Below are positions 1-64,000 of a stretch of 64,000 nucleotides of DNA, piece by piece. The translations under genes and the position numbers were made by a program. The notes below the pieces were generated by a model. It saw only the letters and a list, made by a program, of their open reading frames with translations. It was not told the origin of the DNA and ran no database searches. Positions within the stretch are counted from its first letter, which is position 1. Each line of letters opens with the position of its first letter. The stretch covers positions 62,001 through 126,000 of the forward strand of contig JAHCBA010000018.1 in assembly GCA_019634625.1 (NCBI GenBank), read 5' to 3'. Origin of the DNA: Verrucomicrobiia bacterium (GTDB lineage Bacteria; Verrucomicrobiota; Verrucomicrobiia; Limisphaerales; CAIMTB01).

Positions 1-1772
1 CGCCCGCTCAACCACCGCAACCGGCCCACCCGCGACACGCATTGGAGCGGCGTCGGGAGCGGAGGCGTGCCCGGGGGCACAATTCGGAGGAGCACCCGTC
101 GCAGCAGTCTCAGATCATACCCCTCCATCCACTCGGCTTCCCCGGCCTTCCCGAGCGATTCGAGCACATGATACGGCCCGACGATGGGTCGCGTTTCCAC
201 GCCCGCAGGCGAAGGTTCGGTGAAGGGGAGCACGGGACGCCGTTCGAGCACCGCGCGCGACACCACCCGCGTTCCCGTCAACCAATCCTGCACCGCGGCG
301 AATCCGTTCCGCCGTCGCGCGGTGGCGAACAGCAGACCCAGCACAGCGTAGTAGGACAGACTCAGGACATAGGTGCCGGGGGTGGGTCCGGCGTAGGACA
401 GCGGATCGCGCGTCACCAGCATGACCGTCCAATAGGGGATTACCGGCACGGTCGTGTAGATCGCCGCGCGTGCGAGGGCCTGGGGCAGGCGTGGAAAGCT
501 CCGGTCCAGCCGCAACACCCGAAGGCCGCACAGGGCCTTGCCCGGCGTCGCGCCCCGCTGCCACTCGCTGATACCGTACCAGGAAACCGCCATCGAGAAC
601 CAGAACACGATGAACCCCATCATCCACGTCGGGGACTCGATCATGCGTTCCAGCATTGAGAAGGGATCCCCGAAGATCCCCAACCCAAGGATCAATCCCA
701 GCAGGGACAACGCTGCGAGATCCAGGATTCCAGCCAGGATCCGCAAGCCCAGCGTTGCCGGCGTCGGTGCCGTGGATGCGTAGGGTTCCAGTGCGCGACG
801 CAGATCCGCATAGCTCCTGAACCGTTCCAGCGGTTGCTTGTTGAGGCAGCGCAGGATTTCCCGCGCCAGACCCGTGGGGATTTCCTTCCGATACACCTGC
901 GGGGAGGGTGCGCGTTTCTCGATCGCCTGGGAGATGAGAAGCGGCAGGGTCTGGCCCTCGAACGGCAGCCGCCCGGTCAGCAAGTGAAACAGGGTCGCCC
1001 CCACCGCATACATGTCCGACCGGGCACTCAGTTCTTCGCCCCGAAGCTGTTCCGGCGAGCAGAACGCCGGCGTCCCCACCATCAGGCCGGCCTCCGTGAC
1101 GTGGCCTGGGTCACGGGGCAGCGTGGAAATGGACAGCCCGAAGTCCCCGATCTTCACCAGGCCTTCGTCATTCTCGAAGCAGTTCGAAGGTTTGATGTCG
1201 CGATGCAGGATGCCCGCCTCCTGAGCCGCCTCGAGTCCTTCGATGATCTGCAACACCACGTCCACCGCGCGCGGCACCGTCAGCGGACCGTGCTTTGCGA
1301 GGCGATCCTGGAGCGTGCCGCCTGCCACGAACTCCATGCTGATCACCGGGGTTCCGTCGATTTCCTCGGTGCCGTACACATACACGCAGTTCGGATGATT
1401 CACGGAGGCCGCCAGGCGTCCTTCGCGAAGGAACCGGGCCCGGTCCGCGGGCGCTCCCAGCTTCTGATGGATCACCTTGAGTGCCACCCTCCGCCCGGAG
1501 TCGGTCTCTTCCGCCTCATAGACCACGCCCATGCCGCCCTGCCCCAACCGGCGCAGGATACGGTAGCGCCCGAACGCACGGCCTTCCTCGGGTCCGCCCT
1601 GCGGCGGTCCCTGCGGTGCCCCCAACACCACGGTTCCGCCGGGACCGACACACGTTTCCGGAGCAGAATCCGCCGCGAGGCCAACCTTCAGCATGCATTC
1701 CGGGCAAAGCCCCTTCAGCGTTCCCTCCGCCAGGGGCTTGCCGCATTCGGGACAGGTTTGATGGGTGCTCAT
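1..1772 (-). CDS. Ser/Thr protein kinase with N-terminal zinc ribbon and RDD membrane domain (3' end outside window)
   Basis: Reading on the minus strand from the ATG at 1772, the protein opens with a zinc-ribbon-like pair of Cys pairs (C7/C10 and C23/C26). A complete eukaryotic-type kinase domain follows: glycine loop GQGGMG, VALK lysine, catalytic HRDIKPSN, DFG, and a SPEQLRG segment. After it comes an RDD-type membrane region with hydrophobic helices and the characteristic GATPGKALCGLRV motif. The frame is open to base 1, so the C-terminus is missing. It lies 80 bases downstream of an ECF-type sigma gene on the same strand, so the two are probably co-transcribed and may form a signalling pair. 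That partnership is inference; the kinase call itself is secure. Confidence 0.93.
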   Translation of the reverse strand, partial: MSTHQTCPECGKPLAEGTLKGLCPECMLKVGLAADSAPETCVGPGGTVVLGAPQGPPQGGPEEGRAFGRYRILRRLGQGGMGVVYEAEETDSGRRVALKVIHQKLGAPADRARFLREGRLAASVNHPNCVYVYGTEEIDGTPVISMEFVAGGTLQDRLAKHGPLTVPRAVDVVLQIIEGLEAAQEAGILHRDIKPSNCFENDEGLVKIGDFGLSISTLPRDPGHVTEAGLMVGTPAFCSPEQLRGEELSARSDMYAVGATLFHLLTGRLPFEGQTLPLLISQAIEKRAPSPQVYRKEIPTGLAREILRCLNKQPLERFRSYADLRRALEPYASTAPTPATLGLRILAGILDLAALSLLGLILGLGIFGDPFSMLERMIESPTWMMGFIVFWFSMAVSWYGISEWQRGATPGKALCGLRVLRLDRSFPRLPQALARAAIYTTVPVIPYWTVMLVTRDPLSYAGPTPGTYVLSLSYYAVLGLLFATARRRNGFAAVQDWLTGTRVVSRAVLERRPVLPFTEPSPAGVETRPIVGPYHVLESLGKAGEAEWMEGYDLRLLRRVLLRIVPPGTPPLPTPLQCVSRVGRLRWLSG

Positions 1773-1852
1773 AACGCTTCTTCCAACCCGTACAGAGGAA
1801 ACGCCGCCGGAAGGTTACACGTACGGGTCCCGCCATCGCCCATTCGTAATGG

Positions 1853-2632
1853 TCACGGCCCGGCGAGCGCCCGCAGCAGATGGCGCAGCTCGTCTTCGAC
1901 CTCGTCCGGGGTGGCCACCGTCTCGGCGACGAGTTCGCGCAGCACGGCGCGGTAACGTCGGCGCAGGCGATGCACGGCCACCTTCACAGCGCCCTCGGTC
2001 ATGTCGAGTTCCCGGGCCAGTTCGGCATAGGGCAGGGCGCTGCGCTCTCCCGCCAGGGCGAATCTCAGGCGATCGAACTGTCCGACCTTCCCCTCGCGTT
2101 CCTGTTCCCGGCGCAACCGTTGGTGGGCCTCCTCGAGCACCGTGATGGCCCATCGCCGGTCATACAACGTTTCGGGCGTGACCGCATCCACGGGAGTCTG
2201 CGCGTAGGCCGCTTCGGCGGCGGCGCTGTCGAGGGAAATGACCTTGCCGCCGCCCCGCTTCCGGGCGCGCGCCTTGTCCCATTCGTCAGCCAGGAAGTGG
2301 TTGGTCGCCCCAAGAAGGTAGGAGCGGAACCGGCCCCGCTCCGGGCTCACGGCGGCAACATCATGGCGCCCGAGCAGCCGGGCAAAGAACGCCTGTGTGA
2401 GATCCTCGGCGTCGTGGGGCGAATAACCCCGCCGCCGGATGTAGGCATAGAGCGGACGCCAGTAGGTCTGGCAAAGATTGGCCAGCGCTTCGCGGGCCCG
2501 GGTCGAATCGCTTCGCCCGGCGGCCAGCACCACGGACCAGTGGGTGGTGACGAAGGCCGCGGCCGCCGCCGGAGGGGGAGCAGCGCGCCGGGGATCCGTC
2601 GCGGACGAAGCGGTGGGTGTGTCGAAGTTCAT
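1853..2632 (-). CDS. ECF-type RNA polymerase sigma factor
   Basis: About 259 aa. Near the N-terminus is the stretch TTHWSVVLAAG, seen in many sigma factors of Verrucomicrobia, Planctomycetes and Acidobacteria. Region 2 follows (YWRPLYAYIRRRG, then DAEDLTQAFFARLL), and a C-terminal region-4 helix-turn-helix (LPYAELARELDMTEGAVKVAVHRLRRRYRAVLRE). I place the start at the ATG at 2632; the open frame runs on to 2812, but the extra 60 residues look non-coding and low-complexity. The neighbour downstream is a membrane Ser/Thr kinase. Sigma factors of this type lacking a clear anti-sigma gene are often proposed to be controlled by a linked kinase; here that is inference from position only. Confidence 0.9.
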   Translation of the reverse strand: MNFDTPTASSATDPRRAAPPPAAAAAFVTTHWSVVLAAGRSDSTRAREALANLCQTYWRPLYAYIRRRGYSPHDAEDLTQAFFARLLGRHDVAAVSPERGRFRSYLLGATNHFLADEWDKARARKRGGGKVISLDSAAAEAAYAQTPVDAVTPETLYDRRWAITVLEEAHQRLRREQEREGKVGQFDRLRFALAGERSALPYAELARELDMTEGAVKVAVHRLRRRYRAVLRELVAETVATPDEVEDELRHLLRALAGP

Positions 2633-2801
2633 GGGCGCTACGGGTTCTTCGGCAGCCTGGTCATCTTGTGGCGGTCCTGGACGAGGCAGGAGATTGCCTT
2701 CGACGGACCGGTCCCGGAGTCGGTCGCCTCGCCGCCGCAGCAGGCCTCCACAGAGGAAATCCAACGGCCCATCGACGCATGAACCCGGAACCTTCGCTCT
2801 C

Positions 2802-3233
2802 TCAGTCCGCAATCGGGTTGATCCATTTGAGCCCGCGAAATCGGGCGAAGTCGGTGTCCGTGGAGGCCAGGGTGCAGTTGTGCTCGACGGCCAGCGCCGC
2901 GATGTGAGCGTCGGATACCAGATTCGCGGTCGCGTTGCCGGCCCTAAGCATCCGTTGGAGGACGACCCAATGCTGTGCCGAGGGAACGAGGATCCGCACG
3001 CAAGGTTGGTCCAGCCAGCTCTGCACCCGTTCGGTCGCCTCGCGCAGGGTGAGCGGACGCCGGTGCAACCGTGGATTGGTGCCTATTCGCACGAACGCCG
3101 TCAGCACCGGCCAGCAAAGGCAGACCGGGGCAATCCCGCTCAATTGCGCGTCCCACCAGGACCTGGCCGCCTCGTGATGGATGGAAAGACTGTCCTCCGC
3201 ATAGAGGAGGAGATTCGCGTCCACGAGGATCAA
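2802..3233 (-). CDS. vapC: VapC-type PIN-domain ribonuclease toxin
   Basis: 143 aa PIN-domain protein. The N-terminal metal-binding Asp is in LVDANLLLYA, and the C-terminal acidic cluster is in LVSDAHIAALAVEH and STDTDFARF. Such proteins are Mg-dependent ribonucleases that block translation by cutting tRNA or rRNA. The start is probably the TTG at 3233, which overlaps the TGA stop of the upstream antitoxin gene by three bases; no ATG lies at the right place and the family usually begins with a short M(I/L)LVDAN segment. Length and order (antitoxin first) match standard vapBC operons. Confidence 0.88.
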   Translation of the reverse strand: MILVDANLLLYAEDSLSIHHEAARSWWDAQLSGIAPVCLCWPVLTAFVRIGTNPRLHRRPLTLREATERVQSWLDQPCVRILVPSAQHWVVLQRMLRAGNATANLVSDAHIAALAVEHNCTLASTDTDFARFRGLKWINPIAD

Positions 3234-3475
3234 GCGTGTTCCTCCCCTTCGCCACGATCCAGAAGGTCCTCGATGCTGTCGTAGGCGAAGCCTTCGCGCA
3301 GGCCAAGCGGGCGGGCCTGCGTCCGATAGGGCTTGGCGGCGGGAGGAGTGAGAACGGCATCCAACCCCACCCGTAGGGCCATGTTCACGACCTCCTTGAA
3401 AGGCTTGCCCAACCGGGACGCTCCCTCCCGCGCCCTGGCCGCCACATCGGGGTCCAACGTCAACGTGGTTCGCAT
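3230..3475 (-). CDS. vapB: VapB-type antitoxin
   Basis: 81 aa. The N-terminus (MRTTLTLDPDVAARAREGAS) is of the ribbon-helix-helix type seen in DUF2191 antitoxins; the acidic C-terminal tail (SIEDLLDRGEGEE) is the likely toxin-binding segment. It overlaps the toxin gene at its 3' end, so the two are translationally coupled. By analogy, the RHH dimer would repress its own promoter upstream of 3475; I did not find a clear operator. Confidence 0.82.
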   Translation of the reverse strand: MRTTLTLDPDVAARAREGASRLGKPFKEVVNMALRVGLDAVLTPPAAKPYRTQARPLGLREGFAYDSIEDLLDRGEGEEHA

Positions 3476-3535
3476 CGGAGCATCGTGATGCCAGGCATTG
3501 CGGAGTCAAGGTGAACGAGGCCGATGGTCCCCCCA

Positions 3536-3591
3536 GGGGTCAGATCTCTGATTTTGACATTTGCGGCATGACCTGACAGCGACAGGGCAAA
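3536..3591. repeat. Truncated copy of long palindromic repeat
   Basis: These 56 bases are identical to 3603-3658, the left arm, loop and start of the right arm of the complete palindrome next to it. The copy then diverges into the same short flank (gatggtcccc) that precedes each copy, so it looks like a tandem duplication of about 67 bases that lost the right arm. Confidence 0.85.
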
Positions 3592-3602
3592 GATGGTCCC
3601 CC

Positions 3603-3682
3603 GGGGTCAGATCTCTGATTTTGACATTTGCGGCATGACCTGACAGCGACAGGGCAAATGTCAAAATCAGAGATCTGACCCC
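3603..3682. repeat. Long palindromic repeat, 29-bp perfect arms (complete copy)
   Basis: Left arm 3603-3631 (GGGGTCAGATCTCTGATTTT...) and right arm 3654-3682 are perfect reverse complements of 29 bp around a 22-base loop. The same element recurs at 6505-6585 and, as one arm, at 37190-37218. It sits just past the stop codon of the pseudopilin gene (3690), so as RNA it would form a very stable hairpin and could act as a 3'-end processing or termination structure. Similar GGGTCAG-type palindromes accompany REP-associated (Y1) transposases in other genomes; no such transposase is in this window. Confidence 0.9.
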
Positions 3683-3689
3683 GGCCCTG

Positions 3690-4541
3690 CTACCAATGAG
3701 GTTGATTGTCCCGGTTCCAGCGGCGCAGGGATGCGTCATCGCGATCGAGGAAGAGGCGCCTGAACGAGATCGATTCAACGTGGCCGTCGCAGAAGGCGGC
3801 GTTGGCTCTGCCCTGGTGGCGCGCTCTGGCGCGCCTTACGGATTCGGCAGTGGTCTGACCACGGGACCGGAAGGTTTCCTGGCGTTGAATGCCCAGGAAG
3901 CTTTCCATGACGGAATCGACGTCGAAGTCTCCTCCGGATGCGGGCAGAAGCGCAAAATTATCGCCCAATGCCAGCATGTCACTTGGGCTCAAGACAGTAT
4001 TCTCCGGTACACCCGAATCGGCCGCCGGCGTTCCGGGCACGGCGGCGTGGTTTGCGGGCCATGTCATGACAAGTCCGTACCGTTCGCCTTCGGGCCCCCG
4101 ATCATTGATGTAGCCAAGGTGGTTGTAACCATAGGAAGTGAAGCCGCTGAAGGACAGCAAGCCGATGGCAGGACGGCTTGCGGCATAGGTCATGGAGGGA
4201 CAGCGTCGCACTCCAATTTCGGGGTTCCCTGAAGGTCGCACGACACCGTTCAAATCAAACCCGTAGGCGCCCTGTCCCACGATGTTGCTGGCGACGTACG
4301 AGGAGCCTGGATAACGCCCGTGGTCTCCAACGTAGATCGCCAGGTGCAGGGCGGACTGACGGAGGTTGCTGCGGCACTTGATGGAGTGAGCCTGAGCCCT
4401 GGCGTTTGAAAGGGCTGGCAGAAGGAGCGAAGCCAGGACAGCGACAATCGCCATCACCACCAGGAGTTCCACCAGGGTGAATGCGGCCCTTGGAGCGCGG
4501 CGCGGAAGATCTGGCACTTCCCAGGTGATTGGCTGGGCCAT
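3690..4541 (-). CDS. Prepilin-like protein with type IV N-terminal methylation motif (DUF1559-like)
   Basis: 283 aa. A short leader ends in the prepilin peptidase/methylation motif AAFTLVELLVVMAIVAVLASLLLPALSNARAQA, giving a hydrophobic assembly helix at about residues 20-45. The C-terminal GRANAAFCDGHVE is the H-X9-DG-type motif common in the expanded pseudopilin families of Planctomycetes and Verrucomicrobia. It is probably processed and displayed on the cell surface or part of a secretion pseudopilus; its exact role is unknown. It is transcribed away from the secreted protein gene at 4844 and is followed directly by a long palindrome. Confidence 0.88.
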   Translation of the reverse strand: MAQPITWEVPDLPRRAPRAAFTLVELLVVMAIVAVLASLLLPALSNARAQAHSIKCRSNLRQSALHLAIYVGDHGRYPGSSYVASNIVGQGAYGFDLNGVVRPSGNPEIGVRRCPSMTYAASRPAIGLLSFSGFTSYGYNHLGYINDRGPEGERYGLVMTWPANHAAVPGTPAADSGVPENTVLSPSDMLALGDNFALLPASGGDFDVDSVMESFLGIQRQETFRSRGQTTAESVRRARARHQGRANAAFCDGHVESISFRRLFLDRDDASLRRWNRDNQPHW

Positions 4542-4843
4542 GGCAGGAATTGACGGTCAATGACGCATGCCTGGCGCGGCATGTCACGCGATTTCATTGG
4601 CGCTTCATTCCTCGCGGTGCATCCCGGAGTTGTGGGTCGAGGCGCGAACGTCGCGAAGCATCGCCTCGGAGGGCCGAGTTCCACGAGGCCGCAACGGTGT
4701 GGTGCGTTGGGATGAGGACTCGCGGAGCTCGTCCCTCCGATCTGCTGCCTCCTCACCGACAACTCCGGGATGCACGGCCTCGCATCGTCCGGCCCTCTTG
4801 CTCCTTGAGTTTTCCAATCGGCCCCACCCACCATCCCCGAATC
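4542..4843. other. Divergent intergenic region occupied by a MITE-like element
   Basis: This gap lies between the pseudopilin gene (minus) and the secreted-protein gene (plus). More than half of it is the 159-bp element at 4617-4775. The promoters of both genes must lie within the remaining flanks or inside the element. I see no good ribosomal or promoter consensus that decides this. Confidence 0.6.
4617..4775. mobile_element. MITE-like element with 17-bp perfect terminal inverted repeats
   Basis: GTGCATCCCGGAGTTGT at 4617-4633 is the exact reverse complement of 4759-4775, bounding 159 bases with no plausible gene. A second copy in the opposite orientation is at 8011-8167, and right-half fragments lie at 35231-35307 and 35832-35898. 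Shared internal blocks include gaggactcgcggagctcg and ccgagttccacgaggcc. This is the structure of a non-autonomous transposable element, but no target-site duplication is obvious. Confidence 0.75.
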
Positions 4844-6049
4844 ATGAAATCCGCGGACTTGTCCCCCCGGCGCCGCCGAGCGTTCAGCCATGGCATCGTG
4901 GGAGTCGTCGCCCTGATCTCCGCCTCGCCCCTCGCGGTAGCGCAGTTCGTCGAAGTGACCGCCGAGATCGAAGGGTTCCACTGGCCGGCCTCGTCAGCCG
5001 CCAGCCTCAGCACCTCCTGGACCGTCCGATGTGTCGTCGGGAGTGGTTCATGGCGGATGGACACCGCGGTCGGTTCCAGTTCGACGAACTCCGTTTGGTT
5101 TCTTGGCGACCATGTCATCCAGGTCAGCCAAGATCCCGGTATCCCCGGTGGCTTCGTCGCCCGCCGATGGAACTCCGCCGACGGCAGTCCCGGACGTCCC
5201 CAGGGACCGTGCTACCGCCTGTCCCCCCAGACCCACATCGCCTGGCTCGCCTTCGGGTCCGTCCCCTTCCTCAACAACCCGGATCGCGCATGGTCTCCCC
5301 TGGAAAGCTCCGGGCTCATGATGGCATACGCCCCCTCCGGCTTCCGGGATCGCATCGAGGTGTTCGAAGACGCGCTCGGCCTCCCGAAGGCCGTGACGCT
5401 CTACGCGGACAGCCCACAGCCGATCCTCCAGTATCGGGTGACCCGCTCCACCCGATTCTCAGCATGGGACCTGCCGCCTCGCCTCGCCCCCCGGGATTTT
5501 CAGGACGCCTTCCCGGTGGCCCGCAGCCTGAAGTCCGACTCGGATCCTCTTGCCGTCCATCTCCGCGACCGGGTGACCGGGACCACTCGAGCCATGCTGC
5601 ACCACTGGGACGCCACCACCGCGCCGTCCGGGGAATTGCGATCCTGCCTGCTCACCGATCTCAACGGCATCATCGAGGGCCCCTCCATCTGGGATGACCT
5701 GCGGTTCTCCGACATCCCCCTCCGCGACGAGACCTTGGAACTCCTGGACGCCGATCCCATCCCAGCTTCCCGGGCGCGGCTCAACCGCCTTCTGCTCGAG
5801 GATGCCTACCCCGAGGCATTCTTCGACCGACGCTGGGTGATCCCCCTTGAGTTTCAACTTGTGCAATACCGGCCCGCCTGGTCACCGGCCCAGGGGCGGT
5901 ACACTGCGGATGCCTGGGAAGTCGAAATCGTCGCCAAAGGCCGCGTCACCTCGATCGCCCGGGGAACGGAGCCGACCGTTCCCGAGGAATACCGTCACCT
6001 GCTGGAGAACACCCTGTCCGCTCGCGCGAACATCCGGGTCACACCCTGA
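4844..6049 (+). CDS. Secreted protein of unknown function
   Basis: 401 aa. The start is set at the ATG at 4844 because a signal peptide follows directly: arginine-rich n-region (SPRRRRAFSHG), hydrophobic core (IVGVVALISASPLAV) and an AQF cleavage site near residue 30. The open frame extends upstream to 4529 but only through the MITE-like element. The mature part is soluble-looking, with many Trp and Pro residues and no motif I recognise. Segments such as GFVARRWNSADGSPG and a terminal region about transgenic-looking but ordinary composition give no clue to function. Confidence 0.7.
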   Translation: MKSADLSPRRRRAFSHGIVGVVALISASPLAVAQFVEVTAEIEGFHWPASSAASLSTSWTVRCVVGSGSWRMDTAVGSSSTNSVWFLGDHVIQVSQDPGIPGGFVARRWNSADGSPGRPQGPCYRLSPQTHIAWLAFGSVPFLNNPDRAWSPLESSGLMMAYAPSGFRDRIEVFEDALGLPKAVTLYADSPQPILQYRVTRSTRFSAWDLPPRLAPRDFQDAFPVARSLKSDSDPLAVHLRDRVTGTTRAMLHHWDATTAPSGELRSCLLTDLNGIIEGPSIWDDLRFSDIPLRDETLELLDADPIPASRARLNRLLLEDAYPEAFFDRRWVIPLEFQLVQYRPAWSPAQGRYTADAWEVEIVAKGRVTSIARGTEPTVPEEYRHLLENTLSARANIRVTP

Positions 6050-6231
6050 CCCTTGGACCGCATCGGCATGGCCCGCCGTCGGCACCTTGCCATGGGTGGG
6101 ACCGGGAGAGATCCGGGGCAATCTCACCGGGCGCCATGCGGTCGAACCGAAGATGGCTCGGGATCCATCGAACATCCGCTCCCTGTTGAAAGGCGCGATT
6201 GTTTGCGGACTCGTGCAGCTCTCCATGAGGG

Positions 6232-6456
6232 GCGCATCTCAATTTTTTTGCAGCGGGCCTCACAATCGGAATCGTAATCATAATCGTGATCGTGATCGTG
6301 ATCGTGATCGTGATCGTGATCGCGCTTCCCAGTTCCCACGTGGAACGGGAGGTCCGGGCAGGATCGAACCCATCGGGCCGGCCCAAAGGCGGCGATCAAA
6401 GCGGTGTGCCTGCGGGTTCGAGGACGAGTACCGCCCTTCGGGCTGAGCACGAGTCT
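6232..6456. repeat. Mosaic of dispersed repeats with GTGATC hexamer array
   Basis: The block begins with a ggggcgcatctc boundary (6233 onward) and contains a tandem array of 6-bp units at 6264-6323 (AATCGG, AATCGT, AATCAT, then about seven GATCGT units). After this come a cagttcccac...gggcaggatcgaacccatcgggcc block and a ccgcccttcgggctgag block at 6431. The same order recurs at 35567-35800 with a GTAATC array. Open frames through this block (DHDHDH or ITITIT) are artefacts of the hexamer. Confidence 0.75.
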
Positions 6457-6504
6457 CCACGAGGGATGGCTTGGGCGGGTTCCAAGAACCTGGGAACTTT
6501 CGCC

Positions 6505-6585
6505 GGGGCTCAGATCTCTGATTGCGACATTTGCGGCAGGCTCTGACGGTGACGGGGCAAATGTCAAAATCAGAGATCTGACCCC
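6505..6585. repeat. Long palindromic repeat overlapping the 3' end of the SMR gene
   Basis: The right arm 6557-6585 is identical to the right arm at 3654-3682; the left arm 6505-6534 carries an extra base and two changes. The TGA stop of the SMR exporter gene (6570-6572) lies inside the right arm, so the palindrome supplies the last residues (GSDL) and the stop codon. Confidence 0.85.
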
Positions 6586-6914
6586 AGCCCTGGTTCTGAA
6601 GCGGATGCGAGCTTGAGACCCACGACGCCGGCGACGATGAGCACGATGCAAAGGATCCGTAACACTTCCCGCGACTCGCCCAGGAAGGCCATTCCGATGA
6701 TCGCCGTGCCTGCGGCACCGATGCCCGTCCACACGGCGTAGCCTGTGCCCACGGGGATGGTTTTGAGTGCCGCCGCCAGGAAGCCGAAGCTGACGATCAT
6801 GGTGCCAAGGGTGGCAACGCTCGGCCAGAATCTGGAGAAGCCTGCCGTGTACTTGAGGCCGACGGCCCAGCCGATCTCGAGAAGGCCGGCAACGATCAGG
6901 TAGATCCAAGCCAT
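6570..6914 (-). CDS. Small multidrug resistance (SMR) family exporter, SugE/Gdx-like
   Basis: 114 aa, four predicted transmembrane helices. The start ATG at 6914 gives [22 protein letters not shown] with the conserved membrane-embedded glutamate of the SMR family (E13) and the WAVGLKY segment typical of the SugE/Gdx branch, which exports guanidinium or quaternary ammonium ions. [18 protein letters not shown] is the second signature. The usual family length is about 105 aa; the extra C-terminal residues (SEPGLGSDL) are encoded by the palindromic repeat that overlaps the gene end. Substrate is not decided by sequence alone. Confidence 0.9.
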
Positions 6915-7013
6915 GATTTCAAGACTTCGAGGGTTGAGGCATACCCTTGAGGTGGGATCCATGAACTGGACAATGGTCCCTCACTCCGTGGGGTCACTCA
7001 GCAGGGGGCTGAA

Positions 7014-7940
7014 TCAGGGATCTGAAGGGAGTGCGGACACTTCGACCAGGACGGGGAAGTGGTCCGAGGGGAGGCGGGCCTGGAATTCGCCGAAGCGGAT
7101 CTCCCTCGGGAAGTTGCCGGAGGGGGCGTCGGGGCCGGGCTGGGGGACGCGGATGCGGTAGGAGTCGGTGAGGACGCCGTAGCGAAGGGCCTGGAAATGG
7201 CGGGTCAGGAAGATGTGGTCGATCCGGCTGTCCGTGCGGGTGTTGGGATCGAACCGGTTGGCGGTGCCGTTGAGGGCGTAACGGATGGCGGCGGTGTCAT
7301 GGGCGTCGGTGAAGACGCCGGAGCCGGTGAGGATTCGATAGCCCTCGCTGTTCTGATCCACATTGAAGTCGCCCACCAGCACGACCGGTTGATCGCCTGC
7401 GATCTCGTGGATTCTCCGGAGGACGAGGCGGGCGCTTTCGAGGCGTGCCTGCACGCCGACATGGTCGAAGTGGAGGTTGAAGAGGTGGAAGGGGCGGGTG
7501 CCGGAGACGGGCTGGAGTTTGACCCAGGTGCAGATGCGGGGCAGGGCGGCATCCCAGCCCCTGCCCGGGACGTCGGGCGTTTCGGAGAACCAGAAGTCAC
7601 CGCCGTCGAGGAGGCGGAACTTGCCCTTCTTGTAGAAGATGGCGGCGTGTTCACCGCGATGCCGGCCGTCGTCGCGACCGCGTCCGGTGTAGGCGTATTC
7701 CGGCATCCGTTCGGCCATGGTCAGGAGCTGGTGGTGGAGGGCCTCCTGGATGCCGATCACATCGAAGTTGTGGAACCGGATGAGGTCGGTGACCACGGGG
7801 GCCCGCTGTTCCCAGCCGTTGCCGCGTTCGACATCGCCCGGATTGGCATAGCGGATGTTGAAGGTGCCTAGGATCAGGGCCTGGGCCGACGAGGCGGCCA
7901 GAAGGACGGCGAGGAGGAGGATGCAGGCGGGGGGCTTCAT
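7014..7940 (-). CDS. Secreted endonuclease/exonuclease/phosphatase-fold protein
   Basis: 308 aa with a signal peptide (MKPPACILLLAVLLAASSAQA) just before the fold begins. The metal and catalytic motifs of the superfamily are present: GTFNIRYAN, IGIQEALHHQ (metal Glu), FNLHFDHVGVQAR (catalytic His), VLVGDFNV (Asp/Asn), RIDHIFL and the terminal SDHFPVLVEV. Such secreted members act on nucleic acids, phosphoinositides or sphingomyelin-like phosphodiesters; the substrate cannot be named. The start at 7940 is preferred over a frame that runs upstream through the MITE-like copy. Confidence 0.9.
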   Translation of the reverse strand: MKPPACILLLAVLLAASSAQALILGTFNIRYANPGDVERGNGWEQRAPVVTDLIRFHNFDVIGIQEALHHQLLTMAERMPEYAYTGRGRDDGRHRGEHAAIFYKKGKFRLLDGGDFWFSETPDVPGRGWDAALPRICTWVKLQPVSGTRPFHLFNLHFDHVGVQARLESARLVLRRIHEIAGDQPVVLVGDFNVDQNSEGYRILTGSGVFTDAHDTAAIRYALNGTANRFDPNTRTDSRIDHIFLTRHFQALRYGVLTDSYRIRVPQPGPDAPSGNFPREIRFGEFQARLPSDHFPVLVEVSALPSDP

Positions 7941-8010
7941 GGAAGGGGCAGGAGGGTAATGGCGGGGCGGGATCTTGCGAAGCCTGGAAGAGCGTCTGGA
8001 AGGGTGGGCG

Positions 8011-8167
8011 GTGCATCCCGGAGGTGTGGGTGAGGAGGGATTCCATCGGAGGGACGAGCTCCGCGAGTCCACAACCCGGCGCTCCACACCCTTGCGGCCT
8101 CGTGGAACTCGGCCCTCCGAGGCGACGCTTCGCGAAGTTCGCACTCTCCCGACGGATCCGGGATGCA
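8011..8167. mobile_element. Second copy of the MITE-like element, opposite orientation
   Basis: The left end GTGCATCCCGGAGGTGT at 8011 and the right end TCCGGGATGCAT near 8156-8167 match the ends of the 4617-4775 element. The internal sequence is its reverse complement, with diverged positions. It lies in the upstream region of the endonuclease/phosphatase gene and about 250 bases before the hydrogenase operon, so it may affect expression of either. Confidence 0.7.
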
Positions 8168-8250
8168 TGGATGCGTGAGGCGGGGGTGCGGGCCACGCAA
8201 AAACGGGTCAGCGAAGGACAAGAAGGGGAGAGCGCAGGGATTGCCGGGTG

Positions 8251-8267
8251 CGGCACGGTGCGCGCAA
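8251..8267 (+). promoter_or_regulatory. Weak sigma-54-like -24/-12 candidate upstream of the Hdr/hydrogenase operon
   Basis: CGGCACGGTGCGCGCA has the invariant GG (8252-8253) and GC (8264-8265) with the required 10-base spacing and a matching GGCACG, but the -12 block is GCGC rather than TTGC. It lies about 150 bases before the first operon gene. In a GC-rich genome a chance match is quite possible. Confidence 0.22.
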
Positions 8268-8414
8268 CCCACCAATCCCCATGAACGCGGTACACGGCAG
8301 TTCCCAGGCCGGTCCGCCGTTCCCGCTCCCGGGGGTGCCGGGAGTGGCTTCGACGAGGGGGATGCTGTTGTCCGGGGCTGGCATCAGGGCCGGCCATTTC
8401 CCGCGAGGTACCCG

Positions 8415-9017
8415 ATGAAGCTCGACCGCACGATCCGGCTGGAAGGCGACCGGGATCCGAATTTCGCCCGGCAGGTGATGGCGATTCCCGGGTGCGAACG
8501 CCTGAAGGACTGCATCCAGTGCGGGACGTGTTCGGGGGTGTGTCCGTTGAGCCTGTACATGGATCATGGTCCGCGGCAGGTGATGGCGCTGGCGCGGGCG
8601 GGGTTCCGGGAGGAGGCGTTGCGGAGCCGGACGCTGTGGTTGTGCGCGTCGTGTTATGCCTGCACGACCGAGTGTCCGCGGCAGATCCGGATCACGGACA
8701 TTCTGTACGAGCTGAAGCAGCGGGCGATCCGGGAGGGATTGGCGCCGCGGACCTTGCCGACCCCGACGCTGGCCCGGGAGTTTGCGGCGATGGTGTCGCG
8801 GCGGGGGCGGGTGACGGAGAGCGAGCTGGTGATGCGGCTGTATTGGAAGACCGACTGGCTGGCGGCCCTGGGGAACTGGCGGCTGGGTCTGGGTCTGATG
8901 AAGCGGGGCCGGTTCCCGCTGCGGCCGGAACGGGCGGCGGGTGCGGCGGAGTTGAGGCGGATGCTGGAGGACCGGGGTGAGGCGGAGGAGGGGACGAAAG
9001 AGGTGGCCCGATCCTGA
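8415..9017 (+). CDS. hdrC: HdrC-like heterodisulfide reductase subunit, two [4Fe-4S] clusters
   Basis: 200 aa. Two classical cluster motifs: Cys33/36/39/43 (DCIQCGTCSGVCP) and Cys77/80/83/87 (CASCYACTTECP). HdrC passes electrons between the flavin subunit HdrA and the catalytic-cluster subunit HdrB. The first gene of the operon; the ATG at 8415 gives a compact N-terminus like the family. The C-terminal ~90 residues are basic and lack further clusters. Bacterial HdrABC sets commonly reduce an as yet unassigned disulfide rather than CoM-S-S-CoB. Confidence 0.93.
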   Translation: MKLDRTIRLEGDRDPNFARQVMAIPGCERLKDCIQCGTCSGVCPLSLYMDHGPRQVMALARAGFREEALRSRTLWLCASCYACTTECPRQIRITDILYELKQRAIREGLAPRTLPTPTLAREFAAMVSRRGRVTESELVMRLYWKTDWLAALGNWRLGLGLMKRGRFPLRPERAAGAAELRRMLEDRGEAEEGTKEVARS

Positions 9018-9053
9018 GACCGAACGTTCGAAATCCAACCCATTGGAGGCCCC

Positions 9054-9995
9054 ATGCCCTACGGATACTTTCCTGGCTGCTCGCTGCGCGGAACGGGCCG
9101 TGCGTATGAGGAGTCGCTGCTGCCGGTGTTCCGGCATCTGGGACTCGAACTGACCGAACTGACCGACTGGAACTGCTGCGGGGCGACGGCGTACATGTCG
9201 GTGGACGAGACGCAGGCATGCGTGCTGGCGGCGCGGAACCTGGCGCTGGCGGAGCGGGAAGGGCACGGCGAGGTGGTGGCGCCGTGCAGCGCCTGTTACC
9301 TGGTGTTGAACAAGGCGAGGCACTATCTCGAGGAGTATCCGGCGATGGCGGAGAGGGTGCAGGGGGCGCTGGGGCGGGGCGGGATGGGGGTGCGGGGCCG
9401 GGTGGCGGTGCGGCATCCCCTGGATGTGCTGGCCAACGATGTGGGCTGGGAGGCGATCCGGGCGAAGGTGACGCATCCGTTGCGGGGGTTGCGGGTGGCG
9501 CCGTACTACGGGTGCCAGATTGTGCGGCCGTACGCGACCTTCGACGACCCGCACGATCCGGTGTCGATGGACCGCCTGTTCGAGGCGCTGGGGGCGACGG
9601 TGGTGCGGTGGCCGCTCAAGACCAAGTGCTGCGGGGGCAGTCTGACGGGAACGATCCCGGAGGCGGGGGTGCGGCTGGTGTATCACCTGTGCCGGGAGGC
9701 GTTGAAGCGCGGGGCGCAGGTGATCGCGACGGTGTGTCCGCTGTGCCAGTTCAATCTGGATGCGTACCACGACGACATTGCCCGGCGCTGGGAGGATGTG
9801 CGGATTCCGACGGTGTATTTCACGCAGTTGATGGGGCTGGCCTTTGGGCTGGCGGAGTCGGAACTGGGGTTGCACCGGGGATTTGTGCGGATGCGATGGA
9901 GGAGGGGGGAGGGGGAGATTGCGAGCAAGAGCAAGATTACGAGCAAGAGCAAGATTACGAGTAAGGGTGGGAGTGAGAGGGGGGAGGGAACATGA
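9054..9995 (+). CDS. hdrB: HdrB-like subunit with two CCG domains and a repeat-derived tail
   Basis: 313 aa. Two cysteine-rich CCG motifs are complete: C9...C41C42...C78xxC81 and C154...C192C193...C228xxC231, which in HdrB hold the non-cubane [4Fe-4S] clusters that cleave a disulfide. A GGAGG ribosome site lies 8 bases before the ATG. The family ends near residue 280; the last ~30 residues (SKSKITSKSKITSK then a Gly/Glu tail) are encoded by a tandem array of 6-bp units at 9922-9966 and look like a late addition. The gene overlaps hdrA by four bases. Confidence 0.94.
   Translation: MPYGYFPGCSLRGTGRAYEESLLPVFRHLGLELTELTDWNCCGATAYMSVDETQACVLAARNLALAEREGHGEVVAPCSACYLVLNKARHYLEEYPAMAERVQGALGRGGMGVRGRVAVRHPLDVLANDVGWEAIRAKVTHPLRGLRVAPYYGCQIVRPYATFDDPHDPVSMDRLFEALGATVVRWPLKTKCCGGSLTGTIPEAGVRLVYHLCREALKRGAQVIATVCPLCQFNLDAYHDDIARRWEDVRIPTVYFTQLMGLAFGLAESELGLHRGFVRMRWRRGEGEIASKSKITSKSKITSKGGSERGEGT
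9922..9966 (+). repeat. Tandem hexamer array inside the 3' end of hdrB
   Basis: Two copies of an 18-bp unit (GAGCAAGAGCAAGATTAC), followed by GAGTAAGG. The units are multiples of six, so the array stays in frame and encodes SKSKIT repeats. The GATTAC unit is the reverse complement of the GTAATC unit in the intergenic array at 35594-35666. Confidence 0.85.
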
Positions 9996-12007
9996 GGAAG
10001 GGGGAGGCCATGGAACCAGGACGCGAAGAGATCCGGATCGGGTTCTACGTCTGTCACTGCGGACACAACATCGCAGCGATGGTGGATTGCGAGGCGGTGG
10101 CGCGGTATGTGGGGAAGCTGCCGGGGGTGGTGGCGTCGCGGGATTACCGGTACATGTGTTCCGATCCCGGTCAGGATTTGATCCGGCGGGATGTTGGGGA
10201 GCACGGGTTGAACCGGATCGTGGTGGCGGCGTGCTCGCCGCTGCTGCACGAGCAGACCTTCCGGACGGCGACGGAGCGGGCGGGATTGAATCCGTTCTTC
10301 TGTCATCTGGTGAACATCCGGGAGCACAACTCGTGGGTGGCGTTGCGGAAGCAGGATGCGACGCGGAAGGCGAAGGCTCTGGCGCAGGCGGCGATTCACC
10401 GGGTGCGTTTCCATCGGGCGCTGGAGGTGAAGCGGGTGCCGATCCGGCCGGAGGTGCTGGTGGTGGGGGGCGGGATTGCGGGGATTCATGTGGCGCTGAC
10501 GCTGGCGAACGCCGGGAAGAAGGTGTTTCTGGTCGAGCGGGAGGCGACGCTTGGGGGGCACATGGCGAAGTTCGACAAGACCTTTCCCACGCTGGACTGC
10601 TCGGCGTGCATCTTGACGCCTAAGATGTCGGCGGTGCGGGCGCACCCGAACATCACCCTGTGGTCGCTGTCGGAGGTCGAGCGGGTGGAGGGGTTTGTGG
10701 GCAACTACAAGGTTCGGGTGCGGCGACGTCCGAGGTACATCCTGGAGGAGGCGTGCGTGGGCTGTCTTGAGTGTGTGGATGCGTGTGTGTACCGCACGCC
10801 GAAGTTCGAGGATGCGTTCAACGAGGGGTTGGGGAAGCGCAAGCCGATCTACATACCGTTTCCGCAGGCGACGCCCAAGGTGGTGCTGATCGATCCGGCG
10901 ACCTGTCTCAATCTGCGGACGGGGAAGTGCAAGAAGACCTGTGTTGAGGCGTGCGGGGACCGGCAGGCGATCGACTTCACGCAGACGGACACGTACGAGG
11001 ACATCGAGGTGGGGAACATCGTGGTGGCCACGGGATTCCGGACCTTCGATGCGCGGCGCCAGCCGCAGTACGGGTACGGCACCCATCCGAACGTGTACAC
11101 GGCGCTGGAGATCGAGCGGTTGGTGAACGCCTCGGGACCGACGGGCGGGGAGATTGTGGGACGGGACGGGAAGAAGCCGCGGGCGGTGGGGATCATTCAC
11201 TGCGTTGGGTCGCGGGACCGGAAGACGCATGTGTGGTGTTCGCGGGTGTGCTGCATGTACTCGATGAAGCTGGCGCACCTGGTCCGGGAGCATGCCGGGG
11301 CGGAGGTGTACAACTTCTACATCGACATCCGGACTCCGGGGAAGGGGTACGAGGAGTTCTACAACAAGCTGCTGGATGACGGCGTGCACTTCATCCGGGG
11401 ACGGGTGGGGGAGGTGACGGACTGGGCGATTGCGCCGGAGGAGGAGGGACGGCTGGTGATCCGGGTTGAGGACACGCTGGCCGGGTGCACGCGCCGGATT
11501 CCGGTGGACATGGTGGTGCTGGCGACGGGGTTGGAACCGCAGGCGGATGCGCAGGCGGTGCGGCGGTTGTTCAACATGAGCTGCGGCGGGGACGGGTGGT
11601 TTCTGGAGCGGCATCCGAAGCTGGCGCCGGTGAACACGTTTGCCGACGGGGTGTTTCTGGCGGGCTGCTGCCAGGGGCCGAAGGACATTCCGGATTCGGT
11701 GGCCCAGGCGGGGGCGGCGGCGGCGGAGGTGTTGAGCCTGATCGACCGGGGGTACGTCGAGCAGGAACCCAACACCGCGTACGTGCGGGACGAGGACTGT
11801 TCGGGCTGCAAGTCGTGCGTGCCGTTGTGTCCGTATCAGGCCATCGGATTCGACACCGGCCGGAACCGGGCGGTGATCCAGGAGGCGCTGTGCAAGGGAT
11901 GCGGGACGTGTGTGGCGGCCTGTCCGTCGGGGTCGATTGTGCAGCGGCTGTTCGAGGACGACGAAGTGTTCGCGGAAATCGAAGGAGTGCTGGCCTATGA
12001 CGCCTGA
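9992..12007 (+). CDS. hdrA: HdrA, FAD-containing electron-bifurcating subunit
   Basis: 671 aa. The N-terminal domain has the FYVCHCGHNI and AACSPLLHEQTF Cys motifs of HdrA. The thioredoxin-reductase-like FAD domain starts at residue ~154 (VLVVGGGIAGIHVALTLANAGKKV). An inserted cluster lies at C255/258/261/265, and the C-terminal ferredoxin domain has two clusters (C603/606/609/613 and C634/637/640/644). HdrA splits electron pairs between ferredoxin and the HdrB disulfide site. The ATG at 9992 overlaps the hdrB stop; an internal ATG at 10010 is an alternative. Its partners MvhD and a [NiFe] hydrogenase follow at once, matching the Mvh-Hdr arrangement. Confidence 0.96.
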   Translation: MRKGEAMEPGREEIRIGFYVCHCGHNIAAMVDCEAVARYVGKLPGVVASRDYRYMCSDPGQDLIRRDVGEHGLNRIVVAACSPLLHEQTFRTATERAGLNPFFCHLVNIREHNSWVALRKQDATRKAKALAQAAIHRVRFHRALEVKRVPIRPEVLVVGGGIAGIHVALTLANAGKKVFLVEREATLGGHMAKFDKTFPTLDCSACILTPKMSAVRAHPNITLWSLSEVERVEGFVGNYKVRVRRRPRYILEEACVGCLECVDACVYRTPKFEDAFNEGLGKRKPIYIPFPQATPKVVLIDPATCLNLRTGKCKKTCVEACGDRQAIDFTQTDTYEDIEVGNIVVATGFRTFDARRQPQYGYGTHPNVYTALEIERLVNASGPTGGEIVGRDGKKPRAVGIIHCVGSRDRKTHVWCSRVCCMYSMKLAHLVREHAGAEVYNFYIDIRTPGKGYEEFYNKLLDDGVHFIRGRVGEVTDWAIAPEEEGRLVIRVEDTLAGCTRRIPVDMVVLATGLEPQADAQAVRRLFNMSCGGDGWFLERHPKLAPVNTFADGVFLAGCCQGPKDIPDSVAQAGAAAAEVLSLIDRGYVEQEPNTAYVRDEDCSGCKSCVPLCPYQAIGFDTGRNRAVIQEALCKGCGTCVAACPSGSIVQRLFEDDEVFAEIEGVLAYDA

Positions 12008-12563
12008 CCACTGGACGCCGCGGATCGTGGCGTTTTTCTGCAACTGGTGCACGTACACCGCGGCGGATCTGGCCGGGGTGTCGCGGCTGCGATACGCGCC
12101 CAACGTGCGGATCATCCGGCTGATGTGTTCGGGGCGGGTGGACCCGCAGTTCGTGCTGGACGCCCTGGCGCGGGGGGCGGACGGGGTGCTGATCGGGGGG
12201 TGTCATCCGGGCGACTGCCATTACGTCGAGGGGAACACCAAGATGCTGCGCCGGTTCCGGATGCTGCGGCGTCTGCTGGCCGGCTTTGGGATCGAGGAGG
12301 AGCGGGTGCGGCTGGAATGGATCTCGGCGGCCGAGGGGGAGAAGGTGCGAACCGTCATCAACGACATGACGGAACGGATCCGGGCGCTGGGGATGCTGGG
12401 GTTGCCGATGCGGTTCGAGGAATGGGACCGGGAGATGGGTCATCTGGAAGGGGAGATCCGGGAGCGGGCGACGGACCTGGATCCGGACGACGATGAGGCG
12501 GGGGAGGAGGGGGAACCTGAAGTGCCGGCGGCGGCGCAGCGACCGGAGGCGAGCCATGTCTAA
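11997..12563 (+). CDS. mvhD: MvhD, [2Fe-2S] linker between hydrogenase and HdrA
   Basis: 188 aa. Conserved cysteines C15, C18 (FFCNWCTYTAADLAG), C44 (RLMCSGRVDP), C69 and C74 (IGGCHPGDCHY) define the family. MvhD carries electrons from the hydrogenase small subunit to HdrA. It overlaps hdrA by 11 bases and the next gene by 8. The last ~25 residues are acidic (DLDPDDDEAGEEGE) and vary in the family. Confidence 0.94.
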   Translation: MTPDHWTPRIVAFFCNWCTYTAADLAGVSRLRYAPNVRIIRLMCSGRVDPQFVLDALARGADGVLIGGCHPGDCHYVEGNTKMLRRFRMLRRLLAGFGIEEERVRLEWISAAEGEKVRTVINDMTERIRALGMLGLPMRFEEWDREMGHLEGEIRERATDLDPDDDEAGEEGEPEVPAAAQRPEASHV

Positions 12564-13536
12564 ACCGAAGGTGGGCTTCTACTGGTGCGCCTCGTGTGGC
12601 GGGTGCGAGGAGGCGGTGGTGGACCTGGCGGAGGATCTGGTGGAAGTGACCGCGGCGGTGGAGATCGTGTTCTGGCCGTGCGCGATGGACTTCAAGCGGG
12701 CGGACGTCGAGCGCCTTGGGGACGGGGAGATTGCGGCGACCTTTCTGAACGGGGCGATCCGGACGGAGGAACAGGAGGAGATGGCGCGGCTGTTGCGGCG
12801 GAAGAGCGCGCTGCTGGTGGCGTACGGGGCCTGCGCGCAACTGGGCGGGATTCCCGGTCTGGCCAACGGGTTTTCGCGGGAGACGATGATGCGGTTCTAC
12901 TTTGAGGACGGGCCGTCCACGGTGAACCCCGAAAGGGTGCGACCGGCGCCGGAGACCCCGGCGCATGGGGCGGCCTTGGAACTGCCGCGGTTGCGGCGGG
13001 TGGTGCGTTCGCTCGACCAGGTGGTGCCGGTGGACTACGCGCTGCCGGGATGTCCCCCGACACCGAAGCTGACGCGGCAGGCGATCGACGCGCTGCTGTC
13101 GGGGACGCTGCCGGCGCGGGGAAGCGTGCTGGCGCCGGACACGGCGCTTTGCGACGAGTGTCCGCGGCGGGACAGCAAGCCCACGGACGTTGCCTTCCGG
13201 GAATTCCGGCGTCCGGACCGGACCCGGCTGGAGCCGGGCGTTTGTTTTCTGGCGCAGGGCGTGGTGTGTCTGGGTCCGGGCACGCGGGCGGGGTGCGAGG
13301 CGCCGTGCGTGCGGGGGAACATGCCGTGCTCGGGGTGTTTCGGGCCCACATCGCGGGTGCGCGACCAGGGGGCGAAGGTGCTGTCGTCGCTGAGTTCGAA
13401 TGTGGAACCGCGGGACGAGGCAGGAATCGACGCGGTGCTGGCGGGGATACCGGACCCGGTGGGGACGTTTTACCGGTACGGGCTGGCGAAGAGCCTGTTG
13501 CGTCGCCGGGTGGATCTGCCGAACGAACCGGAGTGA
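12556..13536 (+). CDS. mvhG: [NiFe] hydrogenase small subunit, group 3c (MvhG-like)
   Basis: 326 aa. The N-terminus FYWCASCGGCEEAVVDL holds the proximal-cluster cysteines (C11, C14, C17), with GACAQLGGIPGLAN and ALPGCPP further on. The C-terminal half has the ferredoxin-like Cys groups of group 3 small subunits (CDECPRR, CLGPGTRAGCEAPC, MPCSGC). I choose the ATG at 12556 because it gives the family N-terminus directly; the open frame starts 21 codons earlier within mvhD. It passes electrons from the Ni-Fe site to MvhD. Confidence 0.93.
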   Translation: MSKPKVGFYWCASCGGCEEAVVDLAEDLVEVTAAVEIVFWPCAMDFKRADVERLGDGEIAATFLNGAIRTEEQEEMARLLRRKSALLVAYGACAQLGGIPGLANGFSRETMMRFYFEDGPSTVNPERVRPAPETPAHGAALELPRLRRVVRSLDQVVPVDYALPGCPPTPKLTRQAIDALLSGTLPARGSVLAPDTALCDECPRRDSKPTDVAFREFRRPDRTRLEPGVCFLAQGVVCLGPGTRAGCEAPCVRGNMPCSGCFGPTSRVRDQGAKVLSSLSSNVEPRDEAGIDAVLAGIPDPVGTFYRYGLAKSLLRRRVDLPNEPE

Positions 13537-13540
13537 GACC

Positions 13541-15070
13541 ATGGATGCCGCTGCGAGAGACCTTTGGAACCGGGCCCATTCGCGGGTGAACGCCGAGTAC
13601 CGGGAGGAACGGCGGCGGGTGACCATCGATCCGATCACGCGGCTCGAGGGGCACGGGAAGATCGATGTGTTTCTGGACGAACACGGGGAGGTTGAGAGGG
13701 CGTATCTGCAGATTCCGGAGATGCGGGGGTTCGAGACATTCAGCTTGGGGCGACCGGCGGAGGAGATGCCGCAGATCACCAGCCGGATATGCGGGGTCTG
13801 TCCGACGGCGCATCACATGGCGGCGGCGAAGGCGCTGGATGCGCTGTACCAGGTCGAGCCGCCGCCGGCGGGGCGGAAGATCCGGGAACTGGTGTACCAC
13901 GCCTTCATGATGGAGGACCATGCGCTGCACGTGTACCTGCTGGGGGGGCCGGATTTCATTGTCGGTCCGGACGCGCCGCCCGGGGAGCGGAACGTGCTGG
14001 GGGTGATCCGGAAGGTGGGGATTGAGACGGGGCGACGGGTGATTGCGATGCGGCGGCGGCTGCGGGAGCTCATCGCGTATTTCGGGGGCAAGGTGATTCA
14101 TCCCGTGCTGGGGCTGCCGGGCGGGGTGTCGAAGGGGCTGGAACCGGAGAAGCTGGGGGAATTCAAGCAACTGGCCCGGGACAACCTGGATTTCGCGATG
14201 TTCACGAACCAGGTGTTCAAGGACCTGGTGTGGAAAAACCCGGACTACGTGCGCCTGATCACCTCCGAGGCCTACACCCACCGGACGCATTACATGGGGA
14301 TGGTTGATGAGCAGAACCGGGTGAACTTCTACGACGGGCAGTTGCGGGTGGTGCGGCCGGACGGGACGGAGTACGCGAAGTTTCCGGCCGACCGGTATCT
14401 CGATTTCATTGCCGAGCATGTCGAGCCGTGGAGTTATGTGAAGTTCTGCTATCTCAAGCCGCTGGGGTGGCATGGGTTCACGGAAGGGCCGGAGAGTTCG
14501 GTGTACGCGGTGGCGCCGCTGGCGCGGCTGAACGCGTCGGACGGGATGTCCACCACCCTGGCGCAGACCGCGTACGACGTCTTCTTCAACACCGTCGGGG
14601 CGAAGCCCGTGCATCACACCCTGGCCAACCACTGGGCGCGGGTGATCGAGATGATCCACGCGGCCGAGCGGATCGTGGAACTGGTGAACGATCCGGAGCT
14701 GCTGTCGCCGGACATCCGGACGCTTCCCACGGCGACGCCGCGGCGGGGGATCGGGGTGGTGGAGGCGCCGCGCGGGACCCTGATCCACCATTTCGAGACC
14801 GACGAGCGGGGATTGATCGAGAAGGCGAACCTGATTGTGGCCACGCAGAACAACGCGGCCCGGATTGCGATGAGCGTGGACCGGGCGGCGAAGAACCTGA
14901 TCCACAAGGGGGAGGTTTCGGAGGGATTGATGAACCGCATCGAGATGGCCTTCCGCGCCTACGACCCGTGTTTCGGGTGCGCGAGCCATGCGCTTCCGGG
15001 GCACCTGCCGCTGCGGGTGCGCCTTTACGACCCTCAACGCCGGCTGGTCCGGGAACTGGTCCAGGAATGA
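13541..15070 (+). CDS. mvhA: [NiFe] hydrogenase large subunit, group 3c-like (MvhA), catalytic
   Basis: 509 aa. Both nickel-binding motifs are intact: RICGVCPTAHH (C84, C87) and DPCFGCASH (C477, C480, H483), so this should be an active H2-oxidising or H2-evolving enzyme. A C-terminal extension of 26 residues follows His483 and would be removed by the endopeptidase encoded next, a standard maturation step. The start ATG at 13541 follows the small-subunit stop by four bases. The cluster with HdrA and MvhD is what makes 3c the best group; the HydB and HydG homologues downstream are usually partners of group 3b, so a mixed complex is possible. Confidence 0.94.
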   Translation: MDAAARDLWNRAHSRVNAEYREERRRVTIDPITRLEGHGKIDVFLDEHGEVERAYLQIPEMRGFETFSLGRPAEEMPQITSRICGVCPTAHHMAAAKALDALYQVEPPPAGRKIRELVYHAFMMEDHALHVYLLGGPDFIVGPDAPPGERNVLGVIRKVGIETGRRVIAMRRRLRELIAYFGGKVIHPVLGLPGGVSKGLEPEKLGEFKQLARDNLDFAMFTNQVFKDLVWKNPDYVRLITSEAYTHRTHYMGMVDEQNRVNFYDGQLRVVRPDGTEYAKFPADRYLDFIAEHVEPWSYVKFCYLKPLGWHGFTEGPESSVYAVAPLARLNASDGMSTTLAQTAYDVFFNTVGAKPVHHTLANHWARVIEMIHAAERIVELVNDPELLSPDIRTLPTATPRRGIGVVEAPRGTLIHHFETDERGLIEKANLIVATQNNAARIAMSVDRAAKNLIHKGEVSEGLMNRIEMAFRAYDPCFGCASHALPGHLPLRVRLYDPQRRLVRELVQE

Positions 15071-15633
15071 ACCTGACACGTCTGCATCTGCTGCTGGGAT
15101 TGGGAAACGAACTGCTCCGGGACGACAGCGTGGGCCTGCACGCGGTGCGGGCGCTGCGGCCGCGGCTGGACGGGCGGTTCGACTGGGATGTGGCGGAGAA
15201 CATGGAGGGGGGGCTGGCCATGCTCGATGCGTGGGCCGGACACGAGGATGTGGTGCTGGTGGACGCGGTACGGACCGGGCGGCGTCCGGTGGGATGGGTG
15301 CATTTATGGAGCGGGGACGATCTGCCTCGCCTGGTGAGGGGGTCGCTGCATGCGATGGGGGTGGGCGAGGTGCTGGCGCTGGGGCGCCTGCTGGGGATGC
15401 GGATGCCGCGATGGCTGACGGTGCTGGGCGTCGAGGTGCTCGACGCGGAGACACTGGATACGGAACTGACGGAGGAGCTGCGCCGGGCGTTCCCCCTGGT
15501 GGTGGAACGGGTGTGGACGGTGATTGGCGAGCGGTCGATTCCTCCGCGGGCGACGCTGCGCCGGGAGCTGCCCTGGCAGCCGGCCGCGAGGGGTGCCTGG
15601 GCGGACGGGGGCGCTTCATGTGTCATACGCTGA
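15067..15633 (+). CDS. [NiFe] hydrogenase maturation endopeptidase (HycI/HyaD family)
   Basis: 188 aa. GLGNELLRDDSVGLHAV is the family N-terminal motif with the metal-binding acidic residue, VVLVDAVRTG the second, and LHAMGVGEVLAL supplies the conserved His. It overlaps the large-subunit stop in an ATGA. Each protease is usually specific for one large subunit; its position next to the cytosolic hydrogenase implies that target. The C-terminal ~40 residues extend past the usual end of the family. Confidence 0.9.
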   Translation: MNLTRLHLLLGLGNELLRDDSVGLHAVRALRPRLDGRFDWDVAENMEGGLAMLDAWAGHEDVVLVDAVRTGRRPVGWVHLWSGDDLPRLVRGSLHAMGVGEVLALGRLLGMRMPRWLTVLGVEVLDAETLDTELTEELRRAFPLVVERVWTVIGERSIPPRATLRRELPWQPAARGAWADGGASCVIR

Positions 15634-17702
15634 CGACGTGCACCTTCTGCGGGGTGGGCTGCGGTCTTTACCTCGAGACCGAGGGGGATCGCGTGGTGGG
15701 GGTGGTGCCGTGCCGGGAGCATCCGTCCAGTGCGGGCCGGTTGTGTGTGCGGGGCTGGCATGTCCACGAGGTGGCGGGATCGCCCGAGCGGCTGCGGGCG
15801 CCACGGATCCGGGAGGGGACGACGTGGAGGGAGGCCGGGTGGGACGAGGCGCTGGATTGCGTGGCGGGACGGTTCCGGTCCATCCGGGACCGGTACGGGC
15901 CGGAGGCGATCGCCTTTCTGAACTCGCCGCGCAGTTCGAATGAGGAGGCCTATCTCCTGCAGAAGCTCGCCCGGGCGGTGATCGGGACGCCGCATGTGGA
16001 CCATGGGGCCGGGGTGTACGGGCACCATTCGGTGGAAGTGTTGCTCGACCAGCTTGGAGTGGCGGCGGCGACGGGGGTGCTGGCGGATTTGAACCGAAGC
16101 GACGTGCTGCTGGTGGACGGGGTGGATCTGGCCCGGCAACTGCCGACGCTGGCGGGAACCGTGTTGAGGGCGCGGCTGGCGGGGGCGACGCTGCTGGTGG
16201 TGGACGCGCGGCGGCACCGGGTGGCCGAGAGTGCGGATGTCTTCCTGCAGGTGCGTCCGGGGACCTCGGCGATTCTGTACGGGGCCATGGCGCGGGTCAT
16301 TGTCGATCGGGGTCTGCAGAACCGGGACTTCCTGGCGGGGCGGGTGCGGGATGTGCCGTCCTTTCTCGATGCGGTGCGGACGTACGATCTGCTGGAAGCA
16401 GCGGAGCGGTGCGGGTTGCCGGCACGGACGATCGAGGCGGCGGCGATCGCCTGGGCGCGGGCGCGGGCGGGAGCGGCGATGTATTCGACGGCGGACGCCG
16501 CGCGCACCGGGGAGAGCGTGGCGGCGCTGGTGAACCTGGTGCTGCTGTGCGGTCAGGTGGGGCGTCCGGGGGCGGGGCTGTATCCGTTGGCGGAGCACAA
16601 CAACCTTCAGGGGGTATGCGATGTCGGCATGCTTCCCGACCGGTTGCCGGGGTATCGGGCGGTCGCGGACGCGGGGGCGCGGGCGGAGGTCGAGGCGGTG
16701 TGGGGGGCGCCGGTGCCGGACCGGGCCGGGGCCTCGGCGCGGGACATTCTGGCGGGCGGGCATCCGGAGATCCGGGCGTTGTGGCTGGGGCGGTACGATC
16801 CGGTGAGCACGGCGTTTGCGGGGGGGGCGGAGCGGACGTTGAAGGGCATGGAATTTGTGGCGATGCAGCACCTGTTCTGGAGCGGGGCGGCGGAGCTGGC
16901 GCATGTGGTCCTGCCGACCACGGCGTTCGGGGAGGAGACGGTCACCTTCACCAGCACGGATCGCAGGATCCAACGGGTGCGACAGGCGGTGCCGGCGTTG
17001 CCGGGACTGGAGCCGGCGTGGCGGCAGATCGTGTCCCTGGCCGGGCGCCTTGGGGCGTCGTGGGCGTACGGGGACGAGGAGGAAGTCTGGCGGGAGATTG
17101 GCCGGGTGGTGCCGGCGTATCGAGGGGCGTGTCAGGAGCGGCTGGATGCGGGGTACGGGTGTCCGTGGCCGTGCACGGACGAGCATCCGCGGGGGACGGA
17201 CGTGCTGTATGAGGAGGCGCGGGGTTGCGGCGGCGGATCCGATGGGGAGACGGGGAGGGAAGGATTGGAGGGAGGCGGCGGGGACCATGGACGGCCGTTT
17301 CGGATGCGGGCGATGGCGTGCCCGGAGGACGAGCCGGCGGACGGGGCGTATCCGTTCACCCTGATCTTCGGGGATTCGCTGTACTACTGGCATCGGAACG
17401 TGCTGGTGCGGCACAGCGAGACGCTGCAACGGGAGTACCGGATGCTGCTGCTCGATTACCCGGACGGGTTTGTGGAGATGCACGGCGACGATGCGGCATC
17501 GATCGGGGTGCGGGATGGGGGGCGGATCCGGTTGTGTTCCGAGCATGGGTGCGCGGTGACGACGGCGCGGGTGACGGAGGAGGTGCGGCGGGGTTCGGTG
17601 CATGTGCCGTATTTCCTGCGGGAAGTGGAGGAGGCGATTCTGGGTCCGCGGGCCGGGACGGCGCGGTTGCTGCCGGTCCGCATCAGCAAGGAGGGCGCAT
17701 GA
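15618..17702 (+). CDS. Formate-dehydrogenase-like molybdopterin oxidoreductase lacking the catalytic residues
   Basis: 694 aa, alignable by eye over its whole length with E. coli FdhF. The N-terminal [4Fe-4S] cluster is intact (C8, C11, C15, C43), and later blocks match (HNNLQGVCDVGMLPDRLPGY; VLPTTAFGEETVTF). The metal-ligand Sec/Cys position is Tyr134 and the adjacent His is Gly135 (GAGVYGHHSV against ARVUHGPSV). The formate-binding Arg and Gln of FdhF (333, 335) are Ala325 and His327. It should therefore not oxidise formate and may act, like NuoG, as an electron-conducting scaffold. No separate FdhB gene is present. The ATG at 15618 overlaps the protease gene. Confidence 0.85.
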   Translation: MCHTLTTCTFCGVGCGLYLETEGDRVVGVVPCREHPSSAGRLCVRGWHVHEVAGSPERLRAPRIREGTTWREAGWDEALDCVAGRFRSIRDRYGPEAIAFLNSPRSSNEEAYLLQKLARAVIGTPHVDHGAGVYGHHSVEVLLDQLGVAAATGVLADLNRSDVLLVDGVDLARQLPTLAGTVLRARLAGATLLVVDARRHRVAESADVFLQVRPGTSAILYGAMARVIVDRGLQNRDFLAGRVRDVPSFLDAVRTYDLLEAAERCGLPARTIEAAAIAWARARAGAAMYSTADAARTGESVAALVNLVLLCGQVGRPGAGLYPLAEHNNLQGVCDVGMLPDRLPGYRAVADAGARAEVEAVWGAPVPDRAGASARDILAGGHPEIRALWLGRYDPVSTAFAGGAERTLKGMEFVAMQHLFWSGAAELAHVVLPTTAFGEETVTFTSTDRRIQRVRQAVPALPGLEPAWRQIVSLAGRLGASWAYGDEEEVWREIGRVVPAYRGACQERLDAGYGCPWPCTDEHPRGTDVLYEEARGCGGGSDGETGREGLEGGGGDHGRPFRMRAMACPEDEPADGAYPFTLIFGDSLYYWHRNVLVRHSETLQREYRMLLLDYPDGFVEMHGDDAASIGVRDGGRIRLCSEHGCAVTTARVTEEVRRGSVHVPYFLREVEEAILGPRAGTARLLPVRISKEGA

Positions 17703-18796
17703 AGGCGCGGTTGACGGACACGGCGGGGCTGGGGCGGCTGCTGGACGCGTTCCGGGAGGAGGGGTGGGAGGTGGTGGCGCCGATGGAGGGGCGGGGACGG
17801 GACACGTTTTTCGAAAGGGTGACCGAGGCCAACCGTGGGGCGGTGCGATGGCATCTGCCGAACCCGGCGACGCCGGCGAAGCGATATGTCTTCCCGCCGA
17901 TCGAGTCGTTGTTCCGGATGGCGCGGGCCGATGGAAGCTGGGAGATCCGGCCGGTGACCGGGGCGCGGCGGCGGGCGTTGTTCGGGGTGCGGTCGTGCGA
18001 CCTGGCGGGATTGCGGCACCTGGACCGGTTCTTCCTGGGGGGGGCGTACCGGGACGGGTACTACGCTGCGCGGCGCGAGGCGTTGTTCCTGGTGAATGTC
18101 GTCTGCACGGATCGCGAGCGGGACATCGGGGACGATTGTTTCTGTGTGTGCACGGACACCGGACCGGCGGCGCGGGAGGGGTTCGATCTGCAGTTGATGG
18201 ATCTGGGCGGGGACCGCTGGATGGTGGTGGCGGGGACGCCGGCGGGGGAGGCGCGGTTGGAAGGGGCGGGGTTCGAGGCGTGCACGGCCGAGGCGGTGGC
18301 CCGTCGGAGGGACGTGCTGGAGGCGGTACGCGGCCAGTTCCGGACCACCACGAGCTGGTTTCCCGCGACGGTGCGGTATGTGTCGCGGGGGGAGGTGCTG
18401 GAATCGACGTGGGAGGAGATCGGGCGACGGTGTGTGGAGTGCGGGGGCTGCACGTATGTGTGTCCGGCCTGCACCTGCTTCACGATGACCGACCGGCGGA
18501 CGGGTCCGGAGAGCTGGGAACGGGTCCGGCTGTGGGATGCGTGCGCGCTGGGCGGGTTCACGCGGATGGCGGGCGGGCACAATCCGAGGCGGGCGGTGCA
18601 TGACCGGCGCAACCGGCGGTTTTTCCGGAAGCTGGCGCAGTACTTCATCGAGCGGGAACTGAGCATGGCCTGCGTGGGGTGCGGCCGGTGCGCGTCGGTG
18701 TGCCACGGGGATGTCGGGATGCCCTCGGTGGTGGAGATGATCCGGAGGGCGACGGCACGGAACGGCGGGGGCGGAAAGGAGGCGGAAACGCCATGA
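17699..18796 (+). CDS. Sulfhydrogenase beta-like iron-sulfur subunit (HydB/AsrA family)
   Basis: 365 aa. The N-terminal part has the family marks VFPPIESLFRM and FGVRSCDLAGLRHLDRFF. The C-terminal part has two cluster motifs, C245/C248/C251/C255 (plus C258) and C325/C328/C331/C335. In archaeal sulfhydrogenase and in anaerobic sulfite reductase A, this subunit wires the NAD(P)-flavin subunit to the rest of the complex. It overlaps both neighbours by four bases, and the flavin partner follows directly. Confidence 0.9.
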   Translation: MKARLTDTAGLGRLLDAFREEGWEVVAPMEGRGRDTFFERVTEANRGAVRWHLPNPATPAKRYVFPPIESLFRMARADGSWEIRPVTGARRRALFGVRSCDLAGLRHLDRFFLGGAYRDGYYAARREALFLVNVVCTDRERDIGDDCFCVCTDTGPAAREGFDLQLMDLGGDRWMVVAGTPAGEARLEGAGFEACTAEAVARRRDVLEAVRGQFRTTTSWFPATVRYVSRGEVLESTWEEIGRRCVECGGCTYVCPACTCFTMTDRRTGPESWERVRLWDACALGGFTRMAGGHNPRRAVHDRRNRRFFRKLAQYFIERELSMACVGCGRCASVCHGDVGMPSVVEMIRRATARNGGGGKEAETP

Positions 18797-19641
18797 ACCC
18801 GGGGTTGTCCGACAACCTGTATCTGCCGCGCCCGGCGATTCTGGAGCGGGTGACGGACGAGATCGACGAGGTGCGGACGTTTCACTGGCGGTTCGAGGAT
18901 CCGGCGGATGGGGAGGCGTTCCGGAAGTTCCGTCCGGGACAGTTTGCGCAGGTCTCGATGTACGGTGTGGGGGAGTTTCCGGCGTCGCTGCCGCCGAGTC
19001 CGACGGAGGGGGAGACCTTTTTCACGGTGCGCCGGGTGGGGGCCTGCACGGCGGCGCTGCACGGCATGCGGGCGGGCGACCGGTTCGGGGTGCGGGGTCC
19101 GTACGGGAACGGATTTCCGATGGAATCGTATGAAGGACGGAACCTGCTGTTTGTGGCGGGCGGGATCGGACTGATCCCGTTGCGGTCGTGCATCCGGTAT
19201 GCGATGGCGCGGCGGGAGCGGTATGGCCGGATCCTGATCCTGCTGGGGGCGCGTTCGCCGCGCGAACTGATGTACCGGAGCGACCTCGAGGCGTGGGGGC
19301 GGGATGCCGGGGTGGAGTGCCACCTGACGGTGGACCGGGCGACGGAGGGATGGGGCGGGCATGTGGGCGTGGTGGGCGGGCTGTTCCGGAGGGAGGAGGT
19401 CCGGTTGCCGGTGGCGGACACGGTGGCGTTCGTGTGTGGGCCGCCGGTGATGTTCCGGTTTGTGATCCGGGACCTGCTGGCGCTGGGATTCTCCGGGGAG
19501 GCGATCGTGTCCACGCTGGAGCGGTACATGAAGTGCGGGGTGGGCAAGTGCGGGCACTGCTGCATCGGGGTGGCGTATGTGTGCGTGGACGGCCCGGTGT
19601 TCAGCTACGCGCAGATTCAACGGCTGGGGGAGGACATATGA
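18793..19641 (+). CDS. Sulfhydrogenase gamma-like NAD(P)/FAD diaphorase subunit (HydG/AsrB family)
   Basis: 282 aa ferredoxin-NADP reductase fold. An FAD-binding barrel (KFRPGQFAQVSMYGVGEFP), GPYGNGFPME, then the nucleotide domain (FVAGGIGLIPLRSCIRYA, CGPPVMFRFV) and a C-terminal [2Fe-2S] motif (MKCGVGKCGHCCIG...C). This is the pyridine-nucleotide port of group 3b hydrogenases. Here it would connect NAD(H) or NADP(H) to the Hdr/Mvh assembly; which nucleotide cannot be told by eye. Confidence 0.91.
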   Translation: MNPGLSDNLYLPRPAILERVTDEIDEVRTFHWRFEDPADGEAFRKFRPGQFAQVSMYGVGEFPASLPPSPTEGETFFTVRRVGACTAALHGMRAGDRFGVRGPYGNGFPMESYEGRNLLFVAGGIGLIPLRSCIRYAMARRERYGRILILLGARSPRELMYRSDLEAWGRDAGVECHLTVDRATEGWGGHVGVVGGLFRREEVRLPVADTVAFVCGPPVMFRFVIRDLLALGFSGEAIVSTLERYMKCGVGKCGHCCIGVAYVCVDGPVFSYAQIQRLGEDI

Positions 19642-20120
19642 GCACCGGACTGGACGCGGTCATGGACGGGGCGTTGCGGGGCCGGGTGGCGGTGGTGGGG
19701 CTGGGGGAGGTGGCGTCGGGGGACGACGGTGCCGGGGTGCGTCTGGTGCGGGCGCTGAGGAGGCGCCGCCGGGGTTGCCGGTGTGTGGAAGCCGGCACGG
19801 CACCGGAGCGGCACCTGTGCGGACTGGGACGGGAGGAACTGGACGCGGTGCTGCTGGTGGACGCGGTGGATTTCGGAGGGGCGGCGGGGGCGGTGGGGTG
19901 GTGGGGGACGGAAGAGATCCGGGCGCGGTATCCGCAGGTGGGCACGCACCGGCTCTCGCTGGGTTTGATGGCGCGGGCGTTGTCCGGGGAGGGCAGGACA
20001 CGGGTCTGGCTGCTGGGGGTGCAGCCGGGGTCGATGCGGCGGGGGGCCGGGCTGTCGGGTCCGGTGGCACGGACCTGCGGCGGGCTGCTGAGGCTGTTGT
20101 GCGGCGTGTTGCGGGATTGA
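19638..20120 (+). CDS. Second [NiFe] hydrogenase maturation endopeptidase
   Basis: 160 aa. GLGEVASGDDGAGVRLVRAL replaces the usual GNxLxxDDGxG; the first conserved Asn is a Glu-containing variant. VLLVDAVDFGG and THRLSLGLM follow. It lies between the cytosolic diaphorase genes and the membrane hydrogenase genes, so its likely target is the group 4 large subunit at 22112, whose cleavage site follows Arg530. Two separate proteases for two separate hydrogenases fit the known one-to-one specificity. Confidence 0.82.
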   Translation: MSTGLDAVMDGALRGRVAVVGLGEVASGDDGAGVRLVRALRRRRRGCRCVEAGTAPERHLCGLGREELDAVLLVDAVDFGGAAGAVGWWGTEEIRARYPQVGTHRLSLGLMARALSGEGRTRVWLLGVQPGSMRRGAGLSGPVARTCGGLLRLLCGVLRD

Positions 20121-20123
20121 CGG

Positions 20124-22115
20124 ATGGACGAGGCGCGTATGCCCACGGCGGAACAACTGGTGATGACGGCGATGCTCCTGTGCGGGGCGGGGGCGGTGGC
20201 GACGTCGTGGGGTGGGAGGCGGGCGCGTTGGGCGGGGCGGGTGAATGTGGCGGTCACGGTGGCGAGCGGCCTGGCGGCGGGCTGGGGGGCGATGGCGGTG
20301 CTGGCCATGGGGCCGGGGGAGTCGGTGCAATTCCTGCGCATGCCTCGGGTGGGGTTTGCGTTGCGGCTGCATGTGGACGGGTTGAGCGCGGAGTTCCTGC
20401 TGCTGGCGGCGGGGATATCGATTCCGGCCTCGGTGTATTCGCTGCGGTACCTGGAGCACTACCGTGGGGACACCGGGCGGTATCACCCGCCGTTTCTGGT
20501 TTTTCTGGCGGCGATGTACGGGCTGGTGAGCACCACCGACATGATGTGGTTCTTCTTCATCTTCTGGCAGCTCATGACCCTGCCCGGGTATGCGCTGATC
20601 CGGTATGAACGGAACCGGCCGGAACATCGGAGGGCGGCATGGCGGTATCTGGTGATGATGCAGATCGCCTGCGTCATCACGATGGCGGGAGCGGAATTGG
20701 TGGCGGGGCCGGGCGGGGGGGCGGCGGCCGGGAACGGGTTGCGGTACGACTTCGGCACGGTCACGGCGCAACTGCCGGAACTGCTGCGGGACCGGCCGGG
20801 AACGACGACCCTGGCCTTTGCGCTCTTCCTGGCCGGGTTTGGCATCAAGATGGGGATGTGGCCGTTCGGGCAGGTCTGGCTGCCGGACGCGCATCCGGCG
20901 GCGCCGTCGCCGGTGAGCGCGATGTTGTCGGGGGTGATGATCAAGACCGGGGTGTACGGGTTGGTGCGGTACTTCTTCTGGCTGGTGCCGGAGGAGGGGC
21001 GGGAGGCGTTCCCGCTGGCGGCGTGGGGGGGATGGGTGACGGTGTTGGGGACGGTGACGCTGCTGACGGGGACGGTGCAGGCATTGCGGCAGGACGCGAC
21101 GAAGCGGCTGCTGGCGTTCAGCAGCATCGGGCAGGTGGGGTACATCCTGCTGGGGGTGGGGATGGCGATGGTGCTGCTGCCGAGGGGAGGAAAGTGGGCG
21201 GCGCTGGGGACGTTCGCGCTGGCGGGGGCGCTGTTGCATGTGTGGAACCACGGGGTGTTCAAGGCGCTGCACTTCCTGCATGCCGGATCCATTCTGAGGG
21301 CGACCGGGACGCAGGATTTGAACCGGCTGGGCGGGCTGATGCGGGCGATGCCATGGACCGGGGCGACGGCGTTGGTGGCGACGCTGGCGATCGCCGGGGT
21401 GCCGCCGCTGAACGGGTTTGTGAGCAAGTGGGCGCTGTACAGCGCGGCGTTTGGGGCGGGGCGCGAGGTCTGGTTTCTGGCGTTGTGCGGGATGGTGGCG
21501 CTGTTCACCGGGGCGCTGACGCTGGCGTTGTTCGTGAAGTTCTTCGGGGTGAGTTTTCTGGGGCGATCCGGACCGTGGTCGGGGCCCTGGGTGACGACGG
21601 CGGCAGACGACGGCCCTTCGAACGGTGCGGGGAACGGGATGAGCCGGCGTCGGCCGGGACTGGAGGCGAGCCGGGAAGTGCCGGGAACGATGCTGGGGGC
21701 CCAGGGAGCCCTGGCGGCGTTGTGCGTGGTGCTGGGCCTGGTGCCGGGGATCGGGTTGGGGGCGATGGCGCAGGCGATGCGGACGAGTCCGGGCGGGTAC
21801 GGTCCGGTGCTGGTATCGGGGATGACCGGGGAAGGGGGTTGGTGGAGATGGGAAGGTCCGGGCGGGGTGTCGCTGCTGATGCCGCTGGCGGTGGTGGCGA
21901 TGCTGGGGATCGGTTACGGGCTGGCGTCGTGGGTGGTGCGGTGGGGAGGGGCGAAGCGGCGTCAGGATGCGCCGTGGTTGTGCGGGTACGCGGTGGAGGC
22001 GGATGAGCACCGGTATGGGGCGCGCCAGTTCTATGGCGAGTTGAAGCGGTGGACACGGTGGGCGGGAGGCGAGGCGCCCCGGGCGCGCGATGCGGGAAGG
22101 GAGGAGGCACCATGA
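20124..22115 (+). CDS. Ion-translocating membrane subunit of group 4 hydrogenase (HyfB/HycC/MrpD type)
   Basis: 663 aa, about 14-16 transmembrane helices. The proton-conducting antiporter-like core is clear: LHVDGLSAEFLLLAAGISIP, the helix with MWPFGQVWLPDAHPAAPSPVSAMLSGVMIKTGVYGL (conserved Lys and His), and HVWNHGVFKALHFLHAGSI. The C-terminal part carries a cytoplasmic loop and an end segment (YAVEADEHRYGARQFYGELK). It is the only antiporter-type subunit in the cluster, so the complex has one ion channel rather than the several in Hyf or complex I. Overlaps the large-subunit gene by four bases. Confidence 0.92.
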   Translation: MDEARMPTAEQLVMTAMLLCGAGAVATSWGGRRARWAGRVNVAVTVASGLAAGWGAMAVLAMGPGESVQFLRMPRVGFALRLHVDGLSAEFLLLAAGISIPASVYSLRYLEHYRGDTGRYHPPFLVFLAAMYGLVSTTDMMWFFFIFWQLMTLPGYALIRYERNRPEHRRAAWRYLVMMQIACVITMAGAELVAGPGGGAAAGNGLRYDFGTVTAQLPELLRDRPGTTTLAFALFLAGFGIKMGMWPFGQVWLPDAHPAAPSPVSAMLSGVMIKTGVYGLVRYFFWLVPEEGREAFPLAAWGGWVTVLGTVTLLTGTVQALRQDATKRLLAFSSIGQVGYILLGVGMAMVLLPRGGKWAALGTFALAGALLHVWNHGVFKALHFLHAGSILRATGTQDLNRLGGLMRAMPWTGATALVATLAIAGVPPLNGFVSKWALYSAAFGAGREVWFLALCGMVALFTGALTLALFVKFFGVSFLGRSGPWSGPWVTTAADDGPSNGAGNGMSRRRPGLEASREVPGTMLGAQGALAALCVVLGLVPGIGLGAMAQAMRTSPGGYGPVLVSGMTGEGGWWRWEGPGGVSLLMPLAVVAMLGIGYGLASWVVRWGGAKRRQDAPWLCGYAVEADEHRYGARQFYGELKRWTRWAGGEAPRARDAGREEAP

Positions 22116-23797
22116 CGGTTCATGAGCGGCTCGAGCAGATTCGGGCGCACGGGGGCCCGGCGATCCGAAGGGCGTCGCTGCCGGGCGACCGGCGGCTGCT
22201 GGTCTGGGTCGAGGCGGCCTCGGTTCGGGAGGTGTGCCGATACCTGTTCCGGGATCTGGAGGCGCGATACGTGATCAGCGTGGGGGCCGACGACCGGCCC
22301 TATTCCGGGGGGTTCGTGGTGGCCCACATCTTCGCGTGGGACGGGGACGGATTGCTGGCCTGCGTGCTGGTGGAACTGCCGTCCGAGCGTCCGCGGCTGG
22401 ACAGCATCAGTCCGCTGGTGCCGGCGGCGGGTTGGGCGGAGCGGGAGTTCCGGGATCTGGTGGGGATCGAACCGGTGGGGCACCCGTATCCGAAGCGGCT
22501 GATCCTGCCGGACGGCTGGCCGGAGGGGGTGCATCCGTTGAGGAAGGATGTGGCGCACGACCATGTGCCGGACGGGTACGACGCGGAGAAGGAGTTTGGG
22601 TTCGACGAGGTGCCGGAGGGGTGCGTGGCGATCCCCTTCGGGCCGTTTCATCCGACCCTGGACGAGCCGGCGCATTTCCGGTTGTACGTCGAGGGGGAAC
22701 GGGTGCGGGGGTGCGAGTACCGGGGGTTCATGGTGCACCGGGGGATCGAGAAGCTGGCCGAGTCGGTGATGGGGTACAACGACATCCCGGTGATGGCCGA
22801 GCGCATCTGCGGCATCTGCGGGTGCGTGCATTCGGTGGCCTATGTGCAGGCGGTGGAGGAGGCGGCGGGCGTGCCGGTGCCGCCGCGGGCCGAGTACATC
22901 CGGACCGTGCTGCTCGAGATCGAGCGGCTGCACAGTCATCTCCTGTGGGTGGGTCTGGCGGGGCACCTGGTCGGCTTCGACACGCTGTTCATGCACGCCT
23001 TCCGGGTTCGGGAACCGGTGATGGAACTGGCGGAGCGGCTGACGGGGAACCGGAAGACCTATGGATTGTGCGTGGTGGGGGGTGTGCGTTGGGATTTGAA
23101 CGACACGGCGCGGGACGATTGCCGGCGGGTGATGGACCGGTTGGAGTCGGAATGGCGGGCATTGACGGGGCCGCTGCTGCGGGACGGGAATGTGCAGGCG
23201 CGGACGCGGGACATCGGGGTGGCGACGGCGGAGGCGGTGAAGGAACTGGGTCTGGTGGGGCCGGTGGCGCGGGCGGCCGGGGTGGACCTCGATGTCCGGC
23301 GCGACCATCCGTACGCGGCGTACGGACGGGTGGCATTCGAGGTGATCACCGCGGACGGGGGCGACGTGTGGGCGCGGGTGGTGGTGCGGGCCCTGGAGGT
23401 GTTCCAGTCGATCCGCATCGTGCGGCAGTGTCTGGACAAGATGGAACCGGGTCCGCTGGTGACGGTGCTGGACGGGGAACTGCCGGCGGGGCGCCTGGGG
23501 TTGTCGTCGGTCGAGGCGCCGCGGGGCGAGTCGCATCATTTCCTGGTGACCGGGGAAGGGAACCGGCCGCGGCGCTGGCGGGTGCGGGCGCCGACGTACC
23601 AGAATCTTCAGGGTGTGCCGGGAATGATCCGGGACCGGACGCTGGCGGACATGACGATTGCGCTGGGGAGCATCGATCCGTGTTTCTCCTGCACCGACCG
23701 GCTGGAGACAGTGGAGATTGGGACGGGGACGATGCGGGTCTGGACGGCGGAAGAGGTGGCGGAGCTGGGACGACGGCGGGAAGGGAGGCGGTCATGA
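22112..23797 (+). CDS. Group 4 [NiFe] hydrogenase large subunit, NuoC-NuoD-like fusion (HycE/HyfG type)
   Basis: 561 aa. Residues 1-~160 are the 30-kDa NuoC-like domain; the rest is NuoD-like. Unlike NuoD it keeps all four nickel cysteines: ERICGICGCVHS (C233, C236) and DPCFSCTDR (C524, C527), so it is a hydrogenase and not complex I. A 31-residue C-terminal peptide after Arg530 is the expected protease target. It would oxidise ferredoxin and evolve H2 while pumping ions, or run the reverse reaction. Confidence 0.94.
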   Translation: MTVHERLEQIRAHGGPAIRRASLPGDRRLLVWVEAASVREVCRYLFRDLEARYVISVGADDRPYSGGFVVAHIFAWDGDGLLACVLVELPSERPRLDSISPLVPAAGWAEREFRDLVGIEPVGHPYPKRLILPDGWPEGVHPLRKDVAHDHVPDGYDAEKEFGFDEVPEGCVAIPFGPFHPTLDEPAHFRLYVEGERVRGCEYRGFMVHRGIEKLAESVMGYNDIPVMAERICGICGCVHSVAYVQAVEEAAGVPVPPRAEYIRTVLLEIERLHSHLLWVGLAGHLVGFDTLFMHAFRVREPVMELAERLTGNRKTYGLCVVGGVRWDLNDTARDDCRRVMDRLESEWRALTGPLLRDGNVQARTRDIGVATAEAVKELGLVGPVARAAGVDLDVRRDHPYAAYGRVAFEVITADGGDVWARVVVRALEVFQSIRIVRQCLDKMEPGPLVTVLDGELPAGRLGLSSVEAPRGESHHFLVTGEGNRPRRWRVRAPTYQNLQGVPGMIRDRTLADMTIALGSIDPCFSCTDRLETVEIGTGTMRVWTAEEVAELGRRREGRRS

Positions 23798-24717
23798 CCT
23801 GGGGGATCGTCTGGGGCCTGGCGACGGGATTGGGGTATGCGTTGGGGGTGCTGGCGCTGGCGCCGCTGGTGGACGGCGCGATGCGGCGGGTGACGGCGCG
23901 GTTGCAGGCGCGGCAGGGACCGCCCCTGGCGCAGGGGTACTGGGATTTGCTGAAGCTGCTTGGGAAGGAGGACATCGAGGTGGGTGTGAGCCCGGTCATG
24001 CAGCGGGTGGCGGTGGGGATGGGCTGGGCGAGTGTGGTGGCGGTGGCGACCCTGGTGCCGCCCGGGGTGAGACCGGGCTGGGGAGTGGCGGGGGACGGCA
24101 TCCTGCTGATGTACCTGCTGGTGCTGGCGGGGGTGGGAACGTTGCTGGCGGGGCTGGCGGCGGGATCGACCTATTCGCTGGTCGGGATCAGCCGGGAGAT
24201 GATGAGCCTGCTGTTGCTCGAGCCGCTGCTGGCGATGGCGCTGGCGATGCGGGCGGTGCAGGAGGGGTCGTTGCGGTTGGAAGTGTTGTTTGGTCCGCCC
24301 GGTCTGCTGGGGGCGGGTCCGGTGTCGGGACTGCTGCTGCTGGGGGTATTGCTGGCGGCGTTGCCGGCGCTGGTGCAACGGGCGCCGTTCGACACGACGG
24401 AAGCGGAGACGGAGTTGATGGACGGGCCGATGGGGGAGTATTCGGGGCCGAAGCTGGCGCTGCTGCGGTGGGTGCGGATGGTGAAGCTGGTGGTGTACAG
24501 CGGGCTGCTGGTGATGGTGTTTGCGCCGCCTCCGGCGGGGTGGAGCACGGCCGGGGCGCTGCTGTGGTATTGGGGCTGGGTGGCGGTGTTGATCCTGGGG
24601 GTGACGCTGGTGGCGGCGACGCATGCGCGATATCGAATCGACCAGGCGTTGCGCCGGTTTGGAATCTGGCTGGGGCTGGCGACCATCGCCCTGCTGCTGG
24701 CCACGCAAGGTTACTGA
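23794..24717 (+). CDS. Membrane anchor subunit, NuoH/HycD/HyfC type
   Basis: 307 aa with eight predicted transmembrane helices. Loops carry the conserved charged motifs of NuoH-type proteins: RLQARQGPPLAQGYWDLLKLLGKEDI near the N-terminus, and RAPFDTTEAETELMDGPMGEYSGPKLALLRW in the middle. It links the hydrogenase arm to the ion channel subunit. Four-base overlap with the large-subunit gene. Confidence 0.94.
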   Translation: MTWGIVWGLATGLGYALGVLALAPLVDGAMRRVTARLQARQGPPLAQGYWDLLKLLGKEDIEVGVSPVMQRVAVGMGWASVVAVATLVPPGVRPGWGVAGDGILLMYLLVLAGVGTLLAGLAAGSTYSLVGISREMMSLLLLEPLLAMALAMRAVQEGSLRLEVLFGPPGLLGAGPVSGLLLLGVLLAALPALVQRAPFDTTEAETELMDGPMGEYSGPKLALLRWVRMVKLVVYSGLLVMVFAPPPAGWSTAGALLWYWGWVAVLILGVTLVAATHARYRIDQALRRFGIWLGLATIALLLATQGY

Positions 24718-24730
24718 AGGAGAGAACGCC

Positions 24731-25312
24731 ATGTCGTGGTGGAGCAAGATCGCGGAAGCCCGGCTGGGCTGGGCGGCGGGACGGGTGACCTACGGTTATC
24801 CCGCGGTGGCGCGTCCGGTGCCGGCGGGATTTCGCGGGCGGCCGCGGTTTGATGGCGACCGGTGCATCGGGTGCGGCGGGTGCGCGAGCAACTGTCCGGC
24901 GCGGGAGATCCTGGTTTTCGATCCCTGCCAGGAGATCCGGATCCTGCAGTACCTGGGGCGCCGCTGCACCTTTTGCGGGCGTTGTGCGGAGGTGTGTCCG
25001 GAGGAGGCCATCACGATGTCGGCCGAGTTCGAGAACGCGACGGCGGCGGTGGGGGATCTGCGGCAGAGGCTCGAACTCTTCATGAGCACCTGCCAGCGGT
25101 GCGGGCGTTGTTTCCCGCCGCCCAGCCCGTTGGAAGCGCTGAAGTTGCGGGGGTATCGCTGCGACGACCTGGTTTCCGAACGGTGGGTGTTCCGGTCCGA
25201 GGCGACCCTGCGCGGTCAGGCGGTGGTGGACGATGTGGAGATCGACCTGGATGACGGCGCGACGCCAGGGGGCGGCGGGGGCGGGTCCGGCGACGAAGGG
25301 AGGACACCATGA
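24731..25312 (+). CDS. Ferredoxin-like subunit of group 4 hydrogenase (HycF/HyfH/NuoI type)
   Basis: 193 aa. Two complete [4Fe-4S] motifs at C45/48/51/55 and C79/82/85/89, then a CxxCxxC group at C121/124/127 that resembles the extra Cys motif of HycF. This subunit is the docking point for ferredoxin. An AGGAGAG ribosome site lies 8 bases before the ATG, and this gene has the only sizeable gap (13 bases) in the second half of the operon. The Gly-rich tail overlaps the last gene. Confidence 0.91.
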   Translation: MSWWSKIAEARLGWAAGRVTYGYPAVARPVPAGFRGRPRFDGDRCIGCGGCASNCPAREILVFDPCQEIRILQYLGRRCTFCGRCAEVCPEEAITMSAEFENATAAVGDLRQRLELFMSTCQRCGRCFPPPSPLEALKLRGYRCDDLVSERWVFRSEATLRGQAVVDDVEIDLDDGATPGGGGGGSGDEGRTP

Positions 25313-25863
25313 TCGAGGCCCTGTGCCGGAAGATGTTTGGGAGATCGCTGTGGGTGTATCACGCCAACAGCGGGGGCTGCAACGGGTGCGACATCGAAGT
25401 GCTGAACGTGCTGGCGCCACACCACGATGCGGAGCGGTTCGGGATCCGGCTGGTGGCATCGCCGCGGCATGCGGACGTGATGTTGTGCCAGGGGCCGGCG
25501 ATGCGGGCGACGGCCCGGGCGCTGCGACGGGCGTATGACGCGATGCCGGCTCCGAAGCTGGTGTTTGCGATCGGGTCGTGTGCGGGCGGTGGGGGGATCT
25601 GGTTCGACAGCTACCCGGTGCTGGGGCCGGTCGAGAAGGTGGTGCCGGTGAACTACTACATTCCCGGGTGTCCGCCGCGGCCGGAGGCGATCCTGTACGG
25701 CGTGGCGCTGGCCTTGGGGTTGGTGGAGGCGAAGGCGGTGCCGGTGGCGTTCCGGCAGCTGGTGTTGCCGGTGCCGAGGTATCATCCGGAGGACGTCGAG
25801 GGGAGCGGTCCGACCTCGGTGTACCGCAAGGCGGAGAACGGTGCATCGTGGAGCGGTGGGTGA
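25309..25863 (+). CDS. Group 4 [NiFe] hydrogenase small subunit (HycG/HyfI/NuoB type)
   Basis: 184 aa. The proximal [4Fe-4S] cluster cysteines are C24 and C27 (NSGGCNGCDIE), C91 (IGSCAGGGG) and C121 (IPGCPPRPEAI), spaced as in the NuoB/HycG family with one cluster only. It is the last gene of the operon; after its stop comes a repeat-rich stretch of about 360 bases. Confidence 0.94.
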   Translation: MIEALCRKMFGRSLWVYHANSGGCNGCDIEVLNVLAPHHDAERFGIRLVASPRHADVMLCQGPAMRATARALRRAYDAMPAPKLVFAIGSCAGGGGIWFDSYPVLGPVEKVVPVNYYIPGCPPRPEAILYGVALALGLVEAKAVPVAFRQLVLPVPRYHPEDVEGSGPTSVYRKAENGASWSGG

Positions 25864-25869
25864 AGACGC

Positions 25870-25998
25870 TGGCTCCCTCCCGACAACTTGGGGATGGACC
25901 GGGCCCAGAGGCGAGGCTCAAGAAGGCGCGCCTGCGGGATCGAGGACGAGGACGAGGACCGCCCTTCGGGCTGAGTACGAGTCGGCTCGGACCCGACG
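25870..25998. repeat. Fragments of dispersed repeats after the hydrogenase operon
   Basis: The stretch starts with a right-end fragment of the MITE-like family (cgacaacttggggatg near 25880, as at 35288). It continues with a gcctgcgggatcgaggacgag block and the ccgcccttcgggctgagtacgag block at 25959, both also present near 6410, 35186 and 35740. No gene is supported here. Confidence 0.7.
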
Positions 25999-26126
25999 GA
26001 TGGGGGCTGCGACCCCTGGCGGGGTCGTCTGCGCGGCGGGGCTTCTGCCCGGGGGTCGAACCCGCGGAGCCGGGTCCGACCCCCGGCTAATCTCTGGAAA
26101 CCCTCCGGGTTTCCGGGACCCGATCG
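25999..26126. repeat. Three-hairpin repeat element, copy 1
   Basis: Three consecutive hairpins: CGACCCC/GGGGTCG at 26010-26027, CCGGGGGTC/GACCCCCGG at 26049-26086, and GGAAACCC/GGGTTTCC at 26096-26114. The sequence is nearly identical over its length to 35353-35481, with several of the differences in loops. As the first structured sequence after the hydrogenase operon, it could stabilise or terminate that transcript. Confidence 0.75.
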
Positions 26127-26222
26127 CATTTCCGACACCATGGAGATGCGCCTGCGGAGACGGTGGGATCGAGATTTTCCTTGGCGGGGTTCCGGCGGGG
26201 GCCTTATGGAACGGGTGGCAGG

Positions 26223-26296
26223 TGTCCGGTGGTGTAACGGTAGCACAACTCCCTTTGGAGGAGTTTGTCCTGGTTCGAATCCAGGCCGGACAGCCA
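26223..26296 (+). tRNA. tRNA-Gln (anticodon UUG), CCA encoded
   Basis: A 74-base cloverleaf. The acceptor stem is TGTCCGG with CCGGACA; the D-arm has GTGTAACGGTAGCAC; the anticodon stem is ACTCC/GGAGT around loop CTTTGGA, giving anticodon TTG. The T-arm is CCTGG TTCGAAT CCAGG, the discriminator is G, and a 3' CCA is encoded. The next gene ends 13 bases downstream on the opposite strand. Confidence 0.95.
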
Positions 26297-26309
26297 GTTC
26301 ACATGGTCT

Positions 26310-27947
26310 TCATTCCGGGGGGGGCGGGGAGGTTCGAGGGGGTACGGATGGGTTTCGCATGGTTCCCGAGCTGCCGGCGAGGTGCCGTTTCTGGCGTCTG
26401 GCGGGATGACGGCCGGCGGCGTTGGGGCGAACCGGCGGGGAGGGTTCGGAGGAGGCTGACGATTCTTCGGGGGCCAACCATGGGGGGAGGTCGCGCCGGC
26501 CGAGGCGGTTCCAGTCGTGGATCATGGCCTGGCGGACCGCGTCCGGCGGAAGGAGGCGCTGCTGGATGAGCCATCGGTGCAAGAGGCGGGCGAGTCGATC
26601 GAGGGCGATCGCGTGAGTCTGGCCCGTCTCGGCATGGAGCCAGTCGCTCCAGGCGAGGAACTGGTGGAAGGGCGACGCGGCATCCGCCCAGACGAGGGGG
26701 AGGGTGTTGGGAAAGCGGCCGCTGTTGGAGACCAGATCCCAGTAGCGGGCGAAGCGGCGCAGGCGCTGGAGTGTCGGGAAGTCGAGATCGCGATTCTCGA
26801 GAATGTCGTAGGGAGGGAGGGGATTGTAGCGCATGGCCCAGTCGTGGTCGTGGCGGGCGATGGGCGTTCCGCGAAGGCGCTTCAGGATGCCGAACTGGAT
26901 CTCCTGCGGGCCGAGGGCGACCAGGCGATCGAACCCGGCGGCGAAGCTGTCGAGGGTTTCGCCCGGCAGTCCGGCGATCAGGTCGGCATGGACGTGGACG
27001 CCGGTTTCCGCCCGGAGGAAGCGGAGGTTGTTTTCCAGCCGGGCGACATCCTGGCGGCGTTGAATGCGGGCACAGACGTCGGGGTTGAAGGACTGGATTC
27101 CGACCTCGAATTGGAGGGCGCCCGGCGGGAAGGCGGCGATCTCCTGGCGGAGCGGTTCCGGGAGCCGGTCCGGGATCATCTCGAAATGAAGGAAGAGCCC
27201 GTCGCGCCACCGTTCGCGGAAGAAGCGGAGGATCGCCCGGCTGGTGGCGAGGTTGAGGTTGAAGGTGCGGTCCACAAACTTGAACTGGCGCGCACCGCGG
27301 TCGAGGAGACGTCCCATCGCCCCGAGGAACCGGTCGAGGGGGAACTGGCGCACCGGGATGTCCAGGGAGGAGAGGCAGAACTCGCAGGAGAACGGGCAGC
27401 CCCGTGAGGCTTCGACGTAGATGACGCGGTGGGCGAGGTCGGCGTCGGTGTAGAGGTCGTAAGGGAGTTCGAGTCGGTTGAGGTCCGGAAGGGGTGCGGC
27501 GACGATGCGGGGAGGCCGGTCGGCCTGGGCGGGGGCGGGGGTGCCGTCGGGAAGGGGGAGACCCAGCAGGGTGCGGCAGAGCGGGGCGAAGGCGAGATCG
27601 GCTTCGCCGGCAATCGTGTGGTCGGCGAGCGCGACGATTTCCTGCTGCTCACCCTCGTGGGAAACTTCGGGGCCGCCGAGAACGACCCGGATTTCGGGGC
27701 GGAGGCGTTTGAGGAGGGCGACCACTTCGAGGGTGGGGCGGACATTCCAGATATAGACACCGAGGCCGACGAGGCGGGGATGGCGTGCGAGGATGGACTC
27801 GACGATTTCGAGGGGAGATTGGTGGATGTCGAATTCGAGGAGGGCGGTCCGGGAGTGCAGTTCGCCGAGGTTGGCCAGCAGGTAACGCAATCCGAAGGAC
27901 GCGTGGATATAGCGGGCGTTCAGCGTGGCGAGCAGGATGTCCGGCAT
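26310..27947 (-). CDS. B12-binding-domain radical SAM protein (DUF4080-type)
   Basis: 545 aa. The N-terminal cobalamin-binding fold (residues 1-~150: ILLATLNARYIHASFGLRYL, VGLGVYIWN, VVLGGPEVSHE) is followed by a radical SAM core with the cluster motif ASRGCPFSCEFCLSSLD. The C-terminal part resembles the DUF4080 tail (LVSNSGRFPNTLPL). The start at 27947 begins directly at the B12 domain; upstream in frame lies only repetitive DNA. The reaction is unknown. The last ~45 residues are Ser/Pro/Arg-rich. Confidence 0.88.
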   Translation of the reverse strand: MPDILLATLNARYIHASFGLRYLLANLGELHSRTALLEFDIHQSPLEIVESILARHPRLVGLGVYIWNVRPTLEVVALLKRLRPEIRVVLGGPEVSHEGEQQEIVALADHTIAGEADLAFAPLCRTLLGLPLPDGTPAPAQADRPPRIVAAPLPDLNRLELPYDLYTDADLAHRVIYVEASRGCPFSCEFCLSSLDIPVRQFPLDRFLGAMGRLLDRGARQFKFVDRTFNLNLATSRAILRFFRERWRDGLFLHFEMIPDRLPEPLRQEIAAFPPGALQFEVGIQSFNPDVCARIQRRQDVARLENNLRFLRAETGVHVHADLIAGLPGETLDSFAAGFDRLVALGPQEIQFGILKRLRGTPIARHDHDWAMRYNPLPPYDILENRDLDFPTLQRLRRFARYWDLVSNSGRFPNTLPLVWADAASPFHQFLAWSDWLHAETGQTHAIALDRLARLLHRWLIQQRLLPPDAVRQAMIHDWNRLGRRDLPPWLAPEESSASSEPSPPVRPNAAGRHPARRQKRHLAGSSGTMRNPSVPPRTSPPPPE

Positions 27948-28011
27948 GGGGAGGACACGGGGTCCGGCTGGGAGCATGGGAGACCGGGGACGGGGGACGG
28001 AAGGATGAAGG

Positions 28012-28090
28012 CTGAGGGCTGAAGGCTGAGGGCGGAGGGCTGAGGGCGGAGGGCTGAGGGCGGAGGGCTGAGGGCGGAGGGGTGAGGGTG
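28012..28090. repeat. Tandem repeat of ~14-bp GGGCTGAGGGCGGA units
   Basis: About five units, the later ones nearly perfect. Frames read through it give PSALSPPPSALRPQ-type peptides, which are artefacts. It lies between the divergent radical SAM and metalloprotease genes. Confidence 0.85.
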
Positions 28091-28292
28091 CATCTCTCTG
28101 TTGTTGGAGATGCGATCGGCCGAGGGGTACGACGAGGGGACCGTCGGGGTCGGGGTCGGTATCGGCATCGGAATCGAACCGGAACGAACTCCGGGGATGC
28201 GCGACGCTTCCTGGCTTCTGGCGATACCGATTCCGAGTGCGACCCCGATCCCGATTCCGTTGCACCTTCCGACAATTCGGAGATGCGCCCTA
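28085..28292. mobile_element. Possible MITE-like element bounded by 12-bp inverted repeats with hexamer arrays inside
   Basis: AGGGTGCATCTC at 28085-28096 pairs with GAGATGCGCCCT at 28281-28292, one mismatch in twelve. Inside are degenerate 6-bp units of the form NNTCGG on the left (28138-28180) and their inverse CCGATN on the right (28225-28262). A related boundary precedes the arrays at 6233 and 35567. No coding sequence. Together with the tandem repeat before it, it fills most of the 421-base gap between the divergent genes. Confidence 0.55.
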
Positions 28293-28368
28293 CGGACGGC
28301 AAACGGCAACGCATCGATGGACAGGGCGGCGGCGACCGGATAATGATCGACGGCAATCGAAATCCAGT

Positions 28369-31314
28369 ATGGCTACCACCCCACGAACCTTCTCGTTGAC
28401 GATCCTGAGCTGGCTTGTCGTTCTGGGCATGACGTTGTCCGGGGCGGCCCAGCAACCGCCCGGAGGTGACGGGGCGTCCGGGTCCTCCGGGCCGGCGGGA
28501 CGGCCGGCGCAGGCGGAGCGGCAGCCGGATTTCCCGCCGCACACGGAAGTGCTCAAGGACTACGAGCTGGTGGTGTCGTCGATCGACCGGACGCCGAGCC
28601 TGATGCAGCTCTGGGTGCGTCGGAAGGACCATCAGGTGCTTGCGGTGCTGCCGGACAAGTACGAGCAGCGGCGGTTTTTCATGGCCTTGACGGTGGCGTC
28701 GGGCGGGCCGTTTGCGGGGCTGCAGGCGGGGAGCCGGTACGTGTACTGGAAGCGGGTGGACAAGCGGTTGATGCTGGTGATGCCGCAGTTGTCGGTTCGT
28801 TCGACGGGGGAGGCGGAATCGAAGGCGAGCGTGCAGCGATTGTTCACGGACCGGGTGATCGCGGACGTGCCGATTCTGGCGATGGTGCCGGGGCAGGGGC
28901 CGGTGATCGATCTGGATGCGTTGCTGGTGGGGGAGGCCGGGAAGTTTTTCGGGTCCACGGCGGCGGGGATCCGGGCGAACCTGGCGGTGATCAAGACGGC
29001 GAAGGCGTTTCCGGGCAATGTCGAGGTGGCCTTCGAGGCGCCGATGGGGGACGGCACGCTGCGGACGCTGCACTATTCGATCAGCGAGATCGTGCCGAAT
29101 CCGGCGTACAAGCCGCGGGTGGCGGACACGCGGGTGGGATACTTCACGACCAGTTTTTCGGATCTTGGGAAGTACCAGGCGGAGGAGATGCAGGTGCGGT
29201 ACATCAACCGGTGGCATCTGGAGAAGGCCGATCCGTCGCTGAAGGTGAGTCCGCCGAAGAACCCGATCGTGTTTTACATCGAGCACACCACGCCGATCCG
29301 GTACCGGCGCTGGGTGCGGGAAGGCGTGTTGATGTGGAACAAGGCCTTTGAACGGGTGGGCTTCGCGAACGCCATCGAGGTCTATTACCAGGACGCCACG
29401 ACGGGCGCGCACATGGAGAAGGACCCCGAGGATGTGCGGTACAACTTCGTGCGGTGGCTCAACAACGACATCGGGACGGCGATCGGGCCGAGCCGGGTGA
29501 ACCCGTTGACGGGCCAGATCCTCGATGCCGACATCATCCTGACGGACGGCTGGATCCGGCACTACTGGCGGCAGTTCAACGAGGTGGTGCCGCGTCTGGC
29601 GATGGAGGGGATGAGCCCCGAGACCCTGGCGTGGCTGCAGACGCGGCCCCAGTGGGATCCGCGGGTACGGCTGGCGTCGCCGGCAAACCGGGCGGCGACC
29701 ATGGCCTTCCTGATGGCGCGTGGGGTGCAGGCCTACGGGGGGCATCCGCTGGCACTGGCGGGGGGGGAGGAGTTGTCGGGTCCGAACGAGTACGACGGGT
29801 TGCTGGGACACACCAGCCAGTTCAACGGGCATTGCCAGGCGGCGGACTGCAAGGCGCTGGACATGGCGGTGATGCGGTTCGCCTTCGAACTCCTGCCTGA
29901 AGAGTTCGTGGCCGTGCCGCCTTCCGCGCGCGGAGGCGGGGAGGTGACGGGGAAGAAGGAGGAGACGCTGCTGGACGGCGTGCCGGAGTGGTTTGTGGGT
30001 CCGCTGCTGGCGGAACTGGTGGCGCACGAGGTGGGGCACACGCTCGGGTTGCGCCACAACTTCAAGGCCTCGAGCATCTACACGCTGGAACAGATCAACA
30101 GCCCGGAGGTCGCCGGCAAGAAGCCGTTTGCGGGGTCGGTGATGGACTACCTGCCGGTGAACATTTACTCGTGGGAGGATCGCGAGAAGCAGGGGGACTA
30201 CGGGATGATCGACATCGGGCCGTACGATCACTGGGCCATCGAGTACGGATACTCCTTGTCCGACAAGCCCGAGGATCTCGCGGCGATCCTGAAGCGGGCC
30301 TCCGAACCGGAACTGCAGTATGCGACGGACGAGGACACGTCCGGCCCCGATCCGCTGGCACGGCGGTACGATTTCGCGGCCGATCCGTTGAACTATGCGC
30401 AAAGGCAGATGGAACTGGCCCGATTCCACCGGGGCCGGTTGATCGAGCAATTCGTCAAGGATGGCCAGAGCTGGTCGCGGGCGCGTCATGGGTACGAAAT
30501 GACCCTGGCGTTGCAGACCCGGTCGCTCGGCTTCATGTCGGGCTGGCTGGGCGGCGCCTTTGTCAATCGGGACAAGAAGGGGGATCCGGGCGATCGGGCC
30601 CCGATCGAGGTGGTGCCGGTGGAGGATCAGCGGGAGGCGCTGCGGTTCCTGCTGGAGACGACCTTTCGCGATTCGGAGTACGGGTTGACGCCGGATCTGC
30701 TGCGGCGGATGACGGTGGACAAGTGGCTGGAGGATTACTCGCGGGCGATGCAGGCGCCGACGTGGCCGGTGCATGACCGGATCATGGGGATTCAGTCGAT
30801 GGTGCTGACCCGGCTGATGAATCCGGGAACGATGGGGCGGGTGTATGACAACGAATTCCTGACACCGTCGGCCGAGGACATGATCACGCTGCCGGAACTG
30901 CTGAGGACCATCGAGAGCGAGATCTGGTCGGAACTGAACCCGATGGAGGGGCGGTTCAGCGAGCGCGAGCCGATGATCTCGAGCCTGCGCCGGAATCTGC
31001 AGCGGGAGTACGTGGACCGGTTGATCGATCTGAGCATGCCGAGTTCGTGGGGGCAGGCGGCGCATCGGCCGATCGCCAACCTGGCGCTCATGCACCTGCG
31101 CGATCTCAGTGCGCGGATCGGGTCGGTGCTGCAGGGGAGGCAGGACCGCATGGATGCCTATTCGAAGGCGCACCTGGGCGAGGCCCGGTTGCGCATCGAC
31201 AAGGCGGTCGATGCTGGCTACCTGCTCAACGCGGGCTCGATGGGGGGCATGGGTCAGGTGATCCTGATCCTGGGCCAGACCAACGCCCCGGTGGCGGTAC
31301 CGTCGCTGCCTTAG
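28369..31314 (+). CDS. Secreted zinc-dependent metalloprotease (DUF5117/DUF4953-like)
   Basis: 981 aa. A signal peptide (FSLTILSWLVVLGMTLSGAAQQ) follows the ATG at 28369. The catalytic zinc motif HEVGHTLGLRHN (H553, E554, H557, H563) is of the metzincin type, and SVMDYLP about 34 residues later is the Met-turn region. The long N-terminal domain (PDFPPHTEVLKDYELV; RYINRWHLEKADPS) matches the large zinc-metalloprotease family seen in Bacteroidetes and Verrucomicrobia. It probably acts in the periplasm or outside; its substrate is unknown. The gene stands alone and converges on folK. Confidence 0.88.
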   Translation: MATTPRTFSLTILSWLVVLGMTLSGAAQQPPGGDGASGSSGPAGRPAQAERQPDFPPHTEVLKDYELVVSSIDRTPSLMQLWVRRKDHQVLAVLPDKYEQRRFFMALTVASGGPFAGLQAGSRYVYWKRVDKRLMLVMPQLSVRSTGEAESKASVQRLFTDRVIADVPILAMVPGQGPVIDLDALLVGEAGKFFGSTAAGIRANLAVIKTAKAFPGNVEVAFEAPMGDGTLRTLHYSISEIVPNPAYKPRVADTRVGYFTTSFSDLGKYQAEEMQVRYINRWHLEKADPSLKVSPPKNPIVFYIEHTTPIRYRRWVREGVLMWNKAFERVGFANAIEVYYQDATTGAHMEKDPEDVRYNFVRWLNNDIGTAIGPSRVNPLTGQILDADIILTDGWIRHYWRQFNEVVPRLAMEGMSPETLAWLQTRPQWDPRVRLASPANRAATMAFLMARGVQAYGGHPLALAGGEELSGPNEYDGLLGHTSQFNGHCQAADCKALDMAVMRFAFELLPEEFVAVPPSARGGGEVTGKKEETLLDGVPEWFVGPLLAELVAHEVGHTLGLRHNFKASSIYTLEQINSPEVAGKKPFAGSVMDYLPVNIYSWEDREKQGDYGMIDIGPYDHWAIEYGYSLSDKPEDLAAILKRASEPELQYATDEDTSGPDPLARRYDFAADPLNYAQRQMELARFHRGRLIEQFVKDGQSWSRARHGYEMTLALQTRSLGFMSGWLGGAFVNRDKKGDPGDRAPIEVVPVEDQREALRFLLETTFRDSEYGLTPDLLRRMTVDKWLEDYSRAMQAPTWPVHDRIMGIQSMVLTRLMNPGTMGRVYDNEFLTPSAEDMITLPELLRTIESEIWSELNPMEGRFSEREPMISSLRRNLQREYVDRLIDLSMPSSWGQAAHRPIANLALMHLRDLSARIGSVLQGRQDRMDAYSKAHLGEARLRIDKAVDAGYLLNAGSMGGMGQVILILGQTNAPVAVPSLP

Positions 31315-31364
31315 AGCCTGTCTGAAAACTGGAAGGGGCCCTGCGCCCGTCTGGGATCGGACGA

Positions 31365-31868
31365 TCAGGGATCGGGCAATCGCCTCAGCACCTCGTCGCC
31401 TTCCAGGGCGGCGAGGAGGTTGCGGGTGGACGCGGTCCAGCCGGGCAGCACGAGGTCGGGGGCGATTTCGCTGAGGGGTTGGAGGACGAACCGGCGCCGA
31501 TGGGCTCGCGGGTGGGGCAGGGTGAGGCGCGGGGTGGCGCGGCGTTCCAGGCCGAAGGCGATCAGGTCGAGGTCGAGGGGGCGTGGCGCATGGGGCACCG
31601 GACCACGGCGGCGGCCGGCCTCGGATTCCCAGTTCAGGAGGAGGTCCAGGAGAGACTCCGGGGAGAGGTCCTGGGGAGGGTCGAATCGGACGACGGCATT
31701 GACGAAGGGTGGCGAGCCGGGCGGGCAATCGACCGGGGATGATTCCCAGAGCGACGAGGCGAGGAACGTCCCGGGGGAGAGCGCCGCGAGGCGGCCGAGG
31801 GCGCGGCGGACCTGGGCGACGGGGTCGTCGCTGTTCGAACCGATGGCAACGACGACCGGGGCGGTCAC
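31365..31868 (-). CDS. folK: 2-amino-4-hydroxy-6-hydroxymethyldihydropteridine pyrophosphokinase
   Basis: 167 aa. It opens with VVVAIGSNSDDP and carries FVNAVVRF, then RPLDLDLIAFG and LPHPRAHRRRFVLQPLSEIAPD, the ATP and pterin-binding signatures of HPPK. The enzyme makes the diphosphate precursor for dihydropteroate synthase in folate synthesis. No other folate gene is nearby; it shares a strand with the unknown gene just upstream (stop 31876, seven bases away), so the two are probably one transcript. Confidence 0.95.
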   Translation of the reverse strand: MTAPVVVAIGSNSDDPVAQVRRALGRLAALSPGTFLASSLWESSPVDCPPGSPPFVNAVVRFDPPQDLSPESLLDLLLNWESEAGRRRGPVPHAPRPLDLDLIAFGLERRATPRLTLPHPRAHRRRFVLQPLSEIAPDLVLPGWTASTRNLLAALEGDEVLRRLPDP

Positions 31869-31875
31869 GGCGGAT

Positions 31876-33246
31876 TCACGGGTAGGGGTAGGGGAGCGGA
31901 ATCGGGAGCGGCGCGGGGTTGGTGGGAGGGGCTTCGAGGACTTCGAGGAGTTCCGGGGGAAGCGCGGATTCGCCGAAGTTCACCGGGGCCGTGAGATCGG
32001 CCAGCCAATCGCCCCCCTGCCGCTGGTAGGCTTCGAGGAGGGGCTGGCCGAGGACATCGACAATGGCGGCCTGTGTTTCGAGGCGGATGGCTTCGAGTGC
32101 CAGCTGCTTCTGTTCCACGGTGAGCAGGGGATTGGCACGGATTTGGTCGGCGTGATCCTGCACCGTGTGGCGCATCTCCCAGACCTCGGTGGCGACGTTG
32201 GGAGGGACCTGGTGGAGGAGGGCGAGCGAGTAGAGGACCTGGTAGTCGCCGTCCTGCACGCGCTGGTAATCCGGGAAGCGGTCCTCTCCGAGGATGTCGC
32301 GCGTCTGTTCCTCGAGTTCGATGCGGGCGGCGAGGATGCGGTCCTCGGCCTGGGGATCGCCGGAGGCGAGCAGGGCGGCGATGTCGCGTTCGGTTTCCCT
32401 TTCGAGGCGGAACAGGGCTTCGAACTCCTCCCGGCTGGCGCCAAATCCGCGGAGACGTTCGCGCAATTGCTCGGCAACCGGGCTGGCGCGCATCTCGTAT
32501 TCGTCCCGTTCCTCCGGGGTGAGCAGGGCGGCAAGCTGGTCTTCGAGGAGGCGATGGGCCGACGCGATCGACTCACGGGCGGCGGCGTCATCGTCCGGCA
32601 GCGGGCCCCCGCTGACGCTGTGCTGCCATCGGGCCAGGGCCTCGGCCACCGCCTCGCGCTTGTCGGGCGGGAGGAACTGGAGCGAGCGATTCTGGAGGAG
32701 GCGTTCCTTGCGATCGGCCACTTCGGCCCGGGCCGCGGAGGGACCGAGGAGTTCGGCGATCATCCGGCGGCGCTCTCGTTCGAGGGCGGCCAGTTCCCGT
32801 TGGCGGGCTTCCTGCTCCTCGATGACGGCCGGATCGCGTTCGGCGTCGTCCGGGTGTTTCCAGAACGCCCAGTCGGAGGGAGGCGGGTTGAGGGCACGGC
32901 GTCGTGCGGCGAACAACTGGTCGATGTCGGCGAGCAGGATGTCGCGGATGGTGGGTTCCGGGCAGCCGATGCGGCGCAGGTTGGCGACGTAGGTGGCGTA
33001 ATCTTCGGATTCGATGCTGCGCCAGTCCAACTCCTGCACGTGGGTGCGAACGCCGACATCGGGGAGGGGCTGGAGCCGGAGCCGGACCGGGCGCTGATTG
33101 GTGTGGTCGGCGAGTTCGGGCGCGGGTTGGGCGGCGGCTTCCAGTTGACGATGCGCCTCGCGGAGCTGACGCGACTGGAAGAGCGTGACGCCCACCAAAC
33201 CGATCAGGACACCGGCCTGGGCCGCGATGATCAACCGTGGACTCAT
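31876..33246 (-). CDS. Membrane-anchored protein of unknown function, coiled-coil rich
   Basis: 456 aa. One N-terminal transmembrane segment (LIIAAQAGVLIGLVGVTLF) precedes a long charged, helical region with many Glu/Arg/Leu runs (AALERERRRMIAELL; EALFRLERETERDIAALL). The protein ends in a Pro-rich tail (PIPLPYPYP). No catalytic motif is visible. Immediately followed by folK. Proteins of this general look occur widely in Verrucomicrobia, but I cannot assign a role. Confidence 0.75.
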   Translation of the reverse strand: MSPRLIIAAQAGVLIGLVGVTLFQSRQLREAHRQLEAAAQPAPELADHTNQRPVRLRLQPLPDVGVRTHVQELDWRSIESEDYATYVANLRRIGCPEPTIRDILLADIDQLFAARRRALNPPPSDWAFWKHPDDAERDPAVIEEQEARQRELAALERERRRMIAELLGPSAARAEVADRKERLLQNRSLQFLPPDKREAVAEALARWQHSVSGGPLPDDDAAARESIASAHRLLEDQLAALLTPEERDEYEMRASPVAEQLRERLRGFGASREEFEALFRLERETERDIAALLASGDPQAEDRILAARIELEEQTRDILGEDRFPDYQRVQDGDYQVLYSLALLHQVPPNVATEVWEMRHTVQDHADQIRANPLLTVEQKQLALEAIRLETQAAIVDVLGQPLLEAYQRQGGDWLADLTAPVNFGESALPPELLEVLEAPPTNPAPLPIPLPYPYP

Positions 33247-33362
33247 CGGAGGGCCACCCTATGCGGGGGTGGGCCTTCGTCGCGAGTCCGAACTCGGGCC
33301 GGGGCTGGGGCCGGTTGCATTCCGGAGTGGAGCGGAGGGGTGAAATCGGAGGGCCCTCCTCA

Positions 33363-33423
33363 TTGACATCTAAACTTTGCTGTGCAAAGTGACATACGTC
33401 TTGATTCAAATATGATCGATTCC
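33363..33423 (+). promoter_or_regulatory. AT-rich promoter/operator candidate upstream of the radical SAM gene
   Basis: A sudden AT-rich island in a GC-rich setting. It holds a perfect TTGACA (33363-33368), a GTGACA at 33389 spaced 16 bases from TATGAT (33411-33416), and between them a 17-bp palindrome ACTTTGC-TGT-GCAAAGT (33374-33390). A repressor bound there would cover the promoter. The rest of the 33247-33576 gap shows nothing recognisable. Confidence 0.45.
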
Positions 33424-33576
33424 ATGGGATTCATCAGGCTTTGCACTGAAAAGCGGACGGTCGGCTCACGGGATTCCGCGTCTGCGGGGACGCCGGGCGG
33501 TTCCGGGATGGGGTGGGGAACTGGGGGGGAGACCTGGTGGCGGGTCGTTCGCCGTGGAACTGGATGGTGATGGGCC

Positions 33577-35185
33577 ATGGAGCGTCCGGGGATCCTCCTT
33601 TCCATGAACCTGACCATGGCCTTCCGGGAATTCCTCGCTGTTCCCGGCGATCCGTTCCATCAGCCACGCGCACCCCGATGGCATCCGGCGGGAATGCGGG
33701 ACGCTCCGCCGTTGCCGGCGCGGGCGGGAAGCGTCCGGCCCGGGTTGGCGTTGTTGATCAATCCATTCTACCCGAAGGATCCCCATGCCAGTTTCGGCAA
33801 GCATGTCCTGACGCCGACGCTGGCCCTCAGCAGTGTGGCGGCGGCGACTCCCGAAGGATGGGAGGTGCGGGTATGGGATGAGAACCTGTTGCAGGGGGCC
33901 GCGCCGGCGGATCCCCTGCCCGAGGTGGTGGGCATCACGGTGCATCTGACGTTTGCGGAGCGGGCGTACACCCTGGCCCGCTGGTATCGGGAGCGGGGCA
34001 GCCGGGTGATCCTGGGCGGGCTCCACGTGTTGTCCTGTCCGGATGAGGCGGCGCCGCATGCGGATGCGCTGGCGCTGGGCGAGGGTGCGGCCCTGTGGGG
34101 TGTCATGCTTCGAGACCTGGCGGCCGGCCGGCTGAAGGCCCGCTATGCGGCGGACTTCGATGGGCCGTACGATGGCGATCCCGCTCCACGGCGGGACCTG
34201 TTGCCGCGCGGCAGTTTCCTGACGACGGCGAGCCTGATCGCGACGCGCGGATGCCACAATCGCTGTGGATTCTGCTATCTGGCGACAGGCGGGCTGAGAA
34301 TGCCCTACCGGATGCGGGAGCCGGCTGACATCCGCCGTCAATGGGAGGCCACGGGCGGAACCCTACGCGGTGTTCGTGGACAACAACCTCGGTTCACGAC
34401 CGGACTATCTGGTGGCCTTGTGCCGGGAGCTCCGGCCGCTGAGGCGCATCTGGAGCGCGGCGGTCACACTGGATGTCACCGATGACCCGTCGGTGGTCCG
34501 GGAGATGGCCCTGGCGGGATGCACCGGCGTGTTCATCGGGTTTGAGTCCCTGTCGGACACCAATCTTGCCGAGGCGCGCAAGCGGACACCGCGCACGGAG
34601 GACTATGCGCGGCGGGTGCGCCTCCTTCACGATCACGGCATTCAGGTCAATGGAAGCTTCGTGCTGGGCTTTGACCAGGATCGACGGGAGGTCTTCAGGA
34701 CCCTGGCGGAATGGATCGAGGCGACCCGGCTGGAGTGCGCCACCTTCCACATTCTCACGCCCTATCCCGGGACGCCCCTGTACCGGCAGCTCGAAGGCGA
34801 GGGCCGGATCCTGCACCGGGAGTGGGCGCTCTATGACACCGGCCATGTGGTGTTCCGGCCGCGGCATCTCAGTCCGGAGGAACTCGCGTCGGGTTATGAC
34901 TGGCTCTACCGGCGGACGTTTTCGCTGACGTCCATCTGGCGGCGGCGTCCGTCGGGCATGGCGGCAATGGCGCCCTACCTGGCGATGAGCCTGCTGTACA
35001 AACGTTCCAACCGGCTCTGGCACTGGCTGATCCGGAACCGCCTGGTCCATGCGGCCTGGGCTCCCCTGGTGCAATGGACTCGATGGCGGCATGTCCGGTT
35101 CCGGGAGCGCCTGGCCGCCGGGATGGAAGCAGGGGAATTGCGGCTTCCGCGGGCCCGCGGATCCGTGGTGTCGGCCGGGGTGTGA
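33577..35185 (+). pseudogene. B12-binding radical SAM gene interrupted by a +1 frameshift
   Basis: Two overlapping frames form one protein. Frame 1 (33577-~34350) holds a cobalamin-binding-like N-terminal domain (LALLINPFYPKDPHASFGKH; VILGGLHVLSCPDE) and the radical SAM cluster motif ATRGCHNRCGFCYL. Frame 2 (from ~34350 to 35185) continues the barrel with FVDNNLGSRPDYLV, GFESLSDTNL, GSFVLGFDQD and TPYPGTPLY. Deleting one G in acgggcgg near 34349 joins them as EATAEPYAVFVDNN. It is either a recent inactivation or a base-call error. Start is uncertain (33577 or 33604). The enzyme resembles Fe-S radical SAM proteins of hopanoid or lipid-type modification, but no substrate can be named. Confidence 0.8.
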
Positions 35186-35352
35186 CCGCCCTTCGGGCTG
35201 AGTACGAGTTCCGAGGAGGGGGAAGCTGTTTGGAGCGTTGGGTTGAGGACTCGCGGAGCTCGTCCCTCCGATTCGCTGGCTCCTCATCGACAACTTGGGG
35301 ATGCGCCGAGCCCAAAGGCGGCGCCTGAAGCGTTGTGTCTGCGGGATCGAGG
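35186..35352. repeat. Dispersed repeat fragments after the radical SAM gene
   Basis: Starts with the ccgcccttcgggctgagtacgag block directly at the stop codon, then a right-half fragment of the MITE-like family (35231-35307), and ends with a gtgtctgcgggatcgag block. The same blocks in the same order recur at 35740-35900. Confidence 0.75.
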
Positions 35353-35481
35353 GATGGGTTCTGCGACCCCTGTCGGGGTCGTGAGCGGGGGTGTGACTTC
35401 TGACCGGGGGTCGAACCCGCGGAGCCGGGCTCGACCCCCGGCTAATCTCTGGAAACCCTGCGGGTTTCTCGGACCCGATCG
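35353..35481. repeat. Three-hairpin repeat element, copy 2
   Basis: Matches 25999-26126. The middle hairpin is perfect here: CCGGGGGTCGA pairs with TCGACCCCCGG over 11 bp. The other stems are CGACCCC/GGGGTCG and GAAACCC/GGGTTTC. The conserved segment between hairpins 2 and 3 (ctaatctct) is identical in the two copies. Confidence 0.75.
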
Positions 35482-35566
35482 AAGGTGAAGCTCCCGGAAT
35501 CTCTGTAGTCACTGGGAGCTCCGCGGGGACCCGCCTTGGTGCGCTCCGTCAGAGCCCCTTCGAGAG

Positions 35567-35898
35567 GGTGCACCTCAGGTTCTGGCAGCAGGTCTCGGCC
35601 TCGGCCTCGGCCTCGTAATCGTAATCGTAATCGTAATCGTAATCGTAATCGTAATCGTAATCACCCAGCCCAGTTCCCACGCGGAATGGGGGTCCGGGCA
35701 GGATCGAACCCATCGGGCCAACGAGAAGGCGATGCTCGAAGCGGTGTGTCTGCGGGATCGAGATCGAGGACGAGGACCGCCCTTCGGGCTGAGTACGAGT
35801 TCCCTGGAGGGGGAAGCGGTCTGGAGCAATGGCTTGAGGACTCGCGGAGCTCGTCCCTCCGATTTGCTGGCTCCTCATCGACAACGTGGGGATGCGCC
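35567..35898. repeat. Mosaic repeat with GTAATC hexamer array and MITE-family right half
   Basis: From a gagggtgcacctc boundary, three TCGGCC and about nine TCGTAA units (35594-35666), then the cagttcccac...atcgaacccatcgggcc block, the ccgcccttcgggctgag block at 35777, and the right half of the MITE-like family (35832-35898). It parallels 6232-6456 block by block. The array differs in unit (GTAATC against GTGATC), so the arrays change faster than their flanks. Confidence 0.75.
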
Positions 35899-35972
35899 GC
35901 ATCATGCCTGCCCGGGAAGTTCCCGGGAAGTTCCTGGTTGAAGGAGGGCAGGTGTCCCGGCTGGATTGGGGA

Positions 35973-37142
35973 ATGACTTTCAGGATCGTTGGATGGGTCG
36001 CCGTGATGATGCTGGTTCTGGGGGCGGATGGGGCCAGGGGCGCTGGCGGCGGGCCGGTGCGGGTCTTTGTCCTGGCGGGCCAGTCCAACATGGAAGGCCA
36101 GGCGGTGGTGGATCTGGGCGGGCGGGATTACAACGACGGGAAGGGAACGCTGGCGGCCCTGCTGGCGAACCCGGCCACGGCGTCCCGGTACCCGCATCTC
36201 CGCGACGCTTCGGGGCAATGGACGCAACGGGACGATGTCTGGGTGCATTACCAGCGCGAAGGGAGGCCGCTCCTGGCGGGACCGCTGGGGGTCGGGTATT
36301 CCATCTACGGGGGGCGCCATCATTTCGGGCCGGAGCTGCAATTGGGCCATGTGCTGGGGGATGCGATGGACGAGCAGGTGTTGCTGATCAAGACGGCCTG
36401 GGGGGGCAGGAGTCTGAACCGGGATTTCCGGCCCCCATCGTCCGGGGGCGAGACCGGCGCGTACTACCGGCGGATGATCGCGCAGGTCGAGGCGGGGTCG
36501 CCGGTGCGCTTCGATCCGGTGATCCGGGCGATGGAAGGCTGGACGGTCCGGGTCGATCCCGCCCTGCTGGAGGGGGAACACGCGGAGGAAGGGGCGGAGG
36601 CGCTCGCCATGCTGGCGAACCATCTGCAACGGATCCGGATACTGGTCCAGGAACCGCAGCGGACCGAGTTGCAGCGGATCGGCATCTGGATCGAGCACGA
36701 CCATCCCCGGCTGAATTCGATGCAGTACCATCCGAGCCGCCGCTGGCTGGTCGTCAATCGCCACGATCCGCGGCTTGCGAAGCACGTACACATCACGCAG
36801 GCCCGCGCGTTGTTGTCGAGGGCCGAGATGCTGAAGCATCCGGCGGTGATCCTGCACGAACTGGCGCACGGGTATCACGATCAGGTCCTCGGCTTCGAGC
36901 ATCCGGAAATCCTCGCGGCCTACGAACGGGCGCGGGCGGCGGGCAACTACGAGCGGGTGTTGCTCTATACGGGCGAACGCGTGAGGCACTACGGGCTGAC
37001 CAATCACAAGGAGTATTTCGCCGAAGGGACCGAGGCCTATTTCTACCGGAACGATTTCCATCCCTTTGTCCGCGCCGAACTGAAGGAGTTCGATCCGGAG
37101 CTGCACGACCTGTTGGAACGGATTTGGGGTTCGGCCCGATGA
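35973..37142 (+). CDS. Secreted chimera: SASA/GDSL-like esterase start fused to a zinc metallopeptidase-like domain
   Basis: 389 aa. A signal peptide (IVGWVAVMMLVLGADGARG) is followed by VFVLAGQSNMEGQ (Ser38), the nucleophile block of sialate-O-acetylesterase-type (SASA) domains, then GPELQLGHVLGD and LLIKTAWGGRSL. After ~residue 155 the homology changes: no SASA Asp-x-x-His block follows. The rest has a metallopeptidase motif HELAHGYHD (H295, E296, H299) and a second segment NHKEYFAEGTEAYF that could give the third zinc ligand. The start at 35973 follows the repeat mosaic; an upstream ATG at 35886 would add repeat-encoded residues. Confidence 0.72.
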   Translation: MTFRIVGWVAVMMLVLGADGARGAGGGPVRVFVLAGQSNMEGQAVVDLGGRDYNDGKGTLAALLANPATASRYPHLRDASGQWTQRDDVWVHYQREGRPLLAGPLGVGYSIYGGRHHFGPELQLGHVLGDAMDEQVLLIKTAWGGRSLNRDFRPPSSGGETGAYYRRMIAQVEAGSPVRFDPVIRAMEGWTVRVDPALLEGEHAEEGAEALAMLANHLQRIRILVQEPQRTELQRIGIWIEHDHPRLNSMQYHPSRRWLVVNRHDPRLAKHVHITQARALLSRAEMLKHPAVILHELAHGYHDQVLGFEHPEILAAYERARAAGNYERVLLYTGERVRHYGLTNHKEYFAEGTEAYFYRNDFHPFVRAELKEFDPELHDLLERIWGSAR

Positions 37143-37189
37143 CGGCGGCGGCCTTCCCGGCACGTCGGGGCAGGAACCGGGGAGGAAGG

Positions 37190-37218
37190 GCAAATGTCAA
37201 AATCAGAGATGTGACCCC
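37190..37218. repeat. Single arm of the long palindromic repeat at the end of the DUF1593 gene
   Basis: Twenty-eight of 29 bases match the right arm at 3654-3682. The stop codon of the minus-strand gene (37203-37205) lies within it, giving the C-terminus GSHL, parallel to GSDL in the SMR gene. Confidence 0.8.
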
Positions 37219-38192
37219 GGGAGGCGGTGCTGCCAGTCGCGGAGGTAGGCTTCGCGCCAGCGGTTCACGGTTCTGGCCCCGGGGTAGTTCCCCTCCCGCA
37301 GGGCCGGGTCGGGATTGTCGGTCCAGTAGGGGCGGGTGGGGTTGGGTTGCACAAACGCGCCGCCCCAGCTTTCGCCGGTCGGATCGTCCGGGTTGCCGCG
37401 CAGCAGGTAGAGGACCGACGGCGTGTCGCCCATCTTGATGTCCGCCTTCCTGGCGAAGAAGAGGTCGCCGAGGGCGCCCTGATGGCGAACGTGGCGGGTG
37501 ACGAACTCGCGGTTGCCGAGATCGCCCCTGTGGTCCCCTCCCACATACATCCCGCGAAAGGTCGTGTCCGCCTCGATGAGCCAGAGGTCCGGGTGCTGTT
37601 GGACCACGTAGTCGCGCGCGGCTTGATCCATGCGGCGGTTCCACGAGCTGATGAAGTACACGCGCAGTTTGGGTTTGATGCCGGGATCGTCGTGCAGGGC
37701 CTGGGCCACGTCGGTGATCGAGCCCCACACCAGCACCCAGAGCGGACGCGGGTCGTCGGCGCGGGCGCGCTCGATGATCCAACGGGATCCGTCGGTCGGG
37801 TTGGAGTAACCGGCGGCCGGGGCCGCGTCCACCGCACCCTGCCGGGTGACGGCCCGCAACGCGTCTGGGGCTGGGAAACGCTCCGAACGCTGTTTTAGGC
37901 GCGGGTAGTCGGCCTCGTAGGCATCGAGCACTTCGAGAAGGTGCGCTTTCCGACCGCCATGGGGGGGCGAGGCGATCAAGCCCTCCGTGTCGAACAGATC
38001 GGCATAGACCAGGTAGTGGACCATGGACTGGAAATCGTCCGGGTCGGAGCCCCCGATGTCGGTGGAGACGATGACGCGGTAGCGTTCGCCGGCGAGGGCG
38101 CCGCCGGGCGGGTTGGGGGTCTGGCCGAACGACGTCGGACCGGCGGTGAGCAGGAGGAACAGGGCAAAAGGCAGCATCCGGTCGGGGGTCAT
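37203..38192 (-). CDS. Secreted nucleoside-hydrolase-like protein (DUF1593)
   Basis: 329 aa. After a signal peptide (MLPFALFLLLTAGPTSFG) the protein opens with VIVSTDIGGSDPDDFQSMVHYL, the calcium-binding Asp cluster of the inosine-uridine nucleoside hydrolase fold as found in DUF1593 proteins. PLWVLVWGSITDVAQAL follows. In Verrucomicrobia and Bacteroidetes these secreted relatives often sit in polysaccharide-use loci. Here two glycoside-hydrolase-like genes lie directly upstream on the same strand (38 bases away), so all three may form one operon. Confidence 0.85.
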   Translation of the reverse strand: MTPDRMLPFALFLLLTAGPTSFGQTPNPPGGALAGERYRVIVSTDIGGSDPDDFQSMVHYLVYADLFDTEGLIASPPHGGRKAHLLEVLDAYEADYPRLKQRSERFPAPDALRAVTRQGAVDAAPAAGYSNPTDGSRWIIERARADDPRPLWVLVWGSITDVAQALHDDPGIKPKLRVYFISSWNRRMDQAARDYVVQQHPDLWLIEADTTFRGMYVGGDHRGDLGNREFVTRHVRHQGALGDLFFARKADIKMGDTPSVLYLLRGNPDDPTGESWGGAFVQPNPTRPYWTDNPDPALREGNYPGARTVNRWREAYLRDWQHRLPGSHL

Positions 38193-38230
38193 GGCGGGAG
38201 GAAAAAGGCGTCGTCCTGGAATCCGTGGAA

Positions 38231-39436
38231 TCAAGGGAGGGAAGGGTGGGCGGTGATTTCCGCGAGGAGGCGGAAGAAGGCGCGTTTGCGGTCGGAGCGA
38301 ATCTGCCAGTCCACGGGGATGCTTTGGAAGCCCTCGTTGAAGGACTCGCCGGGCTGGCGGAAGTCGAAGTAGCCCCAGGAGGCGTAGTGGCTGACGCAGG
38401 CGATGAGATTGTTGCCGGAATGGCCCCAGCCCTGATGTTCGTCGCGCCAGGGGCGGTCGTCCTCGTTGTTGACGACGGGCTGGCCGCGGTACCCGGGCAT
38501 GGCGCGGACGGTGCGGATCATGTCGGCCATGCGCGCCGGATCGCGGACGCCGTTGCCGTGAAGCAGGATGTAGTCGGCGAGTCGCACGACATTCGGGCGG
38601 GGGATGGAACCGCCGTTGTAACTGACGCTGACGGGCAGGCGGTGGCCGAGGCGGGTGGAGCGTTCCTGGGCGAGCTGGATGAGTTCGTGGACCCGGGGGG
38701 CCTTGATGAGGTCGCGTTCGTAGGCGGCGTTGTCGCACTCGTTGGCGATCTCGATGAGGACATTGCGGTAGCCCCGGGCCACGACCCAGTCGATGGTGTT
38801 TTCGACGGCGCGCCGGACGGCCTCGTCGTCGTCGAGGCGCTGGTCCTGGCCGAAATAGAAGATGCCGAGCATGACGGCCATGCCGAGGTCGTCGGCCCGA
38901 TCGAGGATCTTCTCCAGGCGGGCGAGGTAGTCGGGGCGGAGCGAGCCATCGGAGCGGATGGCGGAGTTGTGCCAGGGTTGGGCGCGCGAATAGCCTTCGG
39001 GGCTGCCGCCCTGGAGGTTGACGACGGCGCACAGGAGGCCGTGACGCCGCCATTCGGGCATGGCGGCGACGAACTCGCGAGTGTTGCGGTCGGGATCCCA
39101 GCGGCCGGTGTCCGGGTAGGCCCATCGCGAGACGGTGTCGGGATTGAGATCGTCGAAGATGCCCTGCACGAGGCGGGCGTTCATGAGGAGACCCTCGATC
39201 CGGTGACCGTGCCAGGTGCGGCCCTGGTAGGTTGGGCGGCCGTTGATGTGGAAGGCATCACCGACGAGGGTCACGACCGTCTGGCGTTCCGGAGGCGTGG
39301 CCGCCTGGGCCGGATTCGGGGACAGGAGGAAGGCCACGAGGGCCGCGGCGAACAACCCGGGTGTTGGGCGGTTCCGGCGGGTGGTTGAAGGCTGCGGATG
39401 GGGCTGCGGCGGGTGCGGCGAACGGGTTCGGTTCAT
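38231..39436 (-). CDS. Secreted glycoside-hydrolase-like TIM-barrel protein
   Basis: 401 aa. A Pro/Arg-rich n-region precedes a hydrophobic core (LFAAALVAFLLSPNPAQAA). The body looks like a clan GH-A barrel: WHGHRIEGLLMNARLVQG, LGMAVMLGIFYFGQDQ, then IEIANECDN with a Glu at the acid/base position, and PVVNNEDDRPW with a Glu placed like the nucleophile. I cannot fix the family number. It sits 30 bases downstream of a DUF4038 apiosidase-like gene. Confidence 0.75.
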   Translation of the reverse strand: MNRTRSPHPPQPHPQPSTTRRNRPTPGLFAAALVAFLLSPNPAQAATPPERQTVVTLVGDAFHINGRPTYQGRTWHGHRIEGLLMNARLVQGIFDDLNPDTVSRWAYPDTGRWDPDRNTREFVAAMPEWRRHGLLCAVVNLQGGSPEGYSRAQPWHNSAIRSDGSLRPDYLARLEKILDRADDLGMAVMLGIFYFGQDQRLDDDEAVRRAVENTIDWVVARGYRNVLIEIANECDNAAYERDLIKAPRVHELIQLAQERSTRLGHRLPVSVSYNGGSIPRPNVVRLADYILLHGNGVRDPARMADMIRTVRAMPGYRGQPVVNNEDDRPWRDEHQGWGHSGNNLIACVSHYASWGYFDFRQPGESFNEGFQSIPVDWQIRSDRKRAFFRLLAEITAHPSLP

Positions 39437-39466
39437 GGGGGCGGCTTGAGGGAGGTTGGCGGGGGG

Positions 39467-41107
39467 TCAGTCGGCAAGAAAGACCAGGACGCGCGGTTCA
39501 TTGGGCGAGCCGCTGTGGACCTGGGCGGTCGTCGTGTCGGGCAGGCGGTCGTGCCGGAGGACGAGGCCGGTGCGGGGATCGAACACGCGATAGGGGCGGG
39601 GCACGTCGAGGGAGAGGATGGCCGTGGAGCCGCCCTCGGGCAGGTAGAGCACGAAGAGCTTGCCGGGCACGGCCAGACCACGGCGGCCGTAGGTGTAGAT
39701 CCAGTTCGGTTCCATGCCGGCCAGGGGCAGTCCCTCGAAGATCCTTGCCATGATGCCAGGGTAGAGGGAGCCCTCGAAGTCGAGCGCCTCGCGCCAGCCG
39801 GCGTCCGGGGCGGTGCACCAGTCGGCATGGTCGGGTTCCCTGGCGTGGAGGCGCCATTGCCAGAGGCTGGCCGCGCCATAGACCACGCCCATGGTGCCGC
39901 CGGCGGTGAGGTTGAGCCAGGCTTCGTGGCCCTGCCACCAGCCGGCGCCTCGGCCGGTGCGGCCGATGTTCTCATAGGTTGGTTCTCCGTTGGCGACGGC
40001 CTTGACCGGCAGGTTGCGCCACATGTCGGCGACGCGCTCGGGCACATGTTCGCCGTTGTGGCCGGTCTGGCACCATTGGAAGTCGAGCCAGTCCCGGTCC
40101 TGGTGAGTGCGGTTGAGGGCGTGAGGCGAGTAGTGGATGCCGACAGGCTGGCGGTAGGCATCCCAGTCCCGGGTGGTTCGACCGGCCAGATCGAGCTGTT
40201 CCAGAACATGCGGATGGGTGGCGGGTCCGTCGCCCCCCACGAGCCAGAGGGCAGGTCGGGCGCCGTAGCGGGCGACCAGGTATCGGCAATAGCGGGCGTA
40301 GTCCCCGGCGCTGACCACGTTGCCGGCGACCTGGCGGCCGTTCCATCCGTAGCCGTGGAAGACCGGTTGGTACACCGGAGCGATGCCGTGGGCCACAAGG
40401 ATGGCGGCGAGTTCGTCGAACCTCCGGAAGTATTCCGGTCGCGGGCGTCTGAGGGTGCCTTCGGGGAGATCCTCGAACCCGACATCGAAGCCCAGGTCTT
40501 CGGTGCGCGATCGTGGGCCGGTGGCTTTCATGTCGGGTTGAACGGTCATCAGGAGGGCGGCGTTGAAACCCTTGGCGTGGCGGTCGCGGGCGTAGGTTTG
40601 TGCCTGGTCGGGCGTGGCCCTCCAGGGCAGGGCCCAGGGCGTATCCGCACACAGGAGTCGTGGGGTGCCGTCCGCGTGGAGGAGGTTCCGGCCGCCGGGC
40701 GGGATGCTCCAGAGGCCATGGCGCTCGAAGACGGTGGCATCGGATCCGGTGCGCCCGGCTGCGGCGAGCAACGTTCCGGTATGGCCGTGGAGACCGGGAT
40801 CCTCAGGGGCGGACGCCGACCGCCAGTGCCAGGTGCCTTCGGAGTGGGTCGAGGCAAAGCGGACTCGGAAGGTGCGGGCGCCATCCCAGAACATCGGCCG
40901 CCGGATGCGGGCGCCGTCGTCGTGGGTGAAGTCCACCCAGGCCAGCACTTCGGTGTAGGGATTGGGGGTGTCGCGCGAGGCGGTGAAGGTGAGTTCGACC
41001 TCCTGCCATTGCGGGGCGGAGGTGGGGGCTTGTGCCAAGGTGGCGGGGCGGACCAGGAAGAGTACGCCGAGGAAAACCAGGAAGGAGGATGGGAATCGCG
41101 CGTTCAT
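39467..41107 (-). CDS. Secreted DUF5060/DUF4038 glycoside hydrolase (GH140-like, putative apiosidase family)
   Basis: 546 aa. A signal peptide ([18 protein letters not shown]) and an N-terminal beta-sandwich DUF5060 domain ([40 protein letters not shown]) lead into the DUF4038 TIM barrel ([56 protein letters not shown] with a probable catalytic Glu). Characterised GH140 enzymes remove apiose side chains from rhamnogalacturonan II; the exact sugar is inference here. First gene of the minus-strand three-gene set. Confidence 0.85.
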
Positions 41108-41260
41108 CCGTGACGTGGGACGGGTTGCGTTGGGTTCGATCCGATGTTGTTCCGGCGGGTTCACTTTGCCAATTCCGAGTGGCGGGCAAGTGGGTTGAGT
41201 TGGCGGAGCCCGACGAGCGGAAACGGCGTGCATAGGCACGGAAGTTGCGTCGATTGGCGT

Positions 41261-43852
41261 TCAGTGGCGGCGGAAGGAGAGGCGGTGATCGACGCGGCGC
41301 TTCTGGGCGTAGGTGAGGGGTGGGAGGTCGGTGAGGGTGGGGGACTCGGTTTCGCGGAGGATGCCCCGGGCCATGGCCTGGAAGGCGGTCCAGCGCGGCC
41401 AGTCGAGGGCGGGGGCGTGGGCGATCTGGCGGAGGAGACTGCGCCATTCGATGATGAGGCGGTCGATGTCGCCTTCGCCGCGGAGTTCGTCGGTGGCGGC
41501 GAGGCGTTTGCCGGGATGACGATGGGCTTGAAGGACGATGTCGTTGGCGCCGGAGCCGTAGCGGGGGGGGAGGCCGCTTTCGAGGTAGCCGGGGACATTG
41601 AGGAGTCCGTAGGCGCGCTGGGAGGCGGCGGGGAGGCGTCCGCCCCAGCGGGAGTCTTCGCCGGCGAAGCGGAAGCCGGCATCGAGATTGGCGAGGTCGT
41701 ACACGAGTTCGTCGAGGGGATAGGAGTCGTCCTCGAGGGCGGCGGCGAGGGCGAGCCCGACGGTCTGGGGGAGGGCGGCGACGAGGCGGCCGCGGCGGGT
41801 GGGGACGCCGCGGGGATCGATGAGGGCGAGGCGGCGCCAGAGGGCGGCGGTGCCGGTGCCGGGGGCGAGCTGGCGGCAGGTGGGGGCGAGGGCGCAGACG
41901 GCGCAGTCGGCGTGGGGAACGTCGCGTTCGGGGGGGTGCCAGAGGGCGATGCCGTGGGAATCGACGGGGACGCGGAGGGGGAGGGCGGCGAGGCTGAGGT
42001 GGGCGACGAGGCGTTGCGGTTCGCGGACGAAGCGGACGGCGGGGGTGCGCTGGTCGGCGAGGCGCTGTTCGAGGAGGGGGCGGAGCCGGGATTCCCATTC
42101 CGCGAGGGTGGCGAGGCGACCGCGCCAGTCGGTGAGGCGGCGGATTCCCTTGACGAGCACCAGGCGTTCGCCGGTGAGGATGTCGGCGATTTTGATGGCG
42201 CGGCCGTAGAGGCGTCCGCGTTCGGTGTCCTGGAGCGTGACGATCCAGCCCTGCCCGAGTTTCTCGACGACGGCCTGGACCGAGAGGGCGGGGACGAGGC
42301 TGGGCGCGGCCGGGTCAGTGGTCCGGGCGGCGGATGGGGCAGGGGGCGGAGGCGAGGCAGGGGAGGGTGACGGGGGGCGAGGGTGGGCGGCACGGGTGGC
42401 GGGGGGCGAGGCGGGGGTTGGGGTGAAGACTTCTCCGGCGGCGACGGGGCGGAGGGCGGGGAGGGGTTCCCATGTGCCGCGGGAGCTGAGGAACTGGCGG
42501 GCGCGACTGCGGACGCGGCGGGCGCGTTCGGCGTCGGTGGCGAGGCCGCAGGGGGCATTGGGGAACTGGAGGCAGGTTTCGACGCCGAGATGGATGGGTT
42601 TGGAGGTGAAGAGGCGCTGCTGGACGCGGACGGCGGTTTCGAAGGGGTTTTCGCCGCGGTCGGCGGCGCCGGCCATGACACTGAGGAGGGCGCCCCAGTC
42701 CACGAGGCCGCAGCGGGACAACTGGCTGGGATGGGCGTCGCGGAGGCGGAGTTCGTTGCTGGAGACGAGGACGTAGCCGATGTCGTCGATCCCGCGTCGG
42801 CCGGCGCGACCGAACATCTGGAGGATTTCGTCGGGGCGGAGGGGTTGTTCGACGAAGTCGCGACGGTAGGAATCGCCGGCGAGGGCGACGCTGCGGAGGG
42901 AGAAGTTGATGCCGGCGGCGAGGCCCATGGTGGCGGCGACGACGCGGAGCTGACCGGCCTTGGCGAGGGGTTCGATGACGCCGGCGCGGGCGGCGTAGCT
43001 GAGTCCGCTGTGGTGATAGGCGACGCGCTGGGCGAGGAGTTTGGAGAGGGCTTCGCCGGCGAGGAGTTTTTGTTCGCGGGTGAGGGTGAGGGGATCGGGA
43101 TTGGGGAGCTGGCGGGCGATGTCGCGGGCGAAGGTTTCGGCGGCCTGACGGCGGGGGGCGAAGACCAGGATGGGGCCGAGGCCCTCGGCGAGGGCCTTGG
43201 CGAGGAGCCGTGGCCAGTAGCCGCGGATGTCGGAGGGGAGGTGATACTGGAGGTTGGCGGCCCAGACTTCTTCGAGGGGGACGGGGCGTTCGTCGTGGCG
43301 GACGACGACGGCATCGCGGCCGAGGCGACGGAGCCAGGCGGCGACCTGCTGGGGGTTGTGGACGGAACCGCTGAGGAGGAGGAGCTGGGTGCGGGGCGGG
43401 GCGAGGGCGATGGCGATCTCGTAATTGAGGCCGCGATCGGGGTCGCCGATCATCTGGTATTCGTCGATGACGAGGAGGCGTGGGCCGTCGCCGCGGATGA
43501 GGCGGTTCTTCTGGGTTTCGAGGGTGGCGACGAGGATGGGGGCATCGAGGTTGTCGGCGAGGTCACCGGTGGCGATGCCGACGTTCCAGTTGCGGGCGCG
43601 CCACTCGGCGAGTTTGTCATTGGCGAGGGCTCGGGTGGGGACGGTGTAGATGGCCTGGGGCGGGCAGCGGCCTTCGTTGGACCAGAGTTCGAAGATGAGG
43701 GTTTTGCCGGCGCCGGTGGGGGCATGGACGACGACGTCCTTGCCGGCGCGGAGGGCGGCGACGGCCTCCTGCTGCCAGAGGTCCGGGAGGCGGATCCGGG
43801 CAAGTGCGAGAGCCGGAGCGGAGGGGTCGATGGACGCCGCGCGGTCGGACAC
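41261..43852 (-). CDS. Ski2-like DEAD/DEAH-box helicase
   Basis: 863 aa. Walker A APTGAGKT, motif Ia VPTRALANDK, motif II DEYQ (in place of DEVH), motif III LLLSGSVHN, and motif VI QMFGRAGRRG with the Ski2-type spacing. A Pro/Ser/Ala-rich linker spans residues ~500-550. The C-terminal part has a Cys motif CAVCALAPTC that could bind a metal. Members of this family unwind RNA or DNA; the target is unknown. The gene is on the same strand as the M16 gene upstream. Confidence 0.87.
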   Translation of the reverse strand: MSDRAASIDPSAPALALARIRLPDLWQQEAVAALRAGKDVVVHAPTGAGKTLIFELWSNEGRCPPQAIYTVPTRALANDKLAEWRARNWNVGIATGDLADNLDAPILVATLETQKNRLIRGDGPRLLVIDEYQMIGDPDRGLNYEIAIALAPPRTQLLLLSGSVHNPQQVAAWLRRLGRDAVVVRHDERPVPLEEVWAANLQYHLPSDIRGYWPRLLAKALAEGLGPILVFAPRRQAAETFARDIARQLPNPDPLTLTREQKLLAGEALSKLLAQRVAYHHSGLSYAARAGVIEPLAKAGQLRVVAATMGLAAGINFSLRSVALAGDSYRRDFVEQPLRPDEILQMFGRAGRRGIDDIGYVLVSSNELRLRDAHPSQLSRCGLVDWGALLSVMAGAADRGENPFETAVRVQQRLFTSKPIHLGVETCLQFPNAPCGLATDAERARRVRSRARQFLSSRGTWEPLPALRPVAAGEVFTPTPASPPATRAAHPRPPSPSPASPPPPAPSAARTTDPAAPSLVPALSVQAVVEKLGQGWIVTLQDTERGRLYGRAIKIADILTGERLVLVKGIRRLTDWRGRLATLAEWESRLRPLLEQRLADQRTPAVRFVREPQRLVAHLSLAALPLRVPVDSHGIALWHPPERDVPHADCAVCALAPTCRQLAPGTGTAALWRRLALIDPRGVPTRRGRLVAALPQTVGLALAAALEDDSYPLDELVYDLANLDAGFRFAGEDSRWGGRLPAASQRAYGLLNVPGYLESGLPPRYGSGANDIVLQAHRHPGKRLAATDELRGEGDIDRLIIEWRSLLRQIAHAPALDWPRWTAFQAMARGILRETESPTLTDLPPLTYAQKRRVDHRLSFRRH

Positions 43853-43996
43853 GCGGGCAGGGTAGCGGGGTTGGGGCGGTTTGTCAGTTGGGGGAGCGAG
43901 TTCCGTGTCGATGCAGGATCCTCGCCTTGTTTTCAGCGACGGGAAGATCTCGTGACGCCGGCGTCTTCGGGAGGCCCGCGAGGCGTGGGGGCCTGG

Positions 43997-46537
43997 CTAC
44001 GGGCGGACGATGGAGAGGACGAGGGCCTCGGGGTCGAGGTAGTGGCGGGCGACGCGGCGGACGTCGTCGAGGGTGACGGCCTCGTAGAGGGCGTCCTCGG
44101 AATCGCTGTGGGCGTGGCCGAGGCCGTAGAGTTCGTCGAGGGCGGCGGCCATGGCGCAGGTGCCGAGGTCCTGGCGGGCGATCTTTTTCTGACCGACGAC
44201 CTTGGCCTTGGAGCGCTGGAGTTCGGTGTCGGTGAGGCCGTGGTCGCGGAGTTTGGCGATTTCGTTGCGGAACTCGGCGGTGACGAGGTCGGTTTTGGCG
44301 GGTTCGGTGCCGGCGTAGAAGGAGAAGAAGCCGGGGACGAGGCCGACGAAGTTCTGGGCGCCGACGTAGTAGGCGAGACCGAGTTCGTCGCGGATGCGGA
44401 GGAAGAGGCGGGAGCCGAGGTCGCTGCAGGCTTCCTGGACGAGTTCGAGGGCGTGGCGATCGGGATGGCGGAGGGTGGTGCCGCGGAAGCCCATGACGAC
44501 GACGGCCTGTTTCTTATCGCGGACCTCCTCGACGCGTCTGGGCTGGCTGGGCGGGGGCGGATTGGGGAGGGGATCGAGTCCGGTGGGGGCGGCGGTCCAG
44601 TCGCGGAAGGTCCGTTCGACGGCGGCGCGGACCTCGGATGGATTGAGATCGCCGTAGAGGGCGAGGACGCAGTTGTTGGGGACGGCGAGGCGCCGATGGA
44701 AGGCGCGGATGGATTCGACGGAGAGACGTTCGACGGAGTTTTCGGTGCCGGTGGCGTCGAGGCCGTAGCCGGCGGGGCCGAAGAGGGCGCTGCGCATGGC
44801 GCGGCCGGCGAGCTGGAGGAGCTGGTCCTTCTGGGCCCGGATGCCGGCGAGCTGGAATTCGCGTTCGCGTTCGAGTTCGTCGGGTGGGAACGAGGGATGG
44901 AGGATGACGTCGGCGAGGAGGTCGAGGCCGAGGGAGAAATCGGACTGGAGGAGTTCGAGGGTGACACCGAAGCTGTTGTTGCCGGCGTAGCCATCGAGGC
45001 TGCCGCCGACGGATTCGATTTCGGTGGCGATTTCCTCGGCGGAGCGGGATTCGGTTCCTTTGAGGAGGAGTCGGGTCATGACGCCGGTGATCCCGTTGTT
45101 GTCGGGGGTTTCGGCGAGGACACCGCCCTGGAAGACGGCACGGAACTCGACGAACGGGAGGCGGTCGTCCTGTTTGAGGAGGAGGCGAAGTCCGTTGGGA
45201 AGTGTGACGCACTCGACGGCGGAGCGGCGGGTGGAGACGGTCCGGGTGGCGGCAGCGGGTCGGGAACCGGCGGGGAGGAGGGCGCAGACGGTGCGGTTGT
45301 CGGGGGCCAGGTAGGACTGGGCGACACGGCGGAGGTCTTCGCGGGTGGTACGGCGGACGGCGTCGAGGTAGCGGGCGGAGAAGCCGAGATCGCCGACGGT
45401 CAGCCAGCTCGAGCCGAGGTCCTGGGCCTGGCCCTGCATGGTTTTGCGGACGGCGAGGGTGGCGGCGGTGATCTGCTTGACCGCCTTGGCCCATTCGGCT
45501 TCGGAGACCGCGGCATCGCGGAGGCGCTCGATTTCGTCGCCGATGGCGAGGCAGGCATCGGGGAAGCGTTCGCCTTCGACGACGGCGCTGAATCCGAAGA
45601 GGCCGGGGCTGCCGGGGCTGTAGGTCCAGGCGTCCACGGCGTGGACCAGGCCGGATTTTTCGCGGACCTGGCGGTAGAGGCGGGAACTGCGACCGCCGCC
45701 GAGGATCACGCTGAGGACATCGAGGGCGGGGACATCGGCATGGCGGAGTTCCGGGATATGCCAGGAACCATGGAGGTAGCCGAGTTCGATGGGGGCTTCC
45801 TCGATGCGTTCGCGGGGGGCGGTCTGGCGGGGTTCGAGGGCGTGGGGGGTGGCGGGCAGGGGGCGGGCGCGGGCCCCGGCGAAGGCCTCGCCGAGGCGGG
45901 CCACGACGTCCTCGGCGCAGACATCTCCGACCACGACGAAGAAGAGGTTGTTGGGGGCGTACTTTTCGCGGTAGTAGGCGAAGACGTCGTCGCGGGAGAG
46001 GGTGTTGAAGATGTCGGGGAGGCCGATGATGGGATAGCGGTAGGGGCTCCGGGTGTAGGCGGTTTCGAAGAGCCGGCGGCTGGAGCGGCGGGACGGGTCA
46101 TCGTGGCACATGTCCATTTCCCGGCGGATGACATCGAGTTCCTTGACCAGTTCCTCCTCGGGGAGGGTGGCGTGCTGCATGATGTCGCCGAGGATGTCGA
46201 GGGCGACGTGGGTGCCGGAGCTGGGGACATTGATCCAATAGACGGTGCGGTCGAACGAGGTGTAGGCGTTCATGCTGCCGCCGGCGTCATGGACCTCCTG
46301 GTCGATGCGGCCGGGGCCACGGGTCGAGGTGCCCTTGAAGAGCATGTGTTCGAGGACGTGGGAGAGGCCGGCACCGAGCCAGCGGCCTTCGTCGATGCTC
46401 CCGGCGCGGCACCAGGCCTGGGCGGAGACGACGGGGGCGCTGGCGTCTTCGAGGACGATGGCGACCAGGCCGTTGTCGAGGGTGGCGACCCGAGCGCCTG
46501 GGGCGCTGGAGGCGTGCGGGACGGCGGGCAACGACAT
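43997..46537 (-). CDS. M16 family zinc peptidase, both halves in one chain
   Basis: 846 aa. The N-terminal half has the inverted zinc motif HVLEH in GAGLSHVLEHMLFKGT plus the downstream Glu of the family (ELDVIRREMDMCHDD), so it is catalytic. The C-terminal half repeats the fold without the motif (MTRLLLKGTESRSAEEIATEIESVGG). Such two-domain insulinase-like peptidases degrade short peptides. It follows the trigger factor gene by 57 bases on the same strand, which suggests joint expression in protein quality control. Confidence 0.93.
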   Translation of the reverse strand: MSLPAVPHASSAPGARVATLDNGLVAIVLEDASAPVVSAQAWCRAGSIDEGRWLGAGLSHVLEHMLFKGTSTRGPGRIDQEVHDAGGSMNAYTSFDRTVYWINVPSSGTHVALDILGDIMQHATLPEEELVKELDVIRREMDMCHDDPSRRSSRRLFETAYTRSPYRYPIIGLPDIFNTLSRDDVFAYYREKYAPNNLFFVVVGDVCAEDVVARLGEAFAGARARPLPATPHALEPRQTAPRERIEEAPIELGYLHGSWHIPELRHADVPALDVLSVILGGGRSSRLYRQVREKSGLVHAVDAWTYSPGSPGLFGFSAVVEGERFPDACLAIGDEIERLRDAAVSEAEWAKAVKQITAATLAVRKTMQGQAQDLGSSWLTVGDLGFSARYLDAVRRTTREDLRRVAQSYLAPDNRTVCALLPAGSRPAAATRTVSTRRSAVECVTLPNGLRLLLKQDDRLPFVEFRAVFQGGVLAETPDNNGITGVMTRLLLKGTESRSAEEIATEIESVGGSLDGYAGNNSFGVTLELLQSDFSLGLDLLADVILHPSFPPDELEREREFQLAGIRAQKDQLLQLAGRAMRSALFGPAGYGLDATGTENSVERLSVESIRAFHRRLAVPNNCVLALYGDLNPSEVRAAVERTFRDWTAAPTGLDPLPNPPPPSQPRRVEEVRDKKQAVVVMGFRGTTLRHPDRHALELVQEACSDLGSRLFLRIRDELGLAYYVGAQNFVGLVPGFFSFYAGTEPAKTDLVTAEFRNEIAKLRDHGLTDTELQRSKAKVVGQKKIARQDLGTCAMAAALDELYGLGHAHSDSEDALYEAVTLDDVRRVARHYLDPEALVLSIVRP

Positions 46538-46594
46538 GGCCTGGGGCGGCTTGGGAGCGGCGTGGGAGCGGCGTGGGAGCGGCCGTGGGGGGGA

Positions 46595-47923
46595 TCAGGG
46601 AGCGGGGGCCGGCTGGGGCCGGGCCGGGACCTCGCTGATGAGGGCCTGGAGCTGGAGGTAGTCCAGGACCCGCGAGGTGAGGATCTGTTCGGAGAGACTG
46701 CTGAGGCGGCCGTCCTGCTGCATGGCGCGGAGGAGTTTTTCGGGGCGTTCGTTCTGGCGCTGGGCGATCATGGCGACGGCCTGGAGAACCTCCTCCTGTT
46801 TGATCCTGATGCCTTCGCGGTCGGCGATGCGATTCAGGATGAGGGCGGCCTTGACGCGGTCCTTGGCGCTGGTGTTGGCGGCGGCGAAGATTTCGTCCTT
46901 GTGCTCCTGAAGGTCCTGCTTGGTGAGGCCGCGACCCTGATTTCGGGAGACGATATCGCGGACGACGCTGCGGGTTTCATGTTCGACGATGCCGTCGGGG
47001 AGATCGCATTGGACCCGGCTGAGGAGGGTTTGGATGATCTGGTTGCGGATGGAGGTGACGCGTTTGTGTTTGAGTTCGTTTTCGAGGTCACCGCGGACGC
47101 CATCGAGGAGGGCGTCGAGGGTATCCACGCCGAACTGGGAGGCGAAGGCATCGGTGAGTTCGGGGAGGTGACGTTCCTTGACCTGGAGCAGTTCGACCTC
47201 GTACACGCCCTGTTTACCGGCCACGACGGGCACCACGAAATCGGCGGGGAAGGTGACGGTGACGGTGCGTTTCTCGCCGGCGGAAGCGCCGAGGAGCTGG
47301 TCGGTGAAGCCGGGGATGAAGTGGGCGGACTCCATTTTGAGCCAGAAATTCTTCTGTTCGGTGAGGCCGCGGGCGGTGGGGGAGTGGTCTGTGATCGGCT
47401 TGCCTTCGCAGGTGCCGGTGTAATGGACCACGACGTAGTCGCCGGAGGCGGCCGGGCGGGAGACATCCTGGAACTCGGCGCGTTGATCGCGGAGGGCAAG
47501 GAGGGCGCGTTCGATGTCCTGCGGGGTGACCTCACGGATTTCGACCTCGACGGGGATGCCCTTGTATTCGGGCAGGTCGAAGCGGGGTTCGGTTTCGAGG
47601 GTGACGGCGTAGGAGTAGGGCTGGCCGCGACCGAACTGGATTTCCTCGACCTCGGGCTGGCTGAGGGGCTGGATGTTATGTTCCTTGAGGGCGGCGTTGT
47701 AGCTGGCGGCGATGAGTTTGCGGCGGGCCTCGTGCTGGATGTCGCCGCCGAAGGCGCGGGCGATCATGTAGGCGGGAGCCTTGCCCGGGCGGAAGCCGGT
47801 GATGCGGGCTTTTTTCTGAATTTCGGCGGTGGCCTCATCGAAGGCCTTCTCCACGGAGGCGGCATCGACTTCGATCTTGATGAGCACCTTGCACGGCGCC
47901 AACTGCTCCACAGACACGTTCAC
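46595..47923 (-). CDS. tig: Trigger factor, ribosome-associated chaperone
   Basis: 442 aa. The N-terminal ribosome-binding signature is clear (ITGFRPGKAPAYMIARAFG), followed by an FKBP-like prolyl isomerase domain (GDYVVVHYTGTCEGKP; FIPGFTDQLLGASAGEKRTVTV) and the helical C-terminal chaperone arms. A Pro/Ala tail ends the protein. It binds nascent chains at the ribosome exit. In many genomes clpP and clpX follow; here an M16 peptidase does instead. Confidence 0.95.
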   Translation of the reverse strand: MNVSVEQLAPCKVLIKIEVDAASVEKAFDEATAEIQKKARITGFRPGKAPAYMIARAFGGDIQHEARRKLIAASYNAALKEHNIQPLSQPEVEEIQFGRGQPYSYAVTLETEPRFDLPEYKGIPVEVEIREVTPQDIERALLALRDQRAEFQDVSRPAASGDYVVVHYTGTCEGKPITDHSPTARGLTEQKNFWLKMESAHFIPGFTDQLLGASAGEKRTVTVTFPADFVVPVVAGKQGVYEVELLQVKERHLPELTDAFASQFGVDTLDALLDGVRGDLENELKHKRVTSIRNQIIQTLLSRVQCDLPDGIVEHETRSVVRDIVSRNQGRGLTKQDLQEHKDEIFAAANTSAKDRVKAALILNRIADREGIRIKQEEVLQAVAMIAQRQNERPEKLLRAMQQDGRLSSLSEQILTSRVLDYLQLQALISEVPARPQPAPAP

Positions 47924-48030
47924 GGAATAGATCCTTTCGTTCGGAACCCGCCGGAGGACCGGCAGAAGGTACCTTCCCGGAACGGGTCGGGCACCCTAGG
48001 AGGGAGGGGGGGACACGGTCAAGCACCCGG

Positions 48031-49368
48031 TCAGGGCCACCATTTGCGGGCCTGATCGAAGGCCTGGTAGAGGCCGACGACGGCCATGAGGGAGGCGGAG
48101 ATCCAGAGGCAGGAGATCCAGGGACCGCGGGGACGGAGGGCGGGGTCGGTGCGGCGGTAGAGGAGATAGAGGGTGCTGCCGGCGAGGAGGGGAAGCATGA
48201 GGGCCTGGGCGAGGGCGCCGACCAGCACGAGACTGACGGGAGCGCCGACGGTGAGATAGAGGACAAAATAGACGATGGGCAGGGCGAGGCAGGTGAGCTG
48301 GACGACGCGGCGCTGCTGGGGTTCGGTACGGGCGCGGATGAGGCGGAGGAGGCGGAGCAGGTCGGCCATGAGGCGGCCGTTGGAGGCGGTGGCGATGAAG
48401 ACCGTGGAGTAGAGCACGATGAGGGCGCCGGCGAGGTAGCCCCAGAAGCCGATCGCGCCGAACGTCTCGCGGTACATTTCGGAGAGGCTGGCCATCAGAT
48501 CGCGGTCGGTGACCTGGGTGCCGCGGGCGTGGAGGACGGCGGCGCCGAGGAGGTAGAAGGCGACGGTGGCGAGGGTGTAGATGACCATCGAGACCCAGGC
48601 ATCGAGGTTCATGACGCGGATCCATCCGCGGGCGCGTTCCTTCCAGGCGTCGGAGCCGTCGTCGGGGCCGACGAAGGCGGCGTAGCCTTTTTCGAGGCAC
48701 CAGTAGGGGTAGTAGATGAGTTCGGAGGCGCCGACGCCGATGATGCCGAAGGCGGCGAAGGCGATGGTGAAGGAGGCGGGCAATTCGAAGCGGAGACCGC
48801 CGGCGAGCTGGTTCCACTGGAGGGCGTAGGGGGTCCAGGCGAGGGCCACCACGGCTGCGACGGTGAAGATGGTGAAGGCGGCGACCATGACGGCGGAGAA
48901 GCGTTCGATCATCCGGTAGTGGCCGACGGCGAGGAGGACGGCGGTGACGGCGCAGACGGCTCCGACCCAGGTGGCATCGGAGAGGCCGGCGCTCCAGCCG
49001 GCGAGGCGGAGGGCGCCGACGATACCGCCGACCATGCCGGCGACCTGGAAGAAGGTGGCGACGAACATGAGCATCCAGAACCAGACCAGCCAGGACACGA
49101 TCCAGCGCGGACCGGGGATGGAATCGAGGGTTTGGAGGGTGGTGCGGCCGTGGCTGACGGCATAGCGGCCGAACTCGACCTGGAGGAAGACCTTGATGAG
49201 GCAGCCGAGGATGATGAACCAGAGGAGGGTGAAGCCGATTTCGGCGCCGAGCTTGGTGGTGACGATGAGTTCCCCGGAGCCGACGATGGCCGCCGAGACG
49301 ATCAGTCCGGGACCCAGATGACGCAGGGCGCCACGAAGGTCCTGGGGCGGAGGGCGGACCAGGGACAT
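48031..49368 (-). CDS. Nramp-family-like membrane transporter lacking the DPGN motif
   Basis: 445 aa, about 11 transmembrane helices. The opening GPGLIVSAAIVGSGELIVTTKLGAEIGF aligns with TM1 of Nramp proteins, but the metal-binding DPGN is GSGE. The TM6 metal motif (MPHN in true Nramps) is also not found; the corresponding helix reads IGVGASELIYYP. Related divergent Nramp-like proteins are widespread in Planctomycetes and Verrucomicrobia, and their substrate is not established. The gene lies between the hybrid kinase and tig on the same strand. Confidence 0.82.
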   Translation of the reverse strand: MSLVRPPPQDLRGALRHLGPGLIVSAAIVGSGELIVTTKLGAEIGFTLLWFIILGCLIKVFLQVEFGRYAVSHGRTTLQTLDSIPGPRWIVSWLVWFWMLMFVATFFQVAGMVGGIVGALRLAGWSAGLSDATWVGAVCAVTAVLLAVGHYRMIERFSAVMVAAFTIFTVAAVVALAWTPYALQWNQLAGGLRFELPASFTIAFAAFGIIGVGASELIYYPYWCLEKGYAAFVGPDDGSDAWKERARGWIRVMNLDAWVSMVIYTLATVAFYLLGAAVLHARGTQVTDRDLMASLSEMYRETFGAIGFWGYLAGALIVLYSTVFIATASNGRLMADLLRLLRLIRARTEPQQRRVVQLTCLALPIVYFVLYLTVGAPVSLVLVGALAQALMLPLLAGSTLYLLYRRTDPALRPRGPWISCLWISASLMAVVGLYQAFDQARKWWP

Positions 49369-49413
49369 GGGGGCGCACCGTAGGGAGGCCGGGGCGGGAG
49401 GGTCAAGGAGGCG

Positions 49414-51804
<2,391 letters not shown>

Positions 51805-52135
51805 CGATCGGGAAGGGTGGTTCCCGGGTCCAGGGGCGGCGGATTCCGTCGGGACAACCCGCGGGCCGGGACCCTGGATGGGGGCCGCACGGCGACCGGA
51901 GGTCCGTCGTTCCCGTTCCATTATCGACTCTGAAACGGGCCTTCTTGAGCACCGAAATGGGGTGGGAGGGGAACTTTTCCGGCATTGAGTATGGAGCGAC
52001 GGGGTGACGTGGCTAAAATGGCGGGGTCCGGAGCGGTGAAATCGACCTTCGTGAGTGTGAGAGGGCGGGCCGGGCGCCGCAGGGTCTGCGGGAGGAAGAA
52101 AGGCGGAAAGAACCAGGAATGGGATACGAGAAGGC
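51805..52135. other. Divergent promoter region between hybrid kinase and mscS operon
   Basis: About 330 bases that must hold the starts of both transcripts. I see a TTGAGT near 51985 and a TAAAAT near 52012 but the spacing (23) is wrong for a sigma-70 pair. There are no repeats of the dispersed families and no open frame worth calling. Confidence 0.5.
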
Positions 52136-53662
52136 ATGAACCACGCGGATTGGAGCGAGCGATTGAACGAACTGGGGATGCGACTCGAGCCGCATGTGGG
52201 CGGATGGGTGCATTGGGAGACGATATTGGGGATCACCTGGCTGCAACTGGCCCTGAGCGGTGCGGTGCTGGGGATCGTGGCGGTGGCGTGGCATCTGGTC
52301 TGTCCGTGGCTGAAGCGGCGGGTGGGGCGTCCGCCCGAGGAGGCGGCCGGTGAGGCTGCGTTGGATCCCGGTGCGGCGCGGCGTCAGGTGGCGAAGTGGC
52401 GGGTGTGGCGGGAGGTTCTCGAGGCGGCGTTGCCGCCCTTGACCTTGTGGGTGTGGATCTGGGGCGGGACGGCGGCGGGATCGATCCTGTTTCTGCATTG
52501 GGACAGCGAGGAAAGTCCATCGCTGGTGCTTGGGGCACTGGCGTGGGTGCGCGAGGTGGGGACGTTTGGGACGGTGCTGTGGCTGCTGATCCGGATGGTG
52601 GACGTGGTGGGGCGGCAGTTGAAGCGGTGGTCGGCGCGGACGGGGCGGCGTTGGGACGACGTGATTGGGACGCTGGTGACGCAGGGGTTGCGGCTGGTGC
52701 TGCCGCTGGTCGGGGTGATTCTGGTGCTGCCGACGCTGAGCATTCCGGAGGCGGCGCAGGAATTGTTTCAGAGGGGATCGAGCCTGCTGCTGATCGGGGC
52801 GATCGGGTATGTGGTGTACCGGCTGGTCCGGGCGGCGGAGACGGCGGTGCTGGCGCAGTACCGGATCGACGTGAAGGACAACCTGGCGGCGCGGAAGATC
52901 TTCACCCAGGTCCAGGTGCTGCGGAAGCTGGCGGTGGTGGTGATCGTGGTTTTGACGGCGGGGTCGATGCTGATGGTGTTCGAGCCGGTGCGGCAACTGG
53001 GGGCCAGCATCCTGGCGTCGGCCGGGGTGCTGGGGATCGTGGTGGGCTTTGCGGCGCAGCGGAGCATCGCCACGGTGGTGGCGGGATTTCAGATCGCGAT
53101 GACCCAGCCGATCCGGGTGGACGACGTGGTGATTGTCGAGAACGAGTGGGGCCGGATCGAGGAGATCACACTGACGTACGTGGTGGTGCGGATCTGGGAT
53201 CTGCGGCGGCTGGTGGTTCCGATCGGGTATTTCATCGAACGACCGTTTCAGAACTGGACCCGCGTTTCGGCCGACATCCTGGGATCGGTGTTCCTGCATG
53301 TGGACTACACGATGCCGGTGGACGAGCTGCGGCCGGAGGTGGGGCGGATTGTGAAGAGCTGCGAGGACTGGGACGGGAAGTTCTGGAACCTGCAGGTGAC
53401 GGAGGCCACGGAGCGGACGGTGCAATTGCGGGTGCTGGCGACCTCGGAGGACGCCTCGAGGGCATGGAATCTGCGGTGTGAGATCCGCGAGAAGCTGCTG
53501 GCATTGATCCAGCGGAAGTACCCGGGCGCCCTGCCGAAGGTGCGTGCCGAGCTGCCGCTGCCGACCGGGCCGGGGATTGCGGGGGGGGCTGGGGGCGCGA
53601 CCGGCATGACGGTGTCCGCGGGACCGGGGGGCGGGGAGGGGAAAGGATTTCAAACCACATGA
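52136..53662 (+). CDS. Mechanosensitive channel, MscS family
   Basis: 508 aa. Several N-terminal membrane helices precede the pore helix (LASAGVLGIVVGFAAQRSIATVVAGFQIAMTQPIRVDDVV), the MscS hallmark with its Gly/Ala-rich packing and the following beta domain (GRIEEITLTYVVVRIWDLRRLVVPIGYF). The protein releases small solutes when turgor rises. It ends in a Gly-rich tail and overlaps the glgE start in an ATGA, so it is the first gene of a five-gene osmotic-type operon. Confidence 0.9.
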   Translation: MNHADWSERLNELGMRLEPHVGGWVHWETILGITWLQLALSGAVLGIVAVAWHLVCPWLKRRVGRPPEEAAGEAALDPGAARRQVAKWRVWREVLEAALPPLTLWVWIWGGTAAGSILFLHWDSEESPSLVLGALAWVREVGTFGTVLWLLIRMVDVVGRQLKRWSARTGRRWDDVIGTLVTQGLRLVLPLVGVILVLPTLSIPEAAQELFQRGSSLLLIGAIGYVVYRLVRAAETAVLAQYRIDVKDNLAARKIFTQVQVLRKLAVVVIVVLTAGSMLMVFEPVRQLGASILASAGVLGIVVGFAAQRSIATVVAGFQIAMTQPIRVDDVVIVENEWGRIEEITLTYVVVRIWDLRRLVVPIGYFIERPFQNWTRVSADILGSVFLHVDYTMPVDELRPEVGRIVKSCEDWDGKFWNLQVTEATERTVQLRVLATSEDASRAWNLRCEIREKLLALIQRKYPGALPKVRAELPLPTGPGIAGGAGGATGMTVSAGPGGGEGKGFQTT

Positions 53663-55791
53663 AGAAGCCAACGAACACCCCATCGGGGGCGGCCGCCGTG
53701 TCGCCCGGAATGCCCCGGGGCGGGGCCGGGAGGAACGGAAGATCCGGGAAGGAGGAGGCGGGCGCCGTCGGGGTTGGGAGGGCGGGCCCGGTTCCCCAGG
53801 AGGACGGGCGGTGCCGGGTCTGGATCGAGGGGGTGAGCCCTGAACTGGACGCCGGGCGGTACGCGATCAAGCGGGTGGTGGGGGAACGGGTCGAGGTGGA
53901 GGCGGACATTTTTGCGGACGGGCACGATGTGCTGGCGGCGGTGCTGCGGTACCGGCCTGGGGCGGCGGGGGAATGGCAGGAGGAGCGGATGACGGCGTTG
54001 GGGAACGACCGGTGGCGGGCGGCGTTCGAGGTGACGGAGCCCGGGGTGGCGGAATACACGCTGGAGGCGTGGGTGGACGCCTTCGAGACATGGCGGCACG
54101 ACACGGAGAAGAAGCGGAAGGCCGGGCAGGAAGTGTCGGTGGAACTGCTGGCCGGGGCGGCGCTGATGGAGGCGGCGTCGGGCCGGGCCGGGGGCCGGGA
54201 GGGGCGATGGCTGAAGGAGGAGGCGGCGGCGGTGCGGGGCGACGGGACCGGCGGGGCGGTTGAGGCAAGGGCGGAGCGGGCCATGGGAGCGGACCTGGCG
54301 GAGGCGATGGCGCGGCACCCGGACCGGCGCCTGGCAACGCGGTACGGCCGGGTGCTGCGGGTGACGGTCGATCCGGTGCTGGCGCGGTTCGGGGCCTGGT
54401 ACGAGATGTTTCCGAGGTCGTGTCCGGGGAGGCAGGGGCCGCACGGGACCTTCCGCGACGTCGAGGCCGTGCTGCCGCGGATCGCGGACATGGGATTCCA
54501 GGTGCTGTACCTGCCGCCGATCCATCCGATCGGGCGGGCCTTTCGGAAGGGGCGGAACAACCGGACGGAATGCGAACCCGGGGAGCCGGGGAGTCCCTGG
54601 GGGATCGGGGGTGCGGAAGGGGGGCACACGGCGATCCACCCGGAGTTGGGGACGCTGGAGGATTTCCGGCGGCTGGTGGGGAGGGCGCGCGCGTTGGGGA
54701 TCGAGCTGGCGCTGGACGTGGCCTTCCAGTGTTCGCCGGACCATCCGTGGGTGCGGGAGCATCCGGGATGGTTTCGGAAGCGGCCGGACGGGACGATCCA
54801 GTATGCCGAGAATCCGCCGAAGAAGTACCAGGACATCTATCCGATCGATTTCGAGACGGAGGACTGGCGGGGGTTATGGGAGGGGCTTCGGGGCGTGTTC
54901 CTGTACTGGCTCGGGCAGGGGGTGACGGTATTCCGGGTGGACAACCCGCACACCAAGGCGCTGGCGTTCTGGGAATGGGCGATTGGGACGATCAAGGCGG
55001 TCCATCCGGAGGCGATCTTTCTGTCCGAGGCGTTCACGCGGCCCAAGCTGATGTATGCCCTGGCGAAGCTGGGGTTCACGCAGTCGTACAACTACTTTCC
55101 GTGGCGCAACGCCAAGGACGAGCTGACGGAGTATTTCACGGAGCTGACCTCGTCGCCGGTGCGGGAGTTTTTCCGGCCGAACCTGTGGCCGAACACGCCG
55201 GACATCCTGACGCAGTATCTGCAGGCCGGGGGGAGGCCGGCCTTCATGACGCGGCTGGTGCTGGCGGCGACGCTGGGGGCCAGTTACGGGATTTACGGAC
55301 CCGCTTTTGAGTTGTGCGAGAACCGCCCGCGCAGTGCGGGGAGCGAGGAGTACCTGAATTCCGAGAAGTACGAGATCCGGAACTGGAACTGGGACGCCCC
55401 TGGGAACCTGACGGAACTGATCCGGTCGGTGAACCGGATCCGGCGGGAGAACCCGGCGTTATGGGCCAACGAGGGGTTGCGGTTTCACCGGACCGACAAC
55501 CCGCAACTGATCGCGTACTCGAAGGCGACGGCGTCGTTGGACAACATCCTGCTGGTGGTGGTGAACCTGGACCCGCACCATGTGCAGAGCGGCTGGCTGG
55601 AACTGCCCCTGGACGATCTGGGGATCGACCGGAGCGGGAACTTCCAGGTGCACGACCTGTTGACCGACGCCCGGTACCCATGGCACGGAGCGCGCAATTA
55701 CATCGAGCTGAACCCGCAGTTGCTGCCGGCGCACATCTTCCGCCTGCGCAGCCATCTTCGCAGCGAGCGGGATTTCGACACCTACCAATGA
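53659..55791 (+). CDS. glgE: Alpha-1,4-glucan:maltose-1-phosphate maltosyltransferase
   Basis: 710 aa GH13_3 enzyme. An N-terminal beta-sandwich (CRVWIEGVSPELDAGRYAIKR) is followed by the barrel. The catalytic nucleophile is Asp428 (VFRVDNPHTK) and the acid/base is Glu457 (IFLSEAFTRP); LGFTQSYNYFPWRN is a GlgE signature. It lengthens glucan using maltose 1-phosphate made by the next gene product. The first ~45 residues are Gly/Pro-rich and not part of the fold. Overlaps the mscS stop. Confidence 0.95.
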   Translation: MKKPTNTPSGAAAVSPGMPRGGAGRNGRSGKEEAGAVGVGRAGPVPQEDGRCRVWIEGVSPELDAGRYAIKRVVGERVEVEADIFADGHDVLAAVLRYRPGAAGEWQEERMTALGNDRWRAAFEVTEPGVAEYTLEAWVDAFETWRHDTEKKRKAGQEVSVELLAGAALMEAASGRAGGREGRWLKEEAAAVRGDGTGGAVEARAERAMGADLAEAMARHPDRRLATRYGRVLRVTVDPVLARFGAWYEMFPRSCPGRQGPHGTFRDVEAVLPRIADMGFQVLYLPPIHPIGRAFRKGRNNRTECEPGEPGSPWGIGGAEGGHTAIHPELGTLEDFRRLVGRARALGIELALDVAFQCSPDHPWVREHPGWFRKRPDGTIQYAENPPKKYQDIYPIDFETEDWRGLWEGLRGVFLYWLGQGVTVFRVDNPHTKALAFWEWAIGTIKAVHPEAIFLSEAFTRPKLMYALAKLGFTQSYNYFPWRNAKDELTEYFTELTSSPVREFFRPNLWPNTPDILTQYLQAGGRPAFMTRLVLAATLGASYGIYGPAFELCENRPRSAGSEEYLNSEKYEIRNWNWDAPGNLTELIRSVNRIRRENPALWANEGLRFHRTDNPQLIAYSKATASLDNILLVVVNLDPHHVQSGWLELPLDDLGIDRSGNFQVHDLLTDARYPWHGARNYIELNPQLLPAHIFRLRSHLRSERDFDTYQ

Positions 55792-55820
55792 GCAACCCCT
55801 GTTAATCCGGAGACCGCACC

Positions 55821-58800
55821 ATGGCGACCACACGACGGACCGCGACGGCCCCCCGCGACGGACTCGACCGCGACCCGCACTGGTACAAGTCGGGGGTGAT
55901 CTACGAGGTGCACGTGCGTGCCTTCTGCGATTCGGATGGCAACGGGGTGGGGGATTTCAGGGGGTTGACCAGCAAACTGGACTATCTGCGGGACCTGGGG
56001 ATCACGGCGTTGTGGCTGCTGCCCTTTTATCCGTCGCCGCTGCGGGACGACGGGTATGACATCGCGGACTATTTCAGCGTGCACCCGAACTACGGGACGC
56101 TGGCCGACTTCAGGGTGTTCCTGAAGGAGGCGCATCGGCGCGGGCTGCGGGTGATCACCGAGCTGGTGCTGAACCACACCTCGGACCGGCATCCGTGGTT
56201 TCAGCGGGCGCGACGGGCGAAGCCGGGGAGCCGCTGGCGGGAGTTCTATGTCTGGAGCGACACCCCGGACCGGTACAAGGATGCGCGGATCATCTTCAAG
56301 GATGTGGAGGTCTCGAACTGGAGCTGGGACCATGTGGCGGAGGCCTACTACTGGCACCGCTTCTTCTCGCATCAGCCCGACCTGAACTACGACAACCCGG
56401 AAGTGTTCGAGGAGATGATCCGGGTGCTGGACTTCTGGCTGGATCTCGGGGTGGACGGCGTGCGTTTGGACGCCGTGCCGTACCTGTTCGAGCGGGAGGG
56501 GACGAGCTGCGAGAACCTGCCCGAGACGCACGAGGCCCTGAAGCGGTTGAGGGCCCATGTGGACCGGAAGTACGGGGACCGCATGCTGCTGGGGGAGGCG
56601 AACCAGTGGCCCGAGGACGCCGTGGCCTACTTCGGGGGGGGACGGGGTGATGAATGCCACATGGCGTTTCATTTTCCCTTGATGCCGCGGCTGTTCATGG
56701 CGCTCCGGATGGAGGACCGGACGCCCATCGTGGACATTCTGGAGCAGACCCCGGCGATTCCGGAGACGGCGCAGTGGGCGTTGTTCTTGCGCAACCACGA
56801 CGAGCTGACGCTCGAGATGGTGACCGACGAGGAGCGCGACTACATGTACCGGATGTACGCCCACGTGCAGATGGCGCGGCTGAATCTGGGGATCCGCCGG
56901 CGACTGGCGCCGCTGCTGGGCAACGACCGGAAGCGCATCGAGCTGCTCAACGCCCTGCTGTTTTCGCTGCCGGGAACGCCGGTGTTGTACTACGGCGACG
57001 AGATCGGGCTGGGGGAGAACATCTTTCTCGGGGACCGCAACGGGGTGCGGACGCCCATGCAGTGGAGTTCGGACAAGAATGCGGGGTTTTCGCGGGGCAA
57101 CCCGCAGAGCCTGTATCTGCCGATCATCTACGATCCGGAGTATCACTACGAGGCGGTCAACGTGGAGGCGCAGCTGGGCAACCCGCATTCGCTGTTGTGG
57201 TGGATGCGGCGTCTGCTGGCGCTGCGGAAGCGCTGGCGGGCCCTGGGCGAGGGGCGTTGCGAGTTTCTGCAGCCTGAGAACCGGCGGATCCTCAGCTTCC
57301 TGCTACGCCACGGGAACGAGACGCTGCTGGTGGTGGCGAACCTTTCGCGGTTTGTGCAGCCGGTCGAACTCGATCTGGCGGCCCATCGCAACACCGTTCC
57401 GGTGGAGCTTTTCGGGCGCAACGCGTTTCCCCCGATCGAGGACCGGCCGTATTTCCTGACGCTCGGGCCTCATGCGTTCTACTGGTTTTCCCTCGAACCG
57501 CGGTCGGCCAACGGGGAGGGCGAGCGGGCGGCGCATGGACCCGGGGCGCGGGGATTCACCGTCGGCAAGTCCTGGAGGGAACTGCTGTCCGGGCGGGGCC
57601 GGACGGCGCTGGAGGCGGCGCTGCCCGATTTTCTGCGGGGCCAGCGCTGGTTCGGCGCCAAGGCACGGACCATCAAGCAGGTGTCCCTGACGGCCTCGGT
57701 GCCGCTGGGCGGAGGGGATGACGCCCCGCACCTGGTCCTGGCGCGGGTGGATTACGTGCAGGGCGATCCCGAGGTGTATCTGCTGCCGCTGGCGTTCGTG
57801 GCGGGCGGGCAGGCGGGGCCGCTGCTGGAGCGCTGGCCGCGCCTGGTGCTGGGCGAGGTGCAAGGGGCGGACGGAACGCGCGGCTGGCTGGTGGATGCGG
57901 GGGTTGGGTCGGAACTGGGTCGGGCCCTGATCGAGGCCATCCGGAACCGCCGCCATGTGCGGGGGGAGGGGGGGGAACTGGAGGGCAGCCGGACCGGGGT
58001 GTTGCGACGGCTGCTGGGCGAGGGGCCGGCTCCCGAGCCGAGTCCCTTGCGGGCGGAGCAGAGCAACACCTCGATGGTGTACGGGGACAAGCTGATCCTG
58101 AAGGTGTTTCGCCGGCTGGAGGCGGGGACCAATCCGGACCTGGAGATCGGGCGGTTTCTGGCGCAGCGCGGGTTTGCGCACACGCCGGAACTGGCCGGGG
58201 CCCTCGAATGGGCGGGTCCGGGCGGGGCCCGCATGACCTTGGGGATTCTGCACGGGCTGGTGGCCAACGCGAAGGACGCCTGGGAACTGACCCTGGACTC
58301 GTTGGGGCGTTTCTACGAACGGGTGGGCCCGCTGGATGCGCAGGGGCAGACCGCCCCGGCGCTGGGGTCGGACCCTCTGCGCTGGACCGCGGGCACCTGG
58401 CCGGCGGGCGTGCCGGAGACGGTGGGCACCTACATCGAGTCGGCGCGCATGCTGGGTGAGCGCACGGCGGCGCTACACCTGGCGCTGTCGGCGGACACCG
58501 AGGAGGAACCCGCCTTCGCCCCGGAACCCTTCACGCCGCACTACCTTCGGGGCGTGTTCCAGTCGATGCGCAACCAGGCGATGGTCAGCCTGCGGTTGCT
58601 GCGCCGGCAGATCCGTCAGTTGCCGGAGGACGTCGTTGCGCTGGCCGAGGAGGTGCTGGGTTTGGAGGGGGCGATCGTGGAGCGGTTCCGTCCGGTGTTC
58701 GAGCGGCGGATTGTGGCATGGCGGACGCGGATCCACGGGGACTACCATCTCGGGCAGGTGTTGTGGACCGGGAAGGACTTCGTGATTTTCGATTTCGAGG

Positions 58801-59192
58801 GGGAACCGGCGCTGGCCCTGGGCGAACGGATTCTGAAGCGCTCGCCGCTGCGGGACGTGGCGGGGATGCTGCGGTCGTTCGAGTACGCGGCCCATGCGGC
58901 GTTGCGGCAGCATGTGGAGCGCGGGAGTCTCGAGGTGGAACGGGTCGGGCGTTTCGAGCCCTGGGCGCGGATGTGGCAGACGGCGGTGGGCGGGACCTAT
59001 CTGGGGGCGTACTTCGGGGCCATGAGCGGCAGTTCGGTGCTGCCGGGGTCGGAGGAGGACCGCCGCGCGATGCTCGAGGCCTACGTGCTGGACAAGGCGT
59101 TGTACGAGCTTGGGTACGAGTTGAACCATCGCCCGGACTGGGTGCGGATTCCGCTGTCGGGGATTCGGCGTCTGGTGGTGGAAACGCGTTGA
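55821..59192 (+). CDS. treS: Trehalose synthase-maltokinase fusion (TreS-Pep2)
   Basis: 1123 aa. Residues ~20-560 form a GH13 trehalose synthase: [22 protein letters not shown], nucleophile Asp217 ([13 protein letters not shown]), acid/base Glu259 ([11 protein letters not shown]) and [10 protein letters not shown]. Residues ~580-1120 are a maltokinase with the phosphotransferase-type motif [13 protein letters not shown] and the metal-binding DFEGEP. Together they turn trehalose into maltose and then maltose 1-phosphate for GlgE. The fused form occurs in several phyla. No GlgB branching enzyme is in the window. Confidence 0.95.
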
Positions 59193-59204
59193 AGGGCGGC
59201 GACC

Positions 59205-60425
59205 ATGGAATGGCTTGAGCGTGCGACGAGTCCGCTGCGGGAGATCGGCCTGGCCGGGTCGCTCGACATCGCGATCGTCACGCTGGTCATCTACACCTTC
59301 CTGCTGGCGCTGCGGCGGACGCGGCGCTCGGCGATGATTCTGACGGGGATGGTGATCATGGGGGCGGTGTTCCTGCTGGCCCGCCGTTTCAACCTGGTGC
59401 TGACGACGGCACTGTTGCAGGGGTTCTTCGCGGTCATCCTGATCGCCCTGGTGGTGATCTTTCAGGAGGATCTGCGGTACTTCTTCGAGCGGGTGGCGCT
59501 CTGGTGGGTGGAACGGCGGGTGCCGCTGTACCGGCGCAGTTCGCGGCGGATGGTGCCCCGGGAGGTGGAGATTCTGGCGCGGACGCTGTCCGACCTGGCG
59601 CGGGCGCGCGTGGGGGCGTTGGTGGTGCTGCGGGGGCGGGATGTCATCGGGCGCCACATCGAGGGGGGCGAGGAGGTGGACGGATTGCTGAGCGAGCCGC
59701 TGCTCAAGAGCATTTTCGATCCGCATTCGTCGGGGCACGACGGCGCGGTGATCCTGGATGGGAACCGGGTGGAGAAGCTGGGCTGCCACCTGCCGTTGTC
59801 GAAGAACTTCGAGAAGCTGCCCCGGAGCGGCACGCGTCATGCGGCGGCGCTGGGCCTGTCGGAGAGGGCCGACGCGCTGTGCCTGGCGGTGTCGGAGGAG
59901 CGCGGGACGATTTCGGTGGCGCGGCGCGGGGAGATCCGGACGGTGGCGGACAGCGCGGAACTGGCGGCGATCCTCGAGGCGTTTTACCGGGAACTGTCGC
60001 CGGTGGGGGAATCGAGGTGGTCCTGGTACGGATTTCTGCGGGAGAATGCGAGGGAGAAGCTGGGGGCGCTGGGGTTGGCGGTGCTGCTGTGGACGGTGGT
60101 GGTGCACCGGTCGCAGGTGGTGCGGCGCACATTTGACGTGCCGGTGACGTACAGCCAGCTCCCGGTGCATCTCGAGGTGAGCGATCTTTGGCCCACCAAT
60201 GTGAAGGCCACGTTTTCGGGACCGCGGCGGGCCTTTTTGTTTGTGCGGGACGACGACTTCCGGCTGTCGCTCAAGCTGTGGCGGGCGAACCCCGGGTTGC
60301 GTGTGTACCCGTTGGCGAGCAGTGATCTGAATCATCCCTCCGATCTGACCCTGGAGGACATGGAACCGCGGCAGATCCAGTTGACCATTGACGAGAAGGC
60401 GGCCGGGCCGCTGATGCCGCCGTGA
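59205..60425 (+). CDS. Diadenylate cyclase (CdaA-like) fused to a YbbR domain
   Basis: 406 aa. Three N-terminal transmembrane helices (residues ~20-85) precede the DAC domain, with DGA at 179-181 and GTRH at 209-212. The third residue of the usual RHR motif is Ala213. A fourth membrane helix (~286-302) leads into a single YbbR repeat (VVRRTFDVPVTYSQLP...), the domain of the CdaR regulator. In Firmicutes, CdaA and CdaR are separate proteins from adjacent genes; here they are one chain. It makes c-di-AMP from two ATP if active. It starts 12 bases after treS-pep2. Confidence 0.85.
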   Translation: MEWLERATSPLREIGLAGSLDIAIVTLVIYTFLLALRRTRRSAMILTGMVIMGAVFLLARRFNLVLTTALLQGFFAVILIALVVIFQEDLRYFFERVALWWVERRVPLYRRSSRRMVPREVEILARTLSDLARARVGALVVLRGRDVIGRHIEGGEEVDGLLSEPLLKSIFDPHSSGHDGAVILDGNRVEKLGCHLPLSKNFEKLPRSGTRHAAALGLSERADALCLAVSEERGTISVARRGEIRTVADSAELAAILEAFYRELSPVGESRWSWYGFLRENAREKLGALGLAVLLWTVVVHRSQVVRRTFDVPVTYSQLPVHLEVSDLWPTNVKATFSGPRRAFLFVRDDDFRLSLKLWRANPGLRVYPLASSDLNHPSDLTLEDMEPRQIQLTIDEKAAGPLMPP

Positions 60426-62779
60426 CGCCGGAGATCATCACGGTGCTCGGGATTCTCGGGGGGGCCGTGCTGCTGCTGGTCACGGGCTGGCTGCGAACCG
60501 ACGTGGTGGCGGTGCTGGTGCTGCTGGCCCTGGCCTGGGCGCGGGCCATCGAGCCGGAGGAGGCGATCGCCGGGTTTGCCAATGCCGCGGTGGTCACGGT
60601 CGTCGGGGTCTTCGTGCTGAGCGCCGGCCTGCAGCGGACCGGCGTGGCGCAGTGGCTGGGGCAGTGGGTGCAGCGGGTGGGGGGCAGGGGGGAGTTCCGG
60701 TTGGTGGCGGCGCTGATGGCGACGGCGGCGGCGTTGTCGTTTGTGATGAACACCGTGGCCATCGTGGCGCTGTTCCTGCCGGTGGTGATGGACATGGCGC
60801 GACGGACCGGGGTGGCACCGGCGCGGCTTCTGATGCCGCTGGCCTTTGGCGGATTGCTGGGCGGCATGACCACGACCTTCGCGACGATGCCGAACCTGCT
60901 GGCCAGCCAGGCGTTGCGGGAGGCGGGATTGAAACCGTTCGGCTTCTTCGACTTTCTGCCCGTGGGCGGGGCCGCGGCGGTGGTGGGGATCGGCTTCATG
61001 GCGGTGCTGGGGCGCCGCCTGCTGGCCGGGCGCGGGATGGAGGAGCCGGCGCCCTCGACGGCGCTTCCCAACCTGACGCAGCACTACGGGCTGCATGAGC
61101 GGATGTTTGTGCTGCGCCTGCCGCCGGGTTGCGCGCTGGTGGGGCGCACGCTGGAGGAGAGCCGGCTGGGCTCGGCCTTGCGGCTGCATGTGGCCGGCAT
61201 CCTGCGGGACGGGCAGACGCGGCTGGCGCCCGACCGGTGGACGGTGCTGCAGGACGACGACCGGCTGCTGATCCAGGGGACGCCCGACCAGCTCCAGGAT
61301 CTGGCGGCCTGGCGGGGTCTGGTGATGGAGGAGAGCGGTTCGGAGATGGAAGGGTGGTTCCCGGAGCACATCGGGTTCGCGGAGTGCATGGTGGCGAAGG
61401 GTTCGGCCCTTGTGGGGCGCACCCTGGCCTGGCTGGACGCGCGCCAGAGCTGGGGGGTCAACGTGGTGGCGCTGAAGCGCGGACCGGAGATCTTCCGGAG
61501 CCACCTTCAGGACCGGCGTCTGATGCCGGGCGACGTCCTGCTGGTGCAGGGGCCGACCGAGCGGCTGGCCGAGCTTCGGACCGGTGCGGGTTGGGAAGCG
61601 GTGCGGGAGACGCCGAGGGACGAAGTGGCCGGGGGATACGACCTGGAGTCGCGACTGTTCACGGTGCGGATTCCGGAGGGGTCGCCGCTGGCGGGACGGC
61701 CGTTGTCCGAGACCCGGCTGGGGGAGGCGTTGGGCATGACGGTGCTGGCGTTGGGACGCGGGGACACGAAGACCGCGATGCCGGGACCGGACGAGGAACT
61801 GCGGGCGGGGGATGCTCTCCTGATCGAGGGGCGGAGCGAAGAGTTGCGGGCGCTGCAGGGGTTCCGGGATTTCGAACTTGAACGGGAGGTGTCGCCCGAA
61901 TGGGGGGATTTCGAATCCGAACGACTGGGGTTGATCGAGGTGGTGTTGTCACCGCGAACCGGGCTGGCGGGGAAGACGCTGCGGCAGATCCGGTTTCGGG
62001 AGCGGTACGGGATGAGCGTGCTGGGCATCTGGAGGGCGGGCAAGGCCCTCACCCATCGGCTTCAGGATCTTCCGCTCCAGTTCGGGGACGCGCTGCTGCT
62101 GTACGGTCCGAGGAGCCGCCACCCGCTGCTGGGTGGCGAGCCGGATTTCATCGTGCTGAGCCAGGCGGCACAGAAGGTGCCGTTGCGCACCCGGGCCCCG
62201 ATGGCGGTGGCGGCGGTCCTGGTGTTCCTGATCCTGTCGGCGACGGGCTGGCTGGCGGTGCCGCTGGCGGCATTGACGGCGGCGGTGCTCATGGTGCTTG
62301 GCGGTTGCCTGCGGGTGGACGACGCGTATGCGGCGGTCGATTGGAAGGCGGTGGTGCTGATCGGCGGGATGCTGCCCCTGGCCACGGCGTTGGAACGTTC
62401 CGGGGCGGCGGCGGCCCTGGGCGCCGCAGGGGTCGAGTGGGTGCGGGATGCGGATCCGTGGCTGGTGGTGGCGGCGTTGTTTCTTCTGACCTCGACGGGA
62501 ACGTGGTTCATCCCGGGCACGGCCCTGGTGGTGTTGATGGCGCCCCTGGCCCTCGAGTTGGCCATCGGCGCGGGGCTGTCGCCTCACGCCGTGATGATGA
62601 CGGTGGCACTGGCGGCCTCGGCGGGGTTCAGCAGCCCGGTGTCGCATCCGGGCAACGTGCTGATCATGGGCCCGGGCGGGTATCGGTTCCTGGACTTCCC
62701 GAAAGTCGGGCTGCCCCTGACACTGGTGGTGCTGGCGACGGTGCTGCTGGTTCTGCCGATCTTCTGGCCCCTGAAATGA
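60422..62779 (+). CDS. SLC13-type permease with four central RCK_C (TrkA-C) domains
   Basis: 785 aa. Membrane halves at residues 1-~200 (FANAAVVTVVGVFVLSAGLQRTG; FVMNTVAIVALFLPVV; LLGGMTTTFATMPNLL) and ~600-785 (VDWKAVVLIGGMLPLATALERSG) flank four cytoplasmic RCK_C domains. Each RCK_C contains a (L/S)xGRxLxE(S/T)RLG-like or related block. The substrate could be sulfate, a dicarboxylate or Na+; sequence does not decide. RCK_C domains bind c-di-AMP in several known K+ and cation transporters, and this gene overlaps the diadenylate cyclase gene by four bases. Confidence 0.88.
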   Translation: MTPEIITVLGILGGAVLLLVTGWLRTDVVAVLVLLALAWARAIEPEEAIAGFANAAVVTVVGVFVLSAGLQRTGVAQWLGQWVQRVGGRGEFRLVAALMATAAALSFVMNTVAIVALFLPVVMDMARRTGVAPARLLMPLAFGGLLGGMTTTFATMPNLLASQALREAGLKPFGFFDFLPVGGAAAVVGIGFMAVLGRRLLAGRGMEEPAPSTALPNLTQHYGLHERMFVLRLPPGCALVGRTLEESRLGSALRLHVAGILRDGQTRLAPDRWTVLQDDDRLLIQGTPDQLQDLAAWRGLVMEESGSEMEGWFPEHIGFAECMVAKGSALVGRTLAWLDARQSWGVNVVALKRGPEIFRSHLQDRRLMPGDVLLVQGPTERLAELRTGAGWEAVRETPRDEVAGGYDLESRLFTVRIPEGSPLAGRPLSETRLGEALGMTVLALGRGDTKTAMPGPDEELRAGDALLIEGRSEELRALQGFRDFELEREVSPEWGDFESERLGLIEVVLSPRTGLAGKTLRQIRFRERYGMSVLGIWRAGKALTHRLQDLPLQFGDALLLYGPRSRHPLLGGEPDFIVLSQAAQKVPLRTRAPMAVAAVLVFLILSATGWLAVPLAALTAAVLMVLGGCLRVDDAYAAVDWKAVVLIGGMLPLATALERSGAAAALGAAGVEWVRDADPWLVVAALFLLTSTGTWFIPGTALVVLMAPLALELAIGAGLSPHAVMMTVALAASAGFSSPVSHPGNVLIMGPGGYRFLDFPKVGLPLTLVVLATVLLVLPIFWPLK

Positions 62780-62789
62780 ACGGGCACCG

Positions 62790-62802
62790 GGGCGCAACGC
62801 CC
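62790..62802 (+). terminator. Short GC hairpin after the osmotic-type operon
   Basis: GGGCG-CAA-CGCCC lies ten bases past the stop codon of the permease gene, with CACCGG/CCGGTG possible as an outer stem. There is no U-tract, so the terminator reading is weak. Confidence 0.3.
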
Positions 62803-62933
62803 TCGTCGCCGGTGATCGGCCGGATCTCGCGAATGGACGTGGGATCGAGGGGTTCAGGGGTTGGTGCCGGATCGGATTGGGGAAGGCGTCCGGCTGGGGG
62901 CGTCGGCGTCGGGTGGGCGCGGTTGAGGGATGA

Positions 62934-64000
62934 TCAGAACCGCGGTTCGACGAGGACGCTTCCCGGGGCGCCGGGTTGGTAACCGTCGCCACCTTGGGAG
63001 GAGATGCGTGAGGCGGGGAAATCGGATCGGAGGTAGCGAATGGCGATGAGGCCGCCGCCCCCCCCGCCGGATTCGAGGCCTCCGGCGCCGCCGTCGGCGA
63101 GCACCGATCCGGAGCCGGACAGGTAATCAGCCTGGATGAGGATGCTGCCGCCGGAGCCGCCACCCCCGTAGCGGGAGCCGTCGGTGCCGCGGACGGAGAG
63201 TGTGCCGTGGAGTTCGAGGCGTTGGGCGATGATGGCAATCCGGCCGCCCCCGTCGCCGGCGGGACCGTTGTCGGAGCCGCCGCCGCTGCCGAGGGTGTTG
63301 GGATGGGAGGGTTCCCCGTAGGGGGCGTTGGGGTTTCCATCGATGTTGCCGAAGCCGCCGAGGCCGGCGTGACTGCCGCCATGGCGACTTCTGCTGCCGG
63401 GCTGGAAGTTGAGGGTCCGACCGGCGGTGTCGGGGTTGGTTTGCGTTTGGGCGCCTGGATAACCGCGGCCCGCCGCGTCGATGTGACTGCCGGCTTCGAT
63501 GACGAGGTGGTCCACCGCAAGGGACAGCCCGGGATGGGAGCCGGGGCTGGGCGGGACGTGGGTGAGGACGGCACCGCGCCGAAGGAAAAGTTCCAACGCC
63601 CGGAAGGAGAGGGCTTGGACACGGGCGCCATCGACGGTCACCAGGTCGCCTGAGGTGTCGGCTGGAAGGGGCGTTTCGCGTCCGGGCCCTCGGATGATCA
63701 GGCGGCCGGGAGTGGAATCACGGATGGTGAAGAGGGTGCCTGGGGCGCCTTGCTCATGGCCGGTGCCGCCCAGCGTGGAGATGCGGTCGAGGATACCGCC
63801 AGAGGCGGTACGATACAGGACCGCCACACGACCGCCGCCGCCGCCGCCAGATTGGGGGCTGCCATGGCCGCCATCGGCGCGAATCTCACCGGCACCGAGC
63901 AGGAGCCGGGTTTGGATTTCGATGGAACCGCCGGCGCCACCGCCACCGTAGAGGGAGCCGGGTCCGCCGTTGGCGAGGATGGAGCCGTCGAGTTCGAGGG
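62934..64000 (-). CDS. Gly-rich surface or adhesin-like protein, 3' part (5' end outside window)
   Basis: At least 355 codons, open to the window edge. The sequence has repeated beta-helix-like units, each with a Gly/Ser turn: LYGGGGAGGSIEIQTRLLLGAG, GGGGSGGSILIQADYLSGSG and GGGGGGLIAIRYLRSD. Such blocks are typical of large exported Verrucomicrobial and Planctomycete proteins with parallel beta-helix folds, often followed by sorting or autotransporter signals; none is visible at this C-terminus, which ends SVLVEPRF. It may be an adhesin or carbohydrate-binding protein. It converges on the permease gene. Confidence 0.7.
   Translation of the reverse strand, partial: LELDGSILANGGPGSLYGGGGAGGSIEIQTRLLLGAGEIRADGGHGSPQSGGGGGGRVAVLYRTASGGILDRISTLGGTGHEQGAPGTLFTIRDSTPGRLIIRGPGRETPLPADTSGDLVTVDGARVQALSFRALELFLRRGAVLTHVPPSPGSHPGLSLAVDHLVIEAGSHIDAAGRGYPGAQTQTNPDTAGRTLNFQPGSRSRHGGSHAGLGGFGNIDGNPNAPYGEPSHPNTLGSGGGSDNGPAGDGGGRIAIIAQRLELHGTLSVRGTDGSRYGGGGSGGSILIQADYLSGSGSVLADGGAGGLESGGGGGGLIAIRYLRSDFPASRISSQGGDGYQPGAPGSVLVEPRF

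Follow-up and report, generated by a model that had tools for sequence, protein, structure and literature searches.

In formate hydrogenlyase 1 of E. coli (FdhF-HycBCDEFG, with HycI), HycB carries electrons from FdhF, a formate dehydrogenase (FDH). The complex I subunit NuoG is thought to have descended from an FDH, the metal site having been lost as a hydrogenase-like membrane arm and an NADH module came together. HydB/HydG of the P. furiosus sulfhydrogenase and AsrA/AsrB have no FDH-like subunit beside them and supply a group 3 hydrogenase and a sulfite reductase, respectively. Other members of the FDH superfamily have been described as devoid of molybdenum chemistry: the FdhF-like domain of StnC, in the Stn transhydrogenase, is catalytically inactive (PMC10482914), and QrcB lacks bis-MGD (PMC10772276). 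A combination similar to the one reported here is already known from Saganbacteria RX5A, where a group 4 hydrogenase region termed "enigmatic" includes cooF, asrA, asrB and a molybdopterin oxidoreductase that could not be classified (PMC6349859).

The window analysed here (the whole stretch of 64,000 nucleotides, from a Verrucomicrobiia bacterium) carries on its + strand a gene which we call fdhY (15618..17702), an unbroken open reading frame whose product of 694 aa is an FDH-like subunit with Tyr134 at the Sec/Cys site and an intact [4Fe-4S] motif (Cys8, 11, 15 and 43). It is followed, on the same strand, by an NAD(P)H module made of a HydB/AsrA-like iron-sulphur subunit of the sulfhydrogenase beta family (17699..18796; NF040833, TIGR02910, 9nez_B) and a HydG/AsrB-like FAD, [2Fe-2S] and NAD(P)-binding subunit of the gamma family (18793..19641; NF006220, TIGR02911), the same families as in the P. 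furiosus sulfhydrogenase and AsrA/AsrB. Next come a HycI-like hydrogenase maturation protease (19638..20120; 26% to E. coli HycI), a HyfB/HycC-like antiporter-type membrane subunit (20124..22115; NF005086; 37% to E. coli HycC over a part), a HycE-like large subunit of a group 4 [NiFe] hydrogenase (22112..23797; 41% to E. coli HycE, its best PDB match, over 535 aa), a HycD/NuoH-like membrane subunit (23794..24717; 32% to E. coli HycD), a HycF/NuoI-like ferredoxin subunit with two 4Fe-4S motifs (24731..25312; 35% to E. coli HycF) and a HycG-like small subunit (25309..25863; 50% to E. coli HycG), all on the + strand. The best family matches of the two NAD(P)H-module genes lie below the equivalog cut-offs; their cysteines are conserved, those of the HydB-like clusters in 24 out of 24 sequences. 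The Ni ligands of the large subunit are present (Cys233, 236, 524 and 527), with a CxxC at both ends in all 24 unbroken sequences.

This organization is conserved. The order of the fdhY, hydB, hydG, protease, hycC, hycE, hycD, hycF and hycG types was found in all 25 loci, as far as the contigs reach, with fdhY as the first gene of the conserved cluster in each of the 24 loci other than the window's. Short overlaps are frequent; fdhY and hydB share 4 bp in the window, as they do in roughly half of the loci. Compared with formate hydrogenlyase 1, the cluster contains counterparts of HycC, D, E, F, G, I and FdhF and keeps the Ni ligands, but it has no HycB counterpart, it has gained the HydB/HydG module, and FdhY, unlike FdhF, lacks Sec/Cys, His141 and Arg333. 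FdhY is probably a Mo-free, catalytically retired FDH which relays electrons and provides a scaffold within a group 4 membrane [NiFe] hydrogenase linked to NAD(P)H.

The conservation of the fold and of the N-terminal cluster, as first proposed, was borne out. By sequence, its closest PDB entries are FDHs, and these matches spanned the entire protein (FdhF of HDCR, 389 bits, E 3e-115; FdhF of E. coli, 299 bits, E 9e-88); the identity to the FdhF encoded in NC_000913 (E. coli) is 29%. The predicted structure (37 sequences; pLDDT 88.7, pTM 0.90) was superimposed by VIA-align on E. coli FdhF (1aa6) over 652 residues (Z 47.1, rmsd 2.8), and FDH structures matched it over residues 1-694, whereas complex I 75-kDa/NuoG chains did so only to about 612-637. 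According to this model, FdhY has the four-domain FDH fold with the N-terminal [4Fe-4S] cluster, whose four cysteines are invariant among orthologues. Domain IV is missing from NuoG chains and kept in the FdhY model, and this is what chiefly still speaks for a retained cofactor.

The active site was modified. In an alignment with 43 ligand-bearing FDHs including E. coli FdhF (NC_000913), Sec140 and His141 of FdhF correspond to Tyr134 and Gly135 of FdhY, while Arg333, Gly334 and Gln335 correspond to Ala325, Glu326 and His327. This confirms the loss of the Sec/Cys ligand, of the next His and of the Arg, as read in the initial annotation, which had counted four linked losses. Three of them stand; the fourth, Gln to His327, is correct as a residue but is normal FDH variation and no signal of loss, since B. 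subtilis YjgC (ForCE) has a His at this position and since position 327, either His or Gln, is Gln in 10 of the 25 orthologues. A shifted alignment hiding a Cys ligand, such as Cys265 or Cys311, was ruled out. With the profile of the 43 FDHs, Tyr134 keeps the ligand column at maximal posterior, and the cysteines of the window's FdhY (2, 8, 11, 15, 32, 43, 81, 265, 311, 334 and later) leave none between residues 81 and 265, so that a shift cannot supply a Cys ligand to this protein. In the model, a helix (136-145) starts just after Tyr134, within a block (131-140) of moderate confidence (69). The residue at 135 varies: 16 of the 25 sequences have Cys, and the other nine have Gly, Ser, Val, Thr or Ala, including the Gly of the window, for which a shift onto this adjacent Cys was likewise rejected; in two Tyr-Cys orthologues, Cys and not Tyr falls in the ligand column of the profile alignment.

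Tyr134 is invariant in all 25 FdhY sequences, which excludes chance or sequencing error. Arg45, His129, Gly130, Gly132 and Glu326 do not vary either, and the invariance of Tyr134, Arg45 and Glu326 shows that the site is under selection. Among 103 columns invariant in FDHs, 62 were retained and 41 altered in FdhY. The latter changes include several which the initial annotation had not listed and which are no less telling: Lys44 of FdhF to Arg45 and Cys136 to Gly130, as well as Asn176 to Asp (Asp170 in the window) and Gly402 to Arg (Arg392 in the window), each in 25 out of 25 sequences, Gly453 to Val or Ile (Val442 in the window), and the loss of Arg581, Asn662 and Lys679; position 325 is variable among orthologues. 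The substitution by Arg45 alone would not abolish the chemistry, since E. coli FdhF K44R retains 7% activity (PMC12176258). Two FDH glycines have become charged residues, 334 an invariant Glu and 402 an invariant Arg. Presumably, invariant side chains, among them those of Tyr134, Glu326 and Arg392, now fill the space left by the pterin. Such invariance could signal a function instead of filler, and the emptied pocket may have been rebuilt around these three residues for another cofactor or substrate, providing a new Mo-free catalytic input to a proton-moving hydrogenase, which we consider very unlikely.

The supply of molybdopterin was compared in the 25 fdhY genomes and in three controls without fdhY, most of these assemblies being fragmented. 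FdhD is the sulfur-transfer protein of FDHs. Its gene was found in the window's genome and in the three controls, and was absent from the other 24 of the 25 fdhY genomes. In the window's genome, fdhD (contig C5, 186622-187353) adjoins another Mo-type enzyme (PF01568 at 187536-187820), and the same pairing exists in a congener devoid of fdhY (G400). The moaA gene was detected in nine of the 25 fdhY genomes, the window's included (one copy is split by a frame shift), and was absent from the other 16, where only weak radical-SAM matches were seen; the distribution of moaC coincided exactly with that of moaA. Completeness reaches 91% or more in ten of these 16 genomes, and multiplying the incompleteness values gives 2e-18, a figure which assumes independence and serves as a guide only. 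Thirteen of the 16 encode no protein with an MGD-binding domain other than FdhY. It follows from the absence of moaA and moaC in 16 genomes, and of fdhD in 24, that FdhY works without molybdopterin, at least in those 16: fdhY, Tyr134 and the whole cluster persist where molybdopterin genes were not found. The initial proposal that FdhY, like NuoG, gave up Mo chemistry for another role is thereby strongly supported, while a new substrate at a Tyr-ligated metal is weakened as an option by the same 16 genomes.

In the nine genomes having both moaA and moaC, the window's among them, cofactor binding is possible. A Mo- or W-bisPGD may thus still be bound where it is made, with Tyr134 or no protein ligand, a new substrate then feeding the hydrogenase; the retention of all four FDH domains, pocket residues which are invariant rather than drifting and the moaA and moaC genes of the window's genome speak in its favour. 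We nevertheless regard this as decidedly improbable. The key positions are alike in the nine genomes and in the 16 without moaA and moaC, which show the same Tyr, Arg and Glu pattern and the same cluster; Glu and Arg replace FDH glycines 334 and 402, fdhD is missing in 24 of the 25 genomes, and the match to the MGD-binding domain PF01568 is truncated in FdhY, covering profile positions 11-78 of 110 compared with 1-110 in a genuine FDH. Two genomes of one genus (G398 and G506; loci L100 and L138) have nearly the same fdhY cluster, but G506 has moaA and moaC and G398 has neither, which points to a recent loss or gain of cofactor synthesis, or to a binning gap.

The distribution of fdhY is narrow. 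A total of 24 orthologues was found, at about 50-58% identity: within the window's order, fdhY occurs in 24 of 320 genomes (the window's and 23 others), the remaining orthologue (L007) belonging to a metagenome-assembled genome (MAG) named Acidobacteriaceae fen_335. No orthologue was present in 388 genomes sampled across the phylum, and four further genomes of the window's genus were devoid of fdhY. All FdhY sequences, with Tyr134, group in a single long-stemmed clade (SH-aLRT 100), which answers the initial question of whether such homologues form a clade. This clade joins NuoG-like rows (SH-aLRT 95), but long branches meet there, and the tree cannot tell whether the loss in FdhY was independent of that in NuoG; when the NuoG rows were removed, the position of FdhY among FDHs was not resolved.

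FdhY could be regarded as belonging to the NuoG family of complex I and as having moved to a hydrogenase, given this grouping and a Glu at FdhF position 334 shared with an FDH-like NuoG from a Desulfarculaceae MAG. This origin seems unlikely in view of the family scores, since FdhY reaches 480 bits with Fdh-alpha TIGR01591 (below the curated cut-off of 666) and only 91 bits with NuoG TIGR01973 (cut-off 470) in NCBIfam, as well as of its domain content: FdhY comprises three molybdopterin-family domains only, and the N-terminal 2Fe-2S and NADH-G 4Fe-4S domains of NuoG, present in the Desulfarculaceae protein, were not found in it. Neither is FdhY a stand-in for NuoG, because the window's genome has its own, short, complex I NuoG (G000:C66:8938-9987). 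As best read from these sequences, FdhY would have a NuoG-like role outside the NuoG family. It resembles NuoG and the FdhF-like domain of StnC in being FDH-derived, in lacking Mo chemistry and in its place between a flavoprotein module for pyridine nucleotides and another redox module. It differs from both in lacking the N-terminal [2Fe-2S]/4Fe-4S extension, in serving a formate hydrogenlyase-type hydrogenase, and in pairing with HydB/HydG rather than with NuoE/NuoF or StnAB (no NuoE or NuoF is among the genes of the cluster), and from NuoG chains in keeping domain IV. The A. mobile HydABCSL [NiFe] hydrogenase also has a NuoG-like subunit, HydA; 7t2r was a weak PDB match of FdhY.

The Desulfarculaceae NuoG itself (L009:9245-12001) lies in a complex I operon and has an unusually FDH-like C-terminal part; this part is about 35% identical to FdhY, carries Ala at the ligand site, retains Lys44 and has Glu in place of Gly334. 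No FdhY orthologue was found at a strict cut-off in 247 genomes of the phylum to which this MAG belongs. In the window's order, NuoG proteins are short (L169-L188 and G000:C66), mostly of about 560-630 aa, with much of the FDH-like domain missing.

Upstream of fdhY, the window contains, on the same strand, hdrC-hdrB-hdrA-mvhD-mvhG-mvhA (8163..15070), directly followed by a second maturation protease (15067..15633) which overlaps the start of fdhY and lies outside the conserved cluster. This complete hdrCBA-mvhDGA operon with its own protease (8163-15633) places two hydrogenase systems head to tail, which accounts for the two proteases. The initial annotation had placed FdhY in an Hdr-hydrogenase complex, here HdrABC-MvhADG, as an electron-carrying or structural subunit. 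The position of the operon directly upstream speaks for this, and a genuine, Cys-ligated FdhA does occur inside an hdr-mvh cluster elsewhere in the phylum (L104, genome G169). Such a partnership is nonetheless most improbable, and is already contradicted as a general role. Homologues carrying Tyr at the ligand site were indeed found, in 25 out of 25 cases, but only that of the window adjoins hdr and mvh: in 16 other loci the contig extends 5.9-8.9 kb upstream, and no hdr or mvh gene occurs in any of them, whereas the HydB/HydG and Hyc-type cluster follows fdhY in all 25. The operon is a local neighbourhood and no conserved partnership. The electron-carrying or structural role first envisaged for FdhY probably holds, with another partner.

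From a mechanistic point of view, the electron partner of a formate hydrogenlyase-type hydrogenase would have been switched from formate to NAD(P)H. We infer a physical complex, together with its electron route, proton coupling and reversibility. Electrons would pass, in either direction, along a chain of NAD(P)H, HydG (FAD, [2Fe-2S]), HydB (4Fe-4S), the [4Fe-4S] cluster of FdhY, the HycF-like and HycG-like subunits and the NiFe site, with reversible coupling to proton movement through the HycC/HycD-like arm. FdhY and HydB would then occupy the place of the missing HycB. Alternatively, HydB may transfer electrons straight to the HycF-like protein, leaving the cluster of FdhY off the path and FdhY as a pure scaffold. 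HydB and the HycF-like protein both have clusters of their own, and clusters C1/C2 of StnC were described as an evolutionary remnant that has no function (PMC10482914), which makes this arrangement conceivable, if rather less than probable: FdhY orthologues all keep the four cluster cysteines, and without HycB, which usually carries electrons to HycF, there is a gap that must be bridged.

The cluster looks like a NuoG-type step taken with other NAD(P)H subunits and with a hydrogenase which still has its Ni site. It also offers a built-in comparative test, the subunit persisting where molybdopterin genes are gone, and a warning that FDH family matches alone are no basis for inferring formate metabolism. 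As far as the published description of the Saganbacteria region goes, on which this comparison rests, that region shares with the present cluster a group 4 hydrogenase, an FDH-like protein unclassifiable as FDH, AsrA and AsrB, and additionally has CooF and Mrp antiporter-like subunits (PMC6349859). By analogy, FdhY suggests a reason why the Saganbacteria protein would not classify as an FDH, and may explain "enigmatic" group 4 hydrogenases associated with such a molybdopterin protein and asrA/asrB. Besides that cluster, literature searches found nothing on this exact subunit.

Minor variations were observed among the loci. One locus (L139) is broken by frame shifts; an apparent FdhY-HydB fusion there (an ORF of 1046 aa) was rejected, its junction being a frame-shifted VPxFVREVER end and other genes of this locus being broken too. 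Two loci of one genus (L096 and L144) have no HycC-like gene between the protease and hycE, and three others (L095, L100 and L138) have two HyfB/HycC-like antiporter-type genes instead of one. Finally, the HycF-like subunit carries an extra CxxCxxC motif (Cys126, 129 and 132 of the translated stretch), which is present in 22 of 23 orthologues.
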